Below are positions 1-64,000 of a DNA stretch of 64,000 bases, piece after piece. Both the position numbers and the translations under genes were made by a program. The DNA comes from Ceratorhiza oryzae-sativae. Taxonomy: Eukaryota > Basidiomycota > Agaricomycetes > Cantharellales > Ceratobasidiaceae. The notes beneath the pieces were generated by a model. The model saw only the letters and a program-made list of their open reading frames with translations. It was not told where the DNA came from and did no database searches. Location: positions 1 to 64,000 of the forward strand of contig JARWMV010000055.1 of NCBI GenBank assembly GCA_030998015.1, given 5' to 3'. Position 1 is the first letter of the stretch. Each line of letters opens with the position of its first letter.

Positions 1-727
1 GCGTCTAATTAGCTCTAAACAGCGCATTGAGCTGGTCGAGGGCCCCGAAATGAAACCTGCAATCGTTAGCGCTCTTGAGAGCTCATAAGAGCTCGACCGG
101 CATGGGGTAAAATCGGACTCCGATGTCAGTTAGTTGGCAATTGAGTGATATCGGCTTACCCTAGCAGATATCGCCAACAGTGGTCATAAATGGAACATCT
201 TATAGATACAGTTCATACATGCGTGATATCGCAGCCTCGCCTATCGGCAGATTAATCATGGCTGTGCATGCCTTCACATGCCACACCTACTGCACTTGTT
301 CGCTAGAGTAGGGCCGACTTGATCTGTTGGCCTGAACATAGCCATTCCGCCCATGCGAAGTCACCCACGAACGTGGTAGCAATGTCTACAACTTAGTCGC
401 CCAGCATGTACACGGGGGTAGTTTTGCTTTGCGCATCTACTGGCACTAAAACCATTCAAAACGCCCCGCTAGTTCCAGATATTGATGAATATTGCAAATA
501 CCTTTATTCACTGCCACAAAATCACTAGCCAATAGGAGACTTCGACACACGCATATGGACATCACTCAATTTCCAACTAACTGACATCGGAGCCCGATTC
601 TACCCCGTGCCGGTCGAGCTCTTATGAGCTCTCAAGAGCGCTAACGATTGCAGGTTTCATTTCGGGGTCCTCGACCAGCTCAACGCGCTGTTGAGAGCTA
701 ATTAGACACGGCTCGCTTTCCTGATGC
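1..727 (-). mobile_element. 745-bp inverted-repeat element, copy 1 (cut by window edge)
   Basis: The two ends of this block are inverted copies of each other over roughly 175 bp (outer motif GCATC..GGAAA, then GTCTAATTAGCTCT), giving a foldback or MITE-like structure with a short unique middle. The reverse complement matches 17,557-18,301 at every stretch I compared. The 18 missing outer bases at the window edge make it the same 745 bp long. No coding frame is visible, so it is probably a non-autonomous DNA transposon. The target duplication could not be defined. Confidence 0.75.
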
Positions 728-1411
728 AATTCCTAAAACGGTGATATTAACGGCGGAGGGTCAGCTCTTGTCTTCGACAGCAACAGTGGCCCACCAGTAT
801 CCCAGCAATACTCCATTACACTTTGATAGTAGTAGACATATTGAAAATTAGCCTATATTGGTTAGTTAATGCTCATTTGCGTTAGCGCGAAGGTACAAAT
901 CCCACTTGGGGTGACCAGCTGCCCAGGTACTCACTTGACCAGACATCAAGGAGTCTAAGCTTCAAAAGGAGGTCAATACAAGCGAGACAAGCTCTACGGA
1001 AGATACGAACATACCTTCGATGGAGCAAGAACAGTCCAGCATGGTGGGTAAAGCAGCACAGCGTACCACTCCACCACTTACATATTGTGTATCACCAAAG
1101 AACCGAGAGTCGATAGGTTCAAGCTCAAAAAAGATCAAAAAGGGCTATAACGTCAGAAGGATTTGGATGATTTTTATGTCAAACTTACCGAAACACTGTC
1201 TATTGCAGACTACTCATCAGCTGACATCGAAATTTGTGCAAAACACATCAAATCGCCCTAGAGTGTTCCAAACTATATTGAAGCGAGTCAGGGGATCAAT
1301 TAGTTCGTCTGTAAGTATATATCGCTGCTCACAGGCGTTGGGATCCTGATATATGTGACGGGATCATCCTAGGGGGTTAGATTCGGTAGCTGTGATCGTT
1401 TGGCGCCAAAG
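728..1411. other. Spacer and possible first exon of the DUF6589 gene
   Basis: An ATG-initiated frame at 1,020 runs to a good donor (GTAAGT) near 1,312, and an acceptor AG lies at 1,410-1,411. The phases do not match for a simple join (292 nt against a phase-0 exon), so the true 5' exon structure of the downstream gene is unresolved. A second frame across 1,165-1,260 also looks protein-like. No other feature is visible here. Confidence 0.25.
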
Positions 1412-4400
1412 GCTGAAGACGCAAATCAAAAAGACATCATGCTCGGTCTATTCAAGAAACTAATCAAGAGGCTTACCAATCATGATCTCTCCTTTGTCGA
1501 CCTCCTTCTCTTCGTGTTTAAGCCTGAGCGTGGTATGGAGACTGTTGATCTACGGCGAGAACAGTTTTGGCGCCACGAGGAAAAAATTACTACGCTGTTC
1601 GAGTATTGGACTCACTCACATCAGAATGGGGCTGGCCGAAAGGTGTTTGTTGATTGGATAGTTGGATACGTTGGGGGAAAGCTACACACTGAGGCGAGAA
1701 AAGCCACAACCAGTGGAGAATTTCGTGCGTCCAAACAAAAGATCGGACCTGAATATCTACACAACGAATTCAAGATAAGTCACATAGCTGGTCTAATTGA
1801 GACCTACTGCTCTACAATGATCAACTTGATGGTGGACTTTACCACGTCTTCGAACGAGCGGAGGAAGTTGAGTGAGGTGTCACGCGCAACACAAATAGTA
1901 AGCAACACACACCCGATCAAATCTTGTGATTACACGCTCATGATTTGCTACCAATCCAATCAATTAGGCTGTTATGTGTGCGATTGCAGTGTTGCTTCGT
2001 CAGTACAGTGCAAGAAATAACCTACTACAGACATGTCTTGGGCTATATATGTATGCAATTGGCCTTCAACGCCAGGGGTACGACATCCTATCACACCTCG
2101 GCACTTTAACTTCGTATACGAACCTTGTTCGTGGGCAACACAATCAGCCACTCTCAACAGTCGCTGTAGTTACAGACATGGTTCAAGACATACCAGGCTC
2201 GGATCACACCTCCATGACAGTAAAACCTAATGAATCAAGCACCTCAGCAGGACCGCTCAAGACACTGGCAACTGAATGTCGCAAGTTAACAAAACGAGTT
2301 TACAAATCGGGAAAGCTTTACAGAGTGATTTTTGATAATATAAATCTCATTTTCAAAATTGCTCAACAAGCACTCGGACGAATTGGTAGGTGGTTCTACT
2401 GTAGTTCGCGCTTCAGTACTGGCCGGCAGCCATTCCGTGTTTTCCTCAAGAGCTTACATCAAATCTCAATAGATTCACAAGAAAACGGTACTTGCGCAAC
2501 AATCTTTGAGCTGTGGAATGCAACAGCAGAAGCTCTCGACTACGCTAATGCTAAGAATTCATTCGCTCAAGCAGGTCCACTGCAACTCGAACATATTGTA
2601 CACGACGAGGCTGAGAAGCGAGCACATAACCAGCTCATGACTCACGCTATTGCTCGCATACTGATTAAATATGGTGGCGAAAAGTTCAAGAAATACTTAC
2701 CAGCTCTTGACACCTCTCAACCGCCTTTATTCCCGGTCATTGAGGTGCATAAATCAAGTTTTTATCCTTTACCAGCAATGAATATCGACGAATCGTCGAT
2801 TAGCGGCGTAATCGCAGTTATGGAGGCGATACTTAAAGAACTGGAAGTTGATACCGATAGCCCAGAGTTCTTGAAGTCACTGACTTTAACATCCGGTGAC
2901 TGGAAATCGTTATATAACCTATGCGCTGCTCAAGATAGCCGAATGGGTCAGGAGGAGCCCAAATTCTCTCTAGGAAGCTTTGAGTCGGTTCTAGGCCTAT
3001 TTCACACAAAAATGGCGGCAGTGTGTAGCGTTCTGACTACGCATTTGGGTAGTACCACCGCAGGACAAGACAACCCCGCATCGCTTCGCTTCCACAATAG
3101 TATTATGGAAAGAAAACCTATTGCCGAATCTTCTCTACCCGAGTTCGCAGTGGCGAAAGATCTCATAATGGACTCTCTTGCAGCTCGGGTTATATACCTA
3201 CTCCTGCGCGTCTCTGGTTGCAAGACACTGGATGACTATTCTGTTCGCCTTGAGTCATGTGATATAGGAGCCTCCCCTTCGCCAAAAGAGGCCTGGCCGT
3301 CCTGGCTGCAACTTATTTCTGATGCCGAAAATGTCTACAATAAGTACATAATGAGCTCCTTAGTATTTGACCTGCAATCAAGTCGCTTTGGCGCAGATCC
3401 TGGCGTTAAGGCAGGAGATATGGTTTATGAGAGCGCCGTACTGTTTTTGAAACAAGGACTTTACCTTGAAGAGCTCTTCGATGCGGTGAAATGCGGCCAC
3501 TCAGGTCGTATAATGAGCATTCTAAAGCTCTATGCGCTGTCGTTCCGAGGCTCGGGACGACCGCAGTATGCTCGCGCAATCTTGAAACTTATTCACTACT
3601 GCGAAGTGGTTTGGCCACCAGCACTTCGGTAAGGGGCTCTCCAACACGGTTGTATTTAACATATTAACATACATGCTTGAAAGCGATGTGGTTCTACAGA
3701 ATTGGCTTGCAAACCCCACTGGCCGCCCGAAGTCCTTTGTCGAGCTTGACCTTGTTCAAGAACATTTTAACTACTGGATCAAAGTCAGTGGACGTGTGAA
3801 CGTATCAATGATAAATGCTTACTCCTAAAAGCGGGTTTACAGCGCCCATGGTAGCAACGAGACGTGGGAATGGCTTGCAATGATTACTCCTTGCATCGGC
3901 GCGTTGCGAACACTTACCAAGGACATGAACGAGATGCTCGGCAACTACAGAAGCACCCGTCATTCGTCCCCCGACAAATTGCGTGATATACTGAAAGTTA
4001 TAGAGAGTTTAGAAAAGTATCAAGTGTACGATGTGGACATAGGGCGCACCTTCAATGATAAAGACGAACCGGTAATCGATATAGAAACCGCCGGCATGGA
4101 GAAACTGCTCTGGGGCAGCGAACCCGGGTTGGACGAGTACAACAGAGAGTTTATGATGCGAAAAAAGGCGTATCTTGGCCCAAACATTACCCAAACCGTT
4201 CGACATGACACTCTACCACGCTACCCCGGCGCTCAAGTGGCTGCTACAGTTCCGAGCCCAGTAAGTGTATTTACACCTGCGATTATACCCATAGCACTCA
4301 CTCATGGGCTACGTGTAGGAAGCAGACATCGATTTCCGAGTGGCGGATGAGCTGGTAGAACACGTCAATGAAGAAACACAGGAAGCAAATGACGAAAGCG

Positions 4401-4468
4401 ACACCGAAAGCGAAGCAGAAGATTTCAGGTCGTATTACCACTCGAGACAGAGGCGGATGTTAGCTTAG
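1412..4468 (+). CDS. DUF6589 domain protein (5' end unresolved)
   Basis: A long protein recognised as the basidiomycete DUF6589 family, whose biochemical role is unknown. I place exons at 1,412-1,897, 1,968-3,628, 3,684-3,783, 3,832-4,260 and 4,319-4,468. All phases agree, giving about 941 codons. Family hallmarks are a segment like LGLYMYAIG near the start of exon 2, FESVLGLFHTKMAA, a following TTHLG, FHNSIMERKPI, NWLANPTGRP followed by VELDLVQEHFNYWIK, and AHGSNETWEWL near the C terminus. The C-terminal tail is acidic. Introns are 48-70 bp with consensus GT-AG ends. No disabling change was found. Family members often sit in repeat-rich regions, as here. The N terminus is uncertain because the upstream exon phase does not fit. 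Confidence 0.75.
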
Positions 4469-5580
4469 ACGTCGACGTGGTTGATATGTGGGATCTTGAG
4501 GGAGGTTTTGAAGACGACGATCAGTTTGATGGTGAAGAGTAAATAGCGAAGATCCTCTAATGTGACTAGGGTGACCACGAGCAAAATCACGTGCCATATG
4601 TGACCTCATCACGAATACCCTTGAGTAACGAGTCGACTTGGTGCAAAGTTTGCCGTACAGTAACAAGTCAAGAATGGCGCACTTAGGCTGTGACAAGAAA
4701 ATAAGTTAAGATGAGACCAATTTAACATAACTTTTCTGTAGTATGTCTTCACAAACTAGCTGGTATACCGAGAGTTCGACCCCACGCGGCCCAATGCTGT
4801 ATATGTTAGGGCCATCTTTCAAATGATAAACAAGGCTTCAAAGCTTTCAGGCATCACATAGCAAATTCTACATACAACATGGCGGGGAAGTATGCCATCG
4901 AGCATAAGCGCCGGTTCCCAAATTCTTAAGTTCATCTCCAAGGCTCTCCCGAACTCTCTCGGGCGAAGTCTATAGGTGAGTTGTACCAGCCGTCGTCGAG
5001 AGTTCTCCTGTGCCCTGACTCTTTACCTCTCTTGTCGATTTCTTGATTCATCCGCTGATTGCCTCGTGGTCTTGATCAATGAGACATCACCCTGGAATGG
5101 CACAGGATAACTCTCGACGATGGATGGTCACGAGCCTAGTTTTATTGCACTATCGGTTTTTGCAGAGGCATGTCCCTCCGACTGATCTTCCTTCAAGAAC
5201 CGATCTTTTTCGACCCGATCTTCCGAGCTCTACCGTTGTTTGAGCAACGAATTTAGTTTTGGGCTGTCACATGGGTGCCTGACCCTGGCTGCTCTGCCCG
5301 TGAGTCGATGATTCTGGTCTCTTGTCGATTGTTATCTGCGCCCTCGCGAACTACGCATTCCAGATCTAGACGACACCATATGTCTGACGAAATGCATCCC
5401 GACTACGGTCCCGACAGCGCAGGGCTGGTTTGTAAGCCTGGACGAGACTTGTTCCTCGGACTTCTGGTTGCATGGCGTTGACTCTCTCACCACTCGCCTA
5501 CTGTATATGGGTTTGGGCCGAGCGTATACAACTCGATAGGAACTGCGAAGATATTCAGACTAAACCCGGGCTCTTATCTC
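4469..5580. other. Intergenic, no supported gene
   Basis: Only short frames without family resemblance are present. The stretch is CpG-containing and rich in ctcgtcgat/ctcttgtcgat-like words around 4,990-5,340. I see no repeat boundary or RNA gene. Confidence 0.5.
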
Positions 5581-5910
5581 GTGACAGATGTTAAGGTTAC
5601 GTCGAAGAAATACAGACATGTATCACCCAACGGATGTAGCGCATACGTTAAATAAAGGTTAACCCTTGTCACCCAACAAATGTTGCTTATATACCGATGA
5701 AATATCAGCATTTGCCGTCGAACGAAGATTGTATCTATACTGAAGAAACAGGGGAGTTTTTAGCCCTACAAACGCTGGACCTGTACAGAAGAAACATAAA
5801 TCCCTATCGCGCGACAAATGCCGACAGAACACAGACGTATATTCTATGACAAATCCTGATGGTGCGAGGAATAAACACGGTTATTTGTACAGAGACAAAT
5901 GTTGAGACAT
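5581..5910. repeat. Degenerate interspersed motif array (acaaatg-like)
   Basis: A loosely repeated word of the form (g/c)ACA(a/g)ATGttg recurs at irregular spacings of tens of bases (around 5,586, 5,630, 5,672, 5,815, 5,851 and 5,895). It is interleaved with gaagaaac words (around 5,740, 5,787 and 5,996). It may be an old tandem repeat or the remains of a repetitive coding sequence. There is no intact unit, so confidence is low. Confidence 0.3.
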
Positions 5911-5932
5911 TTCGACAAAAGCGTGGATGCTT

Positions 5933-6433
5933 TTACCTGCCATAAAATTGGTAATGTTTGGTGAAAGCTTTAAACTTTGACCCCTGTATTATCGAGAAGA
6001 AACACCAGTAAAGAGACAACACTTGTTCGTGCGCAACCGATTTTGAAGTCGAAACAAGCAGAGTATCTGAAAGAAACCCTGAGTGCTTCAGCCGGGGTTC
6101 AACGAGAAAGGATGAAAACCAAAATTTAACTTGTTCGTTGAGGAAGGGATGAAGATACTCTGCGAAAAGCATCGAGATTCCGCCTCGAGAAGCTTTGCCC
6201 ATACTCGGAAATATGACGCTTATGTCGTACTTGTAGGCTGCCAGAATCGTAACAAGAGTTACAGTTTCCCCGAGGAAAGCTGGTGTAGCATCAACGTTGT
6301 ATCCTGAAGGAACAATAGTATTTCCAAAGGTACTAATACAAAGGAAATGGCGAAAGCATGCTAGCTTTTGCTTCGTCTTGTCGCGTGCCGATATCTGAGT
6401 CAAGTGCTGGAAATTTAGACCATGCTTGCGCAA
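5933..6433 (-). CDS. Hypothetical frame, 166 codons
   Basis: An uninterrupted minus-strand frame with a moderately hydrophobic stretch (around residues 50-75, including TLVTILAAYKYDIS) and no recognised domain. It is AT-richer than the flanking genes. It could be an exon, a relic or chance; I do not recognise it. A second minus-strand frame at 6,636-7,118 lies just upstream, and the two might belong to one spliced gene, but I could not find a convincing junction. Confidence 0.2.
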   Translation of the reverse strand: MRKHGLNFQHLTQISARDKTKQKLACFRHFLCISTFGNTIVPSGYNVDATPAFLGETVTLVTILAAYKYDISVIFPSMGKASRGGISMLFAEYLHPFLNEQVKFWFSSFLVEPRLKHSGFLSDTLLVSTSKSVAHEQVLSLYWCFFSIIQGSKFKAFTKHYQFYGR

Positions 6434-6635
6434 TCAGAAACAATGACTAAGCGCTGAGACTTCTGTCGAACATCCATGGACCGAAACCCTCATTCCCCTA
6501 CAGTGCTAATAAGACAAGTCGGTGGATGAAGAGCGTCTTGAGCCCCCGACAAGCTGGTAGCTGGAAAATGTGGTTTGCTGCTGCTGGGGTGACATAGAGA
6601 TAGAGACCTTTATAACCGCTGAGGAAATAAACATA

Positions 6636-7118
6636 TTAAAAACTCACTCGAATCAACTTAAGACGCGGTTGGTGGCCTAGGTTCAAGTACGACCCAGGTC
6701 CCGGTATTGAACATTTCCAACCCCAGTCTGTATGAGTACTTAGCAGGGTGTCTGCGTCGGGTAACGCTTTGCTGGTGTAAGCCATTGTTGATAAGTTAAA
6801 ATGAAGTTTCGTACCGAGCATGCACCCGCTATAGTTGCGTATTTCTTGAAAACATGGTGCAAGGGTGTTCCAAAGAATGAAGGCATCTACAACATATGTT
6901 CCATCGCTTTGTCGCTGTGCATCGATGCGGAGAGGAAGTCGAATAATAATTTCATCGATACGAATGGAAACAATGAGTTCAAGGCGGCGCTTCAGGCGAA
7001 AAAACGATTTGATCTTGGGGATGTGCATAGTGGCCAACGGGAGGCGGATGGATTCTGAAGTTGAACGCGACTCGTCAGCCGCGGATTCCACGTGATATGG
7101 GCTGCACAACAGACACAA
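6636..7118 (-). CDS. Hypothetical frame, 160 codons
   Basis: A minus-strand frame with a basic N-terminal third and the fragment RIDEIIIRLPLRIDAQ, not recognised as any family. Overlapping plus-strand frames of 76-85 codons (6,801-7,095) show the coding direction is not secure. Reported only as a possible gene between the DUF6589 gene and the LINE relic. Confidence 0.2.
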   Translation of the reverse strand: MCLLCSPYHVESAADESRSTSESIRLPLATMHIPKIKSFFRLKRRLELIVSIRIDEIIIRLPLRIDAQRQSDGTYVVDAFILWNTLAPCFQEIRNYSGCMLGTKLHFNLSTMAYTSKALPDADTLLSTHTDWGWKCSIPGPGSYLNLGHQPRLKLIRVSF

Positions 7119-7589
7119 ACTTGACGGAATCGGAAATAAAGTGCAACATACACAGCCTGACGATCGGGGTTATATAGACTCCTGCCCAGTTTATCCTCGT
7201 ATGTCATGTGCTATTTGAGGGTTTATGGGGTGAGGTTCGCACTCGGACGACCAGCACCAATCTAATGTTTATTTGTGTTTTCCGCCTTTGCCACTCAACG
7301 CAACATGATGATGATGAAATCCATTATTTATATACCGCCAACAGTCTCAACAGAGCCAAGGTGCGGTTCGGGCCTAATTGCGAGAGAAAATACCGGGCAA
7401 CACCCTGCACCGGGGTACAGGGAGAGAGCGTGTGTAACACGAAGAGAAAGACGAGCCCGAGCAAGGCGCCGAAGGCAGGTCACGTGGGGGCCGGGTAGCA
7501 TTATGGCGGGGTACAGAAAGCGCGGCGTCCGAGACGGCAAGAAAGGGAAATGATGAGAGGACTGTGTACAGTGCTTGAGCAGCGATAGG

Positions 7590-8224
7590 TCAACCGAATG
7601 GGTTTTCTTTCTTTGTACAAGTGTTCGTGCGTTCGAGGAAAGAGATGGGTCTTTCGGTCCCCTCTGGCGTGCCAAGGATATCGGGCAGGGAGAGCATTTC
7701 TCCTCGTTCTGTAATGACAAGGTGATGAAATTCAGCGTGATCAGGGCATTCTAGAAGAATGTGTATATTTAGTTTATATAGTACACAACGGTAAAAACCG
7801 GAAGGTACATCGGAGTGTATGCGAGAGAAACATATAACATCGGGCAACTAACAATAGGTAGGGAAAACATCGATATAACGTTGATGTATGCCCGGGATCG
7901 TTCAACAGAAGATGCACGCTTGGCTAGTTTGTCTGAGAGGTCATGATCTCGGATGTCTTCGTGTGAAGGGCAATACTGGATCGATATGTTGTGTTTGGGG
8001 TGTTTGTCGATGAATTCGAAGACTTGGTTTTGTATTGACATTCAAGTCTTTTGGCCTGCTCTTGCATGGCCTTCTAGGATGACTTCGATAGCTGAGGTGT
8101 CGTCGGAAAATTTGTGAATGCTTCTGAGCAGGATCGGTTCCAATCTGGAGGTAATTTCAATGGCTATCCTAGTCGCAATTTCAGTGACTTCAAGTTCGAG
8201 GTCCCAAGGTTTCGCTTGGTTCAT
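7590..8224 (-). pseudogene. LINE-type RNase H / reverse transcriptase C-terminal relic
   Basis: Minus-strand pieces resemble the C-terminal RNase H of fungal non-LTR retrotransposons. 8,224-8,042 gives an IHKFSDDTSAIEVI segment (the usual 'TDSQAAI' position), 8,041-7,769 gives IQYCPSHEDIRDHDLSDKLAKRA (equivalent to the WxPGHxxIxGNExADxxAK motif), and 7,847-7,590 gives a CPDHAEFHHL tail followed by LSLPDILGTPEGTERPISFL. A stop and frame changes separate the pieces, so it is a dead fragment. Further upstream on the minus strand (to about 8,780) frames continue but carry no motif I recognise. A host gene with a single RNase H domain is a less likely alternative. Confidence 0.55.
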
Positions 8225-9997
8225 GACCCTCGGTGAGTGTGATCATATCTACCGCTATAATCATACCGGTGTGGGCCTCGATCAATACGATGCGCGCCTT
8301 AACTTTCAGCCGCCGTTTTCTGGGGACGGGCGTTTCTTCACAGCGTATCCCACGTCTCCTAAATGACCGGTATAGAGCATCGGTTAGTGGAGCAAACACA
8401 CCTGCGGATCACCGCAAATGCACCTGGGGTCACCAACGAGAAGGTTATTCGGGCTATGACGGGAGTAACGGACTGCACATACCTTGCACAACTCCCAGTC
8501 CAGTCGGACCGGACCTTCCAGGCTTACGAAGCGGGACACGAGTCCTTTATGATCTATCGACAAGCGTGGAAGCAAGCGTGGATCGACAATGGGACATAAA
8601 GGGGGAAGGGAGTCATTTGGCATTTCAATATACCGAATATGCACGTTATTCGGCACCATACTCACCATGTTCGACGCAAAGGTAGTACCATTAACTTCAC
8701 GACCAAGACAATGGAGCGTCTTCAAATCGGCGTGAAGGATGCATATCGAGCTTCGAATCACCGAGAATGGAAGCATCAAACTGTGCGGTGGCTAAACAGA
8801 CGCGACATAATACGGGACTTCGAAGATTAGATGTTGTGGTGCCGAGCAGAGGAGGCAAGCTGTAACTCGGGTCAAGGTGAGAACGAAAACATTGGTGTTG
8901 TGGTAGATTTTTAACTTGTACCTGCGACCACGAGGAGTCGCAGCCGAGCCAACTAGATGTCTAGGCAATGAGGCGCAAGACGGCAGCAACGATTCAAGCG
9001 CTTACGTACGAGGCGTTGATGGAGAGTGCGACAGAGAAAGCGAAAACGAGGAGGATATTGGGGTAGTGGGCGAAGATGGAGATGAATAGGATGATCAAGA
9101 ACCTTATGGGGAACGGCTAGTGGACGAACATGATTGGGAAGGAGAGGAGTAGGGGAACTCCGAGGATGATAAGGTAGGTCCGTTGCCTCACAGAGTCTGC
9201 GAGAGGCAATAGGGTCATCACACGTAGCATGAGACAATGACAACTGACCATATTGTATATCCGGCAGGTGCGCAGATGGCTGATGCGGCAAGCCAGTGGT
9301 CGAGAGCAGGTGCGTAAGCACCGAGTTTCCGTTGGCTGGGTTCCGATCGTATTCACCCGACAGGTTCACGCGGTTATTCACATAGGAAACCGAATATTTG
9401 AGTAGGCACTAGGGGGAGCGCCCGACTACGCGGAAGTCTCCAGACCAGTCAAGCGCGGCGCGTATAAGCAAAGACAACCAAGGCCACAAATTCCCAGGCT
9501 CGAATGGGTGACCTGGGCAGTTCGAGACACACCGTTCCGGGATGCTACCTGAGCCTCTGGAACAGTCCCAGAACATTCTGGGAAAAATATCCTCGGAGAC
9601 CAAGGAGGTGCCGGGGGATATTTTGCCCCGGTAAGGCTCGGTCAGCCAGCCGGACCGAGGATGGCATGGCCTGGGATTGTCTCGCACTCGGAGGAGCTGG
9701 ACCGGTTGTGCTGGATCCGCGGCGATGTTCGGCGAGACAGCTGGATGGCGGGAATATGACAACGTCGGCCATTATTTGTTCTCGAATATTCGATTTTTGA
9801 CCAGTTATGGATTATATTTGTAGCTGGTAATATGCCAATGCAAATACACGGTTCCTATAGAGCACGAGCCACGGAAACAACAGACAATAGATGGGCGCAT
9901 ATCAGAAGCCTCCCCAAATTTGTGGCCGGTACCATACGCTTCCTAGATTGTTGCCTCGATCCTCTCTTTCACCAGCGCTACAACTACCTTGCCGCTC
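8225..9997. other. Intergenic, GC-rich hairpin-prone DNA
   Basis: No supported gene. 9,410-9,760 is GC-rich with short imperfect palindromes such as CCCAGAACATTCTGGG (near 9,570) and GCCGGGG-gatattttG-CCCCGG (near 9,615). Both strands stay open here because of base composition, so I do not call these frames genes. Confidence 0.4.
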
Positions 9998-11332
9998 ATG
10001 TCCGCCACACCCGAACTCCCAGCTCAACCCGTGTTACCCGTGTTACCCGTGTTACCCGTGTTACCCGCTAACCCGCTTGCCCATCCTCATGACTTCGATT
10101 ACGAACATTTTGCGTCGTTGATGACCGAAAGACTTTCGACAGACCTAGCAGGACCTATCGCTGATATGGTGATCGCTGGGGTCGCTGGCCATCTTTTGTC
10201 CAAATCAGGAGCCGGCCCTGTGCAACAGAATAGGGAGCAACGGAGGAGGGAGCGATGTCGTCTTGTACAGGTAAGCAGTGTATCCCTTAGTAAGGTTTTG
10301 TGCATATACTCACGGTAACTGTTAAAGGGCGCCATCACACGCCTGTTAAAGAGAGGGCTTCACGTTTCAAAGCTTGAGCAAATCGGCTCTGACCAACAGC
10401 CCGACGCGCTTGATCTCGACGGCGATGATGAAGGGCCCTGGTCTATTGATTGGACTATCGGCCCCAATCACCACTCGAATCGCAACATAGGAGACCACTT
10501 GGTAGAAGAAGTGATGTGGGACAAAGACGTAAGTCATTCCACATAGCCAATAACAATATTAGCTTACCCAGTGTACAGATGATTCGCCTCCACCGGAAGC
10601 AGAAGATTAAAGACGATCAGTTTACTCACAATTTTGTTCGAAGCCTATTGTCGCGTGCATGGGATAGTGTGTGCTAGTTCGTCAAGATTGACCACGCTGA
10701 GTCAGGGAGACGTGCTCAACGTCTGAAAGAGTCGAAGGAGCGCGGCAAGCGCAAGGAACGACAAGAGGAGGTAAGCAAGACATATTAGATGAGAGACTAG
10801 GATGTAATGATGTTAATTATTACTTCAGCTTGCACTGCAATGTGATGAGATTGCACAGAAGCTTGGAACTTGGCATGGGAAACCAATCCCTGCCGAGTTC
10901 TTCAATCCTGAATACCATTCAGATAGTGAGAACAATCCTGCTCCGGACTTGCGCAGCATAAATCCTCCAGTCTCTCTAGCTCGCTACACAGAACTACGAG
11001 GAGCGGACTATGAGATTTTAACACCGGGTTGGCGTAGCGAGGAGGTAAGTAGTAGAATGTATGCAGTATGTAGTAGCACTTATCTTGTGCTAGATAACCG
11101 ATCTGTTCCACCGGCTCACGAAGGAGTATCGAAAGTCGAAGGGCAACCGACCACAAGGGAGCCGATATTATCATTCAAGTACTCGGCACTTTAATATGGA
11201 TGACATACCTGATGGCATGTTGAATATCCTCCTTCAGGCTACAATCTCGGTCGGGGCAGTCAAGGTGAATTTTGTGGGTTTTAATAGCTGAAATAATTTC
11301 AGGGCGCTAAAGGAGCCGCTGAAGCTGTGTGA
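9998..11332 (+). pseudogene. Six-exon gene of unknown function with one in-frame TAG
   Basis: Exons at 9,998-10,270, 10,328-10,528, 10,579-10,770, 10,829-11,044, 11,094-11,264 and 11,303-11,332. All are phase 0 with consensus splice sites (GTAAGC, GTAAGT, GTGAAT donors), about 360 codons. The protein starts MSATPELPAQP, then a VLP repeat coded by four copies of a 9-bp unit (about 10,028-10,063). Next come an acidic stretch (DLDGDDEGPWSIDW), a very basic stretch in exon 3 (ERGKRKERQEE) and FHRLTKEYRKSKG in exon 5. A TAG at 10,675-10,677 lies inside exon 3 while the frame stays open on both sides. It is therefore either a young pseudogene, a sequencing error, or exon 3 is spliced differently. 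The architecture suggests a nuclear protein, but I do not recognise the family. Confidence 0.55.
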
Positions 11333-11482
11333 TTAGTGAGTGATGTGTGTCCACCAACGTCAGGGTGTATTGTGCTGGAGTTGTTGGAATACAATCGTAG
11401 TTCGTGTGTATATGCGGAATATTTGTATCTGTTTGCGCTTTTCCCCTTTTATATGCTCCACAGAAAATTTTCTTTCTCCTTA

Positions 11483-11619
11483 GTTCTCTACTCTCGTAGT
11501 TGAGCTAAGGTATAGTTTTTGTTTCATTTCTCTTACTCCTGTCGCTTACTCGTGCCTGTAGTACAATTATTACTAGGTACAGTCAATACATAGTTCTCTA
11601 CTCTCGTAGTTGAGCTAAG
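11483..11619. repeat. Duplicated 3'-flank motif
   Basis: A 29-base word beginning TTAGTTCTCTACTCTCGTAG and ending TTGAGCTAAG occurs around 11,483 and 11,591, and with small changes around 12,342. A companion word GTACAATTATTACTAG is also doubled (11,561 and 11,620). The third copy is followed by the same GAAACCTCCCTGC sequence seen at 11,645. The blocks around 11,450-11,660 and 12,300-12,465 are therefore diverged duplicates, probably of a gene's 3' flank. Confidence 0.55.
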
Positions 11620-11659
11620 TACAATTATTACTAGCTTGCCCGGAAACCTCCCTGCGTAA

Positions 11660-12340
11660 GAGGAGTACCAACTCGTTGACGATGTGGCCTCATGAGTGAC
11701 AAGTTGCATTCCTGGCAATATGATTGCGCATCTCGAGGGAGCGTTGACGCGAGTATGATGTGGCTACATTCGACGTTTGGGCAGACCACATGTTTGTCGC
11801 CAAACGACTTGATTTAAGCTCGCTTGAGCAGCGCCAATAGCGTCTTTGACAATCCTGGCAGAGCAGCTACCTAGAATTTCAGTGTAATATTGTCAAATCT
11901 ATAATATACTTACATTCGTGCACGTCTTTCAGTCTCGGTTCGACAACACCTGTCTCGCCTAAGCTCCAATCTATCGATTTCAGCATGTGCTCAACACCAG
12001 CTCGGGTCAAGCCAAATCAGCCGTGTAAGTCTAGCGCTAACAACTCGTAGAAACGGATGTGGGGAGGCATTGAGGGCGATGAATGGCCTGGCTGCTCTGG
12101 CTGCGGCATGTCCAAAGGTTTGTGTGGTAGGTCGAAGGGCGCCTCAAAGCTGACACGAAGTGGCTCTGTGAAAAAATTCAGTGGGTTGTCACACACCTGA
12201 TGCGCGTACTTACCCTCGCTGGCTGGCGTTGAATGTTGAATTTACAATCATATGCGTGCATGTATGCGCATATTTGTGTTTGTTACCTGTCCCCCTCTCT
12301 GATATCATGCGCGAGTTCGCGGGAACCCCCTCTCCCTTCC
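11660..12340. other. Intergenic, no supported gene
   Basis: Short frames only. It lies between two diverged copies of the 3'-flank repeat and may be the remnant of a duplicated gene tail. Confidence 0.35.
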
Positions 12341-12409
12341 TTAGTTCTCTACCTTCGTAGTTGAGCTAAGGTATCGTATTTTTTCTTTCTTTCTCATGTA
12401 TTTTATTCT

Positions 12410-13249
12410 TACTGTACCTTGTACGCTTGTGTCGTAGCCACCAGAAACCTCCCTGCATGAGATTGAATGCCTCTCGTTGTGAAAATCTGCATCTGAGGCA
12501 GGCTCTTCAAAGCCGGCTTCTGAATCCGAGATATCTGCAAAATCTAGACGAAGATCATGTAACAATTTTGGTTAGCACGCATAGATATCTCGTTTTGTTT
12601 GTATGCTCACCACTATACTCCGATCGAGGCGAAAACACGACCGGCGTGTTGCTCTCATCCCCTAATGTGGGCTCTTCGGGGAGTAGCTCAACACCATAAA
12701 CCAAGAGTGGGAGCTGAGGCAGTGTAATGTCGTCAGATGAGTCGTTGGGGGAGGTGTTATAACAGGTGTAGGCTCGTTTGAGGCGTTTGCAAGGCCAATG
12801 TCGGCCATAATCGCATCAAGATCCAGTGGAAGGCCCAAGTCAGCCAACGAATCGCTGAGACGATACGGAGCTGTCGCAGTCTGAAGAGCATCAAGAACCC
12901 CTTCGCTGCTGGCAGTGGGATTTGGGGCTAGACTAGGCGCTACAGATGGGAGAACAGGGGTTACACGGTTGCTGAAGGTTGAATCCATGGAAGCCAATAT
13001 ATCCGAGCGCGTTGTTTGCCTGCGCATAGAGGCCATGTTTCGAGCAAACTTTCATCGTTGTCGTGGATGCGGTTGGATTCGCCGATCAGCATGCCGGGCA
13101 CAGTGGCATGCTATCCACAACCGTGGTATATCATCCTTGCGGTCATCAGGTAAGTACGAATGCACATGATAGCCAACATACGAAGTACTCACCTCGCTAA
13201 TGGATTCGGAGTGATTCTCCTGCGCACCTTGTCGCTTGGTACGGTTCAA
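12410..13249 (-). CDS. Uncharacterised disordered protein gene (structure uncertain)
   Basis: Minus-strand coding-like segments. A short first exon from ATG at 13,249 (MNRTKRQGAQENHSES) ends at a GTGAGT donor. A Ser/Thr/Pro-rich segment spans 13,036-12,750 (TRSDILASMDSTFSNRV, then LDLDAIMADIGLANASNEP). An LPLLVYGVELLPEEP segment in a different frame covers about 12,735-12,610. A last acidic exon lies near 12,560-12,430 (LRLDFADISDSEAGFEEP). The frame change near 12,750 needs either an unrecognised intron or an indel. Low complexity and acidic character suggest a regulatory or nuclear protein. Family not recognised. Confidence 0.4.
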
Positions 13250-13379
13250 AGCTGGCGTGGAGCGCGTGCAACAATATTAGTGAATGGAATGACCCACAAG
13301 AAGACAACACTCACCGAATTTTTATATCTGACATCCATCTACGCACAGGATGCAGCAGGAGAGATAGGGACAGGTTAGG

Positions 13380-14329
13380 GGAAGTTGCCAAAGCGTGTTA
13401 TCTCTGACAAGTACTGATGCACAACCGTTATTGTCGATTGGAAGTGGCAAGTCGGTCGTGGCGTGAACGAAAAAGTACGTGTTTCAAATAGCACCTATAT
13501 ACACAACACATACACGTCTTTGTCGTATGGAAAGGCTTCGCACAGCTGAGCTGGACGGTCTGGTCTGGGGCGGCAAGATGCTGTCAAGGATAAACAGACG
13601 GAGCAAGAACGAAACTCTCTAGGCGCTCGGGAATAGGGTTCGCCCGGGACACGTGTTCCCCCAGCCCAGCTCCCCTAGCCGAGATTCCTGCCCGGCTCTA
13701 GTACGGGACTCTTACGCGGGCCTAGCCGGGGGTTTTCATCCAAATTTTCTGGAATTTTCGCTGGAACAAGCGCTCCAGGTTTGGTCCAGCGGGTGCGTTT
13801 CGCCAGTGAGGGCTATTAGCCTGCAGGTATTATTTCCAATTCTACCAGGTTATCCATATCCATGCCTGGTCCACACACGTGGATAATGCCTGGGTGTACC
13901 CACGGTGAGGCTGTCCCATGTCAGACTCTATTGTGGCTTTACGATTTGCATACATAGGCATCTATTTTTCCCACAGGATGTATTGATCCCCACCTCAGCA
14001 TGTGGTCATGCATCACATGTGAAAGAAGTTTTATTTTTTCCTGTACAAAGGGTGGTCGGCCCAACATTATTCCTTATCAATGGGTTATTCTGTTCTGACG
14101 TTAGCACAAGGAGTGGATAACTAAAATAGATGCACATCACTTCTATGTGGCTGCCCACCCATTCAAGAGGTCCAGCCTGTTTGAGGCTCTTTGTCTGGCG
14201 AATTGTACATGGATAATAGTAGATCCACAATCATGAACAGCAATAATATTTAAGTGCTCATGAATTCCTCAATGGTTCAATATCCTCCCACATCCAGCCA
14301 TCTTGCCGTCGTCTTTTCCAAACTCAATT
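13380..14329. other. Intergenic, GC-rich block and promoter region
   Basis: 13,625-13,740 is GC-rich with CCGGG-type words resembling the 9,410-9,760 block. The remainder is AT-richer and leads into the next gene. No coding segment or repeat boundary is supported. Confidence 0.4.
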
Positions 14330-15498
14330 ATGCAATCTGAGCTTCGAGTACCAACTAAGCTTGAGTATCGCTATGCACGTAAGAGTAGGAATCCCCAGCA
14401 CCTGCGATTATCCGCAGATTTATGCAAAACATTTCCCATCGTCGACAATAAATGGTATGATCTTCATGTTGAGGGGGTCCAAAACTTCCTCTGGCAGTGC
14501 GACATATGGCCGATAGTCAAACAAGAGCTTGACCGCTGCTCACTACGATGTAAGTATGTCTTTGTCAATATCCAATTTCTAATACAATCTGGGTACAGAT
14601 AACACAAAAGCGATCATACTTGGAGTCAAAGCTGCAGGTGAAACAGAGTGGGTCAAGGCAAAAATTAGTCCCAATGAGCGAACGATTCGGGTTTCACTTG
14701 GTGGTGAGCAGCCAATAATTTATTTTACAGTGAGTCACTACATGTTGCAGGCTTCACGTCTTACAATTAAATTTAATAGAAGTCAAAGGGACCAAGTTCG
14801 CTAGCAAGCACTGTTTCAACATTAGGCTCGCAAAAGAGTACCCCTGGCCAGGGTTCAGTTCCTCCCAGCGAGCTGGACGATAGCATGATCATCCTTGATG
14901 ATATTGCCACCGATGCTGTTGTGGTTCAAACACCAAAGTCCAACCTCCTTGAATTGGTGCCGGATACTGAATTTGAACATGAGGTGGTCGAAGAGGTTTC
15001 TGAATCAAGCTTCAAATTTGATGCAGAAGCGCCAGTGGTAAGTTTGATACATCCTGTTGTGACACGATTCACTTACAAGGCTCTATTTGTAGAGCGGCGA
15101 TACCTTGTTCTATCTTACACTGTTGCGTATATCGCGGCTTGAATCAATCCAGGAGAACAATATGGTGACGTTTGATACTGTCAATCAGCTGGGAATATTT
15201 CAAGGCCTCAAAAACATTCCCAAGACACAGGTGCGATCTATTAGATGCTAATCTTAGATAGTGCCTCACACAATTGCAACAGGACCAATATGATGCCCTA
15301 GTGGCTAAACTCAAGATCACACAGGTTGACTTTCCAACGGGAATCCTCCCATGGGAGGATGCCAAATTATGGCGAAAGTTGGGCAAAAAGTGGATTCGCA
15401 CCCCTGAGGTTGATAGAAATTGGTTGAAAAGTAGGGAGTGGAAGGGAGTCGCAAATGCCTTACACAAGATCGATACGATCACAGAAATGTCTCCCTGA
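14330..15498 (+). CDS. Five-exon gene of unknown function, 300 aa
   Basis: Exons at 14,330-14,549, 14,599-14,729, 14,780-15,037, 15,153-15,230 and 15,283-15,498. Phases close exactly and every junction is GT-AG (GTAAGT, GTGAGT, GTAAGT, GTGCGA donors). The start is the ATG at 14,330 (MQSELRVPTKLEYRYARKSR). The N-terminal part is compact and basic with aromatic residues (WYDLHVEGVQNFLWQCDIWP). The middle (exon 3) is acidic, Ser/Thr-rich and probably disordered, and the C terminus is Lys/Trp-rich (KLWRKLGKKWIRTPE). I do not recognise the family; the arrangement would suit a chromatin or transcription-linked protein. No disabling mutation was seen. A short-LTR element begins about 150 bp downstream. 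Confidence 0.6.
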
Positions 15499-15644
15499 TA
15501 CAGTCGTGACCCCAATGATGTATACTGGCAAATAGGTATAGGTAGTTTCAAATATGAGTTGATCAATGACTAAGGCTATGATACTGCCAGAACAATGTCG
15601 CCGAGGGCAGGATTCGTGCGCCTTTGATGCCCACCCCCCGACGG

Positions 15645-15784
15645 TGTTGGATGTCACACCTGGCTGCACGCATTGAGTCATGTGATTTGTATCAGTGTAT
15701 TTAGGCGTCGTAGTAGAAAATTTTACATGAGAGAGAGATTTCACCTAACCACCATGTATCCTGCCCGCTACCTCGAGTTTGACA
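15645..15784 (+). repeat. 5' LTR of the short retroelement
   Basis: 140 bp, TG...CA ends, and nearly identical to 16,983-17,122. Several of the few differences are C/T changes at CpG (for example GGCGTCG against GGCATCG). Confidence 0.75.
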
Positions 15785-16982
15785 GGTTATGAGCCCCGAC
15801 AGCTTGTTGTACTTGTGCTTATTCCTCACTCTTATCTCACTCGAAGACCTGACAGTTCTTTTCTGTCATTGTATGCACTCTAGTCGACAACATCCGTATC
15901 TGTATGCGGAGCGACATTTTGCCATTTGCGGCACTTAGCATAGACAGGCATCCGTTCGGGAGGAGTAGTGGAGACAGACGAGGAGGACCGAGGGGCAGAG
16001 CGGTGGCAAAGGCGAATGGCCGAAGCCGTGGCACAATGTGCGGCACTCGCTCCAAAGGCTCGAAAGAGCAAGGTCAGCAAACTGAGAACCTACGCGGAGC
16101 TAACGGAGCGCCAGACCACCCAAGCGCATCGACGCCACGATGGGGTAGAAAGCTGGGTGAATGCTCAAGGCGGGGGGACGGCAGAAGCGACCGAAATTCT
16201 GTGCCCATGAAGACACATGACTATCCAGAAGGCCCGACGATCCGAGGCTGGAGCAGGGATTGCTCACAGGGACGGACAACTGAGGAAGGACGAGCCGTGA
16301 TAGGGTGAGCGTGCGGACTCCACTCGAGGCGGGTGTGAGGGGGCATGCATTGGCGAGCGCGGGGGTGCTACATGTCAATTGGGTTATCGACGGTGCACGG
16401 ACGCGACTCGTAGGCCGAGCTTTCACGCTCGGATTTTGGCGCATAAGCTGGCGAAGCACTGTTGGACCTACCGGGGTTGCCTAGCGCGCAAGATGGCGAT
16501 GTACGCGGGGAATCCGAAGACGCAGATTCAAGGCCTGGCGAGGCTAAACGCATTGGTCATCGAGTCGACACACTTTGTCGACAGTCTATCGAAGCGCGAG
16601 GTCGATGCAGCGCATTCGACGCGTCAAGTTGAGCTTTTTTGAACGACGTCTTTCGACGGACCATTAGGAAATGTCTGGAAAGAAGGTCAACCTCAAAACC
16701 CACAATCGACATATGCTGGACCGTAAACTGATCGACAAACCAAACTTTGAGCCTATAAGAGCCGCTGAGCCATGGCCACTTGGTCTCTGAGCGACGACGC
16801 GGGGCGCAAGTCACGGTGGTGCGAGTGTGTGCGCTCATGAAGCGACGTGTATGACCTAATCTGATTCCTTTTGACCAAGTTCCGATCTGTTTTCTACCGT
16901 TCTTTTTTGCACAGACTGTAGATTTTCTTCTGTTTTTCTTTTGTTTCTCTCCTCTCTGCTTACACCCACATTTGAGGGGGTG

Positions 16983-17122
16983 TGTTGGATGTCACATGTG
17001 GCTGCACGCATTGAGTCATGTGATTTGTATCAGTGTATTTAGGCATCGTAGTAGAAAATTTTACATGAGAGAGAGATTTCACTTAACCACTATGTATCCT
17101 GCCTGCTACCTCGATTGTGACA
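16983..17122 (+). repeat. 3' LTR of the short retroelement
   Basis: Second 140-bp direct repeat, preceded by a purine-rich tract and followed by the 5-bp duplication GATGG. Confidence 0.75.
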
Positions 17123-17556
17123 GATGGTGATCAAGTCAGAGTAATGCAGAATAATCTAGAAAAATCTAAAGATATCTTAAGGACTGCAGGAGCCCAGCTT
17201 TAAGTTAGAAATCTCGTCGCAATCTTTGGTGCTCTCTTTGGCCCGCATATACTTTACCATTTTACATATGTATGCTCCGTTTTTGGGCTGGTTTATATGA
17301 TTCTTACAGGTCATGCAGACATGAGAGCTACTCAAGGTACTTCTGCTAAGCCGATTTCAGCTGTAGTCCCTCCCAAAACCCCTGTCAAACGACACCGTTT
17401 GATTGGTGATTTAAGGGCGACCCTAATCATGAATAAACCCCAAATAAGAATTCCCCCGACTCTATAAATCATGGGGGTTTCTACTGTACATGCACCAGAG
17501 CGCGTAATAGCCAGACGCATCCGCCCCGCCATCCTCAAAGCGCCACGCCTCACGCT
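17123..17556. other. Intergenic, no supported gene
   Basis: Short overlapping frames on both strands around 17,332-17,556 with no recognisable domain. Nothing else is seen. Confidence 0.4.
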
Positions 17557-18301
17557 GCATCAGGAAAGCGAGCCGTGTCTAATTAGCTCTCAACAGCGCG
17601 TTGAGCTGGTCGAGGACCCCGAAATGAAACCTGCAATCGTTAGCGCTCTTGAGAGCTCATAAGAGCTCGACCGGCACGGGGTAGAATCGGGCTCCGATGT
17701 CAGTTAGTTGGAAATTGAGTGATGTCCATATGCGTGTGTCGAAGTCTCCTATTGGCTAGTGATTTTGTGGCAGTGAATAAAGGTATTTGCAATATTCATC
17801 AATATCTGGAACTAGCGGGGCGTTTTGAATGGTTTTAGTGCCAGTAGATGCGCAAAGCAAAACTACCCCCGTGTACATGCTGGGCGACTAAGTTGTAGAC
17901 ATTGCTACCACGTTCGTGGGTGACTTCGCATGGGCGGAATGGCTATGTTCAGGCCAACAGATCAAGTCGGCCCTACTCTAGCGAACAAGTGCAGTAGGTG
18001 TGGCATGTGAAGGCATGCACAGCCATGATTAATCTGCCGATAGGCGAGGCTGCGATATCACGCATGTATGAACTGTATCTATAAGATGTTCCATTTATGA
18101 CCACTGTTGGCGATATCTGCTAGGGTAAGCCGATATCACTCAATTGCCAACTAACTGACATCGGAGTCCGATTTTACCCCATGCCGGTCGAGCTCTTATG
18201 AGCTCTCAAGAGCGCTAACGATTGCAGGTTTCATTTCGGGGCCCTCGACCAGCTCAATGCGCTGTTTAGAGCTAATTAGACGCGGCTCGTTTTCCCGATG
18301 C
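17557..18301 (+). mobile_element. 745-bp inverted-repeat element, copy 2
   Basis: Complete copy. It starts GCATCAGGAAAGCGAGCC and ends with the complement GGCTCGTTTTCCCGATGC. The inverted ends extend about 175 bp with scattered changes. It lies in the opposite orientation to copy 1 (1-727), 16.8 kb away, and matched it wherever compared. No coding frame. Probably a non-autonomous DNA transposon. Confidence 0.8.
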
Positions 18302-19188
18302 TATTTTAACCCACCGACATGTCACGCCCGCCGCATTAGTTGCCTGAAACTAAAACAGCCTCCGATTAGGAGCCCTGGGAGCTGACAGCTGCCAGATTAG
18401 GTTCGAATCAACCTGGTGTGCCCGAATTAGGTGGTTCGGAACTCACAAGCGGCTAACTTAGTTCGCCAGGAACCATTTCGCGAGAGAATTAGTTTTCCGC
18501 TGGGCGGATTAGTTGTGTTCGCGCCAACAGTAGGTGGATTAGTTTTGGGCCGCGCAGACTAGTTGTATTAGTACTTGGCTAGCGTCCGGTTTGCGTGATT
18601 AATTCCTTGTTAGTTCTATGCGGGTGCCACGATCAACCAATGTCCGTATACTCGATCCTCGGCCTCTAGTTCCGCATTCATTCTTGAATATGGTCGCATT
18701 TTACTTTATACGGTATTATCGATTAGCATAGTGTATAGTAAACACTTTTGTACTGTTCAACGAATCATGACGTCACCGTAAGGGTTAGCAGCGCGAACCA
18801 CAACGCCGGAGCCAATTATTATGGCTATCTTCCGAGCTCTAATAATTGGTCATCCACTGTCTACAAGCAAACCCGTTTTTATAGCGGACTGGCCGTTTAC
18901 GGTCTCTGGGCAATCGACTTTAGGCGCTATGTTTGACCTATTGCGAGAGCTCCTGTACGACAATTTGGGAATTGGGGTATATTAATATTTGAAGCATGTT
19001 GATTGTGATGGCTTTTCAGCTATCTGCCGTGTTTTTTTGTTTATATTGTATTCAAATGTTTGACTCTGCCATTTGTCAAGCGCTATCTATGACGATGTCT
19101 TAAGTAATGATAAGCCGGTAAAATTTGCCACGCATATCACCGGTCTTCGTAATTTTTACTTCACAACACCCACTACCATCTGTTTCCT
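18302..19188. other. Intergenic with a spaced ATTAG motif
   Basis: Between 18,335 and 18,575 the word (G)ATTAG(T/G) recurs about nine times in the same orientation at 20-40 bp spacing, set in otherwise unrelated GC-rich sequence. The rest of the stretch is AT-rich upstream DNA of the TET/JBP-like gene. No gene is supported. Confidence 0.4.
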
Positions 19189-21076
19189 ATGCAATCCGGT
19201 AGATCCGACCAGCCAACCTCTGGCCGATCGCGCAGACGTGGGCCCAGCGTTAGGCAGCGAGCAGAGTCACAAACTCAACCTCGTGGTGGGTTTTGAGCTC
19301 AAGATTTATGTTTAGCATAAGTAGATACTGAAAGTAAATAGCACCAAAGCGTGCCAAGCTTGAGGTAGATGCGCTTGCGAGCGAAGAGACCTCGTTTGGC
19401 TCTGCAGCACACACCAGTTTGACGACCCCCACATCTTCCACAAATGCTTCGCCGCTGCCATCGGCTGTATCTTTGCCTTCGATTGCTCCTGGGCCGAGTT
19501 CAACAATTGTATCATCGAGACTTCAGAATTCACCAGTCCCAACGGTGATCGTCAACCCACCAAATGATAATACTGCTGAAGAGGAGGTGAGTATGTGCAA
19601 TGGGTATAAATGTTCCTTTGCTGATGCGTCATACGTAGGAGGAAGGAAACAGTGGGGATGACGAAGCAGGCGAAGGCGACGTGCTGACTGCAAGTCAGAA
19701 GAGGGAGAAGAGGCGTAGATCGCAGCAGAAACGAAAAAAACGAAGTAACGAAGTTCTTATATTATGATTTGATTTGTATTGACCGGATCTTAGAGATAGA
19801 TAATGCACGGAAGTTACTTCTTTTTGGGTGCCCTATGTCTGATTACGAAGACATCTTCAACTGGGACGACAAGAAAGTCCTCGAGGAGGGGGCTAAAGTT
19901 AGGCGCGAATCGAAGGAATCGATCTCAAAAGACGGTCGAATATGGTTTGTCGACTTGGACCATCGTATGAAGCGCCGCGGGGGTACTAGTCCATCGTCAT
20001 ATGAGGGTGAAGTCCCAGATCTGTCCGACAAGCGTCTGCGATCCGATGGATGGACACTGTTGACGCATGGTATTACCTTTGGGTATCGTACCAATGCTGA
20101 TGGCAGAAATGTTTTGGTATTTGCTGCCCGGTTTCAGCCTTACAAGGAGATGACGCCAAGTGAGCTGAGCGACATGCAATTTATGGCGCGTCATCTTCAT
20201 GACCTAGGACGGCTGTTCTACCCGGTCAAAAACGGGTCGCTTCGTGGTGTGTGACATTTTACATTCTGCTAATGATGAAGGCTTATTGCTACATGCAGGT
20301 GGTATAATGTTTGCAGAGGGGTGGAGGCGAGGATATGAAGCTCTACATCGGCTGGGTCTGTATAAGCTCATGAGGAACGGGAAGGGAACAAAGGAAGAGT
20401 ATGCTAAATTTATTGAAGAGATGGAGCTAGCATCGGTGAGCGTTTCACATATCGAAATAATGTATACTGACGGAGAAATAGGACATTTATGCGAAGCGGT
20501 ATAAGCAGTTAGCTCCTCGGGAGTATCTTTCGTCCTGTGACTTTGTGGAGGAGAGTGGTGTTCCACGGTTTGGAACGTCAGAGATTGATAGCACGGTAAA
20601 TTGCTTCAATTTTGTCTGTGAAGTAACTCACATATTGCTAGGGTGCTACTGGAGCATTCGGTTGCAATCTCACTGCTACCTGGGGCGATTTCTGGAATGT
20701 TTACCACCGTGATGATGATGCCTCACCTCGCGCAGCCGGTCTGTGGATGAATACGGATGATTCAGGTAATCTTATCATGGATGCCAAGTTGATCCGTGAG
20801 GCTGTTCAAGGCGGTCTATTTGGTTTGCCTGAATACAAGCTTGCCGTTGACTTTGGTGCTTGTCCAGGGGTTGTTGATTTGATGTGGAGTAGTTTGACTG
20901 ACCTCCATGCCACTTCACCATCAATGACACAGCCCGGATTTCGTCGGGTTGGGACTTCAATCCAGGTGCCAAATTCTACGTTCAATGCTACGCAGAAGAT
21001 GTTGTATGAGGGTCCAGAAGATCGTGCTGTGGCTGGTTTAGATCTTCGTTTGTTTGAGTTGGAGAATGATTTGTAG
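19189..21076 (+). CDS. TET/JBP-like 2OG-Fe(II) dioxygenase
   Basis: Predicted 528-aa protein from seven exons: 19,189-19,285, 19,342-19,586, 19,639-19,744, 19,794-20,246, 20,299-20,435, 20,482-20,595 and 20,642-21,076. Phases are consistent and introns are 46-56 bp. The first 150 residues are Ser/Thr/Pro-rich and end in a strongly basic patch (KREKRRRSQQKRKKR), a plausible nuclear signal. The catalytic half has GGIMFAEGWRRGYEAL, then FGCNLTATWGDFWNVYHRDDDA with the HxD iron ligands. A later DLHATS histidine and a GFRRVGTS arginine are candidates for the distal His and the 2-oxoglutarate contact. The family oxidises 5-methylcytosine (or thymine in JBP) and has expanded in basidiomycetes alongside transposons. 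The substrate here is inferred. The start ATG gives a clean exon 1, but an upstream start is possible. Confidence 0.75.
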
Positions 21077-21654
21077 TGGGCATTAATAGAATACATGTAT
21101 GTATTAGCTTGGCTATTTTAATGTACACAAAATGAAAGACATGTCAAAAACCTAGCATAGTAAAAGCTGAAAACTGTGCAAGTCTAGAAAGGAGTTGAGA
21201 GAGAAAGTCCATCAGGAAAAACTGGGTTTTTTATAAATCAGGATTTCACAGATTATAGCAAATTTATGTAAATTGGTGAAATCCATTTTTTATAAACTTG
21301 CATGTCTTCTGGGGGGCACTTTGAAGATGTGTTGGGGAATTTCAAATTGGTTTCTAACTACAACTGTTTATCCACTGCAATTGCCTATAATCAGCACCCC
21401 CCCACAGTTTATTATAGGTGATAAAAGGGGGGGGACAGCAATTCTTGCAACTGGTTTATACACAGCAATTTCATGCTATAAACAATAATAATTCAGGGGT
21501 TTTTTTCCTGATGTCTTGTATTCTTCAAGTGCATCATACAGAGTATATGAGTCAATTATTGGAGTGTTTTCAGTGAATTCAGGAACAAGATGGCAGGATT
21601 GATGAATGTGTGACGACGGAACAATTGTTTCTTGGTAAGTTCGGTCATATGTTG
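21077..21654. other. Intergenic, AT-rich boundary region
   Basis: No gene. Contains homopolymer runs (ttttttata around 21,228, gggggg near 21,430). Marks the shift from CpG-containing genic DNA to CpG-poor transposon DNA. Confidence 0.4.
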
Positions 21655-21737
21655 CAGTAGAATGTATGTCTACTCATGCATCTTAGACCCAAAAGAGGGT
21701 GATCATGCAAGGACACCCATCTAAGATGGATCAATGT
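21655..21737 (+). repeat. Left terminal inverted repeat of the candidate transposon
   Basis: Starts CAGTAGAATGTATGT and includes CATCTTAGACCC and CACCCATCTAAGATG. Matches the reverse complement of 28,193-28,274 with scattered substitutions and about one base of length difference. Confidence 0.65.
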
Positions 21738-21789
21738 GGACCATGGAGGTTCCAGGTGGCATGAGGGATATTACAATGTTCTTGATCAC

Positions 21790-22600
21790 GTTCATACTCT
21801 TGAATGTACTGATGAGAGTACTCATGAGTGTAATCATGGATGTACTCACAAATGTACTCAGGGGTGTACTCATGAGCATGCTCATGAATATACTCATGGG
21901 AGTACTCATGGGAGTACTCATGAACATACTCATGGGGGTACTCATGGATGTACTCATGAATGTATTCATGGGAGTACTCATGAACATACTCATGAACATA
22001 TTCATGAATGTACTCATGGATGTACTCATGAACATCCTCATGAGTGTACTCATGAATGCACTCATGGGAGTACTCATGGATGTACTCATGAACATACTCA
22101 TGGGAGTACTCATTAACATATTCATGAATATACTCATGACTGTACTCATGAATGTACTCATGGGAATACTCATGAACATACTCATGAATTTACTCATGAA
22201 TGTACCCATGGGAGTACTCATGAACATACTCATGAATTTACTCATGAATGTACTCATGAGTGTACTCACAAACATATTCACAAATGTACTCATGGGAGTA
22301 CTCATGGATGTAATCATGAACATTCTCATGAATGTACTTGTGGGTGTACTTGTGAACACTCTCATGAATGTACTAATGGGTGTAATCATGAACATACTCA
22401 TGAATATGCTCATGAATGTACTTGTGGATGTACTCATGGGTGTACTTATGAACAAGCTCATGAATGTACTGATGCAAGTACTCATGAGTGCAATCCTTAA
22501 CATCCTCATACATGTACTCACAAGTGTACTCATGAATATAATCATTAATATCCTTACAAATGCATTAATTAACATATTATTGAATGTGCCCATGAATGTC
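21790..22600 (+). repeat. 12-bp tandem array (TACTCATGRNNN), left
   Basis: Dozens of 12-bp units share TACTCATG followed by four variable bases (GAATG, GGGAG, GAACA and GGATG versions alternate). Because 12 is a multiple of 3, nearly 300-codon frames stay open on both strands (21,734-22,630 plus, 21,721-22,614 minus). These are low-complexity artefacts, not genes. In a transposon such arrays commonly serve as transposase-binding sites. Confidence 0.85.
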
Positions 22601-22687
22601 AACAATATCACCACCTCTCATACTTCTTGATTCTTATGCTGAACTTCCTTTTCATATGCATGAGCAACATTCAATGTCAATGTTTGT

Positions 22688-25098
22688 TTATTCAATCATA
22701 TGCAATTCCTCCTCCCTCTCCACACCATCAATCAACTGTTTCCAAGTCTTTCCCTCAGGTACCACATGACCATTGTGGTCAGTATAGCTCAAGTATAAAA
22801 TCTGCTTCCACTCCACCAACTTGGTTTTTATCTCCTCCACCATTTCCCCAATCTCCTTCATTCCAGATAAAACATCTGCAGCATTCTGAGCCAAACGCTT
22901 CTGGAGTTTATACCCATACGCCTCTGGTTGCCCCTCAGTTTGAGCTGTAAAGACCTTTTGATATTTGCACATGATAATTAGGGCTGCCAGGTCAGGTAGA
23001 GGGTAAGGTGATGGCTCCTGGTCAGTGACCATCTTCATGTGAGCAAATAGCAGCATGCAGTGCAAAATCAGCCATGAATGCAGGATAGAGGTATTGGTGA
23101 GTGTTTCACAGTGGAAATGCTCCAGCCTTTGAGCTTGCAAGGTGCACATCATGTTGGTATGTGAATACACATGCCCACCATGGCTCCAGGTGGGCTCCAG
23201 TGTGAGTGCCAAATGGACTGTGTGTGGCCTCATTGCACTGATACACAATCAATGAGCACATCATATTAAAAGCACATAAACATTTACAAAACAGTGCCAG
23301 GAGTGAGGTAGTGAGCCTCCCAATGGTAATGCTCCAGTAGATATTCAATCTCTGAGACATGAGCGCCCCATGGGTCATCTGACCAAGCACCAGTCAGAGA
23401 CAAAGCATCAAGGGCAGGGTCCTTAGGGCCAAGCATAGTCAACCAGAGCTTTGAACCAGAGTCAATCTGAATCCAGGTACAAGCACCAGCAGCATCAACA
23501 TGATTGCGAGTGATGGCTCCTGGCCCAGAAAGAAGGTGCCAGCTGGCAAACTCATGAGGAAATACTTGGAATGCATTCTTCAGGGATGCAGTTGAGTTGA
23601 AAGCAGCTGACTGATTAGAAAATTTGCTATACCCATGCACTATCAGTCATGTGGAGGCATGCTGATGCATGAATCACACACCTAATCACAGAAGGCTGAG
23701 CACATGAGTGCGTCCTGTCATACAGGCTCAAAATATTGAAAGTCCACCCATGATCATTGTACATATGGTCAATGATGGTTGAAATCTTGCCCTGGTGAAG
23801 TACATCTGAATGTTGGCCAGAGAGCATGCTGCTGTATGTCAGATCTGGAGTACATTAGTGTAAGGGATACCAATTACCCAACCATGTGAGAACATACCAT
23901 GCACTTGAACCACTGTTGATGGGTCCATGATGTGTCCAAATCGATACAACCATCTTTCCCAATCCACTGCTTGCAAGCTAGTATCTCATGGGCAGAAGGG
24001 AGAATCAAGATGTTGCATTGACTGAACTCTGCAGCAAGATCAAGGTTGTTGTTGAACACACTTGCTGACTCCAGATATACAGTTCACATGACATGTGAGG
24101 GCAATGGATGACTATCATGCAAGGCTTTGTCCAGCAGAGCAATGAACAGGTCCATGTCAGCAGTCTGTAAGTTCAATTTCAGCCTTCTTAACTATGGTAA
24201 AAGGTATTTGAGCCTACCTGATCAGGGACTTGTGGCACTAGAACCTCCTTAGTCTCAAAATGTCCAACAGATATGCAATGGGGCACCTCAATGGTATGGA
24301 ATGGCTGAGAGAAAAATTAGATCATATTTGCCCATCAGGCCAATTGGCCCACCTTAGGCTCCTCATATATATCTCCAACTTCATCTAGTGTCATGGCCTA
24401 GACCATGAACACAAATTTATTCAAATTTATTATGATTTACTTTATCTCTATTTTTCTCCTTTTTGGACAAGTCCTGTTTATTCAGATATATGTGTAGAAT
24501 TATTGACTGAGTCATGCAACCTTGTTGTTGTCGACCATTGTTGATGTATTCTGGAATATTCTGTCGACATGGCACCACTTCAGTTATCATACAATTCTAT
24601 TAAGCTTCCTATTACATATGTACTGCCTCATCCTTGAATATATAAGGGAGAGTCTGAGAGCCTTAAGCCTCAGAACTCAACCTCCTATCAAAACATCCCT
24701 TCTACCTGTGTGGTCACCAAGCCTATCAGTTCTTGCCCAGACCTCTTTAGGTCAAGCGCACCTCTCATACCCTCCTGCATGTCATTGCACTTGATCCCTT
24801 CACTGCATGTCCCCCTCTAGGCATTGCAGTTAGACCTTTGGCCATTGTAGCCTATAGGTCTGCCATTGCCTCATCAGTGTTTGGCATTGATGTTCAGGTT
24901 GTCGGCTCTGACATCTAGGTCCCACTCATTTGCTGAGAAGTTGCTCAATTCCTCCTCATCTATTGGATGCAGCTTGTCAAGAGTGAACTGGGGTGGTGGG
25001 ATCTTTTTTTCCAAGGTTTTTGGTTGTATATGAGAGCTCAGAGCTTCCTGGTTACAGGTACTCCCTTGAGTTGAAGATTCTGAAGCTTTAGATCCCAT
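22688..25098 (-). pseudogene. JmjC-domain protein gene, one in-frame stop
   Basis: Minus-strand spliced gene. The likely first exon starts with ATG at 25,098 (MGSKASESSTQG). Coding pieces follow near 24,300-24,230, 24,165-23,890, 23,820-23,665, 23,640-23,290 and 23,250-22,688 (end). Conserved parts are NILILPSAHEILACKQWIG, FPHEFASWHLLSGPGA, NHVDAAG (HxD iron ligands), WLTMLGPK and MRPHTVHLALTLEP with the likely third histidine. A coiled C-terminal region follows. These match the JmjC proteins abundant in basidiomycete repeats; members of the superfamily are Fe(II)/2-oxoglutarate oxygenases, often histone demethylases. A TGA near 24,090 interrupts the reading, probably a CGA-to-TGA change. Exon borders are approximate. 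Confidence 0.6.
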
Positions 25099-25099
25099 G

Positions 25100-25730
25100 G
25101 TTAGGTTATCAGTACACCCTTGTTCAAAAGTTTAAATGAATAATCAAAAAGGACAAGTATGAAGAAATTGTCACCTGATGGCTGAGCATTCTCTAACACA
25201 GATGCCCCCCCACCATCAATTCATGCTTTCTTGCCAATCAATCCATCATCTAGGAGTACTGAGTCAGTTTTAGAATGAATCTTGGGAGTGCAAACTTGCC
25301 TGAAGTTGTTTGGGTTGATGATGCAGATTGACTGTGTTAGTGTTTGCCCAATAGTGAGTTAGGACATTCTGGACCTGTAGGTTAGTACATCAGAAATGTT
25401 TTTCAGCCACATACTCCCTCATACCAGGTGTTGTGGAAGGTGATAAACAGATGAGGCCATCAAGATTGGTTCACATTGTGTCATCTATTCACAGCAAAGC
25501 CATTATGTGTTAAACCACAATTAAACAAACTAAATACAAACCTTCAATTGGGGTGTTGGCTTGTGATTCATTCCCTGTCAGTATTCCCAAATAGGTTGTG
25601 TTTGTATCATGATTCAATGGGTGACATTACCTGGTCCACTCATGGGATCAATATCTGGTATCTCACCCAAGGTGTCAGGACCCCCTGTTACTATTCTCTG
25701 GTCTTCCTTAAGTAGTGGCTATGTTGGTTG
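25100..25730. other. Non-coding interior of the candidate transposon
   Basis: No supported gene. CpG-poor sequence upstream of the JmjC gene; its promoter should lie here. Confidence 0.35.
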
Positions 25731-26170
25731 TGTTGTCTATTTCTATCTATTGTGTGTCTCTATTCTACATTATATGGTCAAGGTCCCTGTGGTGGATGAG
25801 ATAAAGCAAGCTGAGGTCCTCCAGCTTGCTCCCTATTTCTTATATACCCCACAAGGTGTGAGTCAGACTTTTCCACAGTCTGCAGTGTTTACAGGTCATG
25901 TGAGTGGCTTGACCATGAGTAAACAGTGTTGAGGCCTCATGTGATGGTCTATAACCCTTATGTAAGATGCTCTTAGGGTTGTTGCAGCTCCAAATCTTAT
26001 AGAGCCATGCAAGGTCCCAGGGTCATGTGATTTAAGCACTGAGGTCACATGATAACTTGCTCCTTGCTCCTCATTACAAGGGAGAGATTTAAGAGGAGTG
26101 ACTTGGTAAGCACTGAGTTAAGCACCAAGGTCATGTGATCTTGTTTACCACCTGTTCACCTTGGGAGGTA
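25730..26170 (-). repeat. Degenerate LTR related to the Rep-carrying gypsy
   Basis: Read on the minus strand this block shares the order of landmarks of the 556-bp LTR at 42,652-43,207: GTGACC..CTTAAC, CTTGCTCC, GGCTCTATAAGATTTGGAGC, TATATAAGAA and CAGCTTGCTTTATC. It is strongly diverged and its ends are not definable. I see no matching internal region beside it, so it is probably an old solo LTR. Confidence 0.5.
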
Positions 26171-26374
26171 ATGCTACTCATAGTAGATTGACTCCCTAGT
26201 TTCATTTTGACTGCTGAGTAGGTCATAACACAAAGCCTCCAGAATTGCATGAGCAACAACAGATGAGGGGGAAAGGAACTTGGTACCCCCAGAGGGCTCA
26301 AAGAGAAGCAGGAAGGCCAGAAAGTGCTTTGAGATTTGAGTTTGGGTATGAAAATCATCACCAAGAGCAGACAT
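26131..26374 (-). pseudogene. Unidentified coding relic
   Basis: A minus-strand frame (MSALGDDFHTQTQISKHF and on) ends in the degenerate LTR and begins next to the later LTR insertion at 26,395. It is protein-like in composition but not recognised. Confidence 0.25.
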
Positions 26375-26394
26375 GGCAGTAGCAGTTGAAAATC

Positions 26395-27688
26395 TGTTAT
26401 GGGTCAGGGTACACTTGAATATCTAGAGCTTAAGCAAATGTAGATATGTTAGTATACTCAATACTTCTGAGACTAGAGTAAGAAGGCTCAAAGTAGTTGC
26501 AATGTGATCAAGTAACACTCAAGGTAGTCTTAATCTTTCACAGTGTAAACTGACTAATTTATAGGTATAAAGAGCAAGACTACTATGGTCAGGTTCCCTT
26601 AGATATCTTAAATGTAGTTCAGCCTTAGTCGCTTGGACTAACTGATACTAATCTTAATACTAGACTTAAGCGATAGCTTATAGGATAGATGGTGGGCTGC
26701 CTAATGTGTGTACTTCCTCAGCTACAGGTACTTAGATTTCCTCTAATAGCTGGTACTTAATGTCACACTCAATCAGGCAATATTGTATCCTTATATATCT
26801 CTGTATATAAGATACAATGACTCAGACAGTATATAACTAATATGGTACTTTATTCCTCTGTACTAGTTATATAAGAAATCACACACAGACAAGAGAAAAT
26901 AGAAAGAGAAAATAAATCAATAACCAGTCTGGGTTGAGTAAGAGTGGGTGGTCTGGAAGGGCCTCAGAGGAGGTCCTTTTATATGCTGGGGAGGGCATTC
27001 CAGAGCCAAATAGATGCGTGCATGCCAGTGTGATCATCAAAAGAGGGTACTGCTATACTTGGGGTACACCCTAGCCCAGTATAGGATAAGAGAGTAAAGA
27101 CAGGGTGTGGATTGAAGGCATTGATGCATCTGAGACCTGCTATTGGCTTGTAGATCATATTATCATAGTATATACATGTAATGAATGGAGGATACATCTC
27201 AGTGAGTCATAAAGTGAGTCAGAGAAGCTCCTGGATCAATTAGGAAGGCTCTCCTGGCTCACTGGAGTCATTAGATCTTGATTGATGGTCCAGTAAGATT
27301 ATAATGATCTTTGGACCATTCCGGCACAAGGATCCAGTGGATTGCAAGAATCTTCGGGCAGCAGATACCACCAAATATTAATGATCGATAGAGCATAAGA
27401 TCACTTTGATAGCGTAAGCGGTTGCCAAGATATGAGCGGTGCAATGTTGTAACCAATATCTCTTGATAAGAGGAAATATCACAACCTCTGTATCTCTCTG
27501 AGATCTTATCGTAAAAACTTAATAAAATATGAATTGGAAAGCGGAGAATTTTTAATATTTAATAGAACACAAAATAGTACAATTTGGAGTGCATACAAAT
27601 TCAAGTATTTCACAATTTAATTACAGAGGCATTGTTTGAGGTTAACAGAGCAGACTAAAATAATAGAAAATGTTAGTAATCCATAAAA
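26395..27688 (+). repeat. 1.3-kb solo LTR, copy A
   Basis: Starts TGTTATGGGTCAGGGTACAC and ends near CCATAAAA. Flanked on both sides by AAATC, a perfect 5-bp target duplication. Homologous over its length to 61,027-62,339 and, inverted, to 31,503-33,137. No gag or pol lies beside it, so it is a solo LTR from recombination. Many CpG sites of copy C read TG or CA here (for example GGCACAAGG against GGCGCGAGG). Confidence 0.8.
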
Positions 27689-27869
27689 AAATCTGTGGCA
27701 TTGAATTTTATAAAGAATGAGTTACAAAATCATGGGGTGTGAACTAAATGCTGGTAAAAGCATTCCACTCAGCATTACTCTTCTGAGTGGTTTCAAAGCT
27801 TTATTCAAAAGGATAATTTCATGTACAATGATTCACACCTGTTTTAAAATGCTCAACAACACATTCTTG

Positions 27870-28170
27870 AGGATGTGGATGAGAACATAAATGAGTATGT
27901 TTAGGAATATATTTGTGAGTACCCTATGAGTACATTAATCAGTATATTAATGGCTAATTCATGGGTACTCTCATGAGTATATCCATCAGTACATTCATGA
28001 GTACACCCATGAGTACATTCATGAGTATGTTCATGAGTACATTCATGGGTATGTTCATGAGTACACTCATAAGTACATTCATGAGCACATTCATGAGTAC
28101 ATTCATGAGTACACTCATTAGTACATTCATGAGTACATTTATGAGTACATTCATGAGTACCTCTACACCA
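27870..28170 (-). repeat. 12-bp tandem array, right (mirror orientation)
   Basis: The same TACTCATG-type 12-mer as at 21,790-22,600, but on the other strand (reads TTCATGAGTACA on plus). Shorter array. Open frames on both strands are artefacts. Confidence 0.8.
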
Positions 28171-28192
28171 ATTCAAAAACCTCCATACAATG

Positions 28193-28274
28193 AATTGATG
28201 CATCTGAGATGGGTGATCTTGCATGAGTACTCCCAAAAGGATCTAAGATGGATGAGTAAACATACATGTTACTG
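28193..28274 (-). repeat. Right terminal inverted repeat of the candidate transposon
   Basis: The reverse complement starts CAGTAACATGTATGT and contains CATCTTAGATCC, CATGCAAGATCACCC and CAGATGCATC, paralleling 21,655-21,737. Confidence 0.65.
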
Positions 28275-28299
28275 AAGTGGCTTGTTCAGTCGCTGTCAG

Positions 28300-28840
28300 C
28301 TAACACATAACACTCCTGGACAACTTTGTAGATGCCCATCCATTTGTTTGGCTGTGCATATGAGGTAGCATGGAATATTTGGACTAGAATAAGGGTGTTG
28401 GCAATGTCATAGTAGGGTGGAAGCTTGAAAACAAGCCAAACACAGCCAATGCAGTGTGCTGTAGGTGGGTTTGATTACAAAATACAATAAGTGACAGGTA
28501 GAAATTTATAAAGAATACATTGCCTACATGAAATACCATACAACAGCACTGCCAGCTGATGGCTTGTGGACACTCCCCCTCTGTGGATGAGCACTGTGTT
28601 GAACTTAGATGTTTTAGGACCACTTGGATGGATTGGCAAGGCATGAACTTGATCAACAAGGTTGTTTGCAAAAGCATCACTGATAATTTGAGTTGCCTTT
28701 GGAAACACTTGAAGATAACTATTAATGCCTATTGTGAGATCTTGCTGGTGAAATTTTCAAAAGTATTCTGTAATGCAGTACTCAAACCAGTTGATAGAGT
28801 ACACTTCAGAGAGCAAAGAGACTGGCACTGGAGGTAATGG
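28300..28840 (-). pseudogene. Possible transposase C-terminal relic
   Basis: Minus-strand segments VFPKATQIISDAFANNLVDQV and, after a gap, LVFKLPPYYDIANTLILVQIFH followed by WMGIYKV and a stop near 28,303. The LxFKLP...WMGIYKV pattern recalls the C terminus of Plavaka/KDZ-type basidiomycete transposases, but the match is from memory and weak. It lies directly outside the candidate transposon end. Confidence 0.3.
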
Positions 28841-30405
28841 ACTCTTTTTGGCAAGTTTCTAACCTGAAGCACTACAAAGAAATAGTATTGGGCAGAAAAC
28901 TTCAATAGACTACATCAGCAAAAAGCACCCTGGACAGAAAGAACTTTAAAGCAATCCTGATAAGGGGGTATTGACTAGTGGACTTTAGATCTACCCTGTC
29001 AAGAGCTGCCCTCAATTCCTCCCCTTCTTCTCTTCTCTGCCAGACCTTGCCCCAGACCCCAGCCTTTGCTGTGCCCATGTCATAACCTCTGAAAGTGGTT
29101 CTCAGACTTTGCTTTACAAGTGGCTAGTGCCTCTGATGGGTCTGGACTATGTCCTGACAACTGCTGATGTGTGGCTCATCTTGGCTTGATGTCTTTCCTG
29201 TGTCTACCATCTTGTGGCTTGATGCCATATGCACTTATGTGCTCATGGCTGATGGACACCCATTGCTGAGTAAGCAAATGTGGGCAGTGGCTAAGTCAGG
29301 TGCTTAGTGCTGGGGCTTGCAACATGGTCTTGACTCAAGACCCTTCTAGCTGTTACTTAAGCTAATAAAAAGTCAGCTAGGGACTGTTCTTCACTCTGGA
29401 TGCTTTAGAGGGGAATTGACAAGGTAGAGCAAGCTGGGGTAGACTGGCTTGCTCTCCTTACCTTTATACTATTCTAACCAAGGGAGTGACTAAGTGTACA
29501 TGCAGGATGAGTAAGAATGAATGGCAGTGATCAGTCAGCCAGTTACTAATAATAGTATATCCATCAGTCAGCAAGTAACTAATAATAGTAGCATGAGTAA
29601 GGTGAATGGCAGTGATCAGTAAGCAGACAACTAATAATAGGACAAGGCTCAGTAAGCAGGTGGAGGTGCTTACTCATGAAAGGAAGGTGGTCAAGCCATG
29701 AGACCAATGTGGCAGACAAAGGAAAGAAAAATGATGGTTAGCCACAAGACCTTGATTGTGGCTTATGACAGCCCAGCTGGACCTTGGTCTATTCTTAGGA
29801 CCAGCTCCACCCCAGGCCACCCTCTTGCAGCCTAACCACACAGGCTCCAGGCAGTGCTTGGCTGTACTTTACAACTTCCTTTCTGCCTTTCCTCCCTTCC
29901 CATCACCTTGAATATGTATTGCTGTGCTTGGCTGTGTGTAACCAGTGTACAGTCTCATATGTAGCTACAGTATAAATACTGCTGAGACCAAGCCAGTGAA
30001 CACCAGCTTGCTCTCAAACTTGTTGACATCTGTTCTACTCCTGGGTCTCATCTCTGAGTCTCTTGTGACCACCATCCATAGAGACTGCTTAAGCCAGCCT
30101 TAGCACATCTAGCCACCCACCTACTGAGGCAGTGCAAACCCCTGCATCTAGCCACAAGTCACTAAGCTGCATGCTTGAGTGACATATACATCTTTCCTGC
30201 TTCAAGACCCACCTAGTAATACCTAAGTGGTGTGACAACCCTATTCAGGGAATCACACATGAGCCCTGCCTTAACCAGAGGCCTTAGCAGACAACTGGGC
30301 AACACCAAGTGGTGAACCCAAGCCAGTGATGAGGACTATAAGCAGAGGTACTATCCTCATTAACCTGTACTTCAATAGTACACATCTGGGCCTAGAGACC
30401 AGGTC
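28841..30405. other. Non-coding, probable decayed LTR and leader of a gypsy
   Basis: No frame of note. 29,480-29,640 holds a local duplication (GAATGGCAGTGATCAGT and ACTAATAATAG, two to three copies each). A TATA-like CAGTATAAATACTG at about 29,965 and CAAGTGGTGAACCCAAGCC near 30,307 resemble an LTR promoter and leader. LTR ends could not be fixed. Confidence 0.35.
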
Positions 30406-31491
30406 ATGACAATCTTCCCTCTAGCCCCAGTGGAAGATTGGGTACTGAAGAAATATCTTGAGCAGGAACTAAGAGATGAGAAAATCAGGCCAAGCAACTC
30501 CCCAGTAGCCTCTCCCTGCTTCTATGTCAAACAGGCAGACAGATCCCTACACCTGGTGGTGGATTACCAGAAAATCAATGCCATAATCATCAAAGATACA
30601 TACCCTCTACCCCTCCAATCTGACCTCATTGATAATATCAAAGGAGCCAGATATTCACCAAACTAGACCTCAGATGGGGATTTAACAATATCCAGGTGAA
30701 GGAAGAAGATTGATGGAAAATCTCTTTCATCACCAAATATGGAACATACAAATACAAAGTCATGCTGTTTGGACCTCTAAACACCCTTCATGTCTTACCT
30801 GATTTGTCAAAAAGATCCTGGGACAATACAAGGGCCAATTTGTGGTATCCTACATGGACAACATTCTGATCTACTCCCACAATGAAGCTACCATGAAGAA
30901 CATATCTGAGAGGTTGTACAAGTCCTGATGGACAACAACATCTTCTACAAACTCAGCAAATGCACCTTTTTGGCAAAAGAAGTCACCTACATAGGAATGG
31001 TAGCAACCCCAGAAGGGCTCTCTATTAAGGAGGATAAGATCAAGGCTATCAAGGAATTGCCTAGGCCCAAAATAGCAAAAGAGGCCCTTTCCCTTGTTGC
31101 ATTTGTCAACTTCCTAAGAAGATTTGTGACCCACTTTAGCCATATTGCAAAGCCCTTGAACAACCTACAAAAGAAGGATGCCAAATGGGAATGGACAGAA
31201 CAACAGGAGGAGGCCTTCCAAAGTCTCAAGCAGGCCATCACAAAAGCACTGGTCCTCATACACCCAGACCCGAACAAGCAATACATATTTGACACAGATG
31301 CCTCAGGAGTAGCCATGGGAGCCATATTGAGTCAGAAACATGAGGACGGGTACCTGCACCCCATTGCATACATGTCCAAAAACTTCAATGAGGAAGAATC
31401 CAAGTATGACACTGCCAACAAAGAACTCCTTGCAGTAGTCACAGCCCTCAAACGCCAGCACATATACCTGGAGGGGTGGAAATCCCAATAA
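30406..31491 (+). pseudogene. Gypsy reverse transcriptase / RNase H, decayed
   Basis: Ty3/gypsy pol fragment. The frame at 30,406-30,666 gives LEQELRDEKIRPSNSPVASP and VVDYQKINAI (RT fingers). A shifted, stop-containing stretch covers LDLRWGFNNIQ and the palm. 30,928-31,491 gives the thumb and RNase H (FDTDASGVAMGAILSQ, YMSKNFNEEESKYDTANKELLAVVTAL). Gag, protease and integrase are missing, and the frame stops where the next LTR begins at 31,503. Closest within the window to the outer gypsy at 45,852-46,659. Confidence 0.8.
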
Positions 31492-31502
31492 AGGTCATCC
31501 CC

Positions 31503-33137
31503 TGTTATGTATTACTAACATTTTCTATTATTGTAGTCTGCTCTGCCAACCTCAAGCAATGCATCTGTAATTTTCTTGAAATTGAATGAATTTGTATGTG
31601 TCTGAATTTGTACTGTTTGTGTTCCATTAAATAGTACAAAATCTCTTCTTTCCAACGCATATTCTATCGTGATTCTATCTTAAGAACTCAGAGAGATATA
31701 GAGGTTGTGATACTTCCTCTTATCAGGAAATATTGATTACAACATCGTGCTGCTCATATCTCGGCAACTGCTTATGCTATCAAAGTGATCTTACACTCTA
31801 TCAATAGCTAATATTTGGCAGCATCTGCTGCCTGAAGATCCTTGCAATCCACCAGATCCTCACACCAGAATGGCCCAGAGATCATTTGGATCTTACTGGA
31901 CCATCAATCAAGATCTAATGACTCCAGTGAGTCAGCAGAGCCTTCCAGATTGATCCAGAAGCTTCTCTGACTCACTTTATGACTCACTGAGATGTATCCT
32001 CCATTCATTACATGTATATACTATGATAATATGATCTACAAGCCAATAGCAGGTCTCAGATGCATCAGTGCCTTTGATCCATGCCCTGTCTTTACTCTCT
32101 TATCCTATACTGGGCTAGGGTACCCTAAGTATAGCAGTACCCTCTTTTGATGATTACACTGGCATGCATGTATCTATTTGGCTCTGGAATACCCTCAGGG
32201 TATAAAAGGACCTCCTCTGAGGCCCTTCCAGATCACCACTCCTACTTACCATCCAGACTAGTTAGTGGCTTCTTTTCTCTTTCTATTTCTCTTGTCTGCA
32301 TGTGATCTCTTATATAACTAGTACCAAGGAATAAAGTACCATACTAGTTATATACTGTCTGATTCATTGTATCTTATATACAGAGATATATAAGCATACA
32401 AGATTGCCTGATTGCTTAGCAAAAACCTGTGGGGGTAATGGTGTGTAAATAGGCATAAGGAGGGATAATGAAAACAGGGGTGTAGTAATGGTGTCATTAT
32501 GCCAAATTACACTGGTGTAGAGGTGCTGTGCAGAAATTCCTGCATGCTGGCATCAAGGGTAACTGTATTGTAGAAGCACCAGTTGGTAAGCTGATGCAAT
32601 TGAGTAACCCTTGATGCCAGTATGCAGGAATTCCTGCACAGCACCTCTACACTGGTGTAATGGGATAATGACAGCTAATTATGAATCATTTTATGGAATT
32701 ACACCATTACTACACTGCCCTGTTTCATTACACCTCAAGCTTTTCCTGAGTGAGTATGATATTAAGTACCAGCTATTAGAGGAGATTTAAGGACCTCTAG
32801 CTGAGGAAGTACACACATTAGGCAGCCCTGCATCTATCCAATAAGCTATTGCTTAAGCCTAGTATTAAGATTAGTATCAGTTAGTCCAAGTGACTAGGGC
32901 TGAACTACTTTAAGATATCTAAGGGAACCTGACCATAGTAGTCTTGCTCTTTATACCTATAAATTAGTCAGTTTACACTGTGAAAGATTAAGACTACCTT
33001 GAGTGTTACTTGATTGCATTGCAACTACTTTGAGCCTTCTTACTCTAGTGTAAAACATATTGAGTATGATTAGTGTATACTAACATATCTGCTTTTTCTC
33101 AAGCTCTGGATGTTCAAGTGTACATTGACCTGTAACA
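31503..33137 (-). repeat. 1.3-kb LTR, copy B, with an inserted MITE
   Basis: Inverted relative to copies A and C. Begins TGTTATGTATTACTAAC and ends GACCTGTAACA. Without the 336-bp insertion at 32,415-32,750 it is 1,299 bp, in line with the other copies (1,294 and 1,313). The flanks differ (TCCCC and CCAGC), so it is not a simple solo LTR with its target duplication; rearrangement with a neighbour is likely. Confidence 0.75.
32415..32750. mobile_element. 336-bp foldback MITE inside LTR copy B
   Basis: Absent from LTR copies A and C, so its borders are set by comparison. Its ends are imperfect inverted repeats (CTTAGCAAAAACCTGTGGGG and, on the other strand, CTCAGGAAAAGCTTGAGG). The middle has a long near-perfect hairpin (arms about 32,508-32,562 and 32,605-32,660 containing GAGGTGCTGTGCAG). 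No coding capacity. Confidence 0.75.
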
Positions 33138-33246
33138 CCAGCACTGTCAGTGGCAACAAGTCAAGTGGCAGTGTGGATGCCTTAGATCATAGGGGCAGAG
33201 CCCATGAACAACTTGGCAACAACAACAATGGAGGTAAGGGCAAGGG
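33138..33246. other. Remnant flank of an interrupted sequence
   Basis: A short coding-like tract (Asn/Gly/Lys-rich in the plus frame) lies between LTR copy B and the minus-strand gypsy. It ends in the target duplication AAGGG at 33,242-33,246. Confidence 0.3.
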
Positions 33247-33620
33247 TGTTGACAATGACAAGTCAGGCAATGAGGAAAACAGTAAGAAAGAAAGAACTTG
33301 TATTCGACGAGAGGTCAAGTTCTTGAGGAGTCCTCTGCGAACTTGACCCAGTTTATATACATGATATGAGCCACATCATAACAAACAAGTCTGTACAGTG
33401 AGTCATGACCGATAAGAGATAGAAGCGATAGAAGTGGCTGTGGAACTGTGGAATTTCACATCAGAGTTGAAATACATCTCGGTTATCAGTCCAGAACATC
33501 CCCTGAATCACATGACACAGATATACCAAAAAAGGCAAGTATGTTTTTGAAAGGATCTCATAAAATGTAATAAATCAAGAAAATATTATAGAGTGGATAT
33601 ATGCGTGTCAGCTTGTGACA
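33247..33620 (-). repeat. 3' LTR of the minus-strand gypsy
   Basis: 374 bp. The minus-strand reading starts TGTCACAAGC and ends near the target duplication at 33,242-33,246. The polypurine tract (GGGGGGAAG on minus) abuts it at 33,621. Confidence 0.88.
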
Positions 33621-36600
33621 CTTCCCCCCTTCAAGGCACAGGGGTCATGGGGTGCCTTTGGGTATGACCTGACATAGTTGGCCATGAGTTCTGGTGCGTT
33701 TACCAGGTCATCATAAGTTAGCCATTGTCGCTTGTCATATCCAAGCCATTTGACATAGTATTCAAAGATGTTAGACCTTTTGTTGTATTGCGACTTTATG
33801 ATCTGTTCTACTTCAAATTCTTCTTCCCCTTCTGGAGTTACCACTGGTGGTGGTGGGGGAACCTGACGTCCATAGGGATCGTCTTTATGTTTGGTCAGGA
33901 GTGAGACATGAAATACTGGGTGTATTTTCATGGTTACTGGCAAGTCCAGTTTGAAGGCATGAGTGCCATGTTGTGCTACCACCTTGAATGGTCCAACTCT
34001 CTTGTGGGCCAATTTCCTGGAAGCCTGTTGTGTGCGTATGTTCTTGGTGTTGAGCCAGACTTTGTCTCCCACCTTGATGGCTTCTGGGGTCCAATGCTTC
34101 CAATCATAGTATTCTTTGGTCCTCTGGTTTGATAATTCCAGAGCAGCCTTGAGTTCGTCATGTCCCTTTTGAAGCCATTCTGCATGATTGTCTGCTAAGG
34201 GAAATTCTTGTCCCTCCTTGTCCCCAACTGCCAACCTTGGATGGAAACTGTAGTTTGCAAAGAATGGTGATTTGCTGGTTGAGGCATTGACACCATTGTT
34301 GTAGGCAAATTCAGCCAAGGGTAAGAGTGAGACCCAGTCGTCCTGCCAATCTGATACGTAGTGTCTCAGGTACCCTTCTACTACTTGGTTAGCCCTTTCA
34401 GACTGGCCATCTGTTTGGGGGTGATATGCTGTGGAGTAGGATGGTTTTATATCCAGCCATTTGTACAGGTGCCTTAAGAATTTGGATGCAAAGTTGGGGC
34501 CTTGGTCTGAAATGGTTTTTTGTGGTAACCTGTGAAGTTTCCATACATAGGTTAGGAACAGGTTTGCACAATCCATGGCACTGGCCTCTGACTGACATGG
34601 AATAAAGTGGACCATTTTTGTCAGGCAGTCAATAACTGTAAATATAGCATTGAACCCTTCTGACAGGAGTAGCCTGGTGATCAGATCACAGGTGATTTCC
34701 TCCCAAGGTTTTTCTGGTGCTGGTATTGGGTTTAGGAGCCCTGGGGGAACCTGGTTGCTGTGCTTGTTCCTAATACAGGATTTGCAATGTGTGACATATT
34801 TGTTGACCGATTTTTTTGTTGATGACCATGTATATTTGTGGTTTAACAATTCATATGTTCTGAACTGTCCTGGGTGTCCTGTAGCTGGATTGTCATGATG
34901 GCTTTCAATGATCAGCTTGCAAAGTTCTTTGTTATTTGGGACGTAGATTCGGCCCTTGTATCATAAAAGTCCTTCATCCCATTCCCAATTTTTGACCTTT
35001 TCATTGTTGTCTAGCGCTTTTAGCACTTTTGACAGGTGCTCGTCCCCTGGGATAGCATCCCTAATGAGTTATTCCAGGTCATGGTCTGGTGTGATTGCTT
35101 GTAGCCACAGTGATTTTAGTTCCAAAAATTGGTTTTGCACAAGCAGAGCTTGGCTCTCACCCCCCTCTTTAGGGATGTGCCTTGACAGCCTAGAGAGTAT
35201 GTCTGCCTGGCTGTTCTTTGCCCCTTTGATGTACAGGATCTTGAATTCAAATCTGGACAGGAACTCATGCCATCATGTGACTTGGCCATTCAGTGGCCAA
35301 TTTGTCTTCCAATATTCCAGATTTTTGTGATCACAAATGATGTTAACTGGGTGTTTGGCCCCCTCTAGTAAGTGACACCAGTGTTTGAGGGCTTTTATAA
35401 TTGCCAGCATTTCCTTGTTGTAAATATTGTAATTCCTTTCTGCCAGGACCATCACCTTGGAGTAATAGGAGATTGGGTGGAGCATTCCATCTTCTCCATA
35501 TTGCAATAGTACAGCACCTGTGGCATAGCCTGAGGCGTCTGTTTCCAAAATAAATGGTTTGCTGGGTTCCAGCTGAATTAGGAGGGGGGCTTCTTTTAGT
35601 TTCTGCTTCAGCTGGTTCCACGCCTGATCCCTCTCTTCTGTCCATTCCCACTTTATGTCCTTCTTGACAAGTTTGTAAAGACATTTTGTGATTTTTGAAA
35701 AGTCTTTTATGAAGTGCCTTAACCAGTTTGCAAACCCCAACCCTTCCAGGACTTTGGTTGGGTTGGTAGGGGTTGGCCATTCAATGGCTTTTTCGACCTT
35801 GGCTGGGTCCACTTTAATTCCCTGGGGAGTCACTACTATTCCCAGGTAATCAACTTTGGTGACATCAAAAACACATTTCTCCAGGGCACAGTATAGGCCA
35901 GCTTTTTGGAGACAACGCAAGACTTCTTTGACATGTTCATCATGTTCTTCTTGGTTTTTGGAGAACACTAATATGTTGTCCATATAGATTACAACATAAA
36001 TGCCCTCAATGTCTTGGAACTCTTCCTGGATCATGGCCATGAAGGTTCCCAGTGTGTTCTTTTGGCTGAATTGCATGACTAAGGGCTTGTACAGCCCATA
36101 TTTGGTCTTAAAAGCAGCCTTCCATTTGTCTCCTTCCTGAATTCGTATGAGGTTGAAACCCCACTTTAGATCAAACTTAGTAAATATCTTTGCCCCACAC
36201 AAAGTCTCCACAATATCATTGATGTGTGGGAGCAGGTACACATTGGAGATGGGCATTTCATTTAGCTGCTGGTAGTCGATACACATGCGCAGCTTCCCAT
36301 TCTTCTTTTTAACAAATATGACTGGGGATGCCATTGGTGACCTTGAGGGTCTTATATGCCCTGCTTTCAGTTGGCGGTACAAGGTTTTGCGCAATTCTGC
36401 ATCTTCCTTGACACCCACACTATATATGGGGCCATGCCTTGGCTTGGCATCTGGCTTTAAATCTATCTCCATATCCCACTTTCTATGGGGTGGTAACGGC
36501 TGGACATCATCTTCTTCAGCAAATATTTTCTGGAATTCTTTATATTTTGCTGGGAGGGAGTCTAAAGAGTCCAACTGGAGCTCCTTGGGTTCGTTTGCAT

Positions 36601-37143
36601 GCACGTATAGGGGTTTTGTGATGCAGTGCTTCAAGCATATTGGCAAGTTGAACTTCATGTCCTTTCCATCCCAATTAATGTCAGGGTTATGGAATTTGAG
36701 CCATGACATGCCCAGGACTAAATCATTTTTGCCAATGTTCACAACGTAAGCACTGAGGATTTCTCAGTGCTCCTGAATGCACAACTCACAGGTGCAATAG
36801 TGGGTCACAGACCCTGAGCTGAGTTGATCTCCCTTCCATCAATTACTTGTAGTTTTTTTGGTGTTTTTAGGGAGACTGTAGGGATACGATATTGTTTAAC
36901 AAGGTCTTCATGTATAAATACTGATGTGGCCCCTGAATCAATCATGGCCCATCTGCTGAATTTTTTCATACTATATGCAGACTTGTGTTTGGGAGTTGTG
37001 TGCAGTGGGAATGCATGAAAGAAAAACTGAAGTTGTGATTGGTTTCCTAACAACATACATTCCATTTCCATATTTTTATTTTCATTCTGTGCATTTTGTA
37101 ACATAACACCCAAGACCGTCCCCCTGGCACGGTTTGAGCTCAT
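33609..37143 (-). pseudogene. Pol of the minus-strand gypsy
   Basis: Protease with DSGATSVF (37,143-36,805). A small indel near 36,800 shifts the frame. RT with KKKNGKLRMCIDYQQLNE and an altered active site YMDN follows, then RNase H (LETDASGYATGAVL) to 35,273. Stops lie around 35,272, 35,070 and 34,960, then integrase (THCKSC, TAYHPQTDGQSERANQ) and a C-terminal chromodomain (EFEVEQIIKSQYNKR, YYVKWLGYDKRQW) covering 34,849-33,609. The chromodomain marks it as a chromovirus that targets heterochromatin. Non-functional. Confidence 0.9.
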
Positions 37144-38531
37144 TCTTTTACCAACTCATTGTCAGTTGTTTCTACATCCTCCACAACCACTTTGTAGCCT
37201 GACATCTTGGCTGAAGGGCACTTGGCAGCAATATGACCACGTCCTCCACAGTTATAGCAGGTGTTCATTCCTTTCCCTTTTCCTGCACTATCCAGGTCCA
37301 TTGTGTCTGGATCCTTTGCCTTGGGGGTCGCCGGCGGGTGATTATCCTTCTTTATGTCCTTGAAGTATTCTTGTACGTTGGCGTTGCTGCCATCATAGCA
37401 AACAGTTGGAACCATGAAGCCCTTGGCATTGGGCCTGATGGCCACAATTTGGCCCTTGACTGCCCTGCCATCCTTGATCTTGTATATCCGCTCCCCACTC
37501 TTGAATTTCTCCTTTTGGGGGTTGCTTTGGGAGGTAGCTATGGGTCTGCTGGACAAGGCATTGTTTCTGCTGGACTTGTTACCCCCATGAGACGTCCTTT
37601 TGCTACTGAACAATATGAGGTGGCAGTCAATTTCCAAGGCCCGCTGAGTGAGCTGGGCAAAGGTTTTGGTGCAGGGGTCATAGTTTTGGGCCACCATGCT
37701 GTCTGTTACATCTGAAGATAGACCATTGTAAAACTGGTCCTGCATGGCCACATCATTGTAGTTGAGCCCTGTGGAATATAAATTGAATAGGGTGAGGTAA
37801 TCCTGAACCATCTTGGATTGTTTCAGTTTCCGCCACTTATCACAGTTATTTTCAGTGCAGTTCAGGTCCCCATAACAGGTAGTAAACTCCTGCCAAAACA
37901 GGTTGGCATCATGAAGCCATGGGATCACAGTTCCAGGGTTTAAAATTTCAAATTCCTCATATGAGTTAACCCATTCAGCAGCAGATCCTTCAAGGTAGGA
38001 CATAATGAAGATGACCACCTGGTCAGCAGAGTGCCCACTCATATTTGTATTGATATATCATGCACATGCGATCCTGAATGAGATGGCGTCTTCATGCTTT
38101 GTGCCATCAAATTTTTGGGGAGTGGCCATCTTAACTTTTGCAGTTGACCTGCTAGAGGGAGTGGCAGCTGCTGGTTGTGGCTGAGTTGTGCTTGAAGAAG
38201 GTTGTACTTGGGCAACACTGGTGCCACCTGAGGAGGTGTGGATTTGTGCTTTGATGCACGTGATGGTGGTTTGAAGGATCACTAACATGCCAACTAGGTT
38301 GTTAACATTGGTGGCCAGCCCAGCCACATCGGCGTCTATCTTTGCTTGGTTAGTCGTGAGCTTTGCCTCAAGCAAGTCTGTGTAGGTTTTGTTGTTATGT
38401 TTAATGTCCCTAATATTATTTTGGAGGTTGTTGGTTCATTCTTGCAGCTCGTCTATAGACTGCAGCATATAGACTACTTTGTCTCTGTCAGACATATTTG
38501 CCCAAGCAGGGGCAGGAGTTGGCGACACCAT
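37140..38531 (-). pseudogene. Gag of the minus-strand gypsy
   Basis: Frame from ATG at 38,531 (MVSPTPAPAWANMS) to the stop at 37,140, the same length class as the intact 462-codon gag of the nested copy. At least two in-frame stops (around 38,435 and 38,058) divide it. It keeps the capsid-like core (INTNMSGHSADQVV, WLHDANLFWQEFTT) and a CCHC zinc knuckle (CYNCGGRGHIAAKC) that binds element RNA. The gag stop and the pol ATG overlap as ATGA. Confidence 0.88.
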
Positions 38532-39570
38532 TTTCAGGAGGGACTCAGGTGGATTCTAAAGACGATGGAGACGATAAGGAAGTACAGGAAATTGAGAGTT
38601 GTTTTGATAGTAGAGAACTTCTGTTCCCTGCACGAGTCTATAAATTTCGAAGTTTTCAATTCCCCCGAACCTCAACCACATATTGTCCAGGTCCCAACTT
38701 TTTGTGTCCTGGCAACGGTATGGGCATTCCACCCTTTTTAGTTTAATTTGATCCCGAAGGAGGGCTTCCTTGGGGAGAATCGACTTGGGCTGCTGGAAGG
38801 GGTGCTTCTTCCTGAATTGGCAAGCCTGTGCCACTTAGGAAGGTAGGGTGAGGAAGGTCTGACAGTGTTGAGAAGACAGGGAAGGCGTACTTGTGTGGTG
38901 AGGTAGTTTCTTGGACTAGTGCTTCTAATCTGAGATGTTCATGGAGGAGGGATAGATAGTCCTCCTGATGTTCATGCAACCGCTTGGTTAGGTATGCACA
39001 ACAGGCCTCAGCTTCATGAAGTTTCTCATGAGTTTCTTCCTACTTATTTTGGTAATAACGATACCTGTCTTGGAAGTTTTCGATGGTGTTTAACAGGTGA
39101 CAAAGGAGTTGTTGGCCAAGGTTCTCCAGCTTATAGCTGGTTACAGGGGATGGTGTAGTAGTATAAGAATTTGTCCTTCTTAGGACAGTAGGGGCAGTGC
39201 GCAGGGAAGGTGGCTCCATTTGCTCAATGGCAAATTTTGCACTCAGGGGCACCTGGCTCTGTAACAAAGGCTTGTTGGGCTCATCCAACTTTCTGGGGGT
39301 GGAGTTTGATAATTACTACTCAGTTAAAGTTGATGTGCCCAGCCTATTCCAGGATATTCTCAACTGAGTTGAGGGTGAAGCAGTGGATGGATAGGTGTCC
39401 GAACCACCCACACAAATGGCAGTGCTGTTCTTCTGTAAAAGTTTGTGCCACTTGAGGGCCATGCGTTCCATCAGAGATGTACTCAAGCAAGAACAAGATA
39501 AAAGGAAAAATAGACCCTTTCCCAAGTCTATTGGAATAGGAAGGTGACCTCTGTTGCTCAACTACTTAAG
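38520..39570 (-). pseudogene. Accessory 5' region of the minus-strand gypsy
   Basis: Broken pieces homologous to the accessory frames of the nested copy (47,363-48,300): a cysteine-rich HLCGWFGHLSIHCF segment (about 39,440-39,390), VLRRTNSYTTTPSPVTSYKLEN with a coiled segment (39,288-39,040), and ECPYRCQDTKSWDLDN (38,834-38,556). All lie between the 5' LTR and gag. Function unknown. Confidence 0.55.
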
Positions 39571-39874
39571 GGCAATGAGCGACCCCACCTCTTGTTGACG
39601 AAAGAGATTAGAGGACCAAAGCTTATTACAACGTGTGAGGGACCCAACCCTTGGTCAGTGAGCAGCCACGTCTGTGAAGACCAATAGCGCTTCAACTGAT
39701 ATAGGTATGCAAGGTTTCACAGAGGCACGTATAGGGCAACGATGTCTTGTGGCTGTGGATAGGTGGAGTGGGATTGGGGAAGGCAATGGGGAGTTATCTC
39801 AAGACAACACCAACAGCGTTCCAGATGTATCCCAGACGACACTGAGACTTACGATTGACAAGAACTTGACCTGA

Positions 39875-40248
39875 TGTCAACAACGACAAGTCAGGTGACA
39901 AGGAAAACAGTAAGAAAGAAAGAACTTGTATTCGACAAGAGGTCAAGTTCTTGAGGAGTCCTCTGCAAACTTGACCCAGTTTATAAACATGATATGAGCC
40001 ACATCATAACAAACAAGTCTGTACAGTGAGTCACGACCAATAAGAGATAGAAGCAATAGAAGCGGCTGTGGAACTGTGGAATTTCACATCAGAGTTGAAA
40101 TACATCTTGGTTATTGGTCTGGAACATCCCCTGAATCACATGACACAGATATACCAAAAAAGGCAAGTATGTTTTTGAAAGGATTTCATAAAATGTAATA
40201 CATCAAGAAAATATTATAGAGTGGATATATGCGTGTCAGCTTGTGACA
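39875..40248 (-). repeat. 5' LTR of the minus-strand gypsy
   Basis: 374 bp, direct repeat of 33,247-33,620, followed outside by AAGGG. The self-priming site AGGTCAAGTTCTTG (minus strand) lies just inside it, near 39,859-39,872. Confidence 0.88.
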
Positions 40249-40497
40249 AAGGGCAACATTTCACAAGGTAGTGGGTAAGAGTAGAACAAGACTTTTTTTC
40301 AATCATGTATATTATAGTCATTTGGAGGCCAGGCCTCATGGTGCAACTTCTACAGCAGGACACTGAGAAAGAAAGAGAACAGGGAGACAATTACTACTGA
40401 CACTGGTTGCTAAACTCTATGCTATGTGATGTATGGATGGGTACTAATGACAAGTACTATGCTAAGGTGGCTAACATGTAAAAGAACAGGCTACATA

Positions 40498-41160
40498 TTA
40501 ACACAGGTAGTTAGTGAGACAATTTGTGCACTGGACATATTCCAGAAGCACATTGAGGCCAGAACAAGAAGAAAAAAGATGTGAAAGCAAGATGAAATCC
40601 CTCCCACAGGAGATCAGAACATGCTGCCATATGGCCATGTAAGACAGACAATGGAGCAGGAAGTGTGTGACTGTTTCTCTAGCTTTGCTGCAGGCTGGAC
40701 AGGCCGGTGAATCAACAAGGCAGAGAATGTGGAGGTGGGCATGGAGTTGGACATGGCCTGTGATTAAGCGGAATAGGAGCGTTACTTGCAATCTGTTCAG
40801 GTGCACAGTATTTCTGAGGAACTCCTGTGGATTGACAAGCAGGTGTCTGTTGAGTAACTGTTCCCCTGCAGCAGAGTGAATCTAGTTGCTGTGTGTGAAC
40901 TCTCTGTTCTCAAACTTGGTTGCCTTCTTGACTAGGTGTCTTGTAACTACTCTGCAATAGTCCACAAGTCCCCCTGGTACCAGGTCCTGAGCGTATTTTT
41001 TGCCTTTGGCTGCCAGTCTCACCTCCTTGTCCACTAGTATATTCCCAATGATGTCTCGATGCGCTGGGCACCATTTGAGGCTAAGGTTGAGGCATTCTTG
41101 CCTGTTCCTGATTGCCACCAGTAGCTTTTGGATCAGGCAGAGTAGTGCCTTCATCAGCAA
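40498..41160 (-). pseudogene. LINE C-terminal relic (RNase H and zinc motif)
   Basis: Minus-strand pieces: 41,160-40,882 gives LKWCPAHRDIIGNILVDKEV, the RNase H WxPxHxxIxGNxxxDxxA motif of fungal non-LTR elements. 40,806-40,498 gives LLFRLITGHVQLHAHLHIL and a CPACSKARETVTHFLLHC zinc motif typical of the end of such pol proteins. A frame change separates them. The reverse transcriptase is absent, because upstream sequence is cut off by the palindromic element at 41,290. Confidence 0.7.
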
Positions 41161-41537
41161 AATGGGATTTTGCTTGGGGGGCCTGGAAAGGTGTTCTAAG
41201 TAGGAAAACTAACCAAAGTACCACATAAGGCAAGTCCATGTTTAGCAGCACTGTGAGCAACTCAGAAACACAATAAAATCCTGAAAGTCATTGAAAATCT
41301 ACCTTTGTGGATGTAAATCACTTTAGATCAGCACAGGCAAGCTGTAGATCAGTTCAAATCAGTTCAAATCACCCAAATCACACAAACCACTCAAATCACC
41401 CACATTGCTGGAAATCACTTCAGATCACCTTCAAGCACACCAAATCCCAAACTAATCACACACCAAATTGGGATGTGCCTTATTTTGAAAAATGTCTAAA
41501 GTCAATAAACATGCTCAAAATAACTCAAAAAAAGTTG

Positions 41538-41629
41538 GACAAGAGGGGAGTTGAACATGTGACCTCTGATTGATAAGCTTACATCAGCAAGAGGGAATGG
41601 GTGCTCTACCCATTAGACTAACCAGCCTT
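41538..41629 (-). ncRNA. tRNA-like segment with A- and B-box-like words in the palindrome arm
   Basis: On the minus strand TTAGTCTAATGG fits the A-box pattern and GTTCAACTCC fits the B-box pattern, about 60 bases apart. CTGAT..ATCAG between them could be an anticodon stem with an enlarged loop. A full cloverleaf does not form, so it is a degraded tRNA-derived unit. The mirror copy in the right arm is where the gypsy inserted. Confidence 0.35.
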
Positions 41630-42651
41630 AAAACTATATCAGCACTCAGGATCACAACCTTCATGTACATGAAGTTTGGGAGGCTGATAGCAGCCCAGGA
41701 CTTGAGATATAAAAATATTGAAAAATACTGGCTGGCTGAGAAGAGTGGGAGCTATAGGTAGGTGGTCAAGGGATATCCATATATGGTCACACTTTTGAGC
41801 AAAAAGGAAACAATATTGAACAGGCTAGAAACACCCCAGGAGGCTTTCTGAATATTGGGTAAAATATGCAAAACAGTAGTTTAATACTGAGAGCAGCTTA
41901 TATTCAATTTTGAAGAATTGAATAACAGATGGTTGTCTCTGCAGAAATTGAGCAGTAATTGTTGGATGAAATTCAGCCCCTTCTGAGTAGCCATGACAGC
42001 CCAGGAAAATTATGGTCAGCCATGGCAATCTGAATCATATTTTGAGTATTTATGCTGTATTTATCACTTTGCTCCTCAAGGAGTTAGCTGTAGTGGGTAA
42101 CTGGACTTATCCAGAATTTTACTAAGTCAAGTGGCTGACTTTTTGAGGAGCAAAGTGATAAATACAGCATAAATACTCAAAATATGATTCAGATTGCCAT
42201 GGCTGACCATAATTTTCCTGGGCTGTCATGGCTACTCAGAAGGGGCTGAATTTCATCCAACAATTACTGCTCAATTTCTGCAGAGACAACCATCTGTTAT
42301 TCAATTCTTCAAAATTGAATATAAGCTGCTCTCAGTATTAAACTACTGTTTTGCATATTTTACCCAATATTCAGAAAGCCTCCTGGGGTGTTTCTAGCCT
42401 GTTCAATATTGTTTCCTTTTTGCTCAAAAGTGTGACCATATATGGATATCCCTTGACCACCTACCTATAGCTCCCACTCTTCTCAGCCAGCCAGTATTTT
42501 TCAATATTTTTATATCTCAAGTCCTGGGCTGCTATCAGCCTCCCAAACTTCATGTACATGAAGGTTGTGATCCTGAGTGCTGATATAGTTTTAAGGCTGG
42601 TTAGTCTAATGGGTAGAGCACCCATTCCCTCTTGCTGATGTAAGCTCATCA

Positions 42652-43207
42652 TGTTATGACCTGTCAAATGGACATAACAGAATAACTGAATATTTTTACG
42701 GATTTATGGCATTTTTCCTAAGTGGAACAAGCCATAAAAAAGGTCACATGACCTTGGCGCTTAACCAGCGCTTACAGTGGTTACCCTGAACTTGCTCCAG
42801 CATTTCTCTCCATTGTTACTTGGAGCAAGGAGCAAGTTGTCACGTGATCTCGGCACTTACAGCAGGATCATGTAACCTCAGTGCTTACCCCTTGGACCTC
42901 ATGCGGCTCTATAAGATTCGGAGCCACACAAACTTAAGACAAACAATTACCTAACCCATAGTACTGTATATAACCTGCACCTACTGCAGATTGTGCTTAG
43001 ATAATACATCTGCAGCCACCACAGCCACAGGTATATATAAGAAGGATAAAGCAAGACTGGACGCCTCAGCTTGCTTTATCTTGTCAACCACCATAGACCA
43101 TAGCAAACACTGTAACTAGAACACTCAATACATACCGCATAGCACCAAAACATCAACGCAGCCACTACTTAAGTGCTTTGCAAGGAAGCATCCAGAGGGT
43201 CACGACA
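42652..43207 (+). repeat. 5' LTR of the Rep-carrying gypsy
   Basis: 556 bp, starts TGTTATGACC and ends GGGTCACGACA. The same length as 59,101-59,656. Most differences between the two are CpG-type transitions. Confidence 0.92.
43031..43041 (+). promoter_or_regulatory. TATA box of the LTR promoter
   Basis: GTATATATAAG lies about 30 bp before the predicted RNA start at about 43,066-43,068, where the self-priming sequence begins. Confidence 0.6.
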
Positions 43208-43209
43208 TT

Positions 43210-43221
43210 ATAAAGCAAGCT
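43210..43221 (+). promoter_or_regulatory. Self-priming primer-binding site
   Basis: ATAAAGCAAGCT, two bases after the 5' LTR, is the exact complement of AGCTTGCTTTAT at 43,068-43,079, which should be the 5' end of the element RNA. This is the Tf1/sushi mode, in which the transcript's own first bases prime minus-strand DNA instead of a tRNA. Confidence 0.65.
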
Positions 43222-43327
43222 CTTAACGTAACTAGTGGTGAACATAAGTATACTACACAGATAATAAGGGCTGAGTACACAAGAAACCAGCTAACTCCTG
43301 TGATACATAAGAGAACACAAAGAAACT

Positions 43328-45224
43328 ATGTCACAGAGACCACAAACTCAATCTCAAAGCAGAGTGGCAAATAGTAGACCACAATCATCCAAACCTGTTA
43401 CTCCCCCAGAGGCTGAAGGTAACCCAGACAAGACCCTCCAAGGAATGCTGGGGGGGTTGCCACAAAACCCATGACCAGTGGCTCAACCTAACCCCACTTG
43501 GGCCCCCATCCTGGGAGGGCAAATAGGGGGAATACCGCTCTGCAGCTCTCAACTGCCAATTCACCTGATAAATCCAGACCCAGAAGATATCTCAAATCCA
43601 GAGAGGGATGAGGTAGAAGATATGACCCGAGCCATATACGAACAAGGCACGGCCTTGGCGGAAGAGGCAAGGACACAACCCCAGCCAGGTCCTGGAACTA
43701 TAACCACTGCCAACCCTATTCACACCATTGCCACAACCATCAGGGCGGGGCTCAAGGAACTTAGAGACAATAACCATAGGGAACTAGAAAAGGCAATCAC
43801 AGGTATAAATCAGTGTCAAATATCACTAACCCAGCAAGAAGGAAACGTGGACTGGATGGTAAGGTTGATGGAAACATCCAACAAAAATGTCCTCTATGTG
43901 GCAAAGAACCAGGACGACCTAAAAGCAGAAATGGGGAACCTGATAAAAGAATTAAAGGACATCTCCATGGAAATAAACTGGGTACTGGGAATGCAAGAGC
44001 AAAAGCTTGAAAGCTTAGAGAAGAAAACTGAAAACACAGGGGAGATCCTGACCACACTAGAACAATGGGTAACTGATCTAGGAAATGAGCTCCAGAAAAC
44101 AACTGAAGCAGGAAGGCCAAGGGAAAGGACAGAAGAGACCAGGGGAAGAACTAGGGTGGTCATAGGAAGCCCCTCACAATCCCCCTCAGCCTCCCTGGTA
44201 CGAACACCCTTTCTGGGAAGAACCTTCCAGGCTGAGTCCACAATAAGACCCCGAACAGAACCTCCATCCCAAGCAAACCAACCTACCCTTGCTGCAAACC
44301 ACACTCCTAAGGAGGCGCGACTAGGGAGACCCAGCAAATTTAATGGGAAAAAGGGGAAGTAAGCAGAGAACTTCATAATCAGCATGGAACTTTTCTTTGC
44401 TGACTATGATGAATCAGCCTTTGATGACCGAAAAAAGATATCTGCTGTGTAATGAACATGGAGGATGGGAAGCAGCAAACTGGGCACAACCTTACCACCA
44501 AACTACTAGCAGGCAAACACAGGTATTCTTGCATCCTGGAAGGATTTCAGGAAGGGATTCCTGGATGCTTTTAACACCCAGTCATAAAGGAAAAGACCAT
44601 CCGGAAACTAAGGAAATTAACACAACCAAGAGTGCATTGGATTATGCTACCCAATTCCGATCCTGATCCAAGAGGTAGACTGGAACCAGGAAGCCCTCAA
44701 GGACCAATTCAGGGAAGGGTTAAAACCCAAGTACACAAGAGATCTTAAGGATTGAAGTACTGGCAAATGAGGCTGAAGGTCCATCATATACCTTAGATCA
44801 ATTAATCGACTTTGCCTGCAAAATGGATGACATGCAGTTTGCAAACCAGAAAATGAATGCAAGGACCAGCAACTCATCAAATTCAACCTGGGCACCAGCA
44901 AAATACAAACAAGGGGGGAACAAGCCTTTAGGGACCAGTGGCAAACAGGGGAATACCCAAACCAACAACATGGTAAGGATACCAAACAGTGAAAAGGACA
45001 GGCAAGGAAAGAAGGACTCTGTATCAAATGCAGGTAAATCAGGGCATGTCCTGAAGGAGTGCCAGGCCAGTGGACCTACAACAAAGCTAAGATACAAGGG
45101 AAGGCCAGCAGACAAGTTGAAAGAAAGCAGCTCTGAGTCGAAAACTAATTGGTCCTACCACTTCCATGTTGGAGGACCCCAATATAACCCCTACTGCAGA
45201 TGTATGCTACCTCAAGAAGTCTAG
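43328..45224 (+). pseudogene. Gag of the Rep-carrying gypsy, decayed
   Basis: Starts with ATG at 43,328 (MSQRPQTQSQSR). A TGA at 43,472 interrupts the frame, which stays open to 44,362 with a long coiled-coil-like region (residues about 110-250, MEINWVLGMQEQKLESLEKK). After 44,362 stops and shifts fragment it. The last piece, 44,823-45,224, keeps a degraded zinc knuckle (SNAGKSGHVLKEC, first Cys pair altered). Gag would package the RNA. Sequence is distinct from the gag of the nested family. Confidence 0.75.
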
Positions 45225-46664
45225 TAATCAATCAATAATATACACTACAGTAGAGGGAATCATGGAACCAGCAAAGACACTGATTGACTCAGGATCTTCA
45301 ACCAACTTCATCGATAAGGCCTATTCAAGGGAAAAGGGGATTCCAACTACTCCCCTCAAACACAAGAAATCAATTGGGCCATTGATGGAAATGAAATCAA
45401 GGTGCCATAGAAGAAAGGGCAGAACTAAACATTGAAGTGGAAGGGAAGACACTAAAATGCTCCCTTTATGTAATGACCCTAGGTGACACAGACATAGTCC
45501 TAGGGAAAGAATGGCTTGAAGAAGCAGAACCTATCATAGATTGGAAAGACCTTACCATCTCATACCCAGACAAAATCAAGGCAAGGGCAGCAAGTGAAAG
45601 CCTACAAATCCCAGAAGAATTTAGGGATTTTGAAGACCTATTTGGGGAAGAAGGTTTCCAAGAACTTCCACCTCACCAAGGTAACCTAGACTTCAAAATG
45701 GACCTGATCAGGGAGCGGAGCTGCCAAAGCCTGCAAAGAGGTACAGTATGTCGCCAGCAGAAACAAAGGCGCTCAGGGAGTACCTAGAGGAGGAACTAAG
45801 AAACAGAAAATAAGGCCCAGCCAGTCAGTTGTAGCTGCACCCTGTTTCTATGTGAAAAAAACAGATGGAGGGCTTAGGTTGGTAGTCGACTACTGTAAGA
45901 TGAATGACATCACCAAGCCAGACAGGTTTCCACTTCCAATTCAAATAGAATTGATTGAGAGACTGAAGGACGCAACCATCTATTCAAAAATGGATGTTCA
46001 ATGGGGGTTCAACAATACCAGGGTAAAAGAGGGAGATGAATGGAAAACAGCTTTCAGGACAGGAGAAGGCCAGTTTGAATGCTTGGTCATGCCATTCAGA
46101 GTAAAAGAAGGACCAAGAACCTTTACAAGGTTCATGATGGAAAAGTTCTGTGACATAATAGATGATTATGTGGTAATCTACATGGACAATGTACTAGTGT
46201 TTTCCAGAAACAGTGAAGAACACATACAACATGTCAGGGAAGTGTTAAGAAGAATGAGGGAAAACCACCTCTTCCTCAAACCACACAAGTGTCAGTTCTT
46301 TGTGAAGGAGGTAAGCTTCATTGAATTGTCATATCCCCAGAAGGGATATTGATGGAAAAGGAAAAGGTAAAGGCAGGACTAGAATGGCCAGAACCTAACA
46401 CAGTAAAAGAAGTCCAAGCATTCCTAGGCTTTGTGGGGTTCTATAGAAGGTGGATAGAGAGGTTTAGCACCTTAGCCAAACCCCTCACAGATCTCACTCA
46501 AAAGGATGTCAAATTCCTGTGGGAAAGAAAACAACAAGAAGCATTTGAAGCTCTTAAAGAAGCAGTAGCAAGAGAACCGTCCTTATCCACCCAAACCCAA
46601 ACAGCCATACATACTGGAAACAGACGCCTCAGGAGTGGCCATGGGGGCAGTACTAAGCCAAAAG
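45225..46664 (+). pseudogene. Protease and RT of the Rep-carrying gypsy (5' part of pol)
   Basis: Protease active site LIDSGSSTNFID around 45,275-45,320, with a shift near 45,430, then DIVLGKEWL. RT follows with VVDYCKMNDI, KMDVQWGFNNTRV and YMDN in place of YMDD (45,852-46,352). A further frame change precedes the thumb (GFVGFYRRWIERFSTLAKPL). The RNase H start ETDASGVAMGA is split by the nested gypsy at 46,665. The last bases AAAAG are the target duplication. Confidence 0.85.
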
Positions 46665-47040
46665 TGTCACGAACTGACACACATATATCCACTCTATAAT
46701 ATTTTCTCAATTTACTACATTTTATGAGATCATCTTCAAAACATACTTGCCTTTTATGGTATATCTGTGTCATGTGACTCATGGAATGTTCTGGACCAGT
46801 AACTGAGATGTATTTCAACTCCAATGTGAAATTCCACAGTTCCACAGTCGCTTCTACTGCTTCTATCTCTTATCTGTCGTGACTCACTGTACAGACTTGT
46901 TTGTTATGATGTGGCTCGTACTATGTATATAAACCAGGTCAAGTTCGCAGAGGACTCCTCAAGAACTTGACCTCTCGTCGAATACAAGTTCTTTTATTTT
47001 CTTACTATTTTCCTCGTTGCCTGACTTGTCGTCGTCGACA
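46665..47040 (+). repeat. 5' LTR of the nested gypsy
   Basis: 376 bp, TGTCACGAACTGACAC to GTCGTCGTCGACA. A TATA box TATATAAA at 46,926-46,933 lies about 30 bp before TCAAGAACTTGACCT (46,959-46,973), the predicted RNA 5' end. Confidence 0.95.
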
Positions 47041-47042
47041 TC

Positions 47043-47057
47043 AGGTCAAGTTCTTGA
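47043..47057 (+). promoter_or_regulatory. Self-priming primer-binding site of the nested gypsy
   Basis: AGGTCAAGTTCTTGA, two bases after the LTR, is a perfect 15-base complement of 46,959-46,973 inside the LTR, just downstream of the TATA box. This indicates self-priming as in Tf1/sushi elements. Confidence 0.7.
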
Positions 47058-47362
47058 CAATTGTAAGTCTCAGTGTCGTCTGGGATACGTCTGGAACGCC
47101 GTTGGCGTCATCTTGAGATAACTCCTCATTGCCTTCCCCAAATCCTACTCCACCTATCCACAGCCACGAGATATTGTTGCCCTATATGCGCCTCTGTGAA
47201 ACCTTGCATAGCCAGGTCCCTCACACGTCGTAACAAGCTTCAGTTCTCTAATCTCTTTCGTCAACAAGAGGTGGGGTCGCTCATTGCCCTTAAGTAGCTG
47301 AGCAACGGAGGTCACCTTCCTATTCCAATAGACTCAGGAAAGGGTCTATTTTTCCTTTTATC

Positions 47363-48300
47363 TTGCTCTTGCTCGAGTACGTCTCTGACGGAACGCACAG
47401 CCCTCAAGTGGCACAACCTTTTACAGAAGATCAGTGCTGCCATCTGTGTGGGTGGTTCAGACACCTATCGATCCACTGCTTCACCCTCAACTTGGTCGAA
47501 AGTATCCTTGAAGAAGCTGGGCACATCGATTTCAACCGAGTAGTAATCATCAAAGTCTGCCCCCAGAGAGTTGGACGCGCCCAACAAGCCTTTGTCACTG
47601 AGCCAGGTGCCCCTGAGTGCAAAATCTGCCGTCGGGCAAACGGAGCCACCTTCCCAGCGCGCTGCCCCTATTGTCCTAAGAAGGACAAATTCCTTTATTA
47701 CTACACCATCCCCCGCAACCAGCTATAAGCTGGAGAACCTTGGCCAACAGCTTCTTTGTCACCTGCTAAATACTATCGAAAGCTTCCAAGACAGGTACCG
47801 TTATTACCAGAATAAGTACAAAGAAACCTGTGAAAAACTTCACGAAGCCGAGGCCCATTGCACATACTTAACTGAGCGTTTGTGTGAACACCAGGAGGAC
47901 TACCTATCCCTCCTCCAAGACCATCTCAGACTAGAAGCTATAGCCTGAGAAACAATTGAACCCCACAAGTACGCCTTCCCCGTCTTCTCAACGCCGTCAG
48001 ACCTCCCTCACCCCACCTTTCTAAGTGGCACGGGCTCGCCAATTCAGGAAGAAGCACCCCTTCCGGCAGCCCAAATCAATCCTCCCCAAGGAAGAACTCC
48101 TTCGGGATCCAACTAAACTAAAGAGGGTGGAGTGCCCATATCGTTGCCAAGACACCAAAAGTTGGGACTTGGACGATACTTGGTTGAGATTTGCAGGAAT
48201 AGGGGACTTCAAAATTTATAGACTCGTGAGGGGAACAGAAATCTTTTATTATCAAAACAATTCCAATTCCCTGTACTTCCTTACCGTCTCCGTCGCCTTT
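47363..48300 (+). CDS. Accessory region between LTR and gag (zinc motif and coiled coil)
   Basis: Three overlapping or consecutive plus-strand frames. 47,363-47,728 is Cys-rich (CCHLCGWFRHLSIHC, then CKICRRANGATFPARCPYC, a CxxC...CxxC zinc pattern). 47,571-47,948 is coiled-coil-like (NTIESFQDRYRYYQNKYKET). 48,025 to about 48,300 holds VECPYRCQDTKSWDLDDTW. The same three segments occur in the same order in the minus-strand copy, so the region is an element gene rather than leader. It is probably joined by splicing or frameshifting that I could not resolve. Function unknown; not part of standard gypsy gag-pol. Confidence 0.5.
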
Positions 48301-48326
48301 AAAAATCTACTCGAGTCCTTTCTGAA

Positions 48327-49715
48327 ATGGCATCACCAACCCCTGCCCCTGCTTGGGCAAATATGTCCAATGGAGATAAGGTCATCTATATGCTTCAATC
48401 AATGGACGAACTGCAAGAGCGAACCAATAATCTCCAAAACAATATCGGGGACGTCGAACACAATAATAAGACCTACACAGACTCACTCGAGGCCAAACTT
48501 ACCACTAATCAGACAAAAATAGATGCGGACGTGGCTGGATTAGCCACCAATGTCAACAATCTAGTGGGGATGTTAGCCATTCTCCAGACCACTATCACGC
48601 GTATTGAAGCGCAAATCAACACTTCCACAGGAGGCTCAGGCGCTGCTCAAGCACTAGCTCCCTCCAGTGCAGCCCAACCACAACCAACAGCACCCGCTCC
48701 CTCTGGTGGGTCGACTGCAAAGGTTAAGATGGCCGCCCCTCAGAAGTTTGATGGCACAAAACGAGAAGACGCCATCTCATTCAGAATTGCATGTGCCCAA
48801 TACATTAATACAAACATGAGTGGGCACTCGGCTGATCAGGTGGTTGCCTTCATCACCTCCTATCTTGAAGGGTCAGCAGCTGAATGGGTCAACTTGTATG
48901 AAGAATTCGAAATTTTAAATCCTGGAACTGCGATTCCCTGGCTTCATGATGCCAATCTGTTCTGGCAAGAATTCACTACCCGTTATGGGGACCTGAACCG
49001 CACTGAAAATAACCGCAACAAGTGGCAGAAATTGAAACAATCCAAGACAGTTCAGGATTACCTCACCCTATTCAACCTATATTCCACAGGTCTTAACTAC
49101 AACAATGCCGCCATGCGTGATCAGTTCTATGATGGTCTATTGACAGACGTAACAGATAGCATGGTGGCCCAAAACTATGACCCTCGCACCAAAACTTTTG
49201 CCCAACTCACTCAGCGAGCCCTGGAAATTGACCACCACCTCATCTCGTTTGGTAGCAAACGAACGTCTCATGGGAGTAACAAGCCCAGCAGCAATGCCTC
49301 GTCCAGTAGGCCGACCAATAACCCCCAAAGCACCCCCCAAAAGGAGAAATTCAAAAGTGGGGAATGGATATATAAGATTAAGGATGGGAGAGCCGTAAAA
49401 GGTCAGATTGTGGCCATTGGGCCCAATGTGAAGGGTTTCACAGTTCCAACTGTCTGCTACGATGGCAGCAATACCAATGTACAAGAATCCTTCAAGGACA
49501 TAAAGAAGGATAACCATCTGCTGGCGGCCCCAAAGGCAAAGGATCCAGACGCAATGGATCTGGATAGCGCAGGAAAAGGAAAGGGGACGAACACCTGCTA
49601 TAACTGTGGAGGACAGGGTCATATTGCAGCCAAATGCCCCTCAGCTAAGATGTCAGGATACGAGGCAGTGGTTGAGGATGTAGAAACAACCAACAATGAG
49701 TCGGTAAAAGAATGA
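48327..49715 (+). CDS. gag: Gag, nested gypsy (intact, 462 aa)
   Basis: Uninterrupted from ATG 48,327 (MASPTPAPAWANMSNGDKV). Residues about 15-90 are coiled-coil-like with many Asn/Gln (TNNLQNNIGDVEHNN). A Pro/Ser/Ala linker follows (about 105-130), then the capsid core (SAAEWVNLYEEFE, WLHDANLFWQEFTTRYGD). A CCHC zinc knuckle CYNCGGQGHIAAKC sits at about 424-437. Gag forms the particle and binds the element RNA. The stop codon overlaps the pol start (ATGA, 49,712-49,715), suggesting that pol is translated by termination-reinitiation or from a separate start. Confidence 0.92.
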   Translation: MASPTPAPAWANMSNGDKVIYMLQSMDELQERTNNLQNNIGDVEHNNKTYTDSLEAKLTTNQTKIDADVAGLATNVNNLVGMLAILQTTITRIEAQINTSTGGSGAAQALAPSSAAQPQPTAPAPSGGSTAKVKMAAPQKFDGTKREDAISFRIACAQYINTNMSGHSADQVVAFITSYLEGSAAEWVNLYEEFEILNPGTAIPWLHDANLFWQEFTTRYGDLNRTENNRNKWQKLKQSKTVQDYLTLFNLYSTGLNYNNAAMRDQFYDGLLTDVTDSMVAQNYDPRTKTFAQLTQRALEIDHHLISFGSKRTSHGSNKPSSNASSSRPTNNPQSTPQKEKFKSGEWIYKIKDGRAVKGQIVAIGPNVKGFTVPTVCYDGSNTNVQESFKDIKKDNHLLAAPKAKDPDAMDLDSAGKGKGTNTCYNCGGQGHIAAKCPSAKMSGYEAVVEDVETTNNESVKE

Positions 49716-52700
49716 GCTCAAACTGTGCCAGGGGGGCGGTCTTGGGCGCTATGTTACAAAATGCGCATAACGAAAATAAAAATATGGAAATGGAATGTAT
49801 GTCGTTAGGAAACCAATCACAATTACAGTTTTTCTTTCATGCATTCCCTCTGCGCATAACCCCTGAACGCAAGTCTGCATATAACATGAAAAAATTCAAT
49901 GGATGGGCCATGATCGATTCAGGGGCCACATCAGTATTTATACATGAAAACTTGGTTAAACAATACCGTATTCCTACCGTCGCCCTAAAAACACCCAAGA
50001 AACTGAGGGTAATTGATGGAAGGGAGATAGACTCTGGGTCTGTGACCCATTACTGCACCTTTGAGTTGTGCATTCAAGAGCACCGAGAAATCCTCAGTGC
50101 CTATGTTGTGAACGTTGGCAAAAATGATTTAGTCCTGGGCATGTCATGGCTCAAATTCCATAACCCTGATATTGATTGGGACGGGAAAGACATGAAGTTC
50201 AACTCACCAATATGCCTGAAGCACTGCATCACAAAACCCCTGCATGTGCAAGCAAATGAACCTAAGGAGCTTCAGTTGGACTCCTTAGACTCCCTCCCAA
50301 CAAAATATAAAGAATTCCAGAAAATATTCGCTGAAGAAGACAACGTCCAACCATTACCACCCCATAGGAAGTGGGATATGGAAATAGATTTAAAACCAGA
50401 TGCCAAGCCAAGGCATGGTCCCATATATAGCGTGGGTGTCAAGGAAGATGCAGAATTGCGCAAAACCCTGGACCGCCAACTGAAAGCAGGGCATATCAGA
50501 CCCTCAAGGTCACCAATGGCATCCCCAGTCATATTTGTCAAAAAGAAGAATGGGAAGTTGCGCATGTGCATCAACTACTGGCAATTAAATGAAATGACAG
50601 TCTCTAATGTGTACCCACTCCCACGCATCAATGATATTGTGGAGACTCTGCATGGGGCAAAGATATTCACCAAGTTTGATCTAAAGTGGGGCTTCAACCT
50701 CATATGAATTCGGGAAGGGGACGAATGGAAAGCAGCTTTTAAGACCAAATATGGGCTGTACGAGCCCTTAGTCATGCAATTTGGTCAAAAGAACGCACCA
50801 GGAACCTTCATGGCCATGATCCGGGAAGAGTTCCAAGACATCGAGGGCATTTATGTGGTAATCTATATGGATGACATATTAGTATTCTCCAAAAACCAGG
50901 AAGAACACAATGAACATGTCAAGGAAGTCTTACATCGCCTTCAAAAAGCTGGCCTATATTGCACTCTGGAAAAATGTGTTTTCGATGTCACTGAAGTCGA
51001 TTACCTGGGAATAGTAGTGACTCCCCAGGGAATTAAAGTAGACCCAGCCAAGGTTGAAAAGGCTGTTGAATGGCCAACCCCTACCAACCCAACCGAAGTC
51101 CTGGAAGGGTTGGGGTTTGCAAATTGGTTGAGGCACTTCATAAAAGACTTTTCGAAAATTACAAGATGTCTTTATGAACTTGTCAAGAAGGATGTAAAAT
51201 GGGAATGGACAGAAGAAAGGGATCAAGCATGGAATCTGCTGAAGCAAAAATTAAAAGAAGCCCCCCTCCTAATCCAGCCAGAGCCCAACAAACCATTCAT
51301 TTTGGAAACCGACACCTCAGGCTATGCCACAGGCGCTGTATTATTGCAATATGGGGAGGACGGAATGCTCCACCCAATTTCCTATTACTCCAAGGCAATG
51401 GTCCCAGCAGAAAGGAATTATGATATCTACAACAAAGAAATGCTGGCAATCATAAAGGCCCTCAAACACTGGCGTCATTTGCTAGAAGGGGCTGAACACC
51501 CAGTAAACATTGTTTGTGACCACAAGAATTTGTAGTATTGGAAGACAAATCGGCCACTGAACAGTCAGGTCACACGGTGGCATGAGTTCTTGTCCAGGTT
51601 CGAATTCAAGATTCTATATATTGAAGGGGCGAAGAATGGCCAGGCAGACATACTCTCTAGGCTGTCAAGACATATCCCTAAAGAGGGGGGTGAGAGCCAA
51701 GCTCTGCTTGCGCAAAACCAATTTTTGGAGCTGAAATCACTATGCCTGCAAGCAATCACGCCAGACAATGACCTAGAACAACTCATTAGGGATGCTATCC
51801 TGGGGGACGAACACCTATCAAAAGTCCTAAAAGCCCTAGATGACAATGAGAAGGTCAAAGATTGGGAATGGGACGAAGGACTCTTACGACACAAAGGCAG
51901 AATCTACATCCCAAATAACAAAGAACTTCGCAAACTGGTCATTGAAAGCCATCACGATAACCCAGCAGCAGGACACCCAGGACAGTTCAGAACATATGAA
52001 CTGTTAAATCGCAAATACACGTGGTTATCAATGAAAAAATCAGTCAACGAATATGTCACACACTGCGAGTCATGCATCAGGAACAAGCACAGCAACCAAG
52101 TTCCCCCAGGGCTCTTAAACCCAATACCTGCACCAGAAAAACCTTGGGAGGAAATTACTTATGATCTGATCACCAGGCTACCCCTGTCAGAGGGATTTGA
52201 TGCCATATTTACAGTTGTCGATCGCCTGACAAAAATGGTCCACTTTATTCCATGTCAATCGGAAGCCAGTGCTATGGATTGCGCCAACCTGTTCCTAACA
52301 TATGTATGGAAACTCCATGGGTTACCACGGAAAACAATCTCAGACTGCGGCCCCAACTTCGCATCCAAATTCTTAAGGCACTTATACAAACGACTGGATA
52401 TAAAACCCTCCTATTCCACAGCATACCACCCTCAGACAGATGGCCAGTCCGAACGGGCCAACCAAGTAGTGGAAGGGTACATCAGACACTATGTATCAGA
52501 CAGACAAGATGACTGGGTCTCGCTCCTACCATTAGCTGAATTTGCCTACAATAATGGTGTCAACGCCTCAACTGGCAAATCACCATTCTTTGCAAACTAC
52601 GGTTTCCACCCAAGGCTAGCAGTCGGGGACAGGGAGGAACCAGAACTCCCTTTAGTGGACAACCATGCAGAATGGCTCCAAAAGGGCCATGACGAACTTA

Positions 52701-53242
52701 AGGCAGCCCTGGAAATAGCAAACCAGAGGATCAAGGAATACTATGACCAGAAGCATTGGACCCCTGAAGCTATTAAGGTTGGAGACAAAGTCTGGCTTGA
52801 TACCAAAAACATACAGACACAGCAGGCCTCCAGGAAACTGGCCCACAAAAGAGTTGGACCATTCAAGGTGGTAGCACAACATGGCACACATGCCTACAAA
52901 CTGGACCTACCGATAACCATGAAAATACACCCAGTGTTTCACGTCTCACTCCTGACCAAATATAAAGACGACCCCTATGGCCGTCAGGTTCCCCCACCAC
53001 CACCTGTGGTAACTCCTGAAGGGGAAGAAGAATTTGAAGTGGAACAGATCATAAAGTCATGATACAACAAAAGATCTAACATCTTTGAATACTATGTCAA
53101 GTGGCTCTGCTACGACGAGCGACAATGGTTAACCTATTATGACCTGGTGAACGTGCCAGAACTCATCGCCAACTATGTCAAGTCGCACCCAAAGGCACCT
53201 CAGGACCCCCGTGCCTTGAAGGGGGGAAGTGTCACAAACTGA
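49712..53242 (+). pseudogene. pol: Pol, nested gypsy (one frame, three in-frame stops)
   Basis: Protease with DSGATSVF (D at residue 69). RT with KKKNGKLRMCIN and the canonical YMDD (about 50,867). RNase H (LETDTSGYATGAVL, YDIYNKEMLAIIKAL). Integrase with an HHCC finger (ending HCESCIRN) and DDE positions at TYDLITRLP, TISDCGPNF and DGQSERANQ. A chromodomain closes the frame (EFEVEQIIKS, then YYVKWLCYDERQW). Stops at 50,705-50,707 (TGA), 51,533-51,535 (TAG) and 53,060-53,062 (TGA) lie in an otherwise continuous frame. At least two fit CGA-to-TGA change. The final codons run into the 3' LTR. Confidence 0.93.
53217..53229 (+). promoter_or_regulatory. Polypurine tract of the nested gypsy
   Basis: GAAGGGGGGAAG immediately before the 3' LTR; the primer site for plus-strand DNA. 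Confidence 0.75.
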
Positions 53243-53605
53243 CACGCATATATACACTCTATAATATTTTCTCAATTTACTACAGTTTATGAGATCATCT
53301 TCAAAACATACTTGCCTTTTATGGTATATCTGTGTCATGTGACTCATGGAATGTTCCAGACCAGTAACCAAGATGTATTTCAACTCCAATGTGAAATTCC
53401 GCAGTTCCACAGTCGCTTCTACTGCTTCTATCTCTTATCTGTTGTGACTCACTGTACGGACTTGTTTGTTATGATGTGGCTCGTACTATGTATATAAACC
53501 AGGTCAAGTTCGCAGAGGACTCCTCAAGAACTTGACCTCTCATCGAATACAAGTTCTTTTATTTTCTTACTATTTTCCTCGTTGCCTGACTTGTTGTCGT
53601 TGACA
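53230..53605 (+). repeat. 3' LTR of the nested gypsy
   Basis: 376 bp, TGTCACAAACTGACAC to GTTGTCGTTGACA, followed by AAAAG. Differs from the 5' LTR mainly by CpG/TpG/CpA changes. Confidence 0.95.
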
Positions 53606-53610
53606 AAAAG

Positions 53611-55518
53611 GGTGATGACAACCAATTGCATCCAATTGCCTTCCTATTGAAGAGCTTCACCCCACCAGAGAAAAATTATGACACCTACAACAAGGAGTTG
53701 CTTGCAATCATTAGGTCCTTAGAGCACTGGAGGCTATACCCAGAAGGGACAGAAGAACCTATTGTGATATACACTGACCATGGGAACCTCCAGTACTGGC
53801 AAAATGCCCAGATGTGGAATAGAAGGCATGCCAGATGGTATCTCACTCTGGCACCCTTCAATTTTCAGATTGTGTATAGACCAGGGAAACTCTCACAGAA
53901 GCCAGATGCCCTTTCCAGAAGGAGCAACCATGGGGACAACCCTATGGAACCACAGATCATGATTCCAGAAGAAAGGTTCATAGGTTTCAAGGCAGAGGTA
54001 CAGGGGAATTTCTGGGAGGAGCTTAAAGAAGCTCAGGAAGAAGACAAATCTATCAGATCCTTAAGGCTGAGCATGGCAAATAAAGAACAACTACCGCCCT
54101 CAGTACAGAAGGAATTTAGATGGTATGAAATGAAGGAGGGCCTATTCAGGTATGACAATAGGCTCTACATCCCAGACGACAAGGACTTGAGGTTGAGTCT
54201 CCTTGAGGAGTGCCATGATGCCCCTGTGGCAGGTCATCAGGGACAAGCCTGAACACTAGAATTACTATCAAGTGATTACTACTGGCCAGGAATGAAGGCC
54301 CAAGTAAACCAATACATGGAATCTTGTGAAATGTGTCAAAGAAGCAAAGGACATAAACAAGGCACTCCCCTGAAGCCCTTACCAATCCCATGGAAACCAT
54401 GGGCAGATGTCACATATGATTTCATCATCAAATTACCTGTCTCAAAGGGGTACAACAGCATCTTGACAGTTGTAGATTGCTTCTCCCAGCAGGCCCATTT
54501 TGTACCATGTCTGGAGAGCACCAATGCAGAAGAACTGGCAGAAATATTCATAAAGGAGGTATGGAAACATCACAGGACCCCAGAAACCACTGTCTCAGAC
54601 CGAGGGCCAACCTTTAACAGCCAATTCCTAAAAGCCCTATACAAGGGAATTGGGACAAGGCCCAGATTCTCCACCACCTTCCATCTAGAAACAGATGGAC
54701 TGTCGGAAAGAACAAATCAATGGGTAGAAGGGTTCTTAAGAACCTTCTGCAATTATAGACAAGATGATTGTGTAAAATGGTTACCCATTGCCGAATTCTG
54801 CCATAACAACCACGTAAATGCTACAATGGGACAAACCCCATTTGAAACAGTATATGGAAAAAACCCAAGATGGGTTGTCCAAGAGGGAGAAGAACCGTCT
54901 GAGGCACCTGCTGCAGACAACATGCGTAATCAAATGGAAAAGGTATGGGATGAGGCAAGAGCCTCAATGGAATTACACCAACAAATGGAAAAGAAAGGGA
55001 GGGAATTCAAGGTAGGAGACAAGGTTTGGCTGCTCCTAACAAACCTCTCGTCCAAGAGACCCTCCAAGAAATTGGACAACTGAAAAGGGGGCCCTTTTGA
55101 AATCACAGAAAAGATCTCATCCCATGCGTATCGCCTGGACCTACCTAAAACCATATGTGTACACAATGTATTCCATGTAAATCTCCTCTCACCATTCACA
55201 GAAGATAAAGACTTCCAAAGAAGGCAGGCCAAACCACCACCAATCATAACAGAAGAAGGAGAGGAGGAGTATGAGGTGGACCACATTGCAAATTATGAAT
55301 GGCAGAATGGCAAGCTGTTTTACCAAATCAGATGGAGGGGCTACGACCCAATAGAAGACACAATGGAACATGCCAGCAAGTTTGCTGACATGAAAGAGGT
55401 TCTAAATGACTTGCAAAGGTGCTTACCAGATGCACCAATGCCAGTCAAGACAAGTCAGCACTCAGGTGACTCAAAAGGCAGGCCAAAGAGAACCAAACGA
55501 GGACCTGGAAAGCTTTAA
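53611..55518 (+). pseudogene. RNase H, integrase and chromodomain of the Rep-carrying gypsy (3' part of pol)
   Basis: Continues the RNase H cut at 46,664 (LHPIAFLLKSF, YDTYNKELLAIIRSLEHW, IYTDHGNLQYW). Then an integrase zinc finger (HDAPVAGHQG, CEMCQRSKG), the catalytic core (TYDFIIKLP, TVSDRGPTF, DGLSERTNQ) and a chromodomain (EEYEVDHIANYEWQ, YQIRWRGYDPIEDTMEH). In-frame TGA stops at 54,250-54,252 and 55,081-55,083 interrupt one continuous frame. The 3' end is intact to the stop at 55,516-55,518. Confidence 0.9.
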
Positions 55519-55604
55519 AAAGAGCCATCCAGGATACCCAAGAAAGGCCAGAGCCCACTCTACCACCTCACTTGCACCACAATACACCTGCAAAACCCCA
55601 AAAC

Positions 55605-56426
55605 ATGCCTTTCATCACTCACCCAGTCGCACATCCCAACCATTACATGCCACTTGTTGAAAATCAGGTGGTCCCACTTTGGCGGCCACCCACCACTAGG
55701 CGGCCAGCACCCTACCCTGGCAGGGAAAATTGTCCTAAACTAGGGATGTACTGCTCCAGTGTGGAAGATGCCCAGAGGTATGCTGAGCAACTGTTGCCAG
55801 GGGCTAACCTAGTGTACATCCCAAAGAAGTTAAGGGATGAAAGGAACTGGATCAACAATGACAAGTACCTGGATCCCAGGTTAGGGGTCCTTAGATGGCA
55901 TGGAAGCTGGAAACCAACAACAAGAAACACCTTGCTAAGAACACCAATGTACGTCATTGACAATATTGTGGGACCAACAGTCAACGTGGTGGCCAAGGCA
56001 GCGAGACAACAGAGGAGGTCAGCAGGCCAAATGGCAGATGGGGGGGACTGGGAGGTGGAGCGCCAGGCCAAGGCATTGTTGGAAGAGTGGAAGTTGACAC
56101 TGGCCACACCATATGTGGGACTGCTTGAAGCAACTACCACTGATGAGATGTTTACTGCTATCAGGACAAAGCAGGCAAACATGAGCAACTTCCGAAATTG
56201 GGTGAAGGTGCACCCAAACAAAAACACCAATTACAACACAGATATGACAAGCCTTATGTCAAGCCTAGAATCACTGGTTGTGGCTGAGGAAGAAGCAAAG
56301 CCTGTGATAGAGGAACCCACCCTGGACCCAGCTGCAGAGGAAGCCAAACAGGCCTGGGACCAGTGGGAAAACGAGCTTGCCAAAGCTCTGGAGGAGGTGC
56401 CACTGTTGGAACCAGCCCCCATATGA
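55605..56426 (+). CDS. Accessory frame downstream of pol, 273 aa, unknown
   Basis: Open from ATG 55,605 (MPFITHPVAHPNHYMPLV) to the stop at 56,424-56,426, with no interruption although the neighbouring gag and pol are full of stops. The N terminus is Pro/Arg-rich (PPTTRRPAPYPGRENCPK). A central globular part includes EDAQRYAEQLLPGANLVYIP and LGVLRWHGSWKPTTRNTLL. The C-terminal third is acidic and Ala/Glu-rich (PTLDPAAEEAKQAWDQW). No transmembrane segment, so it is not an env gene. It occupies the position where some retroelements carry extra genes. Family not recognised. Confidence 0.5.
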   Translation: MPFITHPVAHPNHYMPLVENQVVPLWRPPTTRRPAPYPGRENCPKLGMYCSSVEDAQRYAEQLLPGANLVYIPKKLRDERNWINNDKYLDPRLGVLRWHGSWKPTTRNTLLRTPMYVIDNIVGPTVNVVAKAARQQRRSAGQMADGGDWEVERQAKALLEEWKLTLATPYVGLLEATTTDEMFTAIRTKQANMSNFRNWVKVHPNKNTNYNTDMTSLMSSLESLVVAEEEAKPVIEEPTLDPAAEEAKQAWDQWENELAKALEEVPLLEPAPI

Positions 56427-56479
56427 CCACAGTGCCTCTCACAAATTCTTTCTCAAATGTATAAGAGTTTTTATTTTTT

Positions 56480-57042
56480 TTACATATCAAACCTAATACA
56501 TTTTTGCTCTCTATTTACGTTTGCCCTGAGGGGCCAGGTATAGGGTTTCTTGCCCTTTTTATCCTTCTTATTTGTCTGAACAACTGACCAGGTAGTGGGC
56601 CACAGCAAAGGGGCCTCCCCCCCTGGGAAGTCGGCCATGTAGTTCTGGAAACACCCAGAACCAGATGCTGCAAAGGGTGAAGCCTCATCAAACAAGGGGG
56701 GAGAGCTCTCCTCAAAGAATTCAGCAAGAGTGGCATGGTGAGACCACTCCTCAAAGGACTTGTAGTCCTGATCAATGAGCGCCCAGACACACTCAAGGGT
56801 GGCCTCATGGGCCTGACCATCAAGGAGTATGTGCTCTTCTACAGAGCAAGTAAGTAACATGAGACCGACAAAGAAAAGGCACACATACCTGGCACCCCAT
56901 GGAAGAACCAGTCCCTGACACCTCCATAGAAGTCTTCAAGGGAGGTGTTGCACACAGCATTGCAGTAGGCACAGTACTCCCCCTCAGGGAGAGACCAGCA
57001 GGTGCAGTCAAGGGGATTGTAGTTAAGGGAAATAACGCGCAT
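56480..57042 (-). CDS. Minus-strand spliced gene inside the gypsy, 170 aa
   Basis: Exon 1 57,042-56,889 (MRVISLNYNPLDCTCWSLPE, Cys-rich with CTCW and CAYCNAVC). A 50-bp intron with GTATGT donor and CTGTAG acceptor follows, then exon 2 56,838-56,480, with phases matching. The C-terminal part is acidic then Lys-rich (NKKDKKGKKPYTWP). It lies head to head with the Rep-like gene, separated by about 460 bp. The divergent arrangement resembles the ambisense gene order of CRESS DNA viruses, but this protein is small, Cys-rich and not recognisable as a capsid. Function unknown. Confidence 0.5.
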
Positions 57043-57504
57043 AGTAAAGACGGGATGAGGAAGGGAAACAACAAAACCACAAACATTAAAAAATCACAGT
57101 GCAACATGATAACTTGAACAAACATCAAAACAAAGTCTGGTCAGGTGACACAAACCGACACGTGACCATCTGCCAGAAAACAAACAACAAAGCACAGGAA
57201 TCACATGACCTAGCCTAGTCACATGAATATACACTATCCCCTAACTACTGGAGGGGTCAGAGAGGGGGCACCGACTGAAGTGGAGGAGCAGAGGCCCTGA
57301 GCGTAGCAAGGAATAAGGCCAATGCAGGGGAACGCAGGAAGGGCACCCCTTGGAGATGCATCATAACCAGCACAAGCCTACATCAGGAAACCATGTGACC
57401 ACAACAACCAGAGAGGGTATATCTAGGGGACACCTTTGGGGGTAAAAGGGGCTATCATCTCATGCCCTCCCCACAAGACACATCTCCCTCTAAAAATACC
57501 AACA
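57043..57504. promoter_or_regulatory. Divergent intergenic region between the minus-strand gene and Rep-like gene
   Basis: Expected to hold two promoters. I looked for the stem-loop and nonanucleotide (TAATATTAC type) of a rolling-circle origin and found none. The only compact hairpin is CCCCT-aactactgg-AGGGG around 57,237-57,255, with a 9-base loop but no canonical nick site. Confidence 0.35.
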
Positions 57505-58791
57505 ATGCTAAGCGAAGATGGCTTGAATGTGGGAACACCCCAGCCAAACGAATCAAGTGCAGGGCAGAGGTTGGCATCACCATTGCTGGCGCCCTTGGAA
57601 TCAAGCCAAGCCCCCTCACCCACTTCTATGTGGCTTATGCTGACGGATTGCAGGTCCAAAGAGCTGACCAAAACCACACGGGCCCCCCAATTCCATGTCC
57701 AGACCAGGGCGGTGCTGCTGACCTGGTCAAAGCTACACAATCAGCCCTCAAGTGGGCTCACTGCCCGATACAAGGTATTCTGCTGCCACTGGCCCAATCA
57801 CTGGGCAACTTTAGCTGTGGTCAAACGGCACAACCCAGAGGAGCTGAACTACAACCCAACCCAGCCCCTGCATGTCCACACCCTTTCCATCAGTCAGGAA
57901 TGGAAGGGTGGGTGGAACACCCAGAACGCAGGGTTCTGGGACTTCGAGGGGCAACACCCCAACATACAGCCCAAAGACCTCAAGGACGGGCCAGGAGGCA
58001 ACCCAGCAAGGGACGCCTTCAACTATCTCTGGAAGGACGTTGGAGCTAATGGCGAGGAGATAGAGGATTTGATGGTGGGGGACCTGACCTTGGAAAGGTT
58101 AGAGGAGATCTTGGTGAAGGGAAAGGGCAGAAAACGGTCAAGGATGGAGGCAGACTTGGAGGATGGGACAGAGATTGTTGCCTTGGTGACGAAACAGGAG
58201 TACTACCAGGCGTTTAAGCACCTCCACCCCCTCCAGATGGTGACAACATGGAACTCAGTATGAGCATATGCTGAGTACACATACAAGGAAGACTGGGGTT
58301 GCATGCCTGCAATCCCTGTGGAGTTAGAGGTCCTGGAAGACTGGGAGCACATTGACCAAGCAGACAGATGGTTTGCTGAGGAGGTCGAGAAGAGGGGAAG
58401 AGGGGTGCACCATCACATCCTGGTGATAGAAGGAGAAACTGGAACAGGGAAAACAGCATATGCACGATCCAAGGGCTGCCACAGCCAGATGTGCAATGTG
58501 TGGAACATGGGCAACTTGTTGGAAGATGCTGACATTTGGATCCTGGACAACATGGTCCAGTCAAATGGGAAGTACTCGCTCAAGGCCCTGAGCCAGTATG
58601 AGGTGGACTTCACAGGCAGGTATGCACATGTGAAATTGATGAGGGTACGACTGACAGTTATTCTGGGAAATAGCTGGTTGGCAATCATGAAGTGTTGGTC
58701 GGACATAGAGGGGGAAGAAGGGGACTTATGGGTATCAAAAAATGTAGAATGGATGTACTCAGGAGGAAAACCATTCTTTGTATTCCCTTAG
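57505..58791 (+). pseudogene. CRESS DNA virus-like Rep (HUH nuclease + SF3 helicase), one in-frame stop
   Basis: Rolling-circle replication initiator-like protein in one frame, 428 codons, interrupted only by TGA at 58,261-58,263. Nuclease motifs: AVLLTWSKL (motif I position, 57,709-57,735), HVH (motif II metal ligands, 57,871-57,879) and YLWKD (motif III, catalytic Tyr at 58,024 and Lys three residues on). Helicase motifs: Walker A GETGTGKT (58,432-58,455), Walker B DIWILDN with DN for the usual DD/DE (58,531-58,551), and motif C VILGN (58,657-58,671). The spacing and the GKTAYARSKGCH context are closest to geminivirus/genomovirus Reps, by recollection of the families. It lies between the chromodomain and 3' LTR of the outer gypsy, in the same orientation. 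An overlapping frame (57,462-58,049) shadows its N-terminal half. Confidence 0.8.
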
Positions 58792-58908
58792 AATAATTTA
58801 CTTTATTGTGCAACTTCTGCTATGCCCATCCAAACAGTTGGGGCATTCTGAGAAGAAGCAGATGACCGCTCACCCCTAAATAACCTCCACAACTAAGAAA
58901 AGAAAAAC

Positions 58909-59035
58909 AATCTCATGTAACAAAGAGGTTAAGGGGCCTAGCCTGACTCAGCCTGACCTCATCGAATGATACTGAATCAGCTGAAAGGTCGTTGGTTCGA
59001 GTCCAGCACCCTTAACCTCCTTGGTGCATGAGATT
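58909..59035 (+). ncRNA. tRNA-like sequence in a 28-bp stem, before the 3' LTR
   Basis: 58,909-58,936 and 59,008-59,035 are inverted repeats (24 of 28 positions match), enclosing 71 bases. Inside is a perfect B-box word GGTTCGAGTCC (58,994-59,004) within a good T-arm (GTTGG-TTCGAGT-CCAGC), with an A-box-like TAGCCTGACTCAG at 58,939. GTTAAGG/CCTTAAC can form an acceptor stem. The D and anticodon arms are poor. A captured tRNA-derived Pol III unit or a structured RNA is more likely than a working tRNA gene. Confidence 0.45.
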
Positions 59036-59086
59036 CCTTTTGCATAAGGATCTAAACCATGTCTCAAGGTCCCCCAAGACATGTCC

Positions 59087-59100
59087 AAAGGGGGGGATAA
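59087..59100 (+). promoter_or_regulatory. Polypurine tract of the Rep-carrying gypsy
   Basis: AAAGGGGGGGATAA directly before the 3' LTR; plus-strand priming site. Confidence 0.75.
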
Positions 59101-59656
59101 TGTTATGACCTGTCAAACAGACATAACAGAATAACCAAATATTTTTACGGATTTATGGCATTTTTCCTAAGCAGAACAAGCCATAAACAAGGTCACGTGA
59201 CCTCAGTGCTTAACCAGCGCTTACAGTGGTTACCCTGAACTCACTCCAGCATTTCTCTCCATTGTTACTTGGAGTGAGGAGCGAGTTGTCACATGATCTC
59301 AGCACTTATGGCAGGATCACATAACCTCAGTGCTTACCCCTTGGACCTCATGCGGCTCTATAAGATTTGGAGCTGCACAAACTTAAGACAAACAATTACC
59401 TAACCCATAGTACTGTATATAACCTGCACCTACTGCAGATTGTGCTTAGATAATACATCCACAGCCACTGCAGCCACAGGCATATATAAGTAGGATAAAG
59501 CAAGACTGGACACCTCAGCTTGCTTTATCTTGTCAACCACCATAGACCATAGCAAACACTGTAACTAGAACACTCAATACATACCGCATAGCACCAAACC
59601 ATCAATGCAGCCACTACTTAAGTGCTTCACAAGGAAGCATCCAGAGGGTCACAACA
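59101..59656 (+). repeat. 3' LTR of the Rep-carrying gypsy
   Basis: 556 bp, TGTTATGACC to GGTCACAACA, followed by target duplication TATCA (59,657-59,661) and then the rest of the palindrome arm. Confidence 0.92.
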
Positions 59657-59943
59657 TATCAATCAGAGGTCACATGTTTGACTCCCCTCTTGTCCAACCT
59701 TTTTTGAGTTATTTTGAGCATGTTTATTGACTTTAGACATTTTTCCAAAATAAGGCACATCCCAATTTGGTGTGTGATTAGTTTGGGGTTTGGTGTGCTT
59801 GAAGGTGATCTGAAGTGATTTCCAGCAATGTGGGTGATTTGAGTGGTTTGAGTGATTTGGGTGATTTGAACTGATTTGAACTGATCTGCAGCTTGCCTGT
59901 GCTGATCTAAAGTGGTTTACATCCACAAAGGTAGATTTTCAAT

Positions 59944-60157
59944 GGCTGCTCAACAAGCAATGGTAGATTTGAAGCAATTCATAACTTGCATTGTTTGATT
60001 TGCAGTAGTTTGCACTGTTGTACATATGTCTTGTCCACCCAAAGCACTTACAAAGGTCCCGTAAGGCAAGTGGGTTATTGAAATCAGCTTGAAATGCTTA
60101 TGGAGCAAATTCCCACTTTCCTGATGTTTGGCACACCTGCTGTGAGTCATTCAATGC
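59944..60157. other. Flank between the palindrome and a solo LTR
   Basis: A minus-strand frame (59,950-60,150) continues in spirit with 60,542-60,799 across the LTR insertion. It may be a coding relic; not recognised. Confidence 0.25.
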
Positions 60158-60529
60158 TGTCATGAACTGACATGCATATATCCACTCTATAATATTTCCT
60201 CGATTTATTACATTTTATGAGATCATCTTCAAAACATACTTGCCTTTTATGGTATATCTGTGTCATGTGATTCAGGGGATGTTTCAGGCCAATAACTGAG
60301 ATGTATTTCAACTCCAATGTGAAATTCTGCAGTTCCACAGTCGCTTCTACTGCTTCTATCTCTTATCAGTTGTGACTCACTGTATGGACTTGTTTGTTAT
60401 GATGTGGCTTGTACTATGTATATAAACCAGGTCAAGTTTGCAGAGGACTCCTCAAGAACTTGACCTCTTGTCAAATACAAGTTCTTTCTTTTTACTATTT
60501 TCTTGTTGCCTGACTTGTTGTTGTCGACA
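60158..60529 (+). repeat. Solo LTR of the nested gypsy family
   Basis: 372 bp, TGTCATGAACTGACATGC to TTGTCGACA, homologous over its length to 46,665-47,040. Flanked by AATGC and AATGT (target duplication with one C/T change). No internal sequence remains. Confidence 0.85.
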
Positions 60530-60541
60530 AATGTTCATGTC

Positions 60542-60799
60542 TTAAATCCTTTTGTACATACATCTCCTGTATACACGCTGATGTATTGTCTGTACTTTCT
60601 CCATTGTGTTGTATATAAACCAATAGACAAGTTGCCATAAATCACAGCAACATTTTCTCCACTCTCTTGGGTGTGCTCTCACAGCAAGCTCAATCGCTTC
60701 AAGCACTTCACTAAGTACCTTAGGAGTGTCTCTAACCTGATATGCTTCTACAAGGTCAGACATCTGGTGTGCCTTTAGACTAACAGATGATGGGGTCAT
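60542..60799 (-). pseudogene. Unidentified coding relic, 85 codons
   Basis: A minus-strand frame (SDLVEAYQVRDTPKVLSEVL, then AVRAHPREWRKCCCDLW) with protein-like composition. Possibly the other half of a gene cut by the solo LTR at 60,158-60,529. Family not recognised. Confidence 0.25.
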
Positions 60800-61026
60800 G
60801 CAAAAATTACTTGAGTGAGAAGAGAGGTATGTTGGAGATTTCCCAACCTAGCTCCACCTAGATTTCAGTATTAACCTTAATCTGTTATTTCAAATTCAAG
60901 TGTAGTTGGCTTCCCAGTGTCATACCCAGTTTGCCACTGCTGGTGCACTCAAGCAGTAGATAGGATTACTTATTATTGGGTCTTATATTAATCTCCCCTA
61001 TGCCTGGCATGGATGTTTTCCCAAAT

Positions 61027-62339
61027 TGTTACAGGTCAGGGTACACTAGAATATCTAGAGATTAAGCAAATGTAGATATGTTAGTATACACTAATTGTAC
61101 TCAATACTTCTTAGGCTAGAGCAAGAAGGCTCAAAGTAGTTGCAATGCAATCAAGTAACACTCAAGGTAGTCTTAATCTTTCACAGTGTAAACTGACTAA
61201 TTTATAGGTATAAAGAGCAAGACTACTATGGTCAGGTTCCCTTAGATATCTTAAATGTAGTTCAGCCCTAGTTGCTTGGACTAACTGATACTAATCTTAA
61301 TACTAAACTTAAGCAATAGCATATAGGATAGATGGTGGGCTGCCTAATGCATGTACTTCCTCAGCTAGAGGTACTTAGATTTCCTCTAATAACTGGTACT
61401 TAATGCCATGCTCTATCAGGCAATATTGTATGCTTATATATCTCTGTATATAAGATACAACAAATCAGGCAGTATATAACTAATATGGTACTTTATTCCT
61501 CAGTACTAGTTATATAAGAAATCACACACAGACAAGAGAAAGAGAAAGAGAAAAGAAACCAATAACCAGTCAGGTTTGAGTAAGAGTAGGAGGTAGAGGT
61601 GGTCTGGAAGGGCCTCATAGGAGGTCCTTTTATACCCTGAGGAGGGCATTCCAGAGCCAAATAGATGCATGCATGCCAGTGCAATCATCAAAAGAGGGTA
61701 CTGCTATACTTGGGGTACACCCTAGCCCAGTATAGGATAAGAGAGTAAAGACAAGGTGTGGATTGAAGGCATTGATGCATCTGAGACCTGCTATTGGCTT
61801 GTAGATCATATTATCATAGTATATACATGTAATGAATGGAGGCTACATCTCAGTGAGTCATAAAGTGAGTCAGAGAAGCTTCTGGATCAATTTGGAAGGC
61901 TCTCCTGACTCACTGGAGTCATTAGATCTTGATTGATGGTCCAGTAAGATTATAATGATCTTCGGACCATTCCGGCGCGAGGATCCAGTGGATCGCGACG
62001 ATCTTCGGGCAGCAGATACTTCCAAAGATTAGCTATCAATAGAGCATAAGATCGCCTTGATAGCGTAAGCGGTTGCCGAGATATGAGCAGTGCAATGTTG
62101 TAATCAATATCTCCTGATAAGTGAGAAATATCACAACCTCTATATCTCTCTGAGTTCTTAAGATAAAATCATGATAAAATATGCGTTGGAAAGAGGAGAT
62201 TTTGTACTATTTAATGGGAAACAAATAGTACAAATTCAGATGCATACAAATTCATTTAATTTCAAGAAAATTACAGAGGCATCACTTGAGGTTGGCAGAG
62301 CAGACTAAAATAATAATAAAATGTTAGTGATCCATAACA
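61027..62339 (+). repeat. 1.3-kb solo LTR, copy C
   Basis: 1,313 bp, TGTTACAGGTCAGGG to CCATAACA, perfect 5-bp target duplication CAAAT on both sides. Direct homologue of 26,395-27,688. It keeps more CpG (GGCGCGAGGATCC, GGATCGCGACGATC), so it appears younger or less decayed. Confidence 0.85.
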
Positions 62340-63780
62340 CAAATACCCCAGGAACAGGCAGTTGTCACCAAGTTGGGTTAAGGAGGGTGCTTATTGCTCT
62401 ATCTCTAATTCAACTCTTTGACTCCCATCAATGTCATACACTGTCTGCCACTGGATGATGCTTTGAGATGCCTTGCAACTTTATTCTCATTTAGCTCCAG
62501 TGCTGTTCCAAATCATCCTAACCTAGCACTGGTTAGTTTAGAATAGGCTTCATAAAATTTTGCCCTGAATGCCATCCCTACCCTTGTGCCATGGTCAATA
62601 TTCCTACTCCTCCCAACCTACCTGAGTCCTCCCTACCTCTCCCTACTTTGTCTAAATAACCATTCATGTAACAATATGTGTGTTTCTACTCTTCATATTG
62701 TTATTGACCCAATTCAACTGATGTGCACTGAAGCAGGCACAGTGGAGTGCAACAACTCAACCCTCTGTTCAGGCCAGATCACCCTAAGCCTATGACCAAG
62801 AGTAAGCAAAGGCCTAGTCTAAGTAATCATTCTTCCTCTGCAGTACACCTTGGCATTCCTGGACCTGTATTGTACCATTTTATTCTGTCTTGTACAATGG
62901 CACCAGCATTACTACCATGATGTGCATTCATAGCAATGGATATTGCTCACACTGTTGTAGCATGAGCCACAGAGGATATGACTTGCAGAGGAGAGATAGG
63001 ATGGGTCCATGGTGTCTCTAACATTAGAAGCACAAGCCTGTAAGATATCCACTTTTATGCATTCAACCATATATACCTAGCTCTATGCCACTTGCCATTT
63101 GCATAACATGTGAGTGGCATTATAAAGTTGTCAGACCTCATATAAGGGTCAGCTGCCCAACCAATTGCAGTGCCACTAGTCTGTGTAAGTCCAACCATAA
63201 ATCAGGTCATACAGTATCACAACAGACTTGTCCATGAGGGACCTTTGAGTGAGAACTGCTTGAGCACTTTGTGGTACTCCTGCTCCCAGTGGTTAGCATG
63301 GGACTTAGGCAACCTAAGTGTGGTGGTTTGATCAAGATTGTTACTCCTGCTATCTTTTTGCTGTCAATGCCTTGCCAGCATGCTGTCAATGCCTTGCCAG
63401 CATGCTGGCAAGACATCTGTACTTTTTGATTATTAAGAGTGTGTTTGGTATCATGCTTGTGACAGCAAGAGTTATCAGAATGGAAAGTTTCCTGCAGGAA
63501 AATTGAATGAGAGAAGTATTTTCACACCTTGGATTTTGGATTTTCTGACCTATTTTATTTTATTTTATTTTATTTTATTTTCAGAGCTTACATCCCTGAA
63601 TTTGAAATGAAATCAGGGTCCTTTTAGGGGAAAACAGGGTTCATTTAGGGGTTTTTTCATACCTAGCATGATAACTCAGCCTATTTACAGGGCAGGGAGG
63701 TTATTGAGGAAACGCTGGTGAAAAAGAGGATTCATCCAGTAATAGTGAGTGCATATCTAGTTCTCTGTGCCCTCTACTTA
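62340..63780. other. CpG-poor non-coding sequence
   Basis: No supported gene. Contains a two-copy 22-bp repeat (CTGTCAATGCCTTGCCAGCATG, 63,361-63,403) and a TTTTA microsatellite at about 63,550-63,581. Confidence 0.4.
63550..63581. repeat. TTTTA microsatellite
   Basis: About six perfect tandem copies of TATTT. Confidence 0.9.
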
Positions 63781-64000
63781 CTTTTCAAAGCATCCTGTCC
63801 CCAACCCCGACCCCTTCCCTGACCCCGTCCCTGCTCCCAAGCCTTCCTTGTCTAGCGTCATCAACATCTTGAGTGACATGGTCCTGGCCTCTTCCCAAGA
63901 GCCAACCGGGATATCATCAAGTGACCAACCGGAAGTTATAGACTTGATCAACTTGGTACATCTATTCAATCGTATATGTGCTCTACTTACATTGGTTAAT
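63781..64000 (+). CDS. Possible exon running off the window end
   Basis: A plus-strand frame open to the end: Pro-rich start (HPVPNPDPFPDPVPAPKP), then LSSVINILSDMVLASSQEP and DQPEVIDLINLVHLF. A minus-strand frame (63,778-63,969) overlaps it, so direction is uncertain; the plus reading looks more protein-like. Not recognised. Confidence 0.3.

Follow-up and report, generated by a model that had tools for sequence, protein, structure and literature searches.

Here, we show that positions 42652-59656 of the window (the whole stretch analysed, i.e., 64,000 nt of Ceratorhiza oryzae-sativae, contig JARWMV010000055.1 of assembly GCA_030998015.1, positions 1-64,000, forward strand) hold a Ty3/Gypsy chromodomain LTR retrotransposon, and that this element is a decayed member of a family present in many copies. 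A Rep-like gene, the open reading frame orf318 and an antisense gene almost certainly form a fixed cargo, lodged 3' of the chromodomain and 5' of the polypurine tract. It extends beyond what was first described, with two further conserved genes, orf318 and the spliced antisense gene. Judging from its sequence motifs, the protein of the Rep-like gene is very probably a CRESS-type Rep (HUH nuclease and SF3 helicase). Overall, we consider it likely that this is a self-priming Gypsy family with a permanent three-gene module, in which a captured Rep serves the element.

Architecture of the Gypsy element and its cargo

The features of the element and its cargo in the window are as follows:

42652..43207, + strand: 5' LTR, 556 bp, starting TGTTATGACC and ending GGTCACGACA
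43208..46667, + strand: gag, protease and reverse transcriptase (RT) of the outer element, split over several frames in the window copy
43210..43221, + strand: primer-binding stretch of the self-priming type, 12 nt reverse-complementary to an LTR-internal site (LTR position 417)
46662..53605 (limits approximate), + strand: second Gypsy element nested in the outer pol, not cargo; its own LTRs start at about 46662 and about 53227
53590..55080, + strand: outer pol, RNase H and integrase (Pfam; rve below cut-off)
55084..55515, + strand: integrase C-terminus (SH3_Tf2-1) and chromodomain (Pfam)
55470..56423, + strand: orf318, conserved open reading frame
56480..56838, - strand: antisense gene, exon 2 (intron 56839-56888, 50 bp in the window copy)
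56889..57042, - strand: antisense gene, exon 1, with a Cys-rich start (spliced model)
57230..57376, no strand: conserved non-coding spacer block between the divergent genes
57462..57700, + strand: overlapping frame, the start of the open reading frame 57399-58049, the frame in which protein-level constraint lies 5' of the Rep nuclease
57505..58788, + strand: Rep-like gene, with own-frame constraint from about 57700
58925..59021, + strand: conserved tRNA-like hairpin between Rep and the polypurine tract
59087..59096, + strand: polypurine tract, AAAGGGGGGG, just 5' of the 3' LTR
59101..59656, + strand: 3' LTR, 556 bp

The domains of the outer element follow the order protease, RT, RNase H, integrase and then chromodomain, with RVT_1 (89.5 bits), RT_RNaseH, Integrase_H2C2, SH3_Tf2-1 and Chromo above the Pfam cut-offs. 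The protease model RVP_2 scored 20.6 bits and the integrase core rve 27.3 bits against a cut-off of 32.6, and gag was not recognised by Pfam. The two LTRs are 93.3% identical, and 34 of their 37 differences are transitions. The earlier note had described a Gypsy chromovirus with 556-bp LTRs and a target duplication, and we recovered all of these, the flanking pentamers (catca/tatca) agreeing at 4/5 bases. Among the five elements whose flanks were compared, the window included, C87 and C16 are unnested and show perfect 5-bp target duplications (LTR pairs 97.6% and 98.4% identical, respectively), C19 has a 14-bp shared flank and C233 none. The self-complementary primer site is the identical 12 nt in four of five elements compared and 9 nt in the remaining one.

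The nested Gypsy element splits the outer pol, and the window copy therefore cannot make pol. Its Rep has decayed as well: the 428-codon frame proposed earlier was located at 57505-58788 but is not open, as an in-frame TGA at 58261-58263 divides it into 252 + 175 codons. The gene is co-oriented with the element and lies 5' of the polypurine tract, as had been reported.

Rep and the antisense gene point away from each other across the conserved spacer, which is about 82% identical to its counterpart in a sister family (L041). The two antisense exons encode 170 aa, and their splice donor is retained in 18/18 readable sequences, window included. A homologue of orf318, 37% identical, is present in L041, while a search of 1296 candidates returned none at E ≤ 0.001. 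Considered as candidates for a capsid gene, neither orf318 nor either antisense exon matched a Pfam family above cut-off or a PHROG. A tail of protein P0027 resembles the antisense protein over 16 residues at E 0.041, and this similarity was set aside as insufficient. The tRNA-like hairpin drew no call from ARAGORN or Rfam, and Rfam gave no match over 56400-60000. With at most one mismatch allowed, the nonanucleotide TANTATTAC matched 59 times in the window, and 0/59 of these matches fall in the cargo (55519-59100), which may still have a divergent origin. The one short stem noted in the spacer (5 bp) is broken in L041 and was therefore discarded as an origin hairpin.

Motifs and identity of the Rep-like protein

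All three HUH nuclease motifs, together with the Walker A and motif C of an SF3 helicase, had been read from the frame in the earlier note, and each was located at the following positions, with conservation given over 19 aligned sequences:

57715..57726, + strand: HUH motif I, LLTW (19/19)
57871..57879, + strand: HUH motif II, HVH (17/19; HIH in 2/19)
58024..58035, + strand: motif III, YLWK (19/19)
58432..58455, + strand: Walker A, GETGTGKT (exact in 12/19; Lys in 19/19)
58540..58551, + strand: Walker B, ILDN in the window (ILDN in 4/19 including the window, ILDD in 12, IFNN in 1, ILND in 1, gap in 1)
58657..58671, + strand: SF3 motif C, VILGN (17/17 ungapped sequences; 2/19 gapped)

Motif I, HUH, HPNI and YLWK are retained in 19/19 aligned sequences, the HPNI between motifs II and III resembling the GRS region. 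The ordered set (I, II, III, Walker A, B, C) was present in 6/8 family proteins tested, the other two being fragments; shuffling the sequence of a family member 200,000 times never produced it. Rep motifs have been defined as uuTx, HUH, YxxK, Walker A, Walker B and motif C (PMC11052389, PMC6668415). Reps of Genomoviridae and Geminiviridae carry the motifs in the same order as the window family, but their motif I reads uuTYxQ, whereas that of the window family is LLTWS, with Trp where Tyr is expected.

Profile searches placed the protein among Reps only below threshold. Gemini_AL1_M matched 6/24 and 10/38 family members, at the correct place in the protein and with a best E of 0.001, but the best score (19.5 bits) is below the cut-off of 24 and no Pfam Rep model passes; Gemini_AL1 matched 1/24 members at E 0.23. 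The assignment as a Rep therefore depends chiefly on the order of the motifs and on their conservation. Over the whole genome, PF00799 gave no match and PF08283 matched three unrelated places, none at Rep loci. Searches with the Rep family returned no Rep from PDB profiles and only weak P-loop or chance matches from PHROGs and NCBIfam. No relative of the family was encoded on IMG/VR contigs (two scans) or on prokaryote contigs, and a plasmid tblastn match was discarded as a chance similarity to an integrase. AlphaFold models from 11-row and 47-row alignments had mean pLDDT values of 33.8 and 38.0, too low for use of the fold. In Helitrons, Rep is fused to a large Pif1-type helicase; the family proteins are only about 430 aa long with a single P-loop, and a Helitron Rep was therefore rejected.

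Recurrence of the cargo and purifying selection

The genome search returned at least 151 Rep matches on many contigs. All 20 Rep copies fetched adjoin the element's LTR (L019 retains only its last 110 bp), pol lies upstream of Rep in 17/20, and, where pol and the LTR survive, the junctions with them are common to all these copies. Among the Rep matches listed, a co-oriented Rep lies 2.8-3.7 kb downstream of 89/139 integrase matches, whereas an opposite-strand Rep within 5 kb was seen for 1/139. For a further 23/139 the Rep lies at 3.7-15 kb, several being visibly split by insertions. The suggestion that other Gypsy copies would hold a Rep at the same place is thus borne out. The opposite outcome, a one-off later insertion, was not seen: four close copies chosen for having no listed Rep nearby all still contain cargo sequence (4/4), their Rep being split, truncated or, in L030, absent from the stretch read.

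One copy of the sister family L041 (about 70% integrase identity) was read, and its features run in an identical order, from the chromodomain through orf318, the antisense gene, Rep and the tRNA-like hairpin to the tract and the LTR. In a more distant relative (L032), a polypurine tract and an LTR-like start follow directly after the chromodomain (one LTR end read).

We show that the cargo proteins are under purifying selection. Measured among copies within one genome, dN/dS was 0.24 for pol, 0.28 for orf318, 0.21 and 0.13 for Rep, 0.33 for antisense exon 2 and 0.26 for exon 1, compared with 0.64-1.24 for shifted frames and 0.65-0.92 for the non-coding stretch 3' of Rep. With dS at 0.30-0.40, constraint on Rep is as strict as that on pol. 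Many Rep copies carry stops, and 32 of the 150 listed matches (counted by eye) keep a stop-free frame of at least 420 aa.

Origin and possible function of the Rep module

The nearest precedent is the Rep-bearing Terminons of bdelloid rotifers, which are giant Penelope-like retroelements with a Rep among their accessory ORFs and for which circular intermediates have been suggested (PMC6431247). Like the window family, Terminons are retroelements encoding a rolling-circle initiator, but they are Penelope-like, attach to telomeres and lack an endonuclease, whereas the window family is of the chromodomain Gypsy type, is self-priming and has integrase, LTRs and target duplications. The window element was rejected as a Terminon given its Gypsy pol and LTRs, and Rfam matched no hammerhead ribozyme over 56400-60000. 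Among fungi, Liu et al. 2011 describe multicopy Rep-like genes (42 in Tuber, 5 in Laccaria), a geminivirus-like DNA element of Tuber melanosporum with 37-bp terminal inverted repeats and transposase ORFs, and several endogenous Reps inside host genes or transposons (PMC3198968). The window family likewise places many Rep-like genes in the genome of a fungus, but its Rep belongs permanently to an LTR retrotransposon, not to a DNA element or a single insertion. Additional enzyme genes also occur in the bdelloid LTR retrotransposons Juno and Vesta, with captured third ORFs (PMC5408684), and in an orchid Gypsy element with an m6A demethylase domain (PMC9289625); no Rep appears among the captured functions in the parts of these papers seen, and the window family differs further in its spliced antisense gene. 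A Rep inside an LTR retrotransposon was not found in searches of an open-access library, as judged from titles, abstract openings and passages.

We propose that a segment with Rep, probably a CRESS-like replicon with divergently arranged genes, was acquired by an ancestral Gypsy element, and that the three-gene module would now spread by ordinary copy-and-paste. Rep could be translated from a separate RNA of its own, spliced or subgenomic, and may benefit the element as a nuclease/helicase that acts on element DNA, e.g., extrachromosomal cDNA circles, or on the replication of the host. Enzymatic activity on the element's own DNA is a tentative part of this proposal, one we lean somewhat against. 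Reverse transcription and rolling-circle functions may be joined in one unit, as the earlier note put forward. The stronger version, a chimera of two replication systems in which Rep nicks and amplifies extrachromosomal circles from an unrecognised spacer origin and raises copy number or cell-to-cell spread of ssDNA, seems distinctly unlikely.

Viral Reps are known to counter silencing or to alter host replication. A Rep that targets the host in this way instead of DNA circles, assisted by the Cys-rich antisense protein, is in our estimation rather unlikely: the strong transition bias between the window LTRs, as under genome defence, and the lack of a located origin fit it, but the HUH-Tyr and ATPase motifs are both conserved, which argues for DNA catalysis. 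It is improbable that the module is a passive hitchhiker, captured by chance, harmless and without gain, with selection left over from its past as a virus or a DNA element. The stops in many copies, the absence of a found origin and an element that moves by reverse transcription regardless are all in line with hitchhiking; against it stand the constraint on Rep measured between copies of a single genome (dN/dS 0.13-0.21, equal to pol in strictness), motifs I-III in 19/19 sequences, the stop-free frames and the presence of the module in a sister family whose integrase is about 70% identical.

The divergent gene pair and conserved spacer do look like a CRESS replicon, and the Tuber transposon and endogenous Reps noted above (PMC3198968) offer a parallel for a separate DNA transposon or integrated replicon repeatedly entering one Gypsy site. 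The common junctions with pol and LTR, the unchanged order in the sister family and the finding of 0/20 fetched Rep copies without an adjoining LTR nevertheless make such repeated entry highly improbable. A one-off insertion or assembly artefact, which only the decayed state of the window copy favours, can practically be dismissed, as the arrangement is repeated on many contigs.

As the LTR retrotransposon multiplied, the catalytic motifs of its Rep were retained, implying that two strategies of small-genome replication, reverse transcription and the initiation of rolling circles, can coexist in one transposing unit. The family lends itself to tests of how chimeric replicons come about and of what a retroelement gains from a Rep, a question also raised by the Rep-bearing Terminons.

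The named Rep homologues are all from Ceratobasidium. The Rep of L041 contains a 61-bp GT-AG intron that is absent from the window family's Rep, and five metagenome proteins apparently read through the same intron. The absence of this intron alongside the retained antisense splice donor is as expected if spliced sense RNA was reverse-transcribed, so that one sister copy and five metagenome proteins point to a putative loss of the Rep intron through reverse transcription.

Structure of the element and identity of its probable Rep

The window, 64 kb at the start of contig C55, holds a Ty3/Gypsy chromodomain retrotransposon at 42652-59656. The features of the window discussed here are:
42652-43207: 5' LTR of the outer element (556 bp)
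about 46662-53605: second, different Gypsy element, nested inside pol of the outer element
55470-56423, + strand: orf318
56889-57042 and 56480-56838, - strand: exons of the spliced antisense gene
57505-58788, + strand: Rep
59101-59656: 3' LTR of the outer element (556 bp)

The two LTRs are 93.3% identical, and transitions make up 34 of their 37 differences. Pfam matches in the element comprise protease, reverse transcriptase, RNase H, the integrase zinc-binding domain, a Tf2-type SH3 domain and the chromodomain, the integrase core of the window copy scoring under the cut-off. Because the second Gypsy element is nested in its pol, the window copy is dead. Directly 3' of the 5' LTR lies a 12-nt stretch complementary to a site within the LTR, the self-priming arrangement known in Tf1-like elements. 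The 12 nt are identical in four of five elements examined (9 nt in the fifth), and among shuffled 40-mers such self-complementarity arose in 1 of 300.

The cargo occupies about 3.6 kb from chromodomain to polypurine tract and consists of orf318, an opposite-strand gene that encodes 170 aa and is split by a 50-bp GT-AG intron, a spacer and Rep. We consider it very likely that the last encodes a divergent geminivirus/genomovirus-type Rep. Its motifs stand in the order LLTW, H[VI]H, YLWK, GxTGTGKT, [IV]LDD and VILGN, which none of 200,000 shuffles reproduced. Motif I, HUH, HPNI and YLWK are present in all 19 genomic sequences, and Walker B is changed in several of them. The earlier note proposed a profile search for the protein. 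The Pfam geminivirus Rep central domain aligns almost end to end, and in the correct region of the protein, with 10 of 38 family members (a first set had given 6 of 24), but the best score, 19.5 bits (E = 0.001), is below the curated cut-off of 24. No further profile evidence of Rep identity was obtained, and both structure predictions gave no usable model. The Rep frame lies where it had been reported, but is not open throughout, an in-frame TGA interrupting it at 58261-58263 in the window copy. Other copies often have it open: counted by eye, 32 of the 150 listed genome matches are uninterrupted over 420 aa or more.

A Rep inside a retroelement has already been described in Terminons (PMC6431247), and a Rep transposon in Tuber (PMC3198968). 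The earlier note knew of no description of a Rep in an LTR retrotransposon; full-text searching in an open-access library likewise listed none (subscription papers lay outside the scope).

Recurrence across the genome

Searching the genome (48.8 Mb, 253 contigs) with a C-terminal piece of the Rep returned at least 151 matches, the window's own among them. Twenty copies, picked mainly from the best-ranked matches, were fetched with their flanks. The element's LTR follows Rep in all 20 (L019 keeps just the last 110 bp), and matching pol lies upstream in 17, none being found within the stretch in L009, L012 and L028. Additionally, an integrase survey independent of the Rep search used 139 of 142 matches, three short rows being excluded. 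A co-oriented Rep lies 2.8-3.7 kb downstream in 89 of the 139, at 3.7-15 kb in 23 and nearer in one, and none was listed within 15 kb in 26; a Rep in opposite orientation within 5 kb occurs once among the 139. Other gypsy copies thus carry the Rep at the same place, the recurrence that the earlier note named as support for cargo status.

Six of the 26 matches without a listed Rep nearby were fetched. The four close ones still hold orf318 and the antisense sequence; Rep is split in L029, truncated in L031 and L034, and was not found within the fetched stretch of L030. The distant L033 (integrase identity 69%) and L032 (48-50%) show no cargo; L033 is interrupted by another LTR, so its missing cargo is not decisive. 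The 5' ends of four further elements without a nested insertion were also fetched (C87, C16, C19 and C233). Two of them, C87 and C16, are bounded by perfect 5-bp target duplications. C233 (L038 and L023) has none, and its 5' and 3' LTRs come from different subfamilies, which suggests template switching or recombination. In C19 (L039 and L027) we noticed an internal deletion and a shared 14-bp flank instead of a 5-bp duplication. Here, we show that the cargo belongs to the transposing unit and that its accessory genes are conserved.

Selection on the cargo

Pairwise dN/dS, counted among 18-23 sequences, was 0.24 for pol, 0.28 for orf318, 0.21 and 0.13 for the two parts of Rep and 0.33 for antisense exon 2, against 0.64-1.24 in shifted frames and 0.65-0.92 in the non-coding stretch 3' of Rep. 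Since the mirror frame is also low in each gene, the coding strand was set by stops rather than by the ratio alone. In a sliding scan of 19 sequences (five copies left out for length), the antisense frame is stop-free at 56515-56845 and 56890-57070; the frame opposite it has a ratio of 0.30-0.43, but holds 46-52 stops at each step of the scan across 56515-56845, and that opposite Rep has 0.24-0.37 with 4-56 stops.

Constraint at 57420-57700 follows the frame of ORF 57399-58049, and the Rep frame from about 57700, so that the start of Rep probably lies in an upstream frame, either overlapping or spliced, in which a number of Ceratobasidium gene models start as well. Within 57462-57700, just upstream of the nuclease, this non-Rep frame is under protein-level constraint, possibly as an overlapping gene or a spliced first exon. 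Synonymous divergence is 0.08 in pol and reaches 0.40 at the Rep end, which, together with the different-type LTRs of C233, suggests that 3' modules have been exchanged between subfamilies.

Age and possible working of the module

The sister-family copy L041 has the same module order, followed by the hairpin, polypurine tract and LTR. Its identity to the window family is 69% in integrase, 66-74% in Rep, 37% in orf318 and 31% in antisense exon 2; its Rep has three further genome matches at 92-93%, the module order being read in L041 itself. In L032, read on its 3' side, a polypurine tract and LTR-like start lie right behind the chromodomain. The module was therefore probably gained between the branching points of L032 and the sister family. 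Named Rep homologues all belong to Ceratobasidium (AG-Ba, 394, 395, 414, 428 and UAMH 11750), the remainder coming from unassigned metagenomes; the host is thus probably a basidiomycete close to this genus.

The L041 Rep contains a 61-bp sense-direction intron (3585-3645), where the window family is uninterrupted; five metagenome proteins (P0036, P0055, P0062, P0067 and P0071) seem to read through the same intron. The antisense splice donor is retained in all 18 readable sequences. Exact loss of the sense intron with a kept antisense donor, as judged from one directly read sister copy, would be expected of reverse-transcribed spliced sense RNA.

The cargo genes might be expressed from the conserved spacer, about 82% identical between the window family and L041, and the Rep may act enzymatically on element or host DNA. 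No origin was found: a short spacer stem is not conserved, and the cargo holds no nonanucleotide within one mismatch. The spacer stretch at 57230-57376 is conserved and non-coding, with several GGAG repeats, and is a possible promoter or origin.

Between Rep and the polypurine tract (58925-59021; about 4785-4885 in L041) lies a tRNA-like hairpin that includes a T-arm-like stretch. It is present with a few substitutions in the window, the sister family and, of 23 copies searched, each of the 20 in which this region was located; neither ARAGORN nor Rfam called it. A 340-aa Rep frame opening at a common place occurs, by eye, in 23 of the 150 listed matches, and the fetched L015, L017 and L018 that have it come from different subfamilies. 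Most stops in Rep copies are TGA, which with the LTR transitions gives a pattern as after cytosine deamination. A third copy of the nested element's LTR lies at 60155-60454. By eye, the insertion site of the outer element (42590-42651 / 59657-59700) seems tRNA-like, A-box-like on one side and B-box-like on the other.
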